A DNA stretch of 64,000 nt. It comes from Maylandia zebra (lineage: Eukaryota; Chordata; Actinopteri; Cichliformes; Cichlidae). Shown in pieces: positions 1 through 64,000 of this stretch. The stretch lies in contig NC_135170.1 of NCBI RefSeq assembly GCF_041146795.1, positions 2,143,326 to 2,207,325 on the forward strand, in the 5' to 3' direction. A program made the translations under genes and the position numbers. How positions within the stretch are numbered: position 1 is the stretch's first letter; each line of letters begins with the position of its first letter. The notes beneath the pieces were generated by a model. It saw only the letters and a program-made list of their open reading frames with translations. It ran no database searches and was not told the DNA's origin.

Positions 1-1164
1 CCAGGTACACACCGGCTCACTCCTTGGCGGCCGGTTATCGGGGCCTGGAGCCTGGGGCTCGCTCGGGCCACTTCGGAGGTGGGGTGCCCCCGGCGTCTCG
101 GCCTGGGGCTCGGTCACTCAGGCACAGCTGGCTGCCGGCGGAGCTCACGGGCGCGTCACTGCAACCCCCCCTGGCTTCTGCTCCGCGGCTGCTGAGTGAG
201 CCCTCATCTGGGACCCTCCTCAGCTCTTTCTGGGACAGTGGCGCGGCTGCCCCTCTGTTGGTCTTCCTTGGTCTCTTGTGTTCTGGGGGCCTCTGGATGT
301 CTGGAGTTTTGATCTCCTCCATACCTGCTTCATGCCCTGGAGGACGGGGCTGTGGCCCCCCCACACCCTCTAGCAGATCGTTACATGGAGAAACCTTTGG
401 AATACAAGCATGCTGATCCACACAGGTATGCACACAGGTGTACACACGGGTGATCACAGACGCGGACTACAGCTTTCTTGGCTGCTGCCTCAAAGCACAC
501 TGTGCGCTGTCTATCTTGCGTGCTGCACAATATCGTTTATTATTTAGTATCTACTGATATCTACTGCTAGCTAGTTTATTGTGATGGTGCTGTTTTTTAT
601 TATGTTGCTCTTTGTTGTTTGCTTTCTCTTCTGTTTTTTTTCTCCATACAGGTGACCCAGGTGTTTGTTTTTTCTCTCTTCCCCCCCTTCTCACCGTCTC
701 TTCTCCCCTTTGGTTTTCTTTCTCTCCCTCTCTTTCTTTCATTCTTTCTCCCTGTCCTATCCCCCAGTCATGTCTGTCCCGTTTGTAGCAACTGAAAATA
801 AAATAAATTCATAATTATAATAAAGGTCAATCAAATGGACCAATATGGCAAGGCCATGATGATCCACTTGGTAAAATAAATCCGCTTGGCATCTTTCTTG
901 GCCTTAAGACAACAATTCTGATGCTATAGATCCAAACGGGACACAAAAAAAAAAAAAAATCAAGCACATTGTCCTAACCTTAACACCATAATGTTTAACA
1001 GTTAATACCCTCAAGTTGAAGGATAACCACCCAACACTAGAAGTACCCACTGATGTTTTCTAGAGACCTTTGAAAGATACACTCTCAGAAAAGATGTCTT
1101 ACCCACTTTTTGTGTTCATGTATTTTAAAACGCACACACACAAATAATTGAGCACATTATTCTC
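1..1164. repeat. Long direct repeat, copy 1 (window start)
   Basis: This stretch matches 62,833-64,000 in the same orientation. Only a few substitutions and short homopolymer length changes separate the copies, for example near 225, 505, 585 and 675. Both copies run off the window, so neither outer boundary is visible. The interior is GC-rich up to about 400. It then becomes T-rich with pyrimidine runs, followed by an A/T-rich part with an AATAAA-like motif near 796-812 and an A-run near 947-960. The open frames on both strands in the GC-rich part show no recognisable domain. It may be the 3' part of a fish retroelement or a segmental duplication; I cannot assign a family. Confidence 0.9.
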
Positions 1165-1296
1165 CAATCACGTTGCAATTTGTGTGCACCATTATTCTAT
1201 TTTTAACTGTCATAAAATGATCATTGGTTTCTTTTGGTGTGAGAGCTGAGGCGAGGAATGAAACGAAAGAAAAAGACAGGAAAGTCAGTCATTCGG
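1165..1296. other. Spacer without recognised content
   Basis: A/T-rich DNA between the terminal direct repeat and the piggyBac element. I see no gene in it. Confidence 0.5.
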
Positions 1297-3827
1297 TTAA
1301 CACTTAGACCCCCGGAGAGCAGTCATTTTGGTTTTCTACCTTAGACCCCCGCGGAGTCATCATTTTGCGTTTCTACCTTTAAAAGCCGGAGAGCAGTCAG
1401 TCAAATGCTGGAGTCATTCATATGTATATTAGGTCGTTACCTAGGAATTCTGGAGGGAGGGGAGTGGGGGTGAGTGATTGAGGGGGTGGGGGAGCTGCTA
1501 AAAGCTGTGAACTTCCTTTTGTGTTTCATCTTGATGCATTCTCAATCATCCAGGGAAATAAATCTCCAAAAGTCACCAACTTGGAGTGTTTCAGTTTGCC
1601 ATCTTGGGGAGAAATCAACACACATGGGTGTATGTCCTTTGTTGCTGAGATTTATTGATAAAAACAGTACAAAAAACCAACCATTTGTACACATATTTAC
1701 AAATAATTCAACATTGTCAGCAATCACTCACAATCCTGGCACTGCCACGGTATCTGTCGTCTGCATTTACCACATGTGTACCTGTAGCAGTGAACACATC
1801 GCACAGTGGCCTGATTTTTTTTGCATCTGTGTTTGACCTGACAAGTGGCCCTTTTTCCAGGGCTCGGTGTGGAGGGTTCTGCCCGAAGCAACTGATCTTT
1901 TCTTGCCTTCTTCGCAGCTACATGAGAGTGAGCCAACTCTGTTGCAAGCGCCACCAGGAAGTCCACCCGTCTTTCCTTCGTCCCGGTGCATGCTTGATAC
2001 AGCACATGTGCATTCAGTGCTGCCATGTCAATCATGTTATAAAACACGGCGACTGGCCAGCGCCGTGTTCCTTTGCGGACAGTGTACTCCCGAACCATCT
2101 GGTCCATCACATCCACGCCACACTTTGTTTTGTTGTAAAGGGTGACTGTGTTTGGCTTCCTTTTGGTAGTGTTATCAGTCTGAACCACGCTGTGCATGCT
2201 GCTAAGAATATAGACTGTCTTCTTCCGTTTGGCCGCATACGCCGTCAGCGTGGCAGCAGAGGTTGAAAACACCTAAGAAATAAGATAAATTGTTATTTCC
2301 ATAGCCCTTTTACACACAATGAAACACATAAACATAGAACCACAAAAGACCTGCAACATACCTGAGTGGTGAATTCATTGCAATCTGTCTGTCTAGTGGA
2401 TTGAGGAATTTCCCTGCGAATCTTGTTGACTGTGTCGAGGATGGTGGTTTTCCGTCCAAGAAGTTTTTGCGCAAGTGAAAGCGATGTGAAAAAATTGTCC
2501 GTGGTAACATTTCTGCCCTTGTCTAGGAATGGTTCCATCAGCCTCATCACTACATTTTCAGAAAGTCTCTCCCCAGTGGGACGACTGGGGTCCTTGCCAA
2601 GATATGGGAAGACATTGCAAATGTACTTGGATTTTAGGTCGCAGGCCACCCAAAACTTGATCCCAAACTTGTCCGGTTTACTTGCAATATACTGCAGGAA
2701 ACAGCACTGAGTCTTTGATGGGAAAAGCTGTTCATCAACGGTGATATGTAGACCAGGGTTGTAGCACGTAATGCAGTTGGTGACAAATGATCCCCACACA
2801 CTGGAAATTGCAGCAAACTTGTCAGTCTTTGCTCGATCACAGCGGGTGAACTTGTCATCAAAGCGTAGGTGTTGCATGATGTCTTGGAAGCGGTTTCGTG
2901 CCATAGTTCCAATTATCTGTGGGTTTCCCAGGTTTGCTGACCAGCAGTCATTTAGAGATGGAAGCCTGCAAACCCCCCACAAGATCACAATTGCAATAAA
3001 TGCCATTAGTTCAGGGAGGTCCATGAACCAATGAACATCCTCCGTTTGCTGTGCATGTTGAATAGTCCATTCTTGAATGCTACGAAGCATGTCAAGAGTG
3101 ACGAAACACAGGAAGCTCTGAAGGCGACTTGAGATACTTCTCCTGGCCTTAGCCGTTGGCTCTCCATCTGCAGCGTACGGTTCTATTGGGGTGAAAGGGA
3201 GACGGGTCCCCACATGTTCTTCACGCCACACTGTGCCATCTTTCGCTGTCTCAGTCCCCAAACAAGCTCTCTTTTTCGGTGGAGAAGCAGTCTCCTCATC
3301 TGCAGTGTGAACAAATTCAAATTGTGAGCAAAATGGGAAGGTCAAACAAAATCACAAATGCATGCATAGATACTAATTATAATTCCAGTATCTCCTCCTC
3401 TGTATCAGAATAATGTCTGAAATATCTTACTTACTAACTACATCCACTTACTTGTTTGAAATGAAAAAGGAAATAACATGAAATGAAACTAACCGGAAGA
3501 CTGATCAGACAGCTCTGAGTCCGAATCCGGCTGAACTGCTAGGTCTTCTCCATCCGAGTCACAAGGGTCGACTTCCCTCAGGATCATTTCCAAGGCCTGC
3601 TGAGTGGTGAGTCTCCTCTGCATTTTCTTTCCTTGGAGAGGAGGTCCGTACACCAGAGGATTCTTCAGGGCAGGGCGATGAATTTTCTTTCCTTGGAGAG
3701 GATTCTTCAATGAAGATTCTTCAATGAAGGAGTAGGCGAAGTGCAGTGTATATATACCCTTCGGACACTCCCTCCACCCCCTAGCCGGTCACACCCCTAA
3801 CCAATCAGATTGGTGGGTTAGTGTTAC
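1297..3827 (-). mobile_element. piggyBac-type DNA transposon
   Basis: A roughly 2.5-kb element containing an intron-bearing piggyBac transposase on the minus strand. A TTAA at 1297-1300 is followed by CACTTAGACCCCCGG. Just inside are two or three imperfect subterminal repeats sharing TTAGACCCCCG and GTTTCTACCTT (about 1304-1410). The opposite end near 3816-3827 reads GGGTTAGTGTTAC, an imperfect inverted match to that tip, with TTAC instead of TTAA. The family inserts at TTAA, so the left boundary is well supported and the right one is tentative. The right tip lies about 35 bp from the edge of the inverted duplication at 3,860. Confidence 0.7.
1724..3623 (-). CDS. piggyBac transposase, three exons, apparently intact
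   Basis: Predicted exons are 3494-3623, 2362-3299 and 1724-2272. Each junction is GT-AG and phases match, giving about 538 residues. The start is the first in-frame ATG (3623); upstream in-frame sequence lacks one. The N-terminus begins MQRRLTTQQALEMI and is acidic, typical of the family. The DDE-type core shows the three expected acidic motifs: VDEQLF (about D232), TTDNFF (about D311) and GVDVMDQM (about D410). The C-terminus carries a Cys/His-rich cluster (about 500-538) like the zinc-binding domain of piggyBac proteins. These enzymes excise and insert the element at TTAA in the nucleus without leaving footprints. No stop or frameshift interrupts the spliced frame, so it may encode a full-length protein. 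Whether it is active cannot be told. Confidence 0.88.
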
Positions 3828-3859
3828 CAGTGCTCTGATTGGTGCCTCTGATTGTACCA

Positions 3860-4114
3860 TTATATTTGAACAATTGTGAAACCTCACTGTGGATGTAAGA
3901 GTGCAATTATGTGGATATCTTGAATCCACTTTATTGTGTAATATTTTATGTGAGTATTTGATGGAAGACGAGCAACATCTGTTGTGGAAGCTAACGGGGT
4001 TCCTTTAGAATAAACAAACATAGGATTTATTATCACTGAATAATTCTGTATAAATCTATACAAATTATAGAAATATGTAATAGGAAACAACAAAATAATC
4101 TAAATTATAAAATA

Positions 4115-4194
<80 letters not shown>

Positions 4195-4572
4195 AGTGTT
4201 TGAACAGTCATGAATTATCTTTAACAGCAGGTTGGATGTAATGTGTTAGAACTACCAGCAGGTGGGGATAAGAGACCTTTAAGGTGTTTGGTGCCACGCT
4301 CCACCTTCAGGTTTAAAACTAGTGTTAATGGAGTTTGAAGGCTGAGTTTGTTCCACGACTGCATTTCACTCACTGCCTCTGTTTGTATCTCTGTCACTGC
4401 AGGACCAACATGGAGCCAGAAGTCAGCGCTCTCAGGAGGCCGACAAACCTCACAGAAGAAAGGGAGAGAAAAAACACACCTGTGACGAGTGTGGGATGGA
4501 GTTTACTCTGAAGGCTTCACTAAAACAGCATCAGGTCATCCACACTGGAGAGAGACCGTTCAGCTGTGAACA
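3860..4572 (+). repeat. Inverted duplication X (partner of 53,809-54,523)
   Basis: A near-identical reverse-complement copy of 53,809-54,523. It includes the intron sequence upstream of a zinc-finger exon, a long GT dinucleotide run and the start of that exon. The copy stops mid-finger after AGCTGTGAACA. Divergence is low in the intron but visibly higher in the finger-coding part. It indicates that part of the zinc-finger locus was duplicated in inverted orientation about 50 kb away. Confidence 0.93.
4113..4193. repeat. (GT)n microsatellite
   Basis: A nearly pure GT run of about 80 bp. Its complement (AC)n occurs at the matching place in the inverted partner (about 54,190-54,268). Confidence 0.97.
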
Positions 4573-4573
4573 A
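4403..4573 (+). pseudogene. C2H2 zinc-finger exon fragment
   Basis: A splice acceptor (CTGTCACTGCAG) is followed by a frame beginning [16 protein letters not shown]. One zinc finger follows ([18 protein letters not shown], then a TGERPF-type linker), and the second finger is cut after its first cysteine region by AT-rich sequence. It is the inverted, truncated copy of the first visible exon of the zinc-finger gene at 52,112-53,978. The finger carries several substitutions relative to that gene. It lacks a 5' exon, further fingers and an end, so it is probably a dead fragment. Confidence 0.85.
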
Positions 4574-6189
4574 TCAGAGAGACATATATATATATATATT
4601 CTACTTTTCTAAATGATTGACTATTTCAATGGAGAACCTAAATGACACGGACCCGTGTTTGTTATTACATATCTCTATTTTGAATGTGACAAGTCTATCA
4701 TTGCCTGTTATTCATAGGTATTCACAGAGTTTTTGGCCTTTTTTCCCTCTATAACAGTTAATTGACTCTTTACAGTGGCCTGCTATGGTTAATAATAACA
4801 TGTTCAGTCATGAGTGAAATCAAAGCTTTTCTTCACTTTAGCATTTAACATTCCCAACAATATAATGTGATACCTTAATTAAAACACAGCTAATAAAACA
4901 CAATTTTCTTAATGCAAACATCAGTGACTCAACATTAGCAACCAAAGGGTTCAGTCTGCAGCTCACACTCATGTGAAGCTACAGCCTCCCCCTTTAGTCT
5001 CTGTCATCCTTCTGCTCCTGCAAACACAAAACAAAGCAAGACAAAACCTCCACCCTTCTTCTACAGGCTGGGTGAATTGTTGTGGACATTCACTAATCCT
5101 AAAGTCGGCACCGTTTTTGTCTCAGTATCAAGTCTAGATCCTGGTTACCATAAAAATTGAAGGGGTCTACAACAACTACCATCCTCCTATCTTTATCCTG
5201 GTTGCAGCAGGGCCGGGAAATAACCCTGAAGTGATAGGTTACCAGGCAGGGTACACCCCGGACAGCTCACCAGTCTATCAGATAGAAACACACAGCCGTT
5301 TACATTCATGGATAATTTAGAATCATCAGTTAACCTAGCTCTAATAACTGCCTGACTTTTCCTCTCACACTGGAAACCAGAATACCCAGAGAGAAACCAC
5401 TGCAAACTAGCCAGACTGTGGCCTTGAGCCCAGGAGCTTCTTACTGTGGAGCAACAGCACTAACCAGCATGCCAACAATGGAGGAAATACAGGAAAGCTA
5501 TGATTTCCTGTATTTGATGCAATGAAGTTGAATTTCGTACAGATCTTTAAAGCCTGAGGCAATCGTGTTAAACACACGCGAGATGCTCACGTAAATCCAA
5601 GAGCTGCCCTTTTTTGTTCCTTTTTTTTCTCAGTGTGTTCCTCCTTCAGTTTGTCAATATAAAATTGTACTTAGCAGTCAGTATAAGCTTTGAGTGATAT
5701 AAGTTTGCATGTGACAGAATACTGCATGATGACCTTTTGATGACTTAGATTTGATAAATTCTTCCTCACAGCGATAAAAGCTGAACCAGCTGTGATTATT
5801 TCACTCCTGCCAGGAAGAGGAGAGCTGGACACTTTATCTGCACTAACAAGAAGAGAACCACACACACACTCCCTACACACTAACATCCCTCTGCCTATGA
5901 ATAGATGTATTCACTGTTGTATTACGTTTGTATATAAATAAAGACAAGTGCAAGAACAGAGCGCACATCACAGGCCCCACTCTGGTGGGAGCATCTGTGA
6001 TCATGCCCTTGCAAGTAAAAGCTGCAGCGTCTGTGTGTTTCTACCTTTAGATTCTCAGCTGAAGAAGTGTCTTTAGAATAAATCTCTTGAGGAGTAAACA
6101 TGACTTGGGATCTGATGATTTTTTTAGATATCTACAGATCAGAAATTATTTTAATCACAACTTAATTTGTAGAAACATTCTTATTACTA
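4574..6189. other. Gene-free stretch with a degenerate interspersed repeat
   Basis: No convincing coding region. About 5,205-5,460 resembles a common reiterated fish repeat, with phrases such as GGGTACACCCCGGACAGCTC, AATTTAGAATCATCAGTTAA and GGAAACCAGAATACCCAGAG; its class is unknown to me. A weaker relative lies near 31,360-31,480. The remainder is A/T-rich. Confidence 0.45.
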
Positions 6190-7090
6190 ACCAAATCTGA
6201 AGTGCAAAGTAAAATTATTTCTAAATTATATAACAGCATCCGGCGGTGTAAAAACGACAGCACTCTGTATATTAAAGCGAAGTGGGAAAAGGAGGGTAAT
6301 TTGACAATTACAGAGAAGTGTTGGGCTCACGCATGCAAGATACAGTGGGCTACCACTGGGTCTAATGTTTGGCATGAATTTAGCTGGAAAAGCATCATGA
6401 GATTTTTCATTACCCCTGCTCAACAAAGATATCGAGGACTTGGTGATAAATGTTGGAGATGTGGGGGAGACGGAGCTAACCATTTCCACATCTTTTGGGA
6501 CTGTAAAGATATTCGCCAGTATTGCTCTCTAATCCATGATCATTTACAAAATGTTTTTTCATTTGTTTTTCCTTCAACTTTTGAGACCATGTTTTTGTGC
6601 AATGCACCAGTGGATAAACTGGATTCCAACGACAGAAGACTCCTGTACATCCTTCTGGCCGTAAGTAAAAAGCCTCTTACGAGAAGATGGCTTAAGCCTG
6701 AACCACCAACGATAGAAGACTGGATCCATTCTGTACAAGAGATCTATACGATGGAAAAAGTGTCATTTTCTCTTAAACTTCCAGGGAATATGGTCTAAAT
6801 GGACAGACTATGTTAAGCATATGAGGTGTGATTTTGTGTACGATGTTACAACCCTGAGTACTACGTAAACCTGGCTGCCCTGCTGCCTCCTAACCCTAGT
6901 TTTTTTGTTTGTTTGTTTGTTTGTTTGTTTGTTGTTTTTTTTGGGGGGGGGTGTTTTTGTTTTTGTTTTTTTCTTCTTTTCTTTTCTCTTCTCTTTCTGT
7001 TTCTACCTGTGGCTCCCTATGTGTGTTTTGTTAGAGTCTTCCCAGTTTAGGTTTTGTAGAGTTTTGTGTTCAGCAATAAAAGCTGCCATT
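6190..7090 (+). mobile_element. L1/Tx1-like LINE, 3' fragment
   Basis: The frame at 6202-6798 ends in TAA and matches the C-terminus of fish L1-type ORF2. It shows a basic/aromatic stretch (WKSIMRFFITPAQQRY) and then a CCHC-type cluster (CWRCGGDGANHFHIFWDC, residues about 85-102). There is no in-frame ATG at the start, so the element is 5'-truncated, as LINE copies usually are. The reverse transcriptase and endonuclease are missing. A TTTG-rich 3' untranslated region follows (about 6,900-6,990), and AATAAA near 7,075 marks a probable 3' end. Confidence 0.8.
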
Positions 7091-8897
7091 TTGAGTTCAG
7101 TCTTGTCTCCAGTGAGTTTGCGTTTGGGTCAAATTCCTGCCTGCACACAGCCGATCATGACATTATTGACCAAAGATAAGCTCACATGTCACCTCATGAC
7201 ACAGACACTTATTTCCACAGCATGCACGAGGACTGACAATAAGTGTCTATAAAGCCACTTCTATCTGCCACACCTGTGCTTCTGTCATGGTTGCTCTCCT
7301 CTCACTCTGTCATTTATCCACAGTCTGCCTCCCTCTGCTCCGTCAGCTGACGTCCTCTCTACACCACCTGCTGTGTTTTATCCTGCAAAAACACATTTAA
7401 GAAGCGTTGCACCGAGTAACGGGAGGAACTGCTATAAAATCCATTTAAAGGAGGTGGTGCTGAGTGCTGTGACTGGGGTCCCACCACTGACATCACGGGT
7501 GGAGGACATGTTGGAAAACTGCTACAAAGTGCTGTGCAGCCAGCAGAGCTTACAGTCTGTCCTGTGTGTCATACAGGCTCTCACACTTAGTGTTTCTGTG
7601 ACACATTGAAGAGAAGTTTGTGTTGTTCACAGTTGTGCTTGTACTGAGTGACAGCTGACATGACCTAACAGGAATAATGTGTCTGTGCTGAATGAGAAGT
7701 AACACACAATGAAGTCTTGATGCATCTCAATCATCCAGGAAAGTGAGTCTGTTGCTTCTGTTCATCTGGACGCAGCGTTTTGTGGGAGAAACGTGTCGTC
7801 ATCATCAGGTGACGTCTTCAGTCTCAGCTGCAGGTTTCAGTCTTACAAACAGGACATTTGCATAAAGACTGAAAGCAGCTGCAGGAACGATGGGCTGGGA
7901 GCTCCGTTCCTTCATCTTAATTATGCAGATTCTCAGGACCATTGATCAACAACCACTGATCCATGTCCATGAGTCCCATTCACAGAGATGTGGGAATGGC
8001 TGCAGTCACAGCATGTAAGATGGAAAGAAATGAGAAGTGTTTAGCTGAAGTGGATTTGATTTATCTTAGTTCTTTTTTAACTTGTAGTTCTACATTGGAA
8101 GATTATTGTGATATTGAAATATAAAAATAAATTTATATTCTATTATTTTCTCAAAATAAGCGTCACACTCGTGGAAGCCGGTGTAGCCGCCGAAACGCCT
8201 GCATTTATGGAGACTTTCAGCCCCAGGTAGGCCAGTTATGGATCTTGGGATCCACATTATGTCAGCAGCTCCACCGTGAACTGTGTTCAAACAAACACGC
8301 TCACGCCTCACAGACGACAGCTTACAGTCCTGTAGAGATAAAGTGACTTCGTACAGCCCCGACCTGCAGACGCTGTGCGCAGAGGTTCAGGAGCAGAAGT
8401 CCCGTTGTAAACATACCACGGCAGACCCGACGATGTTTCCATGAACACGCTTTCAGCATCTCTTTATTGACCACTCAGCCTGTGAGTGGGTCCTGTCTTC
8501 TCCACGTCCACACCACCTTCATGAATGCACGGGCACCCCCCTCCAGACCTGATCCCTCCGTCCGTGCACATACCACTCACACCCGTCTCCTCATACTGGG
8601 GCGAGTTTTATAAAGTGATATTTCAGTGTGAATTTATACAATGACTTCATCTTTGATCCTGACACTGTGGGGCCCCCTTATACACAGACGCGTTTTAGAC
8701 ACTAGTCTGTAAAGGTGTATGTTAGACAAATTGTGTTGCCTTTGATGTACATTGTCATATTGTCTCAGTAACGGGACATTGGCAGATATTTTAGACAACC
8801 CCCCCCCTTCACTAAGGTGTCGGTTATATTCTCCTCACAAATGTAATAATAACTTCTAAGCTCTCCTGACAGGATAATAACACAAACAGACACACAT
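7091..8897. other. Gene-free stretch
   Basis: No domain is recognisable. The open frame at 7,373-7,609 (plus) looks coding-like in its middle but matches nothing I know. A motif near 7,717-7,742 (TGATGCATCTCAATCATCC) recurs, slightly altered, near 1,530-1,556, so both are probably tips of the same unidentified dispersed element. Confidence 0.4.
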
Positions 8898-9395
8898 TGT
8901 CATGGGTAGTGAGGCAGACTCAGCGCAGACCAGAAACTCCTTCAAACAAGAGTGAATTTATTTACAGTGCTCTCCACAGTGAAACATGTGTACAACGGTG
9001 TTTGGGAAAAGGGGCCGGGATTCCAGGGTCCGGGTGTGAAAGGGGCCGGAGTCCAGGAAGAGAAGGTTTTCACACGGATTTCACAAACAGCTCCTCTTCT
9101 CTCCACCAGCACTCTGGCTCACGCTCAGTCACAGTGCACAGGGAACGGGTCCAGGGGGAATGCTGACGGCTCAACGATCCAGCGACGAGTTGAGCAGGTC
9201 CGCCATCTTAAGTAGTGCTCTAATTCGTGATCGGTGGCAGGGGTGCTGATCATCCCCAGGTGCGTGGGCCAGGGGCGGGAGCCCACACTGAGCTCCGCCC
9301 CGGCAGGAGAAAGAGAGAGCAGAGGCGAGAGAGGGAGAATGAACAAAACTAAGTGTCTGACTGGCGTCAGCTGGCGAGGTGCGGGGACCATGACA
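8898..9395 (-). mobile_element. Solo LTR (498 bp) with 5-bp target duplication
   Basis: The segment begins TGTCATGG and ends CCATGACA, the TG...CA form of an LTR. It is flanked on both sides by CACAT (8,893-8,897 and 9,396-9,400). On the minus strand a polyadenylation-type AATAAA lies in the last 60 bp, so it reads leftwards. No internal retroviral sequence is adjacent, so it is a solo LTR left by recombination between two LTRs. Its tip is like that of the LTR element at 16,752-20,964. Confidence 0.92.
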
Positions 9396-9690
9396 CACAT
9401 GGAGCTGACTGTGAGTCCACAGGAGGCCTCCGTCCCCTCACTGTCTCTGCTGTGGTGAACATCTGGAGTCCTTTAACTGCTCGTCTCACAGGAGACTCAG
9501 CGAGGACGCCTCTGGTCTGCTCACTTTATCTCCACCATCTCCACCCACATCACTGACACTCAGCCCCACCCTGTCTCTATCTGTGACCTTTCACCCACTT
9601 TAACTAAGGTGGTGATCTACTGTGATAAGTTTCATCAGAAGCTTCATGGTAGAATCAAACTCTGTTGGTTCGTTTGCACGATAATGTTAA

Positions 9691-9735
9691 TCACACACAC
9701 ACACGCATGTACGCACGCACGCACACACGCGCACA

Positions 9736-9767
<32 letters not shown>

Positions 9768-9773
9768 CACACA
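9691..9773. repeat. (CA)n/(CG)-interrupted microsatellite
   Basis: Alternating CA with frequent CACG units, about 80 bp. The Cys/Val and His/Thr-rich open frames across it are by-products of the repeat. Confidence 0.95.
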
Positions 9774-9839
9774 ACAATTCTCACACTGGGGTTTTTGCAA
9801 ATGATATCAGTGACCACAACCAAGACCACAAACAGCTTT

Positions 9840-11040
9840 TAAAGGAGATTTGAAGCTTTTCTGGCAGCAAGCTTCATGATTTATGGGACTATAACTGGAA
9901 CAGAATCTACCTGATCACCAATGGTGACACTCCAGATCAAACCCTGATAACTCATAACCTACATGGTAATTTCAAGTGTGGGGGATGCATTAATTGTCAA
10001 TACACCAAAAATGTCAAATCATTCAAAGACCCTATAGGTGACAAAGCCATTGCCACAAAGGGCTTTATCACATGCAGAACTAAAAATGTAATCTACATGA
10101 TACAGTGCCCATGCAATAAGATATATATAGGAGAAACATCCCGCCCTCTTAAAGATTGAATTAATGAACACAGAAGTTCGATCAAGAGGAATGATTCAAC
10201 CAGCCCTGTTGCAAGACACTTCAACGATAAACATCCAAATTCACCATTATTTTTCCGGCATTGAAGCCATTAAACTAAACCAAAGAGGTGGCAACATAAA
10301 TTTTATCCGGAAAAAAAGAGAAGCATCTTGGATATTCCGTTTTAAGAGTCTGCACCCCAGAGGTATGAATGAGCATTTTTCGATCAATGAGGTTTTATGA
10401 ACTACATCTTTTTTAAAAAGAATTATTTTTATTTTTTTATCCTAATTTTATCAGTTAAATTACTCTCACATGAGTAATGTTTATTCAAGTAATCTTGTTA
10501 GTTCAGCCAAAGAAGGAGTAGCGTGCTAGACATCTCACCTTAAGTCCTAATTTTAAGTCTAATCTTTAGAGACTTTACAATTTAGAGACATAAATAAGGT
10601 TCTTTTAACAAATGTGTTCCCATGTGATGATGTAATCTTGTTTTCTAATTCTAACGTGCTTTTACCATTAAAGACTGCCCCCCTGTTTTTGTTTTGTTTG
10701 TTTAAAATCTGTGTGTATATTTATAGCATCCTTCTTATGCATTTCATGCACGTGTTATTTTCAGACATATGGGGGTTATGTCCCCCCCTCCTCATCATTA
10801 ATGATCTAGCCCAGTATTTACTTGGGCGGGACTTAACCAATTAACCAATACCTACCTATTATATGTCAGCTGACCTATCTATGAAGTTTTGACTGGTTAA
10901 TTTGAATTTTTTTCTGTTTCCTGTCTTGTATTTAAGCAATTCTTTACAATGTTTTACTATGAGCGTGATGAAGGCCACAAGCCGAAACGCGGTGGTCAAT
11001 TATTAAAGTTGTTCTTCTTCCCTCAAGTGTTGCTGGAGTT
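9840..11040 (+). mobile_element. Penelope-like element fragment with GIY-YIG domain
   Basis: About 9,970-10,400 encodes, with stops, the C-terminal part of a Penelope-like retroelement. A Cys-rich linker (CGGCINC) is followed by the GIY-YIG nuclease core (VIYMIQCPCNKIYIGETSRP) and SPVARHF further on. An in-frame stop follows RPLKD and more follow later, so the copy is dead. The reverse transcriptase is absent. The tail to about 11,030 includes GATGAAGGCCACAAGCCGAA, a type of motif I associate with the terminal repeats of fish Penelope elements. Exact ends are not visible. Confidence 0.78.
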
Positions 11041-11879
11041 CCTGCTTTTTTTATATACAAGTTATATGCCAGACAAAGGAGGAGGTGATCAGTGCAATAT
11101 AAGGTGCAATGTGATGGGTGGTGGTGCACAGTGAGTGTCCAGGGTGCGAGGGGTCCTTGAGGATGACATTGCCAGTATATAAATGTCTCTGAGGGAGGTT
11201 AGTGTCGGGCCCAGGGCCGCTCTGCTGCCCTCACCACCCGCTGCAGTTTCCTCTTGTCCTCCACAGCAGCTGAACCACAGTGTGCAGCAGAAGGAGCTCC
11301 ATGGTAGAAGTTCATTAGCAGTTTGTGATTAGCATTCTTGGACATACGTAGATCTTGTGGAGATACAGAAATTATTTTTACTGCAATAATATAACCTGCA
11401 TTATTAACATTGCCTTAATAATATTACTTACAGGATTGATATTGTATCAAAGATGTTTGCCATCATATTAACCTTTTTCATTACAGGTGTAGCTATGATC
11501 ATTTTATACACATTGCATATTTGTGCTCATTCAGAGTTGATGTTCAGTCTATTAAAGGTCTCAAGCTTTGTGAAGCGCTATGTCTTCACAATCCATTGTG
11601 TGGGTGACCTGGAACATAGAAGGCCGCGTACACGCTTGCAAACACATATAATCTAGAAACTTGCCAGGCCAAAGGTCTGGAATTCATTTAGCTTCTAACT
11701 GCATGTTAGTCTACTTGGTAACAGATGACAGGAGAGCAGTTAAGAAAGGGATCAGTCTTCAGGGACCATGTAGGCTTGAAATGTATTACCATGTATGGCA
11801 GGTGTTATCAAAAACTGAACTTTTGTATCTCTTTTTATACATTTAAGATGTACCATTGACTGTAATCGATGTATTTTAA

Positions 11880-12065
11880 TCTGTAATTGACGCACGAGGG
11901 GGCGTAAAACCCTGATGCTATGAAATCATCATCTTGTGTATTCTTAGGGGGAGGCGTTTTGCTGATGTGATGCTGTATACTTCTTCTCCTGCGTGTGTTT
12001 TAATAAACTCATTGTCTGATTGCACTCTCCTGAGCCTCTGCTGGTGTGTTCTGTTGCTCAACATT
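11880..12065 (+). mobile_element. Possible LTR 3' part
   Basis: A TATA-like stretch, AATAAA near 12,003 and an ending in CTGTTGCTCAACA are arranged like the U3-R-U5 end of a retroviral LTR. I could not find a matching 5' boundary or a target duplication, so this stays tentative. Confidence 0.35.
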
Positions 12066-13149
12066 TTTCGAACTCGAAACAATCTCAAATTAAAAACCAA
12101 TGATTGATGCAAAACTCATTTGTTACTTTGGGTTTGCTAGTTTCAGTTTATTTAATATGAACTTTTAGTTATGTCATTTCTTCTTCAAGTAATGATTCAA
12201 GACAAAGAGAAGGTAATAAGGCAAAGACGTGGTATTGGCCACTAGTGAAGTGTGTGACTGTCAGGCTGCCAAACAAACCTCTTCTCCAGCACGTCACACT
12301 TGTGGAGCTTCCTGGAAACTGTGACTGTAACAAGAGCAGAGATCAGATGTGGAAAGGGCTCATTCAAGTTTAATTCAAATGTATCTGCACCTTTAACTTT
12401 ATCTGCACCAAGTCTGATCTGTGTGATCATTCACATGATCTGAAAGCAACTTAAAATTCAAACATAGATCTTGGGGAAGAAACACTGACTCCACATTCAC
12501 AGGAGACTGAAGACACAAAAATAAAAGAAATGAATCAGCCAGTTGACCAGTGTGCTTATTTTAGGAACTGTTTAATATTAGATTTTTCATAAACTCTGAG
12601 ACATTGTAAGTACATTTGTAAATACACCCTCTAGTGTAAAATTTGTGTTGATGAAGATGAAACAAGGGTTGACATTTCAGCAAACAATGATCCCAAACAC
12701 AGCCAGCTGGTTTCAGAGAGAGAAACTAAAGCTGATAGAACGGCCATTGACCTGAATCCTCACAGTTTATAGAAGGGGCCCTGTTGATGTGGAGAAACGT
12801 CTGAGCACATGTAATGTGCAAGTTAAGAGCATTTGAGCATCTCATGGTGGTTACCTCAGATACTATCTGTCACTTTGTGTAGAGCCACGCCCACAGCGCA
12901 CAGAATACATGTGTTCGACTAATTTGTCCACCAGGAGGCATCTTGATGCTGTCATCATACACAAAGGCTTTTGTACAAAGTGTTAAACAAACTGCAGCAA
13001 GTGTGTTCAAGACTTTTTCCCTGTCTTATTTCTCTTTATTACACATAATCTATGGAAACGTGTGGTTTGATTACTTTGCATGTGTGGATTTGATGGGTTG
13101 TTGCCACATCTGGTGAGATTTTCATGTCAACAGAACCTTCTGAAATATA
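12066..13149. other. Gene-free stretch
   Basis: A/T-rich sequence with only short spurious frames. Nothing recognised. Confidence 0.5.
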
Positions 13150-14425
13150 TTTCTTTAGAAAATTGGTGACATTCGTCCAATACCCGCTCTAGAAGAAGCC
13201 CTACAGTACAGAGATTCTAAAGACTGCAAGGTGGCATCAGCAGGTATTGAGGTAAGGACAGGAAGAAAGTGGAAGGCTGAGAAGGCAGTTGAGGTGGCGG
13301 AGTCACACCTAAGGCAGAAAACACTGGTGAGGGTCTTAGCAACAGGGGGAGCAGGCTTGGGGTACTTCCCAAAGGCCCAGGTCAGCAGGGCACAGGGAAA
13401 GGAGAGACACCAGCTACTCCAGGAAGAGGTCCGAGCAGGTGTGGAGGAGGGGCGAGTAAGTCGAGCTGTAGGCCTTAAGCGGCAGAGAGCATGGACAAGG
13501 TGGGAGAGCACCTTGCAGCGCAAGGTCACCTGGGCAAACATCATGCAGGCAGACTTCCACCGGATCCGATTCCTAGTGCAGGCAGTATACGATACTCTGC
13601 CAAGCCCAGCAAACCTCCATCTGTGGGGGAAGAGCGAGACACCTGTCTGTCCCCTGTGCTCTGGAAGAGGGACCCTAGAACACCTCCTTAGCAGCTGCCC
13701 AAGGGCCCTGGCCGATGGTCGGTATCGTTGGCGGCACGACCAGGTGCTCAGAGTAGTTGCTGAAAAGATTGCCTCAGCAATCAGCACCAGCAAGCATCAT
13801 CATGCTCCGAGGAAGGCAATCTCTTTCATTAAGGCTGGAGAGAAACCCCAGGTGCGCCCGAATTTAACTACCGGCCTCTTCAACACAGCCTCTGATTGGC
13901 AGCTACAGGCTGACCTGGGTAAACAGCTACAGTTCCCTCAGAACATTGCAAAAACATCCCTCCGTTCAGACATGATAATTATTTCTGAGGCCTCAAAACA
14001 GCTGATCATGCTGGAACTCACAGTGTCCTGGGAAGAGCAGATCGAGGAGGCCAATGAAAGGAAACGAGGAAAGTACTAGGAACTAGTGCAGGAGTGCAGG
14101 GGAAGGGGCTGGAAGACTTTCTATGAGCCCATAGAAGTGGGTTGTAGGGGCTTTGCAGGACGATCACTATGCAAAGTCCTAGGCTGGCTGGGCATGGCTG
14201 GGGCAGCCAAGAAGAGGGCCATCCAGGCTGTGAGTGAAGCGGCAGAGAAAGCCACAAGGTGGCTGTGGATCAAGAGGGCTGATCCGTGGGTAGCTACTGG
14301 TACGCAAGTCGGGGCCTGATCACCCCCAGCTGGGTCGCCTGGGCGAGGGTGTATGATGTTGTGAGACCCGAAACACCTGATGACCCCAGGATACATCACT
14401 GAAGATGCGTACCAGTGCATCCCGG
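13150..14425 (+). mobile_element. LINE with restriction-like endonuclease, C-terminal fragment
   Basis: The frame from about 13,231 encodes the C-terminal part of a non-LTR retrotransposon of the group with a restriction-like endonuclease after the reverse transcriptase (R2/R4/NeSL-like in the broad sense). Visible are a CCHC cluster (CPLCSGRGTLEHLLSSC) and then the nuclease core RSDMIIIS...LIMLELTVSWEE...ERKRGKY. A TAG at 14,077 interrupts the frame. The same frame then runs on to 14,319 with VGCRGFAG and TRWLWIKR, so a single nonsense change separates two in-frame halves. The reverse transcriptase is missing (5' truncation). The tail to about 14,425 looks like the 3' untranslated region. 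Confidence 0.78.
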
Positions 14426-15130
14426 AGATGTGTCTTTATAGTCTTTTATAGTTATAGGAAAGCTTGGCTGAGGTTGGAATCTGCCACACATGGAGTTGAA
14501 ATGACAAAAGATGAGACTGAGAAAAAAATATGAGAAAACCGAAGCAAAAATCCTCCTTATATATGACTTTAATTATCCATAAAATCATCAACTACAACTA
14601 TTGAACAGCGTATAAGTTAAAGTAAAAGCTTTAAAACCAAGTTAGTACAAACATCACTAATGTCACATAACTTTGTCTTGGGCAGTTAAAGGTGAGTCTG
14701 TCACGGTTCTTTGTGACCCAGCATTTTAACTTGTATTTTATATTGTGCTTCTAAGTCCTTGGTTGTGCTGTTTTGTGGGGAAACAGGAGATGTATCACTC
14801 CTCCTGTTTCCCCACAGCGTTTACACTTCAACCTGCTGTTGGTGGCTTTTTTGCTGTGACATGTAAAAGTCACAGTGGTATAGTGTCTCTTTAAGACAAC
14901 CCAAGTTGAGGGTTAATGTTGTCATCGGTATGCGCCACTGCCCTCTCTGTGAATGTGCGGACATGTGCTTGCACGCTAGTGCATGAGGAGGGACGGATTT
15001 TATGTTTTACCTCTCCAGACACCTTTCTTTTGCAACGTTATGGGTTGTACGAACACTGTGCTATGTTTGTAAACACTATGTTTGTTAAGCTGCAGCCGTT
15101 CAACCGGGCTTATATGGTTGCCGAAGAGAA
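14426..15130. other. Spacer with a hairpin
   Basis: No gene seen. It contains the perfect hairpin at 14,774-14,816. A TGTCACGG at about 14,699 resembles an LTR start, but no partner end was found. Confidence 0.45.
14774..14816. repeat. Perfect 16-bp hairpin
   Basis: TGTGGGGAAACAGGAG (14,774-14,789) is followed by an 11-nt loop and its exact reverse complement (14,801-14,816). It probably belongs to a small mobile element or is a structured RNA-forming site. There is no terminator-like T-run and no known family. Confidence 0.8.
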
Positions 15131-15430
15131 GGTCGATCGTGGCTCAAGAGTTGGCAGTTCGTCTTGTAATCGGAAGGTTGCCGGTTCGAGCCCCGGCTCG
15201 GACAGTCTCGGTCGTTGTGTCCTTGGGCAAGACACTTCACCTGCTGGTGTTGGCCAGAGGGGCCGATGGCGCGATATGGCAGCCTCGCTTCTGTCAGTCT
15301 GCCCCAGGGCAGCTGTGGCTACAACTGTAGCTGCCTCCACCAGTGTGTGAATGTGAGAGTGAATGAATAGTGGTATTGTAAAAGCGCTTTGAGCGTCTCG
15401 AAAAGCGCTATATAAATGCAATCCATTATC
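15131..15430 (+). mobile_element. tRNA-headed SINE
   Basis: The head has an A-box-like GTGGCTCAAGAGTTGG and a B-box GGTTCGAGCCC at tRNA-like spacing. A unique body and the fish-typical tail AAGCGCTATATAAATGCA follow. The A/B boxes would act as an internal RNA polymerase III promoter. The tail resembles that of a LINE, which would supply the retrotransposition machinery. It could be a cichlid AFC-like SINE, but I cannot confirm this. A second copy of the body and tail lies at about 48,036-48,213. Confidence 0.85.
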
Positions 15431-15469
15431 AGGTGCATTAAAGGACACACTGTGGAATTCCCAGTGTGA

Positions 15470-16751
15470 GTGTGTATTCTCTCTGTACCAAAGACGCCTC
15501 GTCCCAGTGGCCCCCAGGATTACAGGCCCGTGGCACTGACCTCCCACATCATGAAGACCCTGGAAAGGCTCATCCTGGACCAGCTGCGACCCATAGTAAG
15601 ACCACATCTGGATCCCCTTCAGTTCGCTTATCAGCCTCGTCTCGGAACAGAGGACGCCATCATCTACCTGCTCAATCGTGTCTACACCCATCTGGACCAG
15701 CCGGCGAGCACTGTGAGGGTCATGTTTTTTGACTTTTCCAGTGCTTTCAACACCATCAGGCCGACCCTCCTGGGTGATAAGTTGTCAGCGATGCAGGTGG
15801 ATGCTTCTCTGGTGTCCTGGATTGTTGATTACCTGACAGGAAGACCACAATATGTACGTCTCCCACAGTGTGTGTCTGACAAGGTGATTAGCAACACAGG
15901 GGCACCACAGGGGACTGTCCTCTCCCCCTTCCTCTTCACCCTCTACACCACAGACTTCAGCCACTGCACAGAGACCTCCATCTTCAGAAGTTTTCTGATG
16001 ACTCTGCGGTGGTTGGATGCATCAGCAGGGATGATGAGACAGAGTACCGGGCTGTGGTCGACTCCTTTGTCACGTGGTGTGAGCAGAATCATCTGCAGCT
16101 CAACGTGGCAAAGACCAAGGAACTGATCGTGGACTTCAGGAAGACCAGGAAACACTTGACCCCTGTTTCAATCCAGGGGGTTAGTGTTGACATTGTGGAG
16201 GACTATAAATACCTTGGAGTACACATTGACAATAAACTGGACTGGGCTAAAAACACCACAGCACTTTACAGGAAGGGCCAGAGTAGTCTCTATTTTTTGA
16301 GGCGACTGAGGTCCTTCAACAGCTGCCAGAAAATGCTGAGGATTTTCTACGAGTCTGTTGTGGCCAGTGCGATCCTCTATGCTGTTGCATGCTGGGGGAG
16401 CAGGCTGAGGGTCGCAGATGCCAACAGACATAAACTGATCCGTAAGGCCAGCAATGTTGTGGGGATGGAGCTGGACTCCCTCAAGGTGGTGTCGGAGAGG
16501 CGGATGCTGTCCAAGATAAAGACAATGTTGGATAACACCTCCCACCCACTCCATGACACGCTGGTCAGTCACAGGAGCTCGTTCAGTGAGAGACTGAGAT
16601 TACCCATGATGCACCACTGAACGACACAGGAAATCTTTCCTGCCTGTGGCCATCTCCTTGTACAACGCATCCACTTAACACACTGTTTGCTGCTACAACT
16701 ACACATGTTTCTTTTCCAACTATTTATTTATAAGTGACTTATGTATGTATG
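15470..16751 (+). mobile_element. L2-like LINE reverse transcriptase fragment (5' part of an interrupted copy)
   Basis: Encodes a reverse transcriptase of the Jockey/L2 group. Motifs in order are YRPVALTSHIMKTLER, FFDFSSAFNTI, GAPQGTVLSP, then after a one-base frameshift near 15,985 the FSDD active-site box, NHLQLNVAKTKEL and YLGVHIDNKLDW. The frame runs to 16,620. The endonuclease is missing (5' truncation). Its 3' untranslated region is split by the LTR element at 16,752 and resumes at 20,965. The SINE tail lies just upstream. It is a dead copy because of truncation, frameshift and insertion. Confidence 0.88.
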
Positions 16752-17425
16752 TGTCACGGCTGCACAGCAGTCGTGTGGTGAATTGAGAAAAGGATCCAAG
16801 ATGCAGGCACTGACTGGGGTGCGAGTGAAAATTTATTTGCAGAGGTGATAAAGTGACAAAACAGGAAGAGCAGAGCGGGGAGTAAACAAACCTAAACTGG
16901 GAAAACTAAAGAACAAAACTTAAACCAGACACTCATGGGAGGAGGAGCGAAATGCACAAAGAGAGATGGCAGAGAGACGCAGAATGAATACCAGGTAACA
17001 GAATAATGCAGACTGACATGGAGTTAAACAGACGACGCGACAGAGAGCACATGAAAACACAGGGCTTAAATACATGGGGAGTAATCAGGGAATGGGCCAC
17101 AGGAGGGAGACACAGCTGGGAGCAATAAGGCTAACGAGACAGGGGAGAGGTAAAACTGAACACACTGACATGAGACATGAACTTTCAGAATAAAACAGGA
17201 AACTAACAGACACAGAGAACCAGACCGGACACTGAACTTGACAGGCAGACTCATGAGCAGACACAATAACACCATGGACAGACAGAGGGAACACAGAGAA
17301 GTGGAAGCAGGCAGGCAAAGAACAGAAACCTAACAAATGGCAAAATCACAACAGAATACACACTCTGAATGAACAAAAGCACAAGGAACACAAAACACTG
17401 AGTCCTCAGACTCAGGACCATGACA
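16752..17425 (-). repeat. 3' LTR (relative to the element)
   Basis: A 674-bp LTR almost identical to 20,291-20,964. It overlaps the end of the long minus-strand frame (stop at 17,251). Confidence 0.95.
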
Positions 17426-20046
17426 GTACCCCCCCCCCCCCCCCCCTCAAGGGCTGGCACCAGACAGCCCAACAGAAACACAAAAACGGACCAAAGCCAA
17501 AAAAAACCCCCACGAACCAAAAAACAGAAAACGACCCGACCAGGGCGGGCGGTGGGGGTCCAGGACGGAGGGACATAGTCCGAAAAGGCCCAGACGGACA
17601 AGGTCAGGGGGCCGACCCGGAGGCCAAAACAGTTCAGTTCCAGGGGCCGACCGCGTGAAAGGCAGCAGCAGTGGGGCAGGTCCGGAGGCCGGCCACGCAG
17701 TAGGCAGTGGTGTGGAAACAGTTCTGGGGGCCGACCGTGCAGACGGCAACAGCGGCGTGGAAACAGCTCTGGGGGCCGACTGTGCGGACGGCAACAGCGG
17801 TGTGGAAACAAGTCCGGAGGCCGGCCACGTGGAAGGTAGTGGCGGCGTTCAGGAGGGCGTCCACAGTGGCGGAGATGCCCAACAAGCGGCCTGGCAGATG
17901 ACCGACGATGTGGAGGTGGTAGTAGGGGACCTGAAGGCTGCGTGGCCCCTGCAGCCCCAGGCGAAGCGGAGGCTGGACCAGACGAGGCGGAGGCTGGACC
18001 AGACGAAGCTGATGAGGCTGATGAGGAGGCTGGAGCCGGACCAGGCGATGCTGATGAGGAGGCTGGAGCCGGACCAGGCGAGGATGATGAGGAGGCTGGA
18101 GCCGGACCAGGCGAGGATGATGAGGAGGCTGGAGCCGGACCAGGCGAAGCAGCTGATGAGGATGAAGCGGAGGCTGGAGCCGGACCAGGCGAAGCAGCTG
18201 ATGAGGATGAAGCAGTGGCTGGACCAGACGAAGCAGCTGATGAGGATGAAGCAGTGGCTGGACCAGACGAAGCAGCTGATGAGGATGAAGCAGTGGCTGG
18301 ACCAGACGAAGCAGCTGATGAGGATGAAGCAGTGGCTGGACCAGACGAAGCAGCTGATGAGGATGATGCAGAGGCTGGACCAGACGAAGCAGCTGATGAG
18401 GATGATGCAGAGGCTGGACCAGACGAAGCAGCTGATGAGGATGATGCGGAGGCTGGACCAGACGAAGCAGCTGCTGATGAGGATGCGGATGCTGGACCAG
18501 ACGAAGCAGCTGATGAGGATGCGGATGCTGGACCAGACGAAGCAGCTGATGCTGAAGCGGATGCTGGACCAGGCGATGCTGAAACGGATGCTGGACCAGG
18601 CGATGCTGGACCAGATGCTGGACCAGATGCTGGACCAGATGCTGGACCAGATGCTGGACCAGATGCTGGACCAGATGCTGGACCAGATGCTGGACCAGAT
18701 GCTGGACCAGGCGATGCTGATGAGGAAGCGGAAGCTGGACCAGGCGATGCTGATGAGGAAGCGGAAGCTGGACCAGGCGATGCTGATGATGAAGCGGAAG
18801 CTGGACCAGGCGATGCTGATGAGGAAGCGGAAGCTGGACCAGGCGATGCTGATGAGGAAGCAGAAGCTGGACCAGGCGAGGGTGATGAGACTGCAGCTGG
18901 TGATGAGACTGCAGCTGAGGGCTGGACGGGCTCCTCAGGCCCCCCAGCTGACGAGGCAGAAGGCTGGACGGGCTCCTCGGGCCCCCCAGCTGACGAGGCA
19001 GAAGGCTGGACGGGCTCCTCGGGCCCCTCAGCTGACGAGGCAGATGGCTGGACGGGCTCCTCGGGCCCCCCAGCTGACGAGGCAGATGGCTGGACGGGCT
19101 CCTCGGGCCCCCCAGCTGACGAGGCAGAAGGCTGGACGGGCTCCTCGGGCCCCCCAGCAAAAACAGTCTCAGAACCAGTGGGCACTAAAGCCCCAGGCAC
19201 ACACAGGACAGAACCAGCAGGTGCGGAGACCTCTGGCAGAGACAGAAAAGAACCAGCAGGCACACGGGCCTCTGGCAGGGACGCAACAGAACCAGCAGGC
19301 GCACGGGCCTCTGGCAAACACATGGCAGACTGCAGCTGCACAGAGCATTGGGTCTGCTCAGGCAGCGACGGCCGGGTGTGGTCCTCAGCTGGCTTCTTAA
19401 CCGCCAGGGGTCCTGAGTCTGCTGGGGGCTGAGACCCAGCCTCTGGGGAGGCCCTGGGGCGAGTAACAGTCTCTAAATTAGCCAGTTTCTGAGAAACTAG
19501 AGTGGTTTTAATGCATTTGTCTCTCCGCTCAAAATGGGTGCTAGGAACGAGATTCAAAATGGGTGGCACAGACACAGCCTCCAGTATGGAGGGAACGGGT
19601 GATCGGGCTAATGGCATAGATGCAGGCTGGGCTAATGAACTGGCTAAAGGCTGATGTACTGGTTGAAGTGAGACTGGAGTTGGTGGTGGAGTGGATGAAA
19701 CACAGTCAGCTACTGTTATGGATGTTTTGAAAATGCCAACTTGTGAGAGGTCAGTTACCACGAAGGTAGGTAAACGCCGTGTACTGTCTTTACCCTCCCC
19801 ATGAACGGCCCCAGAAAACACAGTCCCAGAAGCACCAGCGTCCTTAACACTCACCACAGCTGGTCGCACAGGAGTCCCTGAATCCGGCTGTGGGGTGAAG
19901 CGTCGGTGGCGCGAATGTTTCCTCCCCACCGCTGACGGCTCCGACAGGCAGGGAAAAACCTCTGGGGGGGTCGGGCCGTGAAACCTCCGGTGGGTGAATC
20001 TGAGACGGATGCTTTGTGGCGGTCGTAGTCCATTGTTGCTGGGCAC
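17251..20046 (-). CDS. Ala/Ser/Pro-rich ORF2 of the LTR element
   Basis: A 931-codon open frame, low in complexity for most of its length. After a Ser/Pro-rich head (residues about 1-290) come six copies of a unit like GGPEEPVQPSASSA. Many copies of SPGPASASSSA-type, GPAS-type and SSAASSGPASAS-type units follow, then a His/Arg/Pro-rich part and a hydrophobic end inside the LTR. It has no ATG before the overlap with ORF1 and lies in the +1 frame relative to it. It may be reached by frameshifting, or the shift may be a mutation. No domain is recognised. Opposite-strand frames across the same repeat are also open, simply because the repeat units are multiples of three. Confidence 0.45.
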   Translation of the reverse strand: MPSNNGLRPPQSIRLRFTHRRFHGPTPPEVFPCLSEPSAVGRKHSRHRRFTPQPDSGTPVRPAVVSVKDAGASGTVFSGAVHGEGKDSTRRLPTFVVTDLSQVGIFKTSITVADCVSSTPPPTPVSLQPVHQPLASSLAQPASMPLARSPVPSILEAVSVPPILNLVPSTHFERRDKCIKTTLVSQKLANLETVTRPRASPEAGSQPPADSGPLAVKKPAEDHTRPSLPEQTQCSVQLQSAMCLPEARAPAGSVASLPEARVPAGSFLSLPEVSAPAGSVLCVPGALVPTGSETVFAGGPEEPVQPSASSAGGPEEPVQPSASSAGGPEEPVQPSASSAEGPEEPVQPSASSAGGPEEPVQPSASSAGGPEEPVQPSAAVSSPAAVSSPSPGPASASSSASPGPASASSSASPGPASASSSASPGPASASSSASPGPASASSSASPGPASGPASGPASGPASGPASGPASGPASGPASGPASPGPASVSASPGPASASASAASSGPASASSSAASSGPASASSSAAASSGPASASSSSAASSGPASASSSSAASSGPASASSSSAASSGPATASSSSAASSGPATASSSSAASSGPATASSSSAASSGPATASSSSAASPGPAPASASSSSAASPGPAPASSSSSPGPAPASSSSSPGPAPASSSASPGPAPASSSASSASSGPASASSGPASASPGAAGATQPSGPLLPPPHRRSSARPLVGHLRHCGRPPERRHYLPRGRPPDLFPHRCCRPHSRPPELFPRRCCRLHGRPPELFPHHCLLRGRPPDLPHCCCLSRGRPLELNCFGLRVGPLTLSVWAFSDYVPPSWTPTARPGRVVFCFLVRGGFFWLWSVFVFLLGCLVPALEGGGGGGTVMVLSLRTQCFVFLVLLFIQSVYSVVILPFVRFLFFACLLPLLCVPSVCPWCYCVCS
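17940..18905. repeat. Coding minisatellite (12-51 bp units built on GCTGGACCAG)
   Basis: Tandem units sharing GCTGGACCAGACGAAGCAGC or GCTGGACCAGGCGATGCTGA. A block of pure 12-bp units GATGCTGGACCA lies at about 18,604-18,710. A second array of about 57 bp per unit (GGCTGGACGGGCTCCTC) follows at 18,919-19,160. All unit lengths keep the reading frame. Confidence 0.93.
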
Positions 20047-20272
20047 AATTGGCTACTTCCCGAGCTTGCACCGCTTCCTGGGCTTTATGCAGCTCAGCGA
20101 TTAAGTCTGTAAATCCCCGGACCTGGTGGAGATAGGGATTTCCGGCCAGGATTGCCTCAACGGCATTTATCCCCACAACTTTCGCTCGTGCATTGGAGGT
20201 GTGGGTTACCCAGTCCACCAGGCGTAGGGCACGTGTGAGGTCGCTCTCCCCGGCCAAGACCGCTGGATCCAT
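19844..20272 (-). CDS. Gag-like ORF1 of the LTR element
   Basis: Starts at the ATG (20,272) 19 bases inside the right LTR and runs 142 codons. The protein begins MDPAVLAGESDLTRALRLVD and contains a probable helical stretch (FTDLIAELHKAQEAVQARE, about residues 50-70). The last 65 residues overlap ORF2. Position directly after the 5' LTR and the Met-Asp start suit a retrotransposon Gag N-terminus. No capsid major-homology or zinc-knuckle motif is seen, so the Gag label is inferred from position. Confidence 0.6.
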   Translation of the reverse strand: MDPAVLAGESDLTRALRLVDWVTHTSNARAKVVGINAVEAILAGNPYLHQVRGFTDLIAELHKAQEAVQAREVANCAQQQWTTTATKHPSQIHPPEVSRPDPPRGFSLPVGAVSGGEETFAPPTLHPTAGFRDSCATSCGEC

Positions 20273-20290
20273 CTTGTGGTCGCGTCGTAC

Positions 20291-20964
20291 TGTCACGGCT
20301 GCACAGCAGTCGTGTGGTGAATTGAGAAAAGGATCCAAGATGCAGGCACTGACTGGGGTGCGAGTGAAAATTTATTTGCAGAGGTGATAAAGTGACAAAA
20401 CAGGAAGAGCAGAGCGGGGAGTAAACAAACCTAAACTGGGAAAACTAAAGAACAAAACTTAAACCAGACACTCACGGGAGGAGGCGCGAAATGCACAAAG
20501 AGAGATGGCAGAGAGACGCAGAATGAATACCAGGTAACAGAATAATGCAGACTGACATGGAGTTAAACAGACGACGCGACAGAGAGCACAGGAAAACACA
20601 GGGCTTAAATACATAGGGAGTAATCAGGGAATGGGCCACAGGAGGGAGACACAGCTGGGAGCAATAAGGCTAACGAGACAGGGGAGAGGTAAAACTGAAC
20701 ACACTGACATGAGACATGAACTTTCAGAATAAAACAGGAAACTAACAGACACAGAGAACCAGACCGGACACTGAACTTGACAGGCAGACTCATGAGCAGA
20801 CACAATAACACCATGGACAGACAGAGGGAACACAGAGAAGTGGAAGCAGGCAGGCAAAGAACAGAAACCTAACAAATGGCAAAATCACAACAGAATACAC
20901 ACTCTGAATGAACAAAAGCACAAGGAACACAAAACACTGAGTCCTCAGACTCAGGACCATGACA
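20291..20964 (-). repeat. 5' LTR (relative to the element)
   Basis: A 674-bp LTR with TG...CA tips, near-identical to the copy at 16,752-17,425. The minus-strand sequence next to it (GTACGACGCGACC) is where a primer-binding site would lie, but I recognise no tRNA match. Confidence 0.95.
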
Positions 20965-21120
20965 GTATGTATGTATATATATGTATATATTGTACTATTC
21001 TTAGTTAGTGTATTGTCTGTCTTGTCTTAATGTTGGTTTAAAATGGAGCACTGTAACAAAAAATAATTTCCCCCAGGGATCAATAAAGTATTCTGATTCT
21101 GATTCTGATTCTGATTTTGA
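20965..21120 (+). mobile_element. 3' end of the interrupted L2-like LINE
   Basis: Resumes the LINE 3' untranslated region after the LTR element and ends CCCCCAGGGATCAATAAAGT followed by a (TTCTGA)n tail at about 21,091-21,118. AATAAA plus a short tandem-repeat tail is typical of L2/Maui-like fish LINEs. Confidence 0.88.
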
Positions 21121-23640
21121 CTATCCTGCTAAGTGTTTTTGCCGCCTCCTCTCAACCACTAAACACAACCCGACATTACAGACACTTAGTAGTAGAACTG
21201 ACACACAAAACAAAACAACAACTACACTAACTATATACTCTGCAACACACCCAGTGAGCTTGATTTGAAGTGGGTTTAATAAACACATTGCAATGTGGAG
21301 AGAGCATCCCAGTGAAACACCAGGACCATCTCTGTAGCCACCGCCCTTACATCTTATATACAGACACACAGACAAAGAACATCCACAAACTTTCACATGC
21401 TCACACACATGTAAAGTGGAAACAAATAAATCTCCTTTCTGACAGTTTCAGCACATTTCTTCTTCTCTTAGCTGCTCCTATCTGTATGTTTCAGCCTGTA
21501 TTTTTGTAAGAACTATAACAGTGTGGACAGCAGGACCCTATGATTGTCTGTTATTAACAGTATTGAGTCTGAACTCTGTGGGGAAAAACGTAAGTTGGAA
21601 GAACATTGTTATTCAATATTTAACCCCAGTGCGTGCATTATGATAGAAATGGACAATGAACAGGACGCTGGACGCTCCTTAGAGGCACAGGCTGACACTC
21701 GATGATGTCTCAGACAAATCTGTGCTATGGAAACAAAGATCGGCATCATTCACTTTCAAATCAGCACATTTTTGGAACATTTCCTCCGATTTCAATGTCT
21801 GAAAAAGGACTAAAAGTGGGTGGAGGGACCATTTTAAAAACATATATAAAAGTATTTAAAGCAGAAAATTCACATTGTTATGAATATAAACATTTTCTAC
21901 CGTATAATTTTCCTACCATGTTGGAGCAGGAGGGTGGGTGACCCACCATCCTGTATTTGGACCTACTACATCAGAGCATCTGCGTTAAAATAGTGATGTC
22001 GCTCTATAATGAGTGACTTTGAGTTTAGTGAAAGAAATGTTCATTCTAATTGTAATTATGAACTATGTGCAGATATTCTTGATGCCATTACAACTGCTGA
22101 GCAGTACAGGCAATGTTTAAATCGCCACGCCTCACTGGAAGTGTTTTATTTGTGTTTTCTTTTAAGTGCTTCACATGTTAACTGTGTTGTGTTTCATACA
22201 TGACTTCTGCTCTTTTGTTTCTTAGAGTTCTCGTTTCTACACTGTGAAGCCTGCATCAGCATTAAAGGATTTCTTCAGCCTGCTCGAGCTGCAGGTTCTT
22301 GCTTGGCAATAATAATCTTATGGTCGCCCGCTCGCTGTGTGTGCAGTTTCTTTCTCACAGGTCATCACTGGAGTGAATACTCACTCACTACTTAAGTGCA
22401 TGGACGGCTGTTTATGTGTATCATAGCTTTCAGTTATAAACCACAGACTCGTTTATAATGAAGCAGCTTCTCTGGTTGAATCCTGTCATCCTCCTGAGAT
22501 ATCAGATTTCTCCAGAGAGCCGCTGTCTTACAGCCTCCGACTACCTACGTGGTCTCCGTTAGGGGGGGCAGAAGAGGCCCCAGCCCTCCATGCACCAACA
22601 ATCTGCAACAGCTGATCCCGGGAAAAACAGACGTTCCCAGCATAGAGACAGAATCTGTCCACTGTGATCTTAGTGTGTGCAGTACTGCAGATTGTGGGAT
22701 AGATGTGATACCAAGTAAATGTATGGCCAGTATTGCTGATACCAATGCTGATACTATAAAAACAGCTTATGCAGGGGAGAGCAGTGTATCATAACTTATG
22801 ACATGAATCATAAGTTTGCAACTTCTGCAGACGTTTTTAATGAATCACTGTGATTCTGCAACACTGAGTTAATAAAAACACACCTGTGAGCTTTTCATTT
22901 TAAACTTTTTGTAGACCTGAAAGGTCCGTGTGCCTGTCTGCAGAGCACAGTGTATGAAATGTGCCTGAGACCGGAAAATATTGCCTTAACTGTTCACCAA
23001 AGCCTGCTGTATGTGACAGTGAAAGAATGATATCGATGCTTCAAATAGATTTAGACTTACAAACCGTTGTTTGAGGGCAAGTCAAGGCAGTTCAACTCTA
23101 CTCAGTTATGGTGCATTATAAGCCATATATCTTTAATAATTTATATTTTAATTATGAACTATCAACACTTGAAGATTCCCCCATCTCCTCTGAACAGAAC
23201 GGTCTAAGAATGACCGCTCCAGCCCCTACGGTTAGGAAATTATGGCCAGTCGTTTGACAGGAATCCATAAAACCAGGAAGATTCAAATTGAATATTCAGA
23301 GTGGTTGACTGACATCCTGTGTGTCTCTGTGCATTTGTGTTTCCATATGTGCTCATATTTCTAATTGTGTGTATCTGCTGGCTGTTCTTTCGTGCGTTTT
23401 TAACATTTCTGCCAGTTTTTCACAGTTGAACAACAAGTAGTTTTGAGTGAACGTCACCTTATTCAGCTTTTTTCAGCTGCTCATTTTCCAATATTTCTGC
23501 TTAAGTTGTTACTTTTCTGCTGAATTGTCGTGTTTCTGCTCTGTTTTAGTTATTATGTTTGTCTTAAGTCACAATATTTTTCAATATTCAAAATGAGCAG
23601 ATCCAGTTTCACTGGCATAGATACACACAGGCCACACGCT
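21121..23640. other. Gene-free stretch
   Basis: No recognised gene. Sequence near 22,680-22,800 (GATACCAAGTAAATG, GATACCAATGCTGATACTAT) looks like a remnant of a dispersed DNA transposon, but I cannot name it. The rest is A/T-rich with spurious short frames. Confidence 0.4.
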
Positions 23641-23705
23641 TAATAAGATAAGATAAGATAAGATAAGATAAGATAAGATAAGATAAGATAAGATAAGATA
23701 AGATA

Positions 23706-23736
<31 letters not shown>

Positions 23737-23737
23737 A
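23641..23737. repeat. (ATAAG)n, LINE tail
   Basis: About 19 copies of a 5-bp unit forming the 3' tail of the minus-strand LINE. Confidence 0.97.
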
Positions 23738-23827
23738 ACTTTATTAATCCCTCGGGTGGGTTCCTCTGGGAAATTCGACTTCCAAAAAAAAGCACAGCAA
23801 CGACCGAAGTTACAGTTACAGAACTGT

Positions 23828-23839
<12 letters not shown>

Positions 23840-23913
<74 letters not shown>
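23840..23913. repeat. (CA)n microsatellite
   Basis: A pure CA run inside the LINE 3' untranslated region, flanked by short TA runs. Confidence 0.97.
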
Positions 23914-23919
<6 letters not shown>

Positions 23920-26399
23920 AATACAGAGACAAATATAAATAAAATATACAAAGGGGATAAATAGAATAAATAGGAATAAAAATAAAAATACAAGTGAATT
24001 GCACATTTCAAGTATTGAGTCTATTGCACTGTTGACTATTTACAAAAGTATTGCACAAGGTATTGTACAGTGAGGTGAAGAGGCACTACAGCTTAGTTGT
24101 TCCCCCCTCCTTTGTCCTCCTGTTTCCCCTCCCTCTCCCCTCCAGAGAGGAGTTAAACAGTCTGATGGCGTGTGGGACAAAGGAGTTTTTAAGTCTGTTA
24201 GTTCTTGTCTTGGGGAGAAGCAACCTGTCACTGAACAGACTCTTCTGATTGTTTATGGCCGTGTGCAGAGGATGCCCAGCATTGTCCATAATGTCCATCA
24301 GTTTCTTTAGTGTCCTTTTCTCTGCCACTGTCACCAGAGTGTCCAGCTTCATGCCGACCACAGAGCTAGCCCTCCTGATCAGTTTCTCCAGCCTGGATGA
24401 GTCCCTCTTTGCTGTGCTGCTCCCCCAGCACACCACAGCATAGAAAAGTACTCCAGCAACCACCGACTGGTAAAACATCCTCAGGAGCTTCCTGCAGATG
24501 TTAAAAGACCTCAGCCTCCTGAGGAAGTACAGTCGGCTTTGGGCTTTTTTTATACAGGTGCTCTGTGTTGCATGACCAGTCCAGTTTATTGTCCACCCAC
24601 AGCCCGAGGTACTTGTACTTGTTGACCACCTCCACCTCCTCCCCCTCTATCTGAACCGGCAGTGGACCTTCTCTGGACCTCCCGAAGTCCACAACCAGTT
24701 CCTTAGTCTTTGAGGTGTTGAGTTGCAGGTGGTTTGTGTGACTCCATGCGACAAAGTTCCTCACCAGACTTCTGTACTCCTCTTCCTGATCATCCCAGAT
24801 ACACCCCATGATGGCCGTGTCATCTGCAAACTTCTGAATATGGCATAATTCAGAGTTGTAGCAGAAGTCAGAGGTGTACAGGGTGAAGAGAAGAGGGGAC
24901 AGCACAGCTCCCTGTGGTGCTCCTGTGCTGCTGACCACTGTGTCAGACGTGATGTCCTTCAGCCTGACGTACTGTGGTCTGTCGGTGAGGTAGTCGGAGA
25001 TCCAAGCCACCAGGCAGGGGTCCACCTCCATCCTGTTCAGTTTTTCCTGAAGCATACAGGGCCGGATGGTATTAAAGGCACTGGAAAAGTCAAGAAACAG
25101 TATCCTGACCGTGCCTTTTCCCCCATCCAGGTGTGAGTGGGCTCTGTGTAGGAGGTACAGGATGGCATCCTCCACTCCGACACCTGCCTTGTATGCAAAC
25201 TGTAGTGGGTCCTGGGCATGTTGTACCTGTGGTCGGAGGAGGTTGAGGAAGAGCCGCTCTAGAGTCTTCATAAGATGTGACGTCAGTGCCACCGGTCGGA
25301 AGTCATTCAGCTCATTGGGCCGGTTCTTTTTGGGGACCGGGACGATGCAGGATGTCTTCCAGAGGGCGGGCACTCTCCCCAGTCGCAGACTGAGGTTGAA
25401 GACTCGTTGTAGCAGCTCCCCAAGTTCAGCAGCACATGCCTTAAGCATCCTAGGACACACCTTGTCTGGGCCTGCTGCCTTTCTGGGGCGAAGCTTCCTC
25501 AGTTGCCTCCTGACCTGATCCACTGTGACACTGGGAGATGTTTGGGAGGAGGGGAGGGGGGGAGATGTCTTGCTGCTGATTGGAGGAGGGGGGTGTCATG
25601 GTGTCAGGAAGGGGGGGAAGCGAGGGAGGCAGGAGAGTGGGGAGAGGACTCTGTAGTGAGGGTGAGGGTGGGGGGGTTGTGGGCTGGTCAAACCTGTTGA
25701 AGAAGTTGTTGAGTTCGTTTGCCTTCTCCACAGTCCCCCCCACTGTGCTTTTCTTGGTGTTGTGGCCTGTGATGGTTTTCACACCATTCCAGACCTCCCT
25801 CATATTGTTCCTCTCCAACTTCTGCTCCACCTTCCTCCTGTAGGTGTCCTTTGCTTCCCTCAGGCAGCGTTTCACCTCCCGCTGTGCTGCTTTCATCTCC
25901 TCCTTCACTTTGCTCCTGAAAGCCTTCTTCTTCATGTTGAGGACAGCTTTGACTTCCTGTGTTACCCACGGTTTGTTATTAGGATAACACCGTACCGTCT
26001 TAGCAGGGGCGACTGTGTCCACACAAAAGTTGAGGTAGTCTGTAAGACAGTGTGTCGCCCCCTCTATGTCCTCACCATGTGGGCTCAGGAGCACATCCCA
26101 GTCTGTGGTGTCATAGCAGTCTCTCAGAGCATCCTCCTTTTCTGGGGTCCATCTCCGGATGGAGCGCGTTGTGACAGGCTGCCTTTGGACGAGGGGTGTG
26201 TATTGTGGCTGTAGGTAAACCAGGTTGTGGTCTGACTTCCCTAGTGGGGGGAGGGGGGTGGCTCTGTATGCACCTCTCACATTAGCATACAGTAGGTCAA
26301 TTGTCCTGTTGCTCCTTGTGGGACAATAATAGTCCCTGTTCACTCTATGCTGTGTGTGCGTGTCCTAAATTAAAGGTAAGAACACACACTCTGACACAC

Positions 26400-26945
26400 G
26401 GATGCAAATATAAGTCATCTTTATTTATATAGCACATTTAAAAGACATCAAGTGTCGGCCAAAGTGCTGAACAGAGGGATGATATGGTGAAAAGAATTAA
26501 AATAGATAAGATGAAAACATCATAGAAACAGTGAGACATCCGTATATGTTTGTAAAAAAATATGTGTACATGCAAATATGCACATATACAAAAATGTACA
26601 CATTCACACTCAAGCACACATATGTGAACTTAAACTACACGTACACGTGTCTACACATGCAAACATCATCCAATGAGATAAAAGAGCAGAATAGCTGAAA
26701 CACAATAACAGAGGTGTCAGAGAGATCCTTGGAAAATAGGAGGGGCTTCAGATTGGATTTGAAGACTTCCAAGGATGAAGAGGATTTCATGAAAGGGGGA
26801 CGACAGCAATGGAGAAAGCTGTCACCTCTAGATTTGAACTGGGAGCGTGGAACTAATGACAGCATCTGACTGGAGGAGCGCAGAGTTCGAGTGGGGCGGT
26901 GTGGGCTGAGAAGACCTGAAATGTAACCTGGAGCCATAATAATAA
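26400..26945 (-). mobile_element. LINE C-terminal/3' fragment
   Basis: On the minus strand, about 26,940-26,650 encodes LLSPHRPTRTLRSS, SRGDSF and SSSSLEVFKSNLKPLLF. This is the usual extreme C-terminus of CR1/L2/Rex-type reverse transcriptase proteins. A 3' untranslated region follows, ending near 26,405 with GTGCTATATAAATAAAGATG (minus strand). Everything upstream is missing. Confidence 0.7.
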
Positions 26946-26956
26946 ACGCACACGCA

Positions 26957-26991
26957 ACTGCAGAAACCCAGCATTACTGGGTTTCTGCAGC
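26957..26991. repeat. Near-perfect 13-14 bp hairpin
   Basis: CTGCAGAAACCCA (26,958-26,970) pairs exactly with TGGGTTTCTGCAG (26,978-26,990) across a 7-nt loop. It lies about 110 bp outside the outer edge of inverted duplication Y. Confidence 0.8.
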
Positions 26992-27097
26992 TCCTGGTTT
27001 CCTGTTTAATACATTCACACAAGCAATCAAACGCTATGAATCCTTCCACAATGTTTGCAGTCACTTTGTAAAAGTTGTACAAAGGCAGTCACGGATC

Positions 27098-29131
27098 AGC
27101 TCATGATCTGGATTCATTGTGGCTGCTACACAGATACTTCTGGGTCACTTCTCTCAGTTAGGAACCTTCCTCACCAAACTGACTGTTGGACCACACCCCT
27201 GGTTTCATGAGAAATTGTTTCAGCCATGATTTCTCTTCCTGTATTTCAGAGTAAAGACTGAAGTGACAAATGGAAGCATGTTTAAAAAACACAATGTGAG
27301 AGAGACGTTGAGGTCCTTAGAAGTTACCCTGGGTTTTTCTGTCACCCTGCTAGATGTTACACACCTTGTTATTGGACTGATTTCTACTGCTGGACTACTC
27401 CTGCGGAGAGTAACAATACTCTTACTAATTAGCTCCCTTTCACACCTTTGGGGATATTTATTTCTGTGTTTGCAGCGCTGTGAGCCAGAACAGCGAGAGA
27501 AAAATCTGCAGCAGCGACGAGCTGAATGCTTACGTGAATCGCAGCAGCTGCTCATGTGCTATGCTGAATTAGAGGATATCTTTGCTCTGGATTTCTATTT
27601 CTACTTTTTCATTTCTATATGATTCTTCTTGCATCTAAACAAAGATGATTCAATTTGCTAAATGTTGATGGCTCTTCGTGCTCAGGTGTAAATGAGACGT
27701 AATATTTGCTCTTGGTTTGGTTCTCCTGTACAGAACCTTGCAGTACAACAGAAACCTAAAAACATTATTTGTAGTTGTTATTCTTAGTTGTTCTGCTGCC
27801 TAAATACCACAGGGTCTGATTATGAAGTTATTGAGCTGCACATACGTTACGACCTGCTTAAGTTCGAGGTCACAGCGTCTGTAGAGCAGCTGGAACATAA
27901 TGAAGTCTACAAGGTTAAAGTTTTCTCTTCAGTTATTGTTCTTTCTGCTGCTTGGTTTGATGGATCTGAGAGCTTTTGTTTTTATTATTGTTATTATAAT
28001 TATCATGAATATTTTACTCTCTAGAAGCTTTAAAATAGTGTTTGTGTTTGAAAAAATTGATTTAAGAATTGAACAGAAACATCTGTCCTTCTGAAAATGG
28101 CCCAAAGGCACGGAGACAAAGTCAAAGGATGCAACCTGTAACTTTCTCTTCCTTCATGTCAGGACCATCATCCATGATTTATATAAAATGCATATAGCAA
28201 CAGTAGCACTTTAGTTTGGACTTTATGATTTCTGTAACTGGAAAATATTATTTTGTTTAAAGACAGAAGTGACCGCATAGTTGCAACATCAAAGGGAAAT
28301 ATTAATTAATTAGCATCAAGTATATTTGTTGCTTAAGCGTTTGCACTATAACTTAAGTAGGATTATAACTTTTAAGGAAGGAAAGATTTCAGATATTTAG
28401 TTCACTGTTTCAGTTATTTTATATGAAATTAAAACATTTACGTTGGTCAAATATGATGCTCTAAATCAAATAAAAGTTTGAAAATAAATGATGTATTTTT
28501 AAATGCTGCAACAAATGTTCACAAAAAGTAACTATAATTAAAACCAGTTAAACAAAATCAAATGTTTGAATCATGCTTAACCAAATGCCAGGCTGGAGAG
28601 CTGAACCTAAAGTATACGTAGAAAGATTTCAACATCTGAGCAGTTTTTAATGTTTTTATCACATATAAATGTCACAGCAGTGGGTCCTGGCCCAATGCTT
28701 TGTGTTTTTGCTTTTCTTTGACTCTTGTTTTTCTTGCTTTTTGTTCTTCTTATTTATCAGGCTCTCAGTAATCTTAGTTCTCCCTCCCTCAGTGTTCATT
28801 TCAGCCTGTGTTTAGTTTCTGTTCCCGTGTCCCACGTTTCATCGTTTCATGTCGAGTCAGCCCTGTCTCTCTGTTTCCTGTGTCTCCCCAGTCAGCCCCG
28901 CCTCCCTCGGGCACTCATGTGTGATACAGAGTAATAAACCTGACTACATTTGCTACACTCTCTTTATTACCTGTTACTTTAAAATTCATACACTAATTAT
29001 GTCTGCCCATCTCTCTAATGTGAAGGTCAAAGGTCAACATCCCAGTGACATAAGAATAATCCCAAAGGGGCAAAGGCAGCGGTTAATTTAGCATAAATAG
29101 CATTAAGGGTACAGCAAGGATATACTTTTAC
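27098..29131 (+). repeat. Inverted duplication Y (partner of 49,268-51,304)
   Basis: About 2.03 kb, nearly identical in reverse complement to 49,268-51,304. The inner edge falls exactly at the first base of the KDZ terminal repeat. Content is mostly A/T-rich. An open frame at 27,263-27,622 has a hydrophobic middle and a charged end (EPEQREKNLQQRRAE). It is shortened in the partner copy by a one-base loss in an A-run, which argues against a conserved protein. About 28,680-28,970 has features of an LTR end (AATAAA near 28,930). I assign no gene. Confidence 0.93.
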
Positions 29132-29678
29132 CAACCCGTTCTCACTCCCGACGCGTAAAATAATGACGATTTGTCACGTCCCTTAACTTCTCATGCTGAC
29201 GCCTAAGGTACCCTTCCACCTTTTTATGTGACGCTGTGGGTTGTCAATTCATTCCAATATGAACGCGCTCGCGGCGATCAGAGACGCTTCGAGCAGAGGC
29301 TCCAGCCATCCATTTATTCCAATAATAACCCCGTCACGGCGAAACATGACGTCGTGAAGCACAATCTAACTGGAGACCCGGGGACCCTCTCCGCGAACGG
29401 GTTTTTCTCCCTAATTTAATGCTTTCTTTTAATGACATCGTTAACATTTCTCAACAAAAACACGTGAAAGTATCACTGATAATTCAACAATAAAATGGCT
29501 TCATGTTGTGGCCATCACACAGTGTTTTCCAAACTGATTCACGATCTGAAAGTGCTCAGATTTAACGTACATAATCCTTTGTTAGGTTTATTATTTTCAT
29601 TTCACACGTAAAACACATTTATAGATTCATTCACCACTCCTGTTAGTTTTGGATGCGCTCGGCTCCAGCCAATCAGAC
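29132..29678 (+). repeat. Left terminal inverted repeat of the KDZ element
   Basis: 547 bp, matching 43,751-44,297 in reverse complement with about five or six substitutions. Several CpG-rich motifs (GACGCG, CACGTCCC, GACGCC) crowd the outer 100 bp, which may serve as transposase binding sites. Confidence 0.95.
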
Positions 29679-30496
29679 CAATTTACGCAGACGCACTAAT
29701 CCCGTAACTGCACACTACCCATAATCCTCGACCGCCGTCGCTATGGGAATGAAGATAACAACAGCTTGGTGCTACCCGTTATTCCTTTATTTACTCTAAA
29801 ATAATAACCAGCGATAATACGAAATTAAACTGGCCCAGTGTTTAATTATGTAATTAAAAATTGCAAATTTTAGTATTTTATTTTTTACAAATTGCAATAT
29901 TTATCTACAGCGCGCCTTTAGCGACACGTCAACAGATCTTAAGCAAGGCGATTGGATGGTTTTTACTGCAATGCATCTTGGGAGTCGCAGTAAATGTATC
30001 TTTCAACTCACGGTCCTGCAGCGAAGTTTTCGACTGGACACGAGGCAGATCCTAGCTAAGTAAGTTGTGATAAACTGGGGGTAATTTGCATGTTCACTGA
30101 AATATTAATTTCAGTGATATTAAACTGATATTAAACTTGAAATGTTTTCACAGAGCAGTCTGTGTACCAAGAGAACTACTTCTGCAAAAGTTTATTTAAT
30201 TTTTTTTGTGATGTATTCTCATGTGTAAGACACTTGCTTGGCCACCCAGCTAATGTTAGTACTGCTCTATTTTAGCAATGTATCTTTTCTGTAATCAATT
30301 CAGGTTTTTTTTTAACCCTATTCACGTAATTAACTCAATATTAACGACTTTAATCTCGTAATTGATTTTTTTTCTAAATATGGTGTAATACTGCCTCGTA
30401 ACATAAGTTATTTCTTTGGTCATAAATTATTTTTGTAATCGTTTCACCAAAACAGACCTGAAATAATCCCTACATGTTCCATTTTCATTTGCAGAA

Positions 30497-33400
30497 ATGA
30501 CAAAGCCAAAAACCAAACCATGCCCTTCCTGTCAGGCCCCAAACACCTGCAACAGGAAGACATGCAGTGGATGCCTGGGCAGCCTGAACCTAAAGGAGGG
30601 ATTGAAAAAGAAACAAGAACAGTTTAAAAACAGTAACTGGGCTGCCTCTGTTAAAAACAACAGAAATGCGAGCAGGGTGGTTAATTCAGCCCAGTTGTCA
30701 GTAAGTTTAAAAGTTCTGATCTAATAAGTGGTTGGTCTGCTAGACAATTCTTTATTAATCACAGTTGTCAATGTTTTCTTGTATATCATGAAGTAAGAAA
30801 CTAACAAGACATGTATATACACATAAAATATTAATTTATAAAAGAGCATAAATAAAAAAAGTTATTCACATCAGAATAACATCATCACACTAAAGACATC
30901 CAACTAGAAAAAACTTGTTAAAAACTATTTTTATTTAAGCTACTTCTGATTTTTAATTTAATCGGCTATTAACTGAGAGACAAAACATTTCAAGATGGAT
31001 TTTATCATACATTTACAGGTTTGGTCACCATAAATACTTTTTAACTATCGACAACAATAAAACAACAAAGATGTGAAACTTAAAGGTTTGTTATACATCC
31101 GTTTGCTTACATGAAAGACTGGCTGCATGTTTTTCTTTGTTGTTCTTGCAGGTTTCAAAGCTACACGCCCTGGGCTACCAACCAATTCTGTTTCTTGGAC
31201 AGTTTGACCATAAGGGCCGTATAGTAGGGGACGTGATCACTCAGATCGAACCAGCGGAAGGTGCTGCACGTGACATCCTCATGAAGATGAGGAAGCTTTA
31301 TGAACACCTTCTGAGAAGTAAGATGTGCTTTGTCCATTATCTGTAACCAGGTGTCCTTATCAGGTAGCCTATCCTAGCTGTCTTTGGGTGATACTCATGG
31401 TACACCCTAGATAAGTAGGCAGATCATCACGGGGTACATAGAGACAAACAAGATGGTGAGGATGAGGATAGTTAACAGTCACCAGCTATTCTATTCTACT
31501 CTACTCTATTCTGTTCTGTTCTATTCTAGTATTCAGCCAAGTTTCAGACCAGTAACCTTCTTGCTGTGAGGTGACAGCTGTCCTACATGTCCTGTTGCTA
31601 ACATGAAAATAGTGTTATATCTGCCTTATTACCTCCCCATGTGTCGGTCACATCACCAAAGCTAGCCATACTGAACCTCTGGTGTTACCCACCTGAACAA
31701 TTTTGTATGTGTGTGTGTGTATAGTATGGTCTTTCACACTCATGTATATACAAATGTAATTTTAAAAATCTTCACAAAAACCAGACCTGATAATTCTCTT
31801 CGAGACTTTCTAGTATAACAAATGTTATATAATGTTACCAATATGAACACCAAGATTCTTAAATAACTTATATACTTCTTAAGAGGTCACCTGATTACCT
31901 CCCTGAGGTAGTTAGCATCACCATTGTACAAAACTCCTAAGTCACAGTACTAGCTTGAAGTGTCAAATGTTATTCACTACAAAGTCAGGAAAGTAGTGTC
32001 ATCAGAGGAAAAAGTCATTATCTATCTGGATTTATAGTCACACTCATTAATTTTTTAATGTACAATGTAGAAAAGCACTACAGATGTCACACTACCCCCG
32101 AGGGCACTTGTACTGAATGATTTGGGTCAGTGAGTGTGTGAGATGACTTATTTGATGCCAATATTTACCAGTTGTATCTTTAGTAAAACTTAACTGAAAA
32201 CATGCAAATCACTACTTATTATGTGTTTATGTGTACTGTACATTTTTTCAACCCATTTTAATGAATGTTTAATATTTAAAATTTTTCAGAATTACAAGCT
32301 TCACCTCCTGCTAAACGTTCTACACCAGCAGCTGGACCATCCTCTGCTGACAGTGTGGATGCTGGACCAGTCCCAGACCCAGAGGCTCTAAACCAGGAAT
32401 TTATTCTTCATTTAGAGCCTGAACCAACATCTTCCCTCTGTCAGCCTCCTGCATCCTCCTCTTCATCTCTGCTTCCTCCTGCATCCTCCTCTCCAGCTCT
32501 GCTTCCTCCTGTATCCTCCTCTCCATCTCTGCTTCCTCCTGCATCCTCCTCTCCATCTCTGCTTCCTCCTGCATCCTCCTCTCCATCTCTGCTTCCTCCT
32601 GCATCCTCCTCTCCATCTCTGCTTCTTCCTGCATATTCCTCTCTGTCTCTGCTTCCTCCTGCATCCTCCTCTCCATCTCTGCTTCCTCCTGCATCCTCCT
32701 CTCCGTCTCTGCTTCTTCCTGCATATTCCTCTCTGTCTCTGCTTCCTCCTGCATCCTCCTCTCTGTCTCTGCTTCCTCCTGCATCCTCCTCTCCATCTCT
32801 GCTTCCTCCTGCATCCTCCTCTCCATCTCTGCTTCCTCCTGCATCCTCCTCTCCATCTCTGCTTCCTCCTGCATCCTCCTCTCTGTCTCTGCTTCCTCCT
32901 GCATCCTCCTCTCCATCTCTGCTTCCTCCGGCATCCTCCTCTCTGTCTCTGCTTCCTCCTGCATCCTCCTCTCCATCTTTGCTTCCTCCTGCATCCTCCT
33001 CTCTGTCTCTGCTTCCTCCTGCATCCTCCTCTCCATCTCTGCTTCCTCCTGCATCCTCCTCTCCATCTCTGCTTCCTCCTGCATCCTCCTCTCCATCTCT
33101 GCTTCCTCCTGCATCCTCCTCTCCATCTCTGCTTCCTCCTGCATCCTCCTCTCTGTCTCTGCTTCCTCCTGCATCCTCCTCTCTGTCTCTGCTTCCTCCT
33201 GCATCCTCCTCTCCATCTCTGCTTCCTCCTGCATCCTCCTCTCTGTCTCTGCTTCCTCCTGCATCCTCCTCTCCATCTCTGCTTCCTCCTGCATCCTCCT
33301 CTCCATCTCTGCTTCCTCCTGCATCCTCCTCTCCATCTCTGCTTCCTCCGGCATCCTCCTCTCTGTCTCTGCTTCCTCCTGCATCCTCCTCTCCATCTCT

Positions 33401-35335
33401 GCTTCCTCCTGCATCCTCCTCTCCATCTCTGCTTCCTCCTGCATCCTCCTCTTCATCTCTGCTTCCTCCTGCATCCTCCTCTTCATCTCTGCTTCCTCCT
33501 GCATCCTCCTCTCCATCTCTGCTTCCTCCTGCATCCTCCTCTCCATCTCTGCTTCCTCCTGCATCCTCCTCTTCATCTCTGCTTCCTCCTGCATATTCCT
33601 CTCCATCTCTGCTTCCTCCTGCATCCTCCTCTTCATCTCTGCTTCCTCCTGCATCCTCCTCTCCATCTCTGCTTCCTCCTGCATCCTCCTCTCCATCTCT
33701 GCTTCCTCCTGCATCCTCCTCTTCATCTCTGCTTCCTCCTGCATATTCCTCTCTGTCTCTGCTTCCTCCTGCATCCTCCTCTCCATCTCTGCTTCCTCCT
33801 GCATCCTCCTCTTCATCTCTGCTTCCTCCTGCATCCTCCTCTCCATCTCTGCTTCCTCCTGCATCCTCCTCTTCATCTCTGCTTCCTCCTGCATATTCCT
33901 CTCCATCTCTGCTTCCTCCTGCATCCTCCTCTTCATCTCTGCTTCCTCCTGCATCCTCCTCTCCATCTCTGCTTCCTCCTGCATCCTCCTCTCCATCTCT
34001 GCTTCCTCCTGCATCCTCCTCTTCATCTCTGCTTCCTCCTGCATATTCCTCTCTGTCTCTGCTTCCTCCTGCATCCTCCTCTCCATCTCTGCTTCCTCCT
34101 GCATCCTCCTCTTCATCTCTGCTTCCTCCTGCATCCTCCTCTCCATCTCTGCTTCCTCCTGCATCCTCCTCTCCATCTCTGCTTCCTCCTGCATCCTCCT
34201 CTCCATCTCCACATCCTGCATCTCCCTCAATTTCTACGGTGTACACCTCGGATGTCCCAAACAAAAAAAGGACAAGGAAAGGTTAGACGTTATGGTATTG
34301 TAAATGTACGAAACACATGACAGGTTCGTTAAGTTTGTTAAGATTTCTTTTTCTTAATTTTTGCATTTTTTCCAGTTTTACAGAACTCATGTAAATATTT
34401 CATTTGTTATTTTTCAGAATGCCGAAAACACCGTACACAGAAGATTTTCAAATATGAAGAGATAGTAGACAGGAGAGTTGTAAATGTAAGTAATTTAGCC
34501 TGCTGTTGTGCAGATTTGTTTGCGTCTTTGGACTTCCCAGATTTGAACTGTGCCTGACTGACTATCCATAAGCTTTTGTATTTGATGAATCTTCACTAAT
34601 TCAGCCACTGAGTCAGGATTTCGCTCCAAATAGGAAATTAAATAAGAACAGACCACCTGATACGACCTGGTCATGCTGCCTTCCTGATGTTTACGTTCTT
34701 TAAAGTCCTCCTGACATCATGCTCATTATGAGTTTTGGAGGTGGACATGGTCAACACTTTTAAGAGTAGGCATAAGACTTTACTTCTTTATAGAGCTTAT
34801 AGTTAGGGCTGGTTCAGCTCAGCCCTTAGTTATGCTGTAATAGGACCAGACTGCTGGGGGTTAGTGTCCCCCCCCTCTCTCTCTGTCTCTTTCAGGGTTA
34901 TGCAGGCTCAGTATTGGTTGAAGATGCAGTCACGTCTCCTTTTACTGAAAACTCTCCCCCTCTCCCTCACCACCATCTGTAAACATACATGTCTCAGTAA
35001 TGCAGTTCATGCATGTTACTAACTAAACTTCTTCCCTGGAGTTTCTGTGCTCTCTCATCCAGCAGGTTCCGATGGATCGTGGCTGCTGCTGTGGTCCTGC
35101 TTGACGTCTGCTTCATATATTAATACTCTCTGACTTGATTTGATTAATTTATATTACAATGAAGGTGTATAAAGCATGACATGAATATAGAAGATATTTC
35201 ATCCTAAAAAATTGTCATATGTCACAACCTAAATTGTCCTATTTTGTGTGTGGTTGTTGTTTGTTATGTTTTTCTCCTGACAGTGGCAAAGTGTGGGATG
35301 ACACATGGGAACCTGCGCAGTTTTACACACAGTAA
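30497..35335 (+). CDS. KDZ-element partner protein: Cys-rich head, repeat domain, chromodomain-like tail
   Basis: Predicted coding exons are 30,497-30,700, 31,152-31,317, 32,290-34,281 and 34,418-34,485, with a last piece from about 35,284 to the stop at 35,333-35,335. All introns are GT-AG, and the first four exons join in phase (about 810 residues). Exon 1 has a Cys cluster (CPSCQAPNTCNRKTCSGC, residues 9-26) that may bind zinc. Exon 3 is mostly a 10-residue repeat (SSSPSLLPPA) encoded by the minisatellite. Exon 4 (KIFKYEEIVDRRVVN) resembles the first strand of a chromodomain, and the last exon (GKVWDDTWEPAQFYTQ) its TWEP end. The phases of these two do not match, so a middle exon is missing or unseen. 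A LINE-like insertion sits between them. Role unknown. Being encoded with the transposase suggests an accessory or targeting function. Confidence 0.65.
31360..32280. other. Intron with degenerate repeats
   Basis: Intron of the partner gene. It holds a degraded copy of the repeat family seen near 5,205 (GGTACACCCTAGATAAGT) and a short (TATTC)n-like run at about 31,486-31,530. No coding signal. Confidence 0.5.
32448..34208 (+). repeat. 30-bp coding minisatellite, about 58 copies
   Basis: The unit is close to CTCCATCTCTGCTTCCTCCT plus GCATCCTCCT. Variants differ mainly at the CTCCATC/CTCTGTC/CTTCATC and GCATCC/GCATATT positions. Positions 33,541-33,840 and 33,841-34,140 are identical 300-bp blocks of ten units, a higher-order repeat. 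It lies wholly inside the third coding exon of the partner gene and never breaks the frame. The long minus-strand frames over it are by-products. Confidence 0.97.
34660..35170. mobile_element. Degenerate LINE-tail-like insertion
   Basis: Phrases such as AGACTTTACTTCTTTATAGA, GCTTATAGTTAGGGCTGG and TTAGTTATGCTGTAATAGG resemble a widespread fish LINE 3' region. It lies in the last intron of the partner gene, where a central chromodomain exon would be expected. Family and ends are uncertain. Confidence 0.45.
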
Positions 35336-36839
35336 ACCAGGCACCACAGGTGGCAGAGATCGCACAGTTCACAGCTTGTAGTTCAGCATAAAAGTTCAAA
35401 ATAAAATATTTACTATACATTTCAACCAGTGTCTCTGTTTCACTCTCTAATTGTGGCTTAAGTACCTAACATATTCATGAATCTGATCGATCAATAATAT
35501 CTTCCCTGCACTCGACATCTCATAGTTTTACATATCAGCCAACATTATTGTCTACATGCTCATAAATATAGAAGTGACTTGCTTATTATAACATATTACA
35601 AGGTAAAGTAATACTGCACTGCAAGTAACACCTACTGTGTATGGGAGCCTAAAGCAAAGTTAACTGCACCAGTACCAGCTTCAGAACATATTGTATATTA
35701 TATGTTTCTACCTTTTTGTAATATGTCATGTTTAGATGCAGTGACAATTGCACATTTGGAGTTGTGGTCATATGTGGTTTTTATATACAGGGTATTAAAA
35801 AAATTGACATTTTTTGCTATTTTTCTTGTTTGTTTGCACAATATTATTGTGTACATATTACATATGTAACATTATGGTTAATATTATTATTAGATATCAA
35901 AGATACAATTTGATTGAGGGTTTTCCTGTCATAATTTCAATAAAAATGCAATTACACACGTAAACAATAGGATCAAAATAAACTTTTAAAAAGTCTGTTG
36001 ATCAAATGCTGATTTTCAAAACATTCTAGAGGAAAACAGAGATAAAATAATCTGAACAGTAACAGTGATCGTGGATGATGATGGAGGCTTCAATGGATTA
36101 TTCTGTTTCAATCAATAGGTTCGTATCTATGACAATAATTTGATAAGTTTAACAGGTTGGTTTAGGCCTGGCAAAAAAGCAAATATTCACAAACTTTTGT
36201 TTTTGAAGAATGTTGATCTTTTTTGGGATGAAGCTATCTGGCAAAATGAGACAGCCCTTTAACCTCATCTGTACGTCTATCATGTGGCTGTGGTACTGGA
36301 TTTTGGTTAGATGCATATGCAGGTTACAGCTGGGGAATGGCAGTATGTTGTGGATTGATTTGGCATGTTCAACCACTGTTACACCAAACTCTCTCACTTA
36401 TAACATGATCAAGGCCTCTTACCCAGTGTCATGGATTCTCTGTAGTTTTGGGGACACGGGGCCAAAGTCTGAGGCAATAAGTCAGATCAAAGAAGGCAAT
36501 GATTCTAAAATGGGAGTTTACTTATGTCATTGTATATATCCAGGAATATGTGCCAGAGGATAGTTGTCATGAAATCAATATTAAATCAAAGTATTCCTTA
36601 ATTACCACAGCTGACACGAGTTCTCCATAGCTGCCTGCTGTCTCAGGATCTGTCTCCAAAAAGGACCAGGGAGCGCTAACATGTTATGTTCTAAACTGAT
36701 GAAGAAAATGCACATTAAACATAGTATAAACTTACTGAGTGAAGTAATGTCAAGAGGATTCCTTTAGCTCCTATTGGGTTGGTTCCTTGATCAATGCAAT
36801 ACAGAATCATTAATCTGGTTTTATGTAATGTCCTCAAAA
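35336..36839. other. Gene-free middle of the KDZ element
   Basis: A/T-rich sequence downstream of the partner gene's stop. No recognised coding region. The frame at 36,210-36,563 shows no domain. Confidence 0.5.
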
Positions 36840-37625
36840 CATGTCAAAATGAGGCTCACTAGTCTGTGTGGCCTCCACATGCCTGTATGACCTCCCTACA
36901 ACACCTGGGCATGCTCCTGATGAAGTGGCAGATGCTCTCCTGATGGATCTCCTCCCAGACTCCAGGACTAAAGCATCTGCCCACTCCTGGACATTTTGTG
37001 GTGCAGTTGGTGGATGGAGCGAGACGTGATGTCCCAGATGTCCTCAAATGGATTCAGTTCTGGGGAATGGGCGGGCCAGTCCACAGCATCAATGCCTTCG
37101 TCTTGCAGGAACTGCTGACACACTCCAGCCACATGAGGTCTAGGATTGTCTTGCATTAGGAGGAACCCGGGGCCAACCGCACCAGCATATGGTCTCACAA
37201 GGGGTCTGAGGATCTCATCTCAGTACCTAATGGCAGTCAGGCTACCTCTGCCGAACACATGGAGGGCTGTGCAGCTCCCCAAAGAAATGCCACCCCACAC
37301 CAAAACTGACCCACTGCCAAACTCATGCTGGAGGATGTTGCAGGAAGCAGAAGGTTCTCCACGGCGTCTCCAGACTGTCACAAGTGCTCAGTGTGAACCT
37401 GCTTTCATCTGTGAGGAGCACAGGGCGCCAGTGGCAAAGTTGCCAATCTTTGTGTTGTCTGGCAAATGCCAAACATCCGGCACGGTGTTGGGCTGTAAGC
37501 ACAACCCCACCTGTGGACGTCGGGCCCTCATACCACCCTCATGGAGTCCATTTCTGACCGTTTGAGCAGACGTGCACATTTGTGGCCTGCTGGAGGTCAT
37601 TTTGCACAGCTCTGGCCTTTCTTTC
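36840..37625 (-). pseudogene. Tc1/mariner transposase fragment
   Basis: On the minus strand a disrupted Tc1-type frame runs from about 37,600 to 36,859. It includes FGSGSVLVWGGIS, the DDE-region motif QDNPRPHVA and the signature VDWPAHSPELNPFEDIWD, then after a frameshift the C-terminal end (FIRSMPRCCREVIQACGG). The DNA-binding N-terminus is missing and at least two shifts break the frame. It is a dead fragment nested inside the KDZ element. Confidence 0.9.
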
Positions 37626-38128
37626 CTACCCCACAGTACCTTCCCTTACCATTTGTTTCCTACTCTTTTACTTCTTCTTTGATCACGGTTGTCTTTCTAG
37701 ATAAGCAATTTCATTTGCTCTGGGGCGAGTCACTGGCTCGGGTGCATTCTGGGACTGTCAGTTCACCAGTGTGCTGGCATGCTTCTTAACAAACACACCA
37801 CTACAGCAAACATCTCAGTTGTACTTGTTGATTTCTTCGACAAAACACTGAACAAAAAATTTACTTGTGAGTGTGCTGCCTGGTGCTTTTAAATTTTGTG
37901 ATAATTTGAGCAGCCCAGAAAGCATCCCATAAATTAAATTATGTTATCGTATCTGAACATGTACACTAGTCATTAAATTAGATGGGAAATAATGATTCAG
38001 GGTAAACAACTGCACCAAGGGAATTCCATTTTTCTTCTCAAAATGTAAAATGTCTGTTGAAAAATCACATTGAACAGAGATGTGATTAACTTTTTATTTT
38101 ACCAAACATAACATCAATGATGACACAA

Positions 38129-41100
38129 TCAGTCTTCATCAGAAGTGCTCAAATCACTCTCAGTGGCATCGTCTGGAATGTCCTCCTCCTCCTCCGAGTC
38201 CATTTCCAGGAGTGGTTGGTGGCTGAGGATTCTCTTGTACACGTCCTTTACTTTGAGCATTTCAGCTTTCAGTTCACTTTGTTTTTTTAAAACCAGGCTA
38301 CAGAGTCCCTTCTGTGCATCCTCCGACATGCCAACAAAGGAGGCTGTAAAAAGAACAAAACAAATAAATGAGAAAAGTAAAAAAAACAAACAAAAAAAAA
38401 CATCACCTCATAAACACAAGGAATTAGGATGCTGTAATTAAACATTTTTTTAAAAGGGAGAAGGCAGTGTTAGCTAGCAATCTAGATATAGGTAAAAGAT
38501 CCAGTAAGACTTTAGCATCTGCTCTTATTTTCAATCGATTCATCAAAAAATTAATAAATAAATAAAGTGCTTACAGTCTGAGGAGATTGTCCCCAACACC
38601 ACAGAACGCATTCGCAACACTGTCCAGTGATGCTGCATCTCCCTGCAGAGCATCATCTCCTCCTCTCTCAGGCGCCTCACAGCCATCACCTTCTCAAAGA
38701 CCTTTCTCTTTGTCCGGAGGTCAGCAGCAGCTACAGTTTAACAACATCAGATGGGAAAACATAGCAGCATATTATGATTCAAGAACAAAACATTCAACTA
38801 CTGCTCAGATACTGGGAGTTTGTTTAAAAAGGATATTTAGAAATCAAGAGCTTACGTTCACTTGTGCTCTGCCAGGGCCAAACGTCGCTCTGCATGAGGG
38901 CATCACTGGATACGATTTGCTTTGTTGGTTCAGCGAGCTTGTTGTAGTCGTCAACAGCAGCCGCCAAGCGTTTCTTCTCAACTAAGATGACCTTGCGAAT
39001 TCTGTGTCGCCTCTTGTTGCTATCTGTAAATAAGCATAAAAAATTCACACCTTCACATAATGTATATAGTTACATTTTAATCTACACTCATCAATTTGTT
39101 TGCTGGAACAAATCACATCCAGCTTAAACAAACCTGGATCTGATTTTATTCTGTTTACAAAGTAGCTGCACAAGCTGTACAAACTCAGCATCAAACGGTC
39201 TGTTTCAAAGAAACTGGGACGTACCATTTTGTCTGTAAAGACTTTGTGTTCGCACTCTGATGATGACGACAAGCTCCTCTATTCGTGCCTGCAACGCTCC
39301 AAGGCTGCCATCAGTTTGATCACTTTCTAAGTGAGAGGAATATTAATCAGAGCACAGGATGAGTAACAGTCACCAAACTACACTGGACTCTGTAATCACT
39401 GACTTGATGACATTCATTATAAGACATCTGGAGCCTTCATGTGCTGCCATCTCATGATAATCATGAGATAACAAGTATGTTGGTGTTCAGGTTTATAAAA
39501 CCAACTAGTACGACATTATTTCAACCCAGGTTCTATCCAATTTGATGAAACGCAACAACTCTGCCATAAATTTGCTTTTCCAAGGCTTATTTTTCATTGT
39601 TTGTTGACACTGTCAGAAAGATCTTAACTCTAAGTTCTTTAATGAGGCCATGGTGGGTCCTATTGTTATACATGAGTGCATTATATTGAGACTCACCTTC
39701 AGCCCATTGCTGCAGTGTGTCGTCATCCACACCCAGCTCATTTCTGCTCGCATTCAGGCTCCACTTGTTCTCTAAGGATCCTTATGATCTAAGAATGCAT
39801 TCATAAATGTCATTCATATTGACATTAAAAGAGTACTGGTGTTTTCCCCCCATTACCACACACATTAAAATGGGTGTTGAAAAAATGACCTTTAGATATC
39901 GCTGGCTCAAAGTGCGGCCCAGTTGTTCCACTTTCCTTTTGTTCCACCCCAAAGCCAGGAGGGTCAGCATGTCTGTTCGCCCTGCATTTCAGTTAGTATA
40001 CAAATAAGAATGAATGAGCAGGAGACTGAGTGGAATCTCAGACACGGACACACACCTGCTTTAGACATGTACTTCGTTGTGATGGCCGCCCTAGACAGGA
40101 AACTGTTTACTTGTTCCACCTCTTCTCCAACTGTTGAACCGGCCCCATCCTGAAACGCACCTCCCCATTTGATCTATAGAAAGGAGGTCACAATACATGA
40201 CTGCTGAATTCATTCAACCTTATAACAAAATGTCTCAAACTAATCCAAAACTACAAGCTGCAGTATACCTCGCATTTCCAAGTGTGAGCCTTTGCATGCA
40301 TGACGGAGAGAAGAGGAAGCATTGACAAGAGGTTCCTCAGCTCAGGGCACTGCTGAGCCACCTTGGTTAAATAGGGGAAATATTTACAGGCCACATCGGA
40401 GCAAAGGAACGTAATATGTCCTGGGACGCTAGCTGCCAACTTCCTCTGGAGAAAAAGGGGGTAAGCAAAGATCTCCCCTCGAAACATGTTCAATGCAGCT
40501 AAGAGGACTCCGTGGCGACAAACAGCTATTTCCATGCCCTCCTCATCCAACTTCCCAGTGGACTTTTTGGACGACTCCTTTGCTGCAGTCCAAGATGAAG
40601 ATCCGCACAACCCTTTCCCCGGGACCTATACACTCAAAGATTTTAACATAAAAGACATGACATGATGAAGCCCTATCAGGGACAAACTTTTTAAAACAAA
40701 TGCATAACAATTAGCTGAATTAGCCTCGAGTCACACAAGACCTCAGATCTCCCCAGGACAGCACTGATAACACAAAATAAAAATCATGTTGTTTTTTTTA
40801 AATACACATGGTGACAAAATTAAGTACACATTAAGATAAAGTAAAGTAAATAGTATTACGACAACACCAAGAGAAAAATAAAAAAAAATATCGACCCATC
40901 CATATATGTCTACACACACACACACACACGTAAGTGTATATGGTTACGGCATTAACGTCATTTTAACAAGATTAACAGCACTAATATATATGTGTATCTT
41001 ACATGATTTGTGTGTCTCTGGATGTATTTCACAAACTCAGCAACTTCCTCATCTTTCTCAATGAAGACACCTTCAAAGTTCCCCTGCTCTGAAGTGCTGA

Positions 41101-43222
41101 ACGAACACAGTGACAGTTGTTTGAAAAGAAACATTAAAATACATTTTTCTACAAATCCATATTTGACTTATGTCCACAATGCATAATGTACCTTGCATTA
41201 GACTGAAAGCGATAAAGCTTGCGGTTTCCATCAACTGAGACGGCAAGCATGTGTGGAGTGCAGGCAGGGCAGCTAAAGCATGGCTCCTTGCACATCCTGT
41301 CCACCTCAAACTTTACAGCACTCCACTCCAAGAAACTTTTACTGAAGGCATCAGCTGATATTCGGCCATTCTTTTACATAGAGGACATACAACAGAATAT
41401 TCAAGGACAGTCATCATAAACATTGATTTGCACAATTTCCTTAAACTTGGCAAATTTAGGAACTCACCCTTCCAAAATGGGCTGTTCGTTCATCCAGCAT
41501 TTTGACAAATGCCTTAAGTGACATCCCTGGTGCAGCCTTCTTAATGTCATAGAAAGACTGAAAGGCATCCATTGAAAACAGGGTGCAGAAATTTAAGGTG
41601 CCAGGCCAATATCCACTACCCAGGATGTCCTTAACTGAGGGGGACCACATTAGGCCACAGCTGGTGCAGCTCACCACTGGCAGTGCAAGGTTATAACGGC
41701 CTTTAGAAAGGATAAGGATAAATTCAGTCATGGCTCAAAGCATTCATTTTTTTCATGTTGTTTTCAAATCGGTCTGGTAAATCCAAATGACCTTTGACAG
41801 GTGCCCACATATACTGCGGGCCGAGGGTAATTAAAACAAAGATAGCAATGCACAATTTGCAATAAAACCTCCAAACACATCTATTGTGTATGTAGTGTGT
41901 GACAAAAGGGCAACTTACCATTTATGGTTACAAGAGCCACAATTGCGCCGGGTGAAACCTCAACGTTACCTGCTGGGCAGTCACACACAGTCTGGCCTTT
42001 GCACAGGCAACAGCCGAACTAACATTAAAACACACAATATATATAAAAAGAATTAGAAATTAACTGATACACAATAAATATACAATAACAGCACCCACTC
42101 ATACTCATACATAGCAAGAAATGCACAAGACTTAAAAACTGTACCTATTGGCTTGTGAAACTCTGATGAAGGCTGCAAAAACCCTCCTGTTACTGCCTCT
42201 CTGCTGTGCAGGACAACGCGTGTGTGAACTGCAATATCACAGTCAGCACAAAGGAATGGAAGAGACAGGCAGTCCAGGCACCTCACAACTACTTGTTTGC
42301 CACACTGACACACACGGTGTGACTGTGGATCCAGAGTAGCTAACATATTGTCTATAAGACAAGGCCTGGCCTCTTTCCACTTTTGCGAGGACACCATATT
42401 TCTGATCGCCCAGTGAGTAGCAGCTGACTCAGACGACGTCTCACAAGTCATGGCTGCGTCCTCTTCTCCATCCTCCAACAACTGAAGGAGCTCCTGACGA
42501 AGCACCTCAGTTCCACACACTAACAGAAAAAAAATAAAGAAAGGAAGAAACTCTTCCACAAAGTGAAAAACACTCTGGGCAGTATGTTTCTTAGGACTCC
42601 ACAAAAGCCCTGCATAACTCAACTATAACAACAAATATAAAAGTAAACAGAAATCACAACATATACAAGAAGGTAAAGTACCTTTTGTTGGGTTGACACT
42701 GGCAACATAACCAGGTTCTTCACGTGGACATTGATGCTGCTCTCTGGACACTGGGGGGGGGGGGATGAAGAATATTTACTTACTGAAATTCTTTGGTGAA
42801 AACAAGTTGTGAGATAAAATCAATGGTTGTGTGAACACTGACCACGTGGCATGCAACTAGTACTTCGACTGGTTGATGGTCTTTGAGGAATAAAAGCTCC
42901 CTGTCTGTCACGTGTTTTCCAGCGCACTGGTCTTGGCTGAGGTTCACTCTGTGCATCATTCTACGCAATTAACAAGGAAAAAAGGGAACACCTAAAATAC
43001 AGTCCATGATTAAAGCAAAGATTATCAAACATCTTAAGTTAACCAACTTAATTTGACATAAACTTTAAACAAAAATTCAAATAACATAACGTTTACTCCG
43101 TACAAAATATGTGTTCCCTCTTTAACAACTGTTTCCACTAAAAATGTTACCTGCATATCTTGAAGGAGTTCGTCAGCAGCCTGAAGCTCTTCCTCCAGCT
43201 CGGGATCCTCTGAATCACTCAT
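38129..43222 (-). CDS. KDZ-class transposase, 16 exons, nearly intact
   Basis: Exons (minus): 43151-43222, 42843-42960, 42682-42750, 42145-42519, 41919-42018, 41468-41700, 41192-41370, 41003-41096, 40269-40625, 40056-40173, 39890-39981, 39697-39780, 39225-39326, 38856-39023, 38575-38730, 38129-38343. All are GT-AG, and phases agree at 13 of 15 joins. About 843 residues. A CxC-type cluster lies at about 165-205 (CQCGKQVVVRCLDC). SGYWPGTLNF follows, then CPACTPHMLAVSVDGN (about 354-369). The core has CRHGVLLAALNMFRGEIFAY, LCSDVACKY (D about 490), MHAKAH (about 522-527) and GEEVEQVNSFLSR (about 549). A basic coiled region and an acidic end (DLSTSDED) complete it. It is expected to catalyse excision and insertion of the element. 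Exceptions are joins 4/5 and 11/12, each off by one base. Confidence 0.88.
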
Positions 43223-43750
43223 TTTCAAGCTAAAGAGGAAAGAGATTTTTGCAGAACTCAGTGACATAAACACATAACTAACGCAACTCAAATGATTTTC
43301 AGTCTTGGCGCTCCGGTTAATGTTAGCAATTAACGTTAGCATCATCAGTTTGTAAAGAGCTAGCAGAACTCTTAGCGCAAAAACTGCTTTGCGCACCATG
43401 TGAGGGTATTTTGCAGCACACAAGTCCTTTAACGTTTGTAATAGATTTAATCCATCATCGTTGGATTAAATGGCTAATGCTGCAGTAGCCACGTGTAGTC
43501 GTTACCTAGCAAGCATGCTGACGGTAGCTGTAGCCATTTTTAAATACATTACACCGTTTCCGAGATCAGTCACCTCTGTTTGTTTGAAGCGTTTATGAAA
43601 AAACTAACTTTGAAACACACATCAAGGTATTATGTTAAATATATGTATTTTTTACATACCTGCATTAGAATCAATCAGTTCCGCCTCATTTTCTTATTCT
43701 TATAAATGGTTCTCTCCGTTCTCCCGTCAGCCTTTGCTTACACAGGTTGC

Positions 43751-44297
43751 GTCTGATTGGCTGGAGCCGAGCGCATCCAAAACTAACAGGAGTGGTGAAT
43801 GAATCTATAAATGTGTTTTACGTGTGAAATGAAAATAATAAACCTAACAAAGGATTATGTACGTTAAATCTGCGCACTTTCAGATCGTGAATCAGTTTGG
43901 AAAACACTGTGTGATGGCCACAACATGAAGCCATTTTATTGTTGAATTATCAGTGATACTTTCACGTGTTTTTGTTGAGAAATGTTAACGATGTCATTAA
44001 AAGAAAGCATTAAATTAGGGAGAAAAACCCGTTCGCGGAGAGGGTCCCCGGGTCTCCAGTTAGATTGTGCTTCACGGCGTCATGTTTCGCTGTGACGGGG
44101 TTATTATTGGAGTAAATGGATGGCTGGAGCCTCTGCTCGAAGCGTCTCTGATCGCCGCGAGCGCGTTCATATTGGAATGAATTGACAACCCACAGCGTCA
44201 CATAAAAACGTGGAAGGGTACCTTAGGCGTCAGCATGAGAAGTTAAGGGACGTGACAAATCGTCATTATTTTACGCGTCGGGAGTGAGAACGGGTTG
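43751..44297 (-). repeat. Right terminal inverted repeat of the KDZ element
   Basis: 547 bp, the reverse-complement partner of 29,132-29,678. The transposase start codon lies 529 bp inside it, so the repeat or its inner flank probably holds the promoter. Confidence 0.95.
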
Positions 44298-47200
44298 AGT
44301 TGGTGTACGGCGAGCTGTGAGAGGACAGAGATGGAGAACGCACATTTAACTCTTTAACAGGAGATACGTTACGACTAACAGACGACTGCTGTCTACATGA
44401 TGTCTTTGCAGCCCTTATGCTACATGTTACACAACTTTTCTTCATGCCAACAAGACTGAGGTGCCACATAGTCGACACATACAGCTGATTATGATGCATG
44501 TTTTACTATTGCTATGTTCACATCATCTGCTTGGCTTTATTACTGAAAGCCTGGAGATCCTCTGACGTGTGCATGGCTGATGTGAAGTATGATTAGTCCT
44601 ACATGACATCAACAGCAGAGGCAATGAAAGCTTTGTTGTTAACAGGTTGTAGGTAAAGTCAAATGTCTACTTCTACACTTGTGTTGGGTAAAGTTCTTCT
44701 CACTGCAGCAGATTTATATCTGTGCTTTCACAGGGCGTGATGTGGAGCTCAGCGCTGAGGTGCAGGTCTCCTTGGAGACGGCATCCTGGCTGAAATATTA
44801 TCATGCTTCCAAAACATTTCAGCTTTTATTTTGAAAGAAACAAGACTTGAAAACGAGTCCCCTTCTTCCTCTTTGTCTTTGTTCTTCAGAGGAGTGTCAC
44901 CTGGACAAACTCAGGGCTGTTCTAGAGCCTTTCTTATTATTTGACTCCATAGAAATAAAACTGAATGGAATCAAACAAAAACTCCCAAACAGCTAAAACA
45001 CTTTGCTTTATTCTCTTTTTTAACAAATACGTTGAAGTCCATCCACAACAACACAGCTGAGATCTCCTTTGTAATCAAGTGTTTCCATCCTTTGTACAGA
45101 TCTGCATACAAAACAATCATTTACGTCCCACAGAAGTCTAGTTACACGTAACTATACAAGAACTGGTGAATGACAGAAACATGAGACACATGATCACAGG
45201 TGATAACAAAAAGAGAAAGAATTCATGTGTTAGTGATGTTTTTCAGCCCTGATGGCTCATGTTGGAGAAACAAGCTGAGGTACGTGGAAAGTTCACACAC
45301 ACAAGTGGGCGTGAGCGCACACACAGAGAGAAACACAACTGAAGCATCTGTTTGCTGTTTCTGCTTTCATCATCTCTGCTGCTGTGTCAGGCTGGGGTCT
45401 CTCAGTGACGTGGTTGAGGTGAAGTATGACGAGTATCCCTGATTCAGTCCATCGAGACAAAGGGCAAAGAAAGCTGTTGTTAACAAACTCTATGGTGATG
45501 TGGCATTTAGCTCTGACTCTACGCTCTGCTGAATCCTTTGAACCTGCTGATCAGTAAAGCTCTACGTGCTGCAGCAGATTGACCTCATCTGTGTTCACAG
45601 GTGTGGACCTCAGCGCTGAGGTGCAGGAGACTTTCATTCAGTTCTCCCTGCAAACAGCATCCAGCCTGGAAATACTGTCATCTTTCCCAGAAATGGTGCT
45701 CTTATCTCAGAGAAGAAGTCTGATGTAAATAACTGCAATCAACATAACTGCAATCAATAATGCCAACACGATGACTGTTCATAGCTCCTGCTTTGAAATA
45801 CTGAACTTAAACATTGACCTGATGAAAGATCACAATTCACAGTGGCCCACTGTCAGAATCATTCTGAATATAAACTCATCGAGTTAATCTGAACCTTTCT
45901 CAAATGTGCTGTGAATAAATGCTGCTGCAAGCCACTGTGGGAAAGCTGTGTTATTATCATGGAAACATCTGTGACACATTCACAGAGGACGAGGACACAA
46001 AGGGACGACACGCAGAGGCTGTGTTAAAGTCAAAAATCCAAATCTTTAGTCCTAAACAGGCAGTGGTTACAAACAGGAAGACGAGCAGTCCATTAAACAG
46101 TCTACAGGGTCAAACATACAGAGAATTCAAACAGCTATTAAAAACAAATAACTGGACACTGAAAAACTTCAGTGATGTGTGAGGCACCAAAGGGAAGCAG
46201 CTGAGTATATTCAATGAATTCTCTTCAAATACAAAGACAGAAACTCCTACAGGCAGCATGCAAACTGAGCAGGATACACAAAGATCAGAGATTACAAAAT
46301 AAATCAGACAAGGATTTCAAACTTACTGAGAGCAAGGCCTCTGTTACAAATCTGTCTAATAGAAAAACATGCTGTACAGATACAATACGCTCAGTGTTCA
46401 TGGTCATTTAAAAACTGGCTCTACCTGAACCACTTCAATATTTTATGAAGTCACTGAGTCGACGATTTCTACACTTTGTTTCCTTCATTGCAGTCAGAGT
46501 GTGGCTGGTAAGGATGAAAACACACACAGAGCGTAAATTGTCTTTGTTAGTAAGAAACGTCAGCAAAGAAAAGACAAAACACACAAACACTCTCATGATA
46601 TTCATGAATCATTAGAAAGCATCCAAACATTCTGCTCGTGGACTTTTACAGTCTTATTTGCACTCGCTCATCTTCATAATCATCCTGATCAATACATGAC
46701 AGGGGAGGCTTTGAGGTAGGCGGGGCTCTCTGCTGATGTCAGCATGAAAGGCAGGACCAGCGTCTGCCACATGTTGGTGAAACATCACAGTACACTGGCG
46801 TGGTTTCCTTTCCAGATGTTGGACGTTTGACACTTCAACGTTGAGGCCAACAAGAAGACACAGTTTTGGGTCGGGTTGCTGCAGGGTTTCTAACTGAGCA
46901 AAAGCAGAAGCACACAGACCAACAGGGATCAGATGCTGAGTGTTAGAGGAACATCTGTGCTGATCACTGAATGCTGCTGTGGTCTCTTGTTGAAGTTGGC
47001 TGGTGGGACAGTCTAATAGTGATATCCTGCCCATCGGAGGAACACTTTTAAAAACACATGCAATACTTTGTTTGTATTACAGTCACAGTTTATGTTATTT
47101 TTGTCCTTTAAAAGTGTTGCTGTACTATAAAGTCCTATAATTTGAGGCTAAAACGGCTCAGAGTCTCTCTCTCAGAGGATCTCCTTTGAAAGTGGAGACG

Positions 47201-47795
47201 GCTTTATCCGCTGATCCACGTCACTTTACCTGGATGTTTTCTTTGAAGCTGGATGAAGACTCCTCTCCCTCACTCCTGCTGCAGCTGTGTGGTCCAGTTG
47301 GCCTCTGAGGTCACAGTCAACATCTGTAGCAGAAGAGGGCAAATAAAAGTCCAGGTCACCAAAACTGGGAGCTTTTCCAAAATAGAGCGTAACTGGACTT
47401 TTTCAGCCTTACAGGCAGATAGTCGTCTGAAGCTGCAGCTTTTTCTTTTTAGCTTTTTCCAATCTCTGCTCTCGGCTTTCTTTGAGAACATGTCTGCTTT
47501 CTTGGCATGGGTCTGTCTGCTGTTGGTGAAGAGACTAAATCCACATACTCGCTACTAAGATCTCCTCAAGTAGTCTCAACCAGATTACAGTTTAAGAGTA
47601 AATGTCTCCTGAGAGTTTCACCTTGGGGAGATGCTGTCTTGCTAACATGCAATCATGAGCATTAATCTATGAGGTGAAAAAGTAATTTTAAAAGCTCCAG
47701 CCACAAGTTTTATTTCATCTGTGTTTTGGTCAGAGTCCCATCAGACCTCCAGAATGGTGTCAGAGTGTTTTCTATCCACGTGATGAGCACAGGCC
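44298..47795. other. Gene-free stretch with a diverged tandem duplication
   Basis: Downstream flank of the phospholipase D remnant. Two related segments, about 44,565-44,815 and 45,405-45,690, share GAGGTGAAGTATGA, GAAAGCT...TTGTTAACA, CTGCAGCAGATT, TCAGCGCTGAGGTGCAGG and GCATCC...CTGGAAATA, in the same order. No domain is recognised in any frame. Confidence 0.5.
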
Positions 47796-48035
47796 TCAGG
47801 TCCAGACCTCCACGGGCACCATAGCCTCTTTGGAGCTAATAGGTGCAAGAAGGTTTTGTTGGGATAGGAACTGAAGAGGAAACTGATGAGGAAGGCAAGG
47901 ATCTTCTTCAGCTCCTCCGAGCCGGGACCTCTTTGTGTAGGCCAGCATTGGCCAGGTAGCCCTCCAGCATCGCTGGATGGCCGACAGTGGAAAACCTAGA
48001 GGAGTAGGAGAGAGGTCCCGGTGGCGCCTGTGTCC

Positions 48036-48213
48036 GGCAGCCTCGCCTCTGTCAGTGTGCCCCAGGGCAGCTGTGGCTACAATGTAGCTTGCTATCGCCA
48101 GTGTATGAATGTGTGTGTGAATGTGTGTGTGAATGGGTGGATGACTGAATGTAGTGTAAAGCGCTTTGGGGTCCTATGGACTAGAAAAGCGCTATACAAA
48201 TGCAGGCCATTTA
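48036..48213 (+). mobile_element. SINE body/tail fragment
   Basis: Matches the 3' half of the SINE at 15,131-15,430, with phrases CCCCAGGGCAGCTGTGGCTA and AAAAGCGCTATACAAATGCA. The tRNA-like head is missing. It sits in the phospholipase D intron. Confidence 0.8.
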
Positions 48214-48329
48214 GGAGAGAAACAGCAGCTTGGAGCATGTCTTTATACTGTTTAGTCTTTAGAGCCACAGACTTTCTTTTAATGTCATTGTTCAGGATCT
48301 ATGACTGATTATGTATTTATTGTATTCCT

Positions 48330-48662
48330 CCATTAGAGATAGGGTGAGAAGTTCGGCCATCCGGGAGGGGCTCAGAGTAGAGCATCTGCTGCTCCACATC
48401 GAAAGGAGCCAGCTGAGGTGGTTCGGGCCTCTGACAAGGATGCCCCCTGGGCGCCTCCTGGGTGAGGTGTTCCAGGCATGTCCCACCGGGAGGAGGCCCC
48501 GGGGCAGACCCAGGACACGCTGGAGAGATTATATCTCCAAGCTGGAGGAGGTGGCTGGGGAGAGGGAGGTCTGGGCCTCTTTGCTTAGGCTGCTGCCCCC
48601 GCGACCCGGCCTCGGATAAAGCGGATGAAGATGGATGGATGGATGGATGGATGGATGGATGT
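48330..48662 (+). mobile_element. RTE/Rex3-like LINE C-terminal fragment with (GGAT)n tail
   Basis: The frame to 48,619 encodes RSSAIREGLRVEHLLLHIER, LRWFGPLTRMPPGR and RGRPRTRWRDYI. This is a very common C-terminal segment of a fish non-LTR retrotransposon. It ends in a (GGAT)n run at 48,631-48,660, a tail I associate with Rex3-type elements. The reverse transcriptase core is missing. Confidence 0.8.
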
Positions 48663-49053
48663 ATTCCTCCATGACTGTGTGACAGCAAGTGGAACAAACC
48701 AGCTTCACCTTTGTTGATATGCTTGTAATTTTAATATTGATTAAATGGCCCATGAAATAATAGAAAGCTCATATATGAAAATGTATTTTAAGAAATAAAA
48801 TGTTAATCTGAGTACAAAGGAGTACACTCACCTTCGGGTAGATGGAGGTGTAGCGAGCGCTGGTGAACATCCAGGCCTCCTCGTAGAACTGATCACTGAT
48901 TGGATCCAAAACATCGATGGAGGATCTGTGTAAGCGCTGAGGATCGTCCTGATGGACAGAACAGAAGGAGAGTGAGACAAGTGAAGATATACTAAACAAC
49001 ACTGTGACATAAACTGACCCACACACAGTTTGATTCACAGGTGATTGACACAT

Positions 49054-49267
49054 TATTGGACCACGAGCAATCTTTTCTGGTTTGACGCCGTCTTTGTAGC
49101 CAGAAACCAGCTCTCTCCTCGGCTTCCTCCACTACACGCTTCCCCCACGCCAGTCTCCTCCGTCACTATAAAGGGGAGAGTCATGAGCTCCATCACCCTC
49201 ACCTGTGCCGTCCAACGTCCCGCCACCAGCCTCCACTGCAGCAGGCCAGAGACCACACCCCTGCCAC
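49054..49267. other. Short unassigned spacer
   Basis: About 0.2 kb between the phospholipase D exon flank and Y'. GC-rich in its right half; nothing recognised. Confidence 0.4.
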
Positions 49268-51304
49268 AATAAGTAAAAGTATATCCTTGCTGTACCCTTA
49301 ATGCTAATTATGCTAAATTAACCGCTGCCTTTGCCCCTTTGGGATTATTCTTATGTCACTGGGATGTTGACCTATGACCTTCACATTAGAGAGATGGGCA
49401 GACATAATTAGTGTATGAATTTTAAAGTCACAGGTAATAAAGAGAGTGTAGCAAATGTAGTCAGGTTTATTACTCTGTATCACACATGAGTGCCCGAGGG
49501 AGGCGGGGCTGACTGGGGAGACACAGGAAACAGAGAGACAGGGCTGACTCGACATGAAACGATGAAACGTGGGACACGGGAACAGAAACTAAACACAGGC
49601 TGAAATGAACACTGAGGGAGGGAGAACTAAGATTACTGAGAGCCTGATAAATAAGAAGAACAAAAAGCAAGAAAAACAAGAGTCAAAGAAAAGCAAAAAC
49701 ACAAAGCATTGGGCCAGGACCCACTGCTGTGACATTTATATGTGATAAAAACATTAAAAACTGCTCAGATGTTGAAATCTTTCTACATATACTTTAGGTT
49801 CAGCTCTGCAGCCTGGCATTTGGTTAAGCATGATTCAAACATTTGATTTTGTTTAACTGGTTTTAATTATAGTTACTTTTTGTGAACATTTGTTGCAGCA
49901 TTTAAAAATACATCATTTATTTTCAAACTTTTATTTGATTTAGAGCATCATATTTGACCAACGTAAATGTTTTAATTTCATATAAAATAACTGAAACAGT
50001 GAACTAAATATCTGAAATCTTTCCTTCCTTAAAAGTTATAATCCTACTTAAGTTATAGTGCAAACGCTTAAGCAACAAATATACTTGATGCTAATTAATT
50101 AATATTTCCCTTTGATGTTGCAACTATGCGGTCACTTCTGTCTTTAAACAAAATAATATTTTCCAGTTACAGAAATCATAAAGTCCAAACTAAAGTGCTA
50201 CTGTTGCTATATGCATTTTATATAAATCATGGATGATGGTCCTGACATGAAGGAAGAGAAAGTTACAGGTTGCATCCTTTGACTTTGTCTCCGTGCCTTT
50301 GGGCCATTTTCAGAAGGACAGATGTTTCTGTTCAATTCTTAAATCAATTTTTTCAAACACAAACACTATTTTAAAGCTTCTAGAGAGTAAAATATTCATG
50401 ATAATTATAATAACAATAATAAAAACAAAAGCTCTCAGATCCATCAAACCAAGCAGCAGAAAGAACAATAACTGAAGAGAAAACTTTAACCTTGTAGACT
50501 TCATTATGTTCCAGCTGCTCTACAGACGCTGTGACCTCGAACTTAAGCAGGTCGTAAAGTATGTGCAGCTCAATAACTTCATAATCAGACCCTGTGGTAT
50601 TTAGGCAGCAGAACAACTAAGAATAACAACTACAAATAATGTTTTTAGGTTTCTGTTGTACTGCAAGGTTCTGTACAGGAGAACCAAACCAAGAGCAAAT
50701 ATTACGTCTCATTTACACCTGAGCACGAAGAGCCATCAACATTTAGCAAATTGAATCATCTTTGTTTAGATGCAAGAAGAATCATATAGAAATAAAAAAG
50801 TAGAAATAGAAATCCAGAGCAAAGATATCCTCTAATTCAGCGTAGCACATGAGCAGCTGCTGCGATTCACGTAAGCATTCGGCTCGTCGCTGCTGCAGAT
50901 TTTTCTCTCGCTGTTCTGGCTCACAGCGCTGCAAACACAAAAATAAATATCCCCAAAGGTGTGAAAGGGAGCTAATTAGTAAGAGTATTGTTACTCTCCG
51001 CAGGAGTAGTCCAGCAGTAGAAATCAGTCCAATAACAAGGTGTGTAACATCTAGCAGGGTGACAGAAAAACCCAGGGTAACTTCTAAGGACCTCAACGTC
51101 TCTCTCACATTGTGTTTTTAAACATGCTTCCATTTGTCACTTCAGTCTTTACTCTGAAATACAGGAAGAGAAATCATGGCTGAAACAATTTCTCATGAAA
51201 CCAGGGGTGTGGTCCAACAGTCAGTTTGGTGAGGAAGGTTCCTAACTGAGAGAAGTGACCCAGAAGTATCTGTGTAGCAGCCACAATGAATCCAGATCAT
51301 GAGC
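49268..51304 (-). repeat. Inverted duplication Y' (partner of 27,098-29,131)
   Basis: Reverse complement of 27,098-29,131 with scattered single-base differences. The inner edge (AAGTAAAAGTATATCC) lies next to unrelated sequence here. In the left copy the same edge abuts the KDZ terminal repeat. Confidence 0.93.
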
Positions 51305-52111
51305 TTTATTAACTGATCAAAGTCTCTTCTTTCATCTTCTGTATCATTCAGTTTGCATTGGTAATGCCCATTATTGTAATGCTTTTTTAAGACCAGCAAA
51401 ACTTTATTTCACTTTGGGTTAGCTGGGATAAGTGATGGATGGAGGGAATTTTACTTCAGCCACAGAAATCCTAAACAGGAAGGAGGAGCAGAGTTACAGT
51501 GGATCACTATCCAGCAGGGAAACAAGGTTTATTTCAATTTCTTGGCCATGAGTGAGATTTACTGAGTGGGCAAATTAGGGAGACGACACCATCAGATCCC
51601 GAGCCCTCCATGTGTTAATCAAGAGACGGCTGCTGTGCCACATCCATAAATAATGAATAAATTAGGAGCTAAAGCTGAAAGGACAGTTTATTTGTACCAT
51701 CTTCACGTGAACACATTCAAGAACATCACAGATGAAGAAACATTAAAAACTTCCACACTACATAAAGCAAGAAAAATAGTTTTTCTTTCAGGTGGTTTCA
51801 GAAAAACAGAAACATCAAACATCTCCAAGACTCTCTTTGAAAGAACTAAAAACCTTTGTTCTCATGGTCCAATCATGAGTGAACTCCCCGATGAAGCCTT
51901 GTGTGCTAAAACATGTCAGAGTTTCAAAGGTTAAACATGAGTTTCCAAAACGTTTTGCTGGAGAACAATGAACTATTTGACTGAGTTTCAATCATTTACA
52001 GACGAGCAAAACCAGGACAGAGAAAAAAGGACAAAACTGACTCAGTAAAACAACAGAAAAGAAGATCCCATGTAGATCTGTATTATGTAGAAGTTCAGCC
52101 CAGCAACCAGT
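51305..52111. other. 3' flank of the zinc-finger gene
   Basis: No separate gene seen. It presumably contains the 3' untranslated region of the minus-strand zinc-finger gene. Confidence 0.4.
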
Positions 52112-53978
52112 TCAGTTCAACACAAGTTTAAATGATTCTATCTGAACTCTGTGGAGCCTGATCTCAAGCTTTTTGAGTCTGACACAGAAACCAGAGGATC
52201 TTTCTGTGTCTTCAGATTCACTGTGATCCAGTGATGGGAGTGATTTCAGCCCTGAGTGATCGCGCTGATGTTTGCACAGAGCAGACAATGAGGTGAATGT
52301 TTGGGCACATTGGTAACAGTGAAACAGTTTATTAGTAACGTGGGATCGTTTGTGTGCAGAGTATGAACTGAGATTCCTGAAGCTCTTGTCACACTGGTCA
52401 CAGCTGTAGTTTCCTTCCATGTGCGTACGTTCATGCCTGTTACGACCATGTGAATGTGAGAAGCTTCTCTCACAGTGTCTGCACTTGTGTGGTTTCTCTC
52501 CTGTGTGGACTCGTTTGTGTCTTTTAAGTTCACCTTCAGTGGTGAAGGATGACCCACACTGATCACAGAGGTGCTTTTTAACCCCACTGTGAATCAGTTC
52601 ATGTCGTTTTAAATCACTTGATGTGGTGAAGCTTCTCCCACATTCTTTGCAGTATTTCAGTTTGTCTCCAGTGTGTCTATGTTGATGTACTTTTAGGGTA
52701 TTTTGCTGACTGAAGGTTTTTCCACAGAGGTCACAAAGAAAGTCTTTCCCACCACCACAGTGATGACAGGGTTGAGAACTGGATCCATCTGTGTCGCTCT
52801 GCTTCTAAACAAAGACACAAAGACAGTGTAAGTCAGTCCTTCAACATTTGTATCCTGAACGTCGCCTGAAATAAAGAGCATCTCTGCAGACGTCCAACTA
52901 CATTTGACTGTTTCAGTTAACACACTCAGTTTACTGGGCTGCAATAACTACAATACTACCACCATAATACTACAGTAATACTAAAATCATAACTGAAAGG
53001 AAAATCTGAATAATCACTCAGAGCTGCTTTTCCATGCAGTAGAATTGCTAACATGCTAACACAGTTTAATGAGCAGAGTTGTTCCAAACAGTCAGGCTAA
53101 AATGACAAGATAACAATATAAATACATACCTCACAGTAGCTGCACTTGTAGAGTCTCTTTCTGGTGTGGATCTGTTGGTGTTGTCTCAGGTCATGTGGAG
53201 ATTTAAAAGTCTTCTCACACAGGTCACATTGATAAGGTCTCTCCTCAGTGTGGGTAAACATGTGTCGTTGTAACTGTGCGTCTGTTGTAAAGTATTTGCC
53301 ACACTGTTCACAGCAGTACACATCATGTCTGGTGTGAATGCGTAGGTGTTTATTTCGGCTCTCTCTCAGGCTGAAAGTTTTTCCACAGATGTCACAGCTG
53401 TATGCCTTAATTCCAGAGTGGGTAACTAGATGCTTCTGTAAGCTGCTACTTTGAGTAAATGCTCTGCCACACTGATCACAGCTGTACGCTTTAACTCCAC
53501 TGTGGATGAGTTGGTGTTTTTTTAGGTAACCCTTCCTGGAAAAAGACTTTCCACACAAGTCACAGCTGAACGGTCTCTCTCCAGTGTGGATGACCTGATG
53601 CTGTTTTAGTTTAGCCTTCTCAGTAAAACCCTTCCCACACTCGTCACAGCTGTATGCCTTAATTCCAGAGTGGGTACCTAGATGACTCTGTAAGTTGCTA
53701 CTGTGAGTAAAAGCTCTGCCACACTGATCACAGCTGTACGCTTTAACTCCACTGTGGATGAGTTGGTGTGTTTTTAGGGAACGCATCCAGGAAAAAGACT
53801 TTCCACACTGTTCACAGCTGAACGGTCTCTCTCCAGTGTGGATGACCTGATGCTGTTTTAGTTTAGCCCTCACAGTAAAACCCTTCCCACACTCGTCACA
53901 GGTGTGTTTTTTCTCTCCCTTTCTTCTGTGAGGTTTGTCGGCCTCCTGAGAGCGCTGACTTCTGGCTCCATGTTGGTC
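52112..53978 (-). CDS. C2H2 zinc-finger protein, 15 fingers, 5' end missing
   Basis: Two coding exons, 53,130-53,978 and 52,112-52,804, joined in phase 0 by a GT-AG intron, give 513 residues without a stop. The first exon has nine C2H2 fingers with TGERPF- or SGIKAYS-type linkers, beginning CDECGKGFTVRAKLKQHQ. The second has six (for example CKECGRSFTTSSDLKRHE) and a finger-free tail of about 60 residues. C2H2 arrays bind DNA, usually as transcription regulators; the target is unknown. The finger frame has no suitable ATG at its start and the exon begins at a splice acceptor. A 5' exon, perhaps with an effector domain, must therefore lie upstream; I could not find it. Alternating similar fingers suggest internal duplication. 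The upstream part was copied in inverted orientation to 3,860-4,572. Confidence 0.88.
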
Positions 53979-54194
53979 CTGCAGTGACAGAGATACAAAC
54001 AGAGGCAGTGAGTGAAATGCAGTCGTGGAACAAACTCAGCCTTCAAACTCCATTAACACTAGTTTTAAACCTGAAGGTGGAGCGTGGCACCAAACACCTT
54101 AAAGGTCTCTTATCCCCACCTGCTGGTAGTTCTAACACATTACATCCAACCTGCTGTTAAAGATAATTCATGACTGTTCAAACACTAAAATCAT

Positions 54195-54268
<74 letters not shown>

Positions 54269-54523
54269 TATTTTATAATTTAGATTATTTTGTTGTTTCC
54301 TATTACATATTACTATAATTTGTATAGATTTATACAGAATTATTCAGTGATAATAAATCCTATGTTTGTTTATTCTAAAGGAACCCCGTTAGCTTCCACA
54401 ACAGATGTTGCTCGTCTTCCGTCAAATACTCACATAAAATATTACACAATAAAGTGGATTCAAGATATCCACATAATTGCACTCTTACATCCACAGTGAG
54501 GTTTCACAATTGTTCAAATATAA
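53809..54523 (-). repeat. Inverted duplication X' (partner of 3,860-4,572)
   Basis: Contains the start of the first visible zinc-finger exon, its upstream intron and an (AC)n run. Reverse-complement match to 3,860-4,572. Confidence 0.93.
54190..54268. repeat. (AC)n microsatellite
   Basis: A pure AC run of about 78 bp inside duplication X'. Confidence 0.97.
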
Positions 54524-55519
54524 GCAATCAATAATAATAATATCAATAACATTGAGGCACATTACACAAATTTCAAAAACAAATCATGTCTTACAATATT
54601 TACAACAACTAAAAGCTCTGTAAATCGGCTTTTAAGTGTTCATTGAAGTTTTGAATAATTCTCTAATTTTTTAAGGCAACTTATTCCACTTAAAAGTTGC
54701 TCTAAATGTAACAGTTTTACAAAACGTTACTTTTAACTCGAGCATTTACTAAATTGCAGCTTGTTGAAAACTGTGTAATATGATGATGTATTTCATCTGG
54801 ATACTGCAGCTGAGCAGAATAAATGTGGTGTGTTTAACAGAATTGCTTTCTTTAGAACTACAAGTAAGCCATAGAATATTTTAGCCTGTACAGGAAGCCA
54901 AGAAAGGTTATTATGCATTTTATCAATATTAGTATAGTATGAACATCTTCACACTAATCTGGACGCCTTATTCTGGACTAACTGAAGTCTGTTAAGATCT
55001 GTCTTATTAGCTGCTGACCAAATGATTGAACAATACTCCAGATGAGACATTACTAGTGCATTAATGACATCTTTCATAATGAAGAAGTGATACACAAAGA
55101 GCATTTCATAGCCATAGCTATGCCTTGTCGGCAGAGTTATGTGACATTAGTGATGTTTGTACTTTCAGCGTTAACTTGGTTTTAAAGCCTTTTAAATATA
55201 CGCCGTTCAATAGTCGACCTTAATCTGACAGAGAATGTGATGATTTTGTGGATAATTAAAGTCAGTCATATATCCACAAACACAACAAGCTGAAAGTCAG
55301 TGATGCTGCTCGGTTTGCAGTCCTGAACATCACGGCACAAGCAGGATTCACTGCACTGTTAATGTTAGCTGTGTTATATTGCTGCCTCTGTTCGGTGGTG
55401 TCGAGCCAAACGGACTTTAACGTGTGTTTGAACGAGCTGACGGTTCACTCGTTAAGCTGAAAGAAAGATGCTTTAATCACAGCAGTCACACATGTGTTGT
55501 GGAATGACGCAGATGCAAA
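54524..55519. other. Gene-free stretch upstream of the zinc-finger exons
   Basis: A/T-rich. It could hold the intron or 5' exon of the zinc-finger gene on the minus strand, but no coding exon is identifiable. Confidence 0.4.
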
Positions 55520-55779
55520 TGTTAAGGTTCAAAATTGAGGAGGGAGAGTACAAACCACTCATGGTCCAGAGGATCTTGGTCCAACAATGATTTTAATGAA
55601 CACACGTGTGGGAAGACACTCTGTACGCAGACAGCCAGTAGTCCTCTAATAAACATAAATGGCATTTTAAACACACACTCAACAATGTTTGCAGCAGTAT
55701 TTGTAAAACCAACTGTGGCTTAAACAGTTCACTGCTTACTCATTTGCATTAGTAAGCATGTTCTGATTTTATCTGTTTT

Positions 55780-55978
55780 GATTTTATATACTGTTTTGAT
55801 TGTTTGTTTGTTTGTTTGTTAATTAGTTAGTTAGTTTATTTGCTTGTTTTAATCAATTTTAAATCATGCTTTTTATTTGTTCTTGTTTCTAATGTCTCTG
55901 TAAAGCACTTTGAATCACCTTGTTGTTGAATTGTGCTATACAAATAAACTTGCCTTGCCTTGCATTTTCACACTCACA
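55780..55978 (+). mobile_element. LINE/SINE 3' tail
   Basis: A TTTG run, then AAGCACTTTGAATCACCTTG, GTGCTATACAAATAAACTTG and a (CCTTG)n tail. This is typical of the 3' end of fish LINEs or SINEs; the body is missing. Confidence 0.7.
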
Positions 55979-57118
55979 CACACACATCTAAAAATAGCAG
56001 CAGGCAGTCAGTGCATTACTGACTCGACACACAGAGATCTCTCACACCAAATTTTCTTATTCTATATTACAACGACGTCTTATATTTACAACCACTGTCA
56101 GATCTGTCAGCTTTAGCGCCTACCCAATTTCGACAAATTTAAAATAACCGCCCAGCGGATGAACTCCCTGAGTTTTTTGCGACCAATTAACCAGTATCAA
56201 GACTTTAACTGTTTCTGGCCTCATCTCTAAAGTCCCTAACACAATTTAAAAGCGTCAACCAACCCAAACTTTGCCTGAAGCTCTATTTTTGGCATTTCCC
56301 AGCCAAGGCTTACGCTGAAGTATTAGGTTAAAGTTACACGCCCGAAGTCCAACTTCTCCTGTCCAAAAAAGCGCAGGTACCGTTCCAAACGGTAAGGAGA
56401 CTCTAACTCCTAGCTTCATTCCAGGATGCCCTGTACCCCACAGTTAAGCCAAACTGAACTAACCCTGTTCGCCGACAGGTCAATGTCGCGCGTCCACGAC
56501 AAGGAGGGAGCATAACCTCCGGGCTCTGCGCTTCCTAGCAGACTCGAACTGCCGTTCTAGAATAATTTATAATACTTTGAAACAACAATCAACACCCAAC
56601 AAAGTGTATGACTGAGGCAGGTGCAACCTAGTGGTCAATGGAGACTCCAACTCACAAAATGACCGCTCAGGTCCACTCTCATAACCAAATTTGGACTCTA
56701 ACCAACAAAGTAACCAATTCCCTACCAAACTACTTGAGACTCTAACTCAATTTCTTTGGGACTTCAACCCAGTATTTAAACTTTTCCTGGCAGACTCAAA
56801 CTGCTTTAGCAGACTTTACTGCTTTCATTTCTTCTTAGCAGAACTCTAACTGCTTCAACTCATGAAATTTTTATCAAAATCAAAACAGACATCCACCAGT
56901 AACTTCAGTGAGTAGACTTAAATTTTATCATATCCAATTTGGCACACTTTGGAAATAATTCAACAGGTAGTGCCTTACCTTTTGGATAAGCCGGCTTATG
57001 CCCACTCACTTCGACCACTGGAATTCATGTCTGCCCGTCAGACCACCTCAGAGACCACCAAATTTCTCCATCTAAACCTCCAATTCTCCCTCCTCAACCA
57101 CCGGACGAAGCCCCCAAA

Positions 57119-57222
57119 TGTTAAGGTTCAAAATTGAGGAGGGAGAGTACAAACCACTCTTGGTCCAGAAGCTCTTGGTCCAAGAGTGGTTTGTACTCTC
57201 CCTCCTCAATTTTGAACCTTAA
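57119..57222. repeat. LTR-end palindrome
   Basis: About 45 bp of LTR terminus (57,119-57,163) is repeated exactly in reverse complement at the right (to 57,222), with a spacer of roughly 14 bp. Two LTR tips therefore stand in opposite orientation. Confidence 0.93.
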
Positions 57223-58629
57223 CAGTGTCCACTGCACCATCTGGAACTCTTCTTGTTTACACTCGTAATAACACAAACACTAAATCCTGCTTCTCTGTGC
57301 TGTTGTGTAGCAGTGTGTACACCTGAGACTGTCACCTGTCTGTCTGTCCTGCACTCTCTCTCTGTTTCTTTCTCTCTGATTGTGGAATAAAAGTATGAAC
57401 GTGTGTTTATAAGTTACACTTGTGTTTGAATCCTGCAGCTTATCACACATTTGATTTCCATGTGTGACACCTGCAAGTGTCCAGAGTGAGGACAGACTGA
57501 GGGACCCACTGCTGCACATCATCTGTGAGGCTTTGCACCCCTGATGATCCACCAGGACAAACTCAGCAGTGTGTGAGGAAGAGGAGGAGGAAGAGCCAGC
57601 AGCAGCTGACAGATGGAGAGAATAGACAGACTGTTCCCTGTTTGTGAAGGACTGCTAGGAAAGTTTAACATAACTGTCTGTGCTGAATCAGTCTTATTAG
57701 GTAATGTTCACATAATGTGATCATCCCAGTGTTTCCAGTGTGGGAGAAAGTACTCAGAGTACTCAGGGCCTTCAAGTTACACACTATGAAAGGCAGCAAC
57801 AAGTTTAATGTTCAGAAACCTAAAGTCTGTATCAGCAGCAGAATGGAGCTAAAATAAATGTTGGTTTCAGTTCTATGAAGCTTTGAGTATTTTGGATCAG
57901 TAGCTGCTGTGTTTGTTGCATCATATTGCTGTAACTGTTTATATGCTTTATATATTCTGAGCTAAGTTGATCTATAGTGTTACATCATATTCTATAAGGA
58001 TGTTATGTGTTTGTAGACTTTCTGCCCAGTTTGACCCATTTAGCAGACGTCAGCCTGTTTAAGGCTCTGATGTCTATTCTGTGTGACTTACAGCAGTTAT
58101 GACATGGTCTGATTTTCTCACCCAATAAAGGAATATTTCATATATCAGTCTACTCTTCATTCTATCAGACACAGTTATCACAGCTCCTACATTTGCTTTT
58201 TACACATATATGTAAGCATTGAGCCAAATTTAGTAATGACAACATATTAAATGAACAATATTTGTCTCTTATGTATAACACATCTGTATACACACTGTCA
58301 CAGATACTTGTCTGTGAGTGAAGTGATTAATATAATAACTATAATATTGGCCATATTATATTTACATTACCACAGTGAGATGACTTTAGTCTCATGAACA
58401 ACATCAGCTAATTGTTATTTACAGCTAATCTTAAACGACTGTTCAGCACAGAAATGAAGCCCAACAATCATGTTTCACAGTCCTGTGGTCTCAGCCTCAG
58501 ATACTCAGCTAATCACACAGAGCTCATGTAGAAACAAATGAACTAAATATGTTCTCCTTCATTTCTGTCAAACAAAGCTGTATGAAACGTTTCCAGCTGT
58601 TAGTATCATGGTTGCTAGGCAACCTGGGC
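57223..58629. other. Gene-free stretch
   Basis: No recognised coding or mobile sequence. The minus-strand frame at 57,280-57,552 shows no domain. Confidence 0.45.
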
Positions 58630-59036
58630 AGCGCGACGGAGGCTAGACGTCCCATTTCACGAGCCTACGAGCCTCGCACTTCGGCCTTAGCGGCCTTTGA
58701 GTACGCGGCCCTTGAGGACTTTAAAGCTGCAGAACCTGAATCGGGATACAGCCATGATGATCTCCAGCCTCGTGCTCGCCAACATTCTCACCTGAGTTAA
58801 GAAGACGATCACTGAAATGGTCTCAGCAGGTCCTTTGATGACAGCAATGAAATGCAGTGGTAAGGCTTTTTGGGGATTAAGTTCGTTTTCATGGCAAAGA
58901 AGGACGATGCAGTTCATCTGATCACTCCTCATAACATTCTGGAGTGCAGGCAAAATGCTATTATAAAAACTTAAGCAGCAACTTCTCCAGGTTCCAATAT
59001 TTATGCAATTCTCAAACCTTTTGGCCACGACTGTAT
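58630..59036 (-). mobile_element. Tc1-like transposon end plus unidentified GC-rich repeat
   Basis: The right end, read on the minus strand, starts ATACAGTCGTGGCCAAAAGG and continues ATGAGGAGTGATCAGATG. These are familiar as the terminus of fish Tc1-like elements. No transposase is present. The GC-rich part at 58,630-58,735 (ACTTCGGCCTTAGCGGCC) looks like another dispersed repeat joined to it. Confidence 0.65.
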
Positions 59037-59717
59037 AACCTCTTCTGAAGTTTAGTGGATGTTATACATGGTTATGCTCAGGATGTGTCGGCCAGTTTCC
59101 ACTGGAAACGCCTTTTGGTTAAACTGTCAGCGAGGAATTTGCATTTGCACTGTTACATTTTTATATAACTTTAATGCACATAAACAACAGCTGCTTGTTT
59201 CAGTGAAAATACATTGATGGCTTTTTAATAAAGTTGTGCAGCTGTAAAGTATTTTGTCTGCTGTCAATTCTATCGTCAGCTACATCGTTATGGCAAATGT
59301 TCAGATGTATATGGTGATAAATATCTTTGGTCATATGGTCCTGCTCTGTCTGTCACCTTCTGTGTTGAGCTCATTGTTTCCTCTGTAGTGGCTGAGCTGA
59401 GTCCAAGTAGCTGAAAATGTTCCTCTGCTGCTCCGTCAGACTCTCCTCCTCCTGCTGATCAGCTGGGACACAAAACAGATCTTTGTTAGGCTCCACACTG
59501 CACTGAAGAGTCAAAGTGTCTCATATGTTCATCTGACAAGTAAAAGAACACATTTTTGTTTCCCGAGGTGGGCAACTTGTTGGAAACAAACACAAAAGCT
59601 TTGAGCACTGATACCTGCCATTGCTGGCTTTGAAAGATGCAACGCCAGCAATGTGGATTGTCAAGACTCAAACCAATCATCAAGCAAAGACAACAGGGAT
59701 CATTTGTTTCTGTTTAT

Positions 59718-59809
59718 TTAGCATTCACAGCATTTGTAGTTGCCTTCTGTGCAGGGGAAGTCCACGCACACTGTGTGGTACCGCCATCCGCAGAAGGTGC
59801 ATTCAACCT
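59718..59809 (-). pseudogene. PHD-like terminal exon, orphan
   Basis: A splice acceptor (TTCTCTTACAG) precedes a 30-residue frame ending in TAA. It carries CTFCGWRYHTVCVDFPC and KCCEC, the second half of a PHD-type zinc finger (C-C-H-C-C-C spacing). Such fingers often end transposon-encoded proteins in fish. No neighbouring exon was found. An inverted pair of 85-90 bp flanks the segment on one side (59,631-59,716 and 60,206-60,297). Confidence 0.4.
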
Positions 59810-61039
59810 CTGTAAGAGAAACGAGGTTGTCTGAGACTGAAATGATATTCACTAAAGAAGTGGGGATTTGTAAAACTTCAAGTGTATGATAAGGTGAAAA
59901 CAAATACACAACTGCATGTCATGTAGTTGAAGGTTTTTTTTCTTTTGGAAGACCGGAAAACACTAAAAGTTACAAATTAGTCCTTTATTTATCCAGGTAA
60001 AAAAAAATCTCATTGAAATTAAAAATCTCATTTCCAAGAGAGACCTGGCGTCATGGCAACACAAGTCACATACCACACAGGTATATAACATTTAAAACAA
60101 ACACAATATCCCAACATGTGTAACAAATGTATTGTGCTTGAAACAAATTCAGAATAGGTGATAAAGCAGCTGCACATGTGTGTCACGAGTAAATCTGGCT
60201 GTATAACAAACAGAAACAAGTGATCCTGCTGTCTTTGCTCAACGGTTGGTTTGAGTCTTGACAATCCACATTGCTGCCATCTTTCAATATGTTTGAATGC
60301 ACCAGTGTAAGTGCAGCCACTCAGACTCAATGTGTTCATAGAAACAGGTGCAGATGTGTCACGAGTTCATCCAGCAGTAGCTATGGCACTTGGCCACAGG
60401 GGGCAGCAGTGGACTGACCTGCATTTGAGACTGCTCCAGCTGCTGTGACAGTCAGTAGATCTGCTACAAATTGCAGATCATATGCAAGTTTTGAAATGAC
60501 ATTATAAATATTCCTAACTTAGCCACGGCAGCCATGTTGATGTATTACCTATATTGGCTGAAAATGTTCATTTGCAGAGAAAAGACACAGGCAGACTGTG
60601 CTTACAGGATGTTACATGTTATTATGTGATGTTACTGAAATCATCATGAATAACAGGAGTGGTGATTCCTGTAACTTTGTGTATATAATTTGGCATTTCT
60701 TACTGATGCAGGCCAAAAATAAATACATAAACTGAGCACCTGATGGCTTTGAACTTTTGTTGTCCATCTTCCATTGGTTTGAATTTTGCGCTCCAGTACA
60801 AACACAAATCCCCCAACCCGAGGATCAGCACAATTAACCTAACAGACCTACACCTTAGTTCACAGATTCACTTTGTCTAAGGTTGATTTCTGGGATTTCA
60901 CACAACCCAGGATTCAGATCGTGAATCCATGATGGGCTTGGATTTACATCATTATAAATGAAATGTGCTCTACTTGGAAGCAGCCGGCCCCGCCCCTTTT
61001 GACGGGTTGTGTGAGACTTTAAATCATCAAACTGTAAAT
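59810..61039. other. Gene-free stretch
   Basis: A/T-rich with one arm of the inverted pair described above. No gene recognised. Confidence 0.45.
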
Positions 61040-61222
61040 TATAAATTTAAATTGTTATTGATCCTTTACCCCGAGTCCTAAAGTTATATTTATTTTCTTA
61101 CTCTTCTTATATTTGTTGTTTGTTTACTTGCACCGCTGTAACTGCAGCCTCGTCGTCTCGTCTCTCTATATGCTGGACTGTCTGTAGCGGAGATGACAAT
61201 AAAGTTTACTTTGACTTCAGCA
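61040..61222 (+). mobile_element. LINE 3' tail
   Basis: Ends GATGACAATAAAGTTTACTT and TGACTTC, the usual AATAAA plus short repeat tail of an L2-like fish LINE. No coding part remains. Confidence 0.6.
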
Positions 61223-61902
61223 GCGCGCAGGCGCACCGAGGGCTCTCGCGCTCACTTTATAGAATGTAGAAAAAACATGGGTGCAGATTATAAGTCTGTA
61301 TCATAATATCTGTTTGTTGTTTTTATTTTGTTTTGCGAGTTGGTTATTAGATGCCGCTCCAGCCAGCCAGAGACTCCCCGCCGCCCCGCCCTCTCCTCCC
61401 TGTGCCGCCAGCAGCAGGCGCACCTCGCAAACGGAGGGCGCCCTTACTCCCAGCAAATGGCTGATAGAAAACCGATCGGTGCCTACGAATTTCCCAATAT
61501 GCGCTGGCATGACGTCGGGGAAGCATGGGTACGACCGATTATTTTATTTTTTTCTTGCCCGTGATGCCCCCCCCACCACGATGCATTCTATTGGTTTGCA
61601 CACTTACACACACCCAGCTGTGGTTTCCTGTTTTGCTGGACTCTGGAGAGCCCCGCCTTTAACGCTCTTCTCTCACAGAGAGCAACAGAAAACTTGGAAA
61701 AACTCCAGATTGACTGAACTCAGTTCAAAGTTACCTTGACACCTTTAGATGTGAGACGTAGTGATGGTCCGCTTGAAGCTGACGCTCCGGTGCGTGTGTC
61801 AGAAAGATCAACGCGCTGCTTCAGAAGCACCGTGTCGAGGCTTGATTCGTTTGGCCAGAGTCACGTGATCAGTGACGTCTGAAGCTTCCTTTAGAACGTA
61901 CC
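61223..61902. other. GC-rich spacer
   Basis: CpG-rich around 61,350-61,540 without a recognised gene. About 61,755-61,885 (GTGATGGTCCGCTTGAAGCT, CACGTGATCAGTGACGTCTG) resembles the end of a dispersed DNA transposon that I cannot name. Confidence 0.4.
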
Positions 61903-62750
61903 TTTTTTTAAATCGAACTTTATTGAAACACAATGAGTATACAACATACAAACAGATGAAGTTTACAAAAGAACAGAACATGAACATACAGAACCAGGAG
62001 TAAAAAAATGATGATATGAGGAGGCGAAAAAAATCTACATATAAATATTGTTCTGAGAGGCTTTTTGTTGGTTGAGTCTGAAATTGATTGTATGTACAAT
62101 TCATATCCTTATAAAAAGGCAGAAATATGGTGTTTTATTAATAAACTTACATTTATGGATATAAAATAGCTAAAAGTATTAACAAATTTTTTATAAAAAA
62201 ACATTTATCATTCTTCCTGGGGAACTTAAAGAAACAGAATAAAACATTTTCCATCGTAAAGAAAACTCCCTTAAAATATAGACAATAACAAAACTGCTAA
62301 ATTCTTCCAGAATCTCTGTGTAGAGGAACCAAAAGAGATGTGCCACAGTTTCTGGATGATCCCCACAGAAAGTTCAATTAGTATTTATGTCTCTTTTAAA
62401 TGTTACCATATAGTGACTGGCTGGGTCACATTTATGAAGAATTTTATATGAGATTTCCTTCACCTTGTTCACAACTAGATATTTATGGGATCATCCAGAC
62501 TGTCTTCCAGGTGATATCTGGAACATGTCGGTTCCAGTAAGATATTCTATATATGGGAGAGACATGATATCTTCTTGGAATAAACTACGTATTCTCTTAT
62601 TGCTGTTACCAAGTTCCTGTGAAAAGCAGATTTTTCCCACTGCTGACTCAGCTGGATCAGGGAGAGTGACTGAGGCAGATATTGAGCTGTCAGTGTTTTT
62701 ATATAACATTAAAGTCCCTGAGGGTATGGGACCAAGCACCATTGAGAATT
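61903..62750 (-). mobile_element. L1/Tx1-like LINE, 3' fragment (minus strand)
   Basis: The 3' end is at about 61,903: on the minus strand AATAAAGTTCGATTTAAAAA. Upstream (62,500-62,300) the minus strand encodes VNKVKEISYKILHKCDPASH, then after a stop TFCGDHPETVAHLFW, the CCHC-like C-terminus of L1-type ORF2. Stops and truncation make it dead. Its 5' side runs into the long direct repeat. Confidence 0.8.
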
Positions 62751-62832
62751 CCCTACCACCACTTCCCCTGCCAGTGGCGGACTCCCTCAGGTGTCGGTGC
62801 GTTGGTGGTTCTTTGTGTCCGGGGGTGGGCGT

Positions 62833-64000
62833 CCAGGTACACACCGGCTCACTCCTTGGCGGCCGGTTATCGGGGCCTGGAGCCTGGGGCTCGCTCGGGC
62901 CACTTCGGAGGTGGGGTGCCCCCGGCGTCTCGGCCTGGGGCTCGGTCACTCAGGCACAGCTGGCTGCCGGCGGAGCTCACGGGCGCGTCACTGCAACCCC
63001 CCCTGGCTTCTGCTCCGCGGCTGCTGAGTGAGCCCTCATCTGGGACTCTCCTCAGCTCTTTCTGGGACAGTGGCGCGGCTGCCCCTCTGTTGGTCTTCCT
63101 TGGTCTCTTGTGTTCTGGGGGCCTCTGGATGTCTGGAGTTTTGATCTCCTCCATACCTGCTTCATGCCCTGGAGGACGGGGCTGTGGCCCCCCCACACCC
63201 TCTAGCAGATCGTTACATGGAGAAACCTTTGGAATACAAGCATGCTGATCCACACAGGTATGCACACAGGTGTACACACGGGTGATCACAGACGCGGACT
63301 ACAGCTTTCTTGGCTGCTGCCTCAAAGCACATTGTGCGCTGTCTATCTTGCGTGCTGCACAATATCGTTTATTATTTAGTATCTACTGATATCTACTGCT
63401 AGCTAGTTTATTGTGATGGTGCTGTTATTTTATTATGTTGCTCTTTTGTTGTTTGCTTTCTCTTCTGTTTTTTTTCTCCATACAGGTGACCCAGGTGTTT
63501 TTTTTTTTTCTTTCTTCCCCCCCTTCTCACCGTCTCTTCTCCCCTTTGGTTTTCTTTCGCTCCCTCTCTTTCTTTCATTCTTTCTCCCTGTCCTATCCCC
63601 CAGTCATGTCTGTCCCGTTTGTAGCAACTGAAAATAAAATAAATTCATAATTATAATAAAGGTCAATCAAATGGACCAATATGGCAAGGCCATGATGATC
63701 CACTTGGTAAAATAAATCCGCTTGGCATCTTTCTTGGCCTTAAGACAACAATTCTGATGCTATAGATCCAAACGGGACACAAAAAAAAAAAAAAATCAAG
63801 CACATTGTCCTAACCTTAACACCATAATGTTTAACAGTTAATACCCTCAAGTTGAAGGATAACCACCCAACACTAGAAGTACCCACTGATGTTTTCTAGA
63901 GACCTTTGAAAGATACACTCTCAGAAAAGATGTCTTACCCACTTTTTGTGTTCATGTATTTTAAAACGCACACACACAAATAATTGAGCACATTATTCTC
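62833..64000. repeat. Long direct repeat, copy 2 (window end)
   Basis: Same orientation as 1-1164. The match continues to the last base, so the repeat runs beyond the window. It differs from copy 1 by a few substitutions and four extra bases in homopolymer runs. Confidence 0.95.

Follow-up and report, generated by a model that had tools for sequence, protein, structure and literature searches.

A two-gene KDZ transposon of Maylandia zebra with long inverted ends and a putative chromatin-binding accessory protein

DDE-type transposases act by cut-and-paste with staggered insertion, and the Zisupton element of platyfish, which was reportedly described by Bohne et al. in 2012, has one coding sequence. 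KDZ elements have been described in fish (Zisupton), fungi, algae and nematodes (PMC9297572, PMC7599744, PMC12477816, PMC12730594; these and the other papers are cited from the portions of their text that were available), and some of those in fungi and in brown algae have accessory genes (PMC12730594, PMC12477816). The target-site duplications of Zisupton are 8 bp long (PMC12730594), and residues 1333-1393 of its protein hold a CxC7 cluster (PMC12062965). The Kyakuja elements of mushrooms have 7-bp duplications and CA..TG termini, and two of their families are without inverted repeats and carry a TET/JBP gene (PMC12730594). In the brown alga Ectocarpus, giant KDZ families comprise elements over 10 kb whose copies share nested insertions; many have additional genes, most of these accessory genes being of unknown function, the transposases are often pseudogenised, and the available text names no chromodomain-like accessory gene for them (PMC12477816). 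A transposon-encoded chromodomain has been tied to chromatin targeting in chromodomain-bearing Gypsy retrotransposons (PMC12477816).

We analysed a window of 64,000 nucleotides from the Maylandia zebra genome (962 Mb), placed at C4:2143326-2207325. Its positions 29132-44297 lie between inverted arms (29132-29678 and 43751-44297) of 547 bp each that align ungapped with 5 mismatches, so that the equal-length, near-identical terminal repeats described in the first-pass annotation hold up; a chance inverted repeat is excluded, since the arm matches at least 42 places in the host genome. A minus-strand KDZ/CxC3 transposase gene and a plus-strand multi-exon gene, hereafter the second gene, converge between the arms, their coding starts lying 529 bp inside the right arm and 819 bp inside the left arm, respectively. 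The features are as follows.

29132..29678, plus strand: left terminal inverted repeat, 547 bp, starting CAACCCGTTCTCACTCCC
30497..30700, plus strand: second gene exon 1, with the N-terminal CxxC..CxxC (zinc-ribbon-like)
31152..31317, plus strand: second gene exon 2, part of a predicted helix-strand-strand-helix region
32290..34281, plus strand: second gene exon 3, a linker that is largely the coding 30-bp array
32445..34209, plus strand: 30-bp tandem array, 58.8 units, in frame
34418..34485, plus strand: second gene exon 4, start of the chromodomain-like region
35284..35332, plus strand: what is left of the second gene's last exon, for the end of the chromodomain-like region; the exon before it is deleted here
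36968..37645, minus strand: nested Tc1-like transposase remnant between the two genes (DDE_3 above cut-off, HTH_Tnp_Tc3_2 below)
38129..43222, minus strand: KDZ transposase gene of 16 exons, with frame breaks in exons 5 and 12
40269..40625, minus strand: exon with part of the KDZ catalytic domain (PF18758; domain search)
41468..41700, minus strand: exon with most of the CxC3 cysteine cluster (PF18804; domain search)
43751..44297, minus strand: right terminal inverted repeat, 5 mismatches to the left arm

The 16 transposase exons, read from 43222 to 38129 with boundaries picked manually at AG/GT sites, encode a protein in which the domain search finds PF18758 (E 5.5e-18) and CxC3 (PF18804, E 5.1e-15), in agreement with the KDZ type assigned on first reading. 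In its close relative P0032 the PF18758 match covers 3-217 of 217 at E 1.8e-32 and CxC3 is also present; KDZ and CxC3 are the sole domain matches at E <= 0.01 in P0032 and P0058, and P0081 has an extra PIN_12 match that lies below its cut-off. The near-relative transposases are about 770-880 aa long with CxC3, and no CxC7 cluster was found by domain search in P0032, P0058 and P0081, which are relatives and not the damaged window protein itself. Residues D341, D462 and E521/E522 (P0032 numbering) have a rounded frequency of 1.00 among the non-gap rows of 85 aligned transposases, and are candidates for the catalytic triad. The KDZ superfamily features present are PF18758, the CxC3 cluster, and defined ends with a target-site duplication, the last being absent at the window copy.

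A genome search with the end repeat returned at least 42 matches (40 of 392 candidates scored); of the 42, 20 form pairs that delimit ten elements between 9.8 and 21.7 kb long, the window copy included, and the other 22 are single ends, fragments or same-direction pairs. Both genes are present in convergent order in all ten paired-end copies examined, although in copy C2a the transposase is cut off within exon 7; the termini CAACCC..GGGTTG are found in nine of the ten, the right end of C18 being damaged. Target-site duplications flank seven copies (7 bp at C3a, C19, C15, C2a and C33; 8 bp at C6 and C9), and none was found at C18 with its damaged right end, at the window copy or at C4b. When the flanks of the C15 copy, which is inserted in what we take, by eye, to be Tc1 transposase sequence, were rejoined with one copy of the duplication, 233 of 233 bases were identical at 40 of 40 places (best 40 of 897 candidates). 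The annotation had suggested a search for empty sites, and these exact counterparts fix the boundary and the duplication of C15. The ends and both genes are co-mobile, with duplications of these sizes and with empty sites.

These copies can be set against the described systems. The element is like Zisupton in its KDZ transposase of many exons, its inverted ends and its fish host (PMC9297572, PMC12062965, PMC12730594), and differs in having mostly 7-bp duplications (five of seven, the other two being 8 bp), CxC3 in the relatives in place of CxC7, 547-bp ends and a second gene. With Kyakuja it shares the CA..TG termini; the size of its duplications agrees with the 7 bp of Kyakuja in five cases and departs from it in two; unlike the two mushroom families it has 547-bp arms and a different second gene. 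Judged by their described features, the element fits neither Zisupton nor Kyakuja fully. The Ectocarpus giants resemble it in a size over 10 kb and in the nested insertions, additional genes and pseudogenised transposases reported for them, and belong to a brown alga.

The same two genes recur in the same layout at C22:19558764-19575214, flanked by inverted ends that are about 1.63 kb long and 99.5% identical. The C22 second gene (P0156, six exon matches) is about 45% identical to that of the window, and in its matched exons the C22 transposase shares 36-64% identity with P0032; its terminus, CAACACGTTCTCACTCCC, keeps 17 of the terminal 18 bases of the window terminus, and a 7-bp target-site duplication, CTATATA, was read by eye from the flanks. 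A genome search with the C22 ends returned matches. By position, a C1 copy has the same gene pair, and in the C21 copy of this lineage an end is present and KDZ is not among the matches listed.

The second gene is part of the element, as the annotation had proposed, because the ends and both genes recur together in ten of ten copies and the distant lineage at C22 keeps the layout; the annotation had named end repeats that never flank the plus-strand gene as an observation that would speak against this, and the repeats do flank it in all ten paired-end copies examined. Chance neighbourhood is ruled out by the convergence of the two genes in all ten. One could still picture two side-by-side elements, in which the ends belong with the transposase and an adjacent second gene came to lie between them by chance or through segmental duplication, and it fits this picture that the window copy and C4b, whose common flanks are 99.8% and 99.7% identical over 1 kb, represent one event and not two; yet the pair is present in nine genomic settings (the window copy and C4b making up one of them) and in a distant lineage with different ends, so that we regard this picture as almost certainly wrong. 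In M. zebra LOC112434373 (second gene, P0007) and LOC112434374 (KDZ, P0037) have neighbouring gene numbers, and the contigs that bear them are equal in length. Linkage through common contigs in other fishes (Silurus P0153/P0133, Paramisgurnus P0189/P0054) was set aside as too weak, because these contigs extend over tens of megabases.

As for the window copy, it is a damaged relic, duplicated together with the sequence around it, the flanks shared with C4b marking a single event within a segmental duplication. Its transposase frame is broken in exons 5 and 12, which relatives match in part only, and its second gene has lost the exon for the middle (core) of the C-terminal region, about 460-480 bases of copy C3a being absent near window positions 34724-34745. 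C4b has the same defects in both genes plus further stops, and the database models P0031, P0032 and P0003 are free of these breaks. No target-site duplication of 3-14 bp was found at the window copy, and no empty site for its rejoined flanks appeared among the best 40 of 246 candidates, 37 of which match the right flank, a high-copy repeat, and three the left flank, all beside this end repeat. Later rearrangement or recombination between copies may account for this.

We also asked where second genes occur in the genome as a whole. Search matches were clustered into 36 loci, a KDZ partner being counted if convergent within 25 kb and an upstream end repeat if within 6 kb on the plus strand or 9 kb on the minus strand. 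By this count 22 loci have an upstream end repeat, 14 a convergent KDZ, 13 both and 13 neither; the nearest end repeat lies at most 2.8 kb upstream at all 22 except C18 (8.5 kb), and six of the 13 loci with neither are single-exon matches. A plus-strand gene at conserved single-copy loci was the other finding that the annotation had held to be damaging, and what the search returned was a multicopy family. Seen from the transposase, a convergent second gene lies no more than about 12.5 kb from 13 of 21 KDZ-domain matches and is lacking at the other eight (hand count), and at least 25 loci at C3, 54.3-60.0 Mb, have one transposase exon set and no second-gene match in the genome searches. These many transposase loci without a second gene imply that it may not always be needed, and they are what one would expect if the second gene were a host gene caught once and now just carried along. 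The nested Tc1 remnant is likewise carried, being whole in seven of ten copies (window, C4b, C15, C6, C9, C18 and C19), partial in C3a, split in C33 and absent from C2a; a related 11.5-kb element family bears a host-like ARL6IP6 exon; and the second genes of the window copy and C4b are damaged. Against such a capture, the second gene has been kept coding across two lineages and many fishes, with near-invariant cysteine columns, and no unmistakable single-copy host parent appears among the matches once the 13 loci without end or KDZ are left aside, among which there may be a host-resident relative. We consider mere carriage improbable.

The four exons at 30497-30700, 31152-31317, 32290-34281 and 34418-34485 are mutually in phase, which substantiates the second convergent spliced gene called on first reading. 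A search with the predicted protein returned 65 matches, fish 'uncharacterized proteins'. Members of this family combine paired cysteines at the N-terminus with a hypervariable linker and, at the C-terminus, a chromodomain-like region into which a CxxC is inserted; the N-terminal CxxC..CxxC is present in 49 of 51 aligned relatives. A PDB profile search with the 51 sequences gave 33 rows, of which 32 are named chromodomain proteins and one an uncharacterized chain, all of them weak (E 0.054-0.82). In predicted structures the C-terminal region has pLDDT 75-96, and Foldseek places chromodomains in the first rows (best E 0.13 and 0.029), with the best-fitting HP1/CBX rows at an rmsd of about 1.6 over 39-42 residues. 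The Chromo family PF00385 matches 18 of 51 members at E <= 0.1, none of the 51 reaching its cut-off of 25.1 bits (best P0167 at 21.8 bits and P0003 at 18.6 bits). Other sub-cut-off matches, among them MMU163, Sulfotransfer_4 and Cornifin, were discarded as noise, and a uL30m match disappeared with the larger 51-sequence profile. Most likely the second protein serves as an accessory factor that binds chromatin or DNA. In Gypsy the chromodomain is fused to the integrase; here it would sit on a separate protein of a DNA transposon and have an inserted CxxC.

This suggests how a KDZ-superfamily DNA transposon with two genes of its own might work. The transposase would bind the long inverted ends, excise the element and insert it with a 7- to 8-bp stagger. 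The second protein would act as an accessory factor whose paired-cysteine and helix-strand-strand-helix parts bind DNA or the transposase and whose C-terminal chromodomain-like part reads chromatin marks, so that the complex could be steered to, or kept working in, silenced chromatin. A two-gene KDZ transposon with the second protein as a chromatin-meeting accessory factor, and the window copy as a duplicated relic, is the reading that we find somewhat more probable than its denial. The second protein could instead be an anti-silencing factor that, rather than steering insertion, shields the element's expression in competition with chromodomain proteins of the host for its marked chromatin. 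By analogy, the TET/JBP genes of fungal KDZ elements are thought, in the text available, to aid escape from methylation silencing (PMC12730594), and the chromodomain-like region resembles HP1 and MPP8; the domain search, however, found no enzymatic domain in the second protein. Although the present data do not separate anti-silencing from targeting, we hold the anti-silencing role to be rather unlikely. A broader proposal may be made tentatively, and we would put it at short of an even chance: fish KDZ elements may consist of two components, the transposase and a chromatin reader that the element encodes as a separate protein (zinc ribbon, DNA-binding-like middle, chromodomain-like end with an inserted cysteine pair). 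The reader would be required for transposition or would direct it, and would have stayed with the transposase from a time before the divergence of the two lineages.

The first-pass annotation called the locus an undescribed system, and this needs narrowing: KDZ elements with accessory genes are already known, in the available text of PMC12730594 and PMC12477816, and only the accessory gene and the fish lineage look undescribed within the literature searchable here. Within that literature no comparable second gene was found for the KDZ elements of fish.

Together, these results direct interest in the two-gene element to the role of its second protein. A family of fish 'uncharacterized proteins' becomes a transposon accessory gene with a testable role, and the fungal KDZ elements that carry epigenetic-modifier genes gain a vertebrate counterpart. 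The hypervariable coding array, which ranges from 5 to 62 units across the ten copies, is a marker that distinguishes individual copies. Further, the finding makes testable the idea that cut-and-paste transposons read chromatin by way of a separate protein.

Besides the two-gene KDZ transposon, the window holds the following coding features, all on the minus strand.

2293-3351, minus: DDE_Tnp_1_7 transposase (PF13843, E 6.5e-55), which we take to be piggyBac-like.
17251-20371, minus: two open frames, one 933 aa long and the other 175 aa.
24501-25595 and 53097-54035, minus: reverse transcriptase (PF00078) and a C2H2 zinc-finger array.

The 933-aa frame consists mostly of Pro/Ala/Ser repeats, and a Pfam search with both frames at 17251-20371 returned zero families at E <= 0.001. 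The right flank of the KDZ element (44298-44597) is part of a young repeat, nearly identical copies of which occur at 37 or more places; many of these are spaced along the same contig (C4) between 1.2 and 2.2 Mb, a stretch that is perhaps an ampliconic region. Three database protein models (P0030, P0036 and P0091) appear to fuse pieces of the element, of its nested Tc1 or of exon 2 of the second gene to other sequence; these fusions seem to be annotation artefacts or exonisation.

Elsewhere in the host genome, one and the same transposase exon occurs on contig C3 (~54.3-60.0 Mb) at 25 or more places, all on one strand, and matches to the second gene are absent from the places listed; they are seemingly copies of a KDZ fragment amplified within a larger repeat.

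A third family, besides the element in the window and the distant two-gene lineage on C22, comprises elements of ~11.5 kb (for example C11:19425636-19437181), an interior piece of which was found at 40 or more genomic places (40 of 187 candidates scored). Its ends match those of the C22 lineage at 82-84% over the first 342 bp of the latter; host-genome searches for the KDZ domain and for the second gene gave no match to either at these places. The sequence examined was the first half of one copy.

G000:C11:19425836-19431835 (L053): first half of one ~11.5-kb copy.

This half contains an ARL6IP6-like exon (PF15062, E 2.2e-11). Judged from sequence, the family looks like a non-autonomous KDZ-type element carrying a captured host exon.
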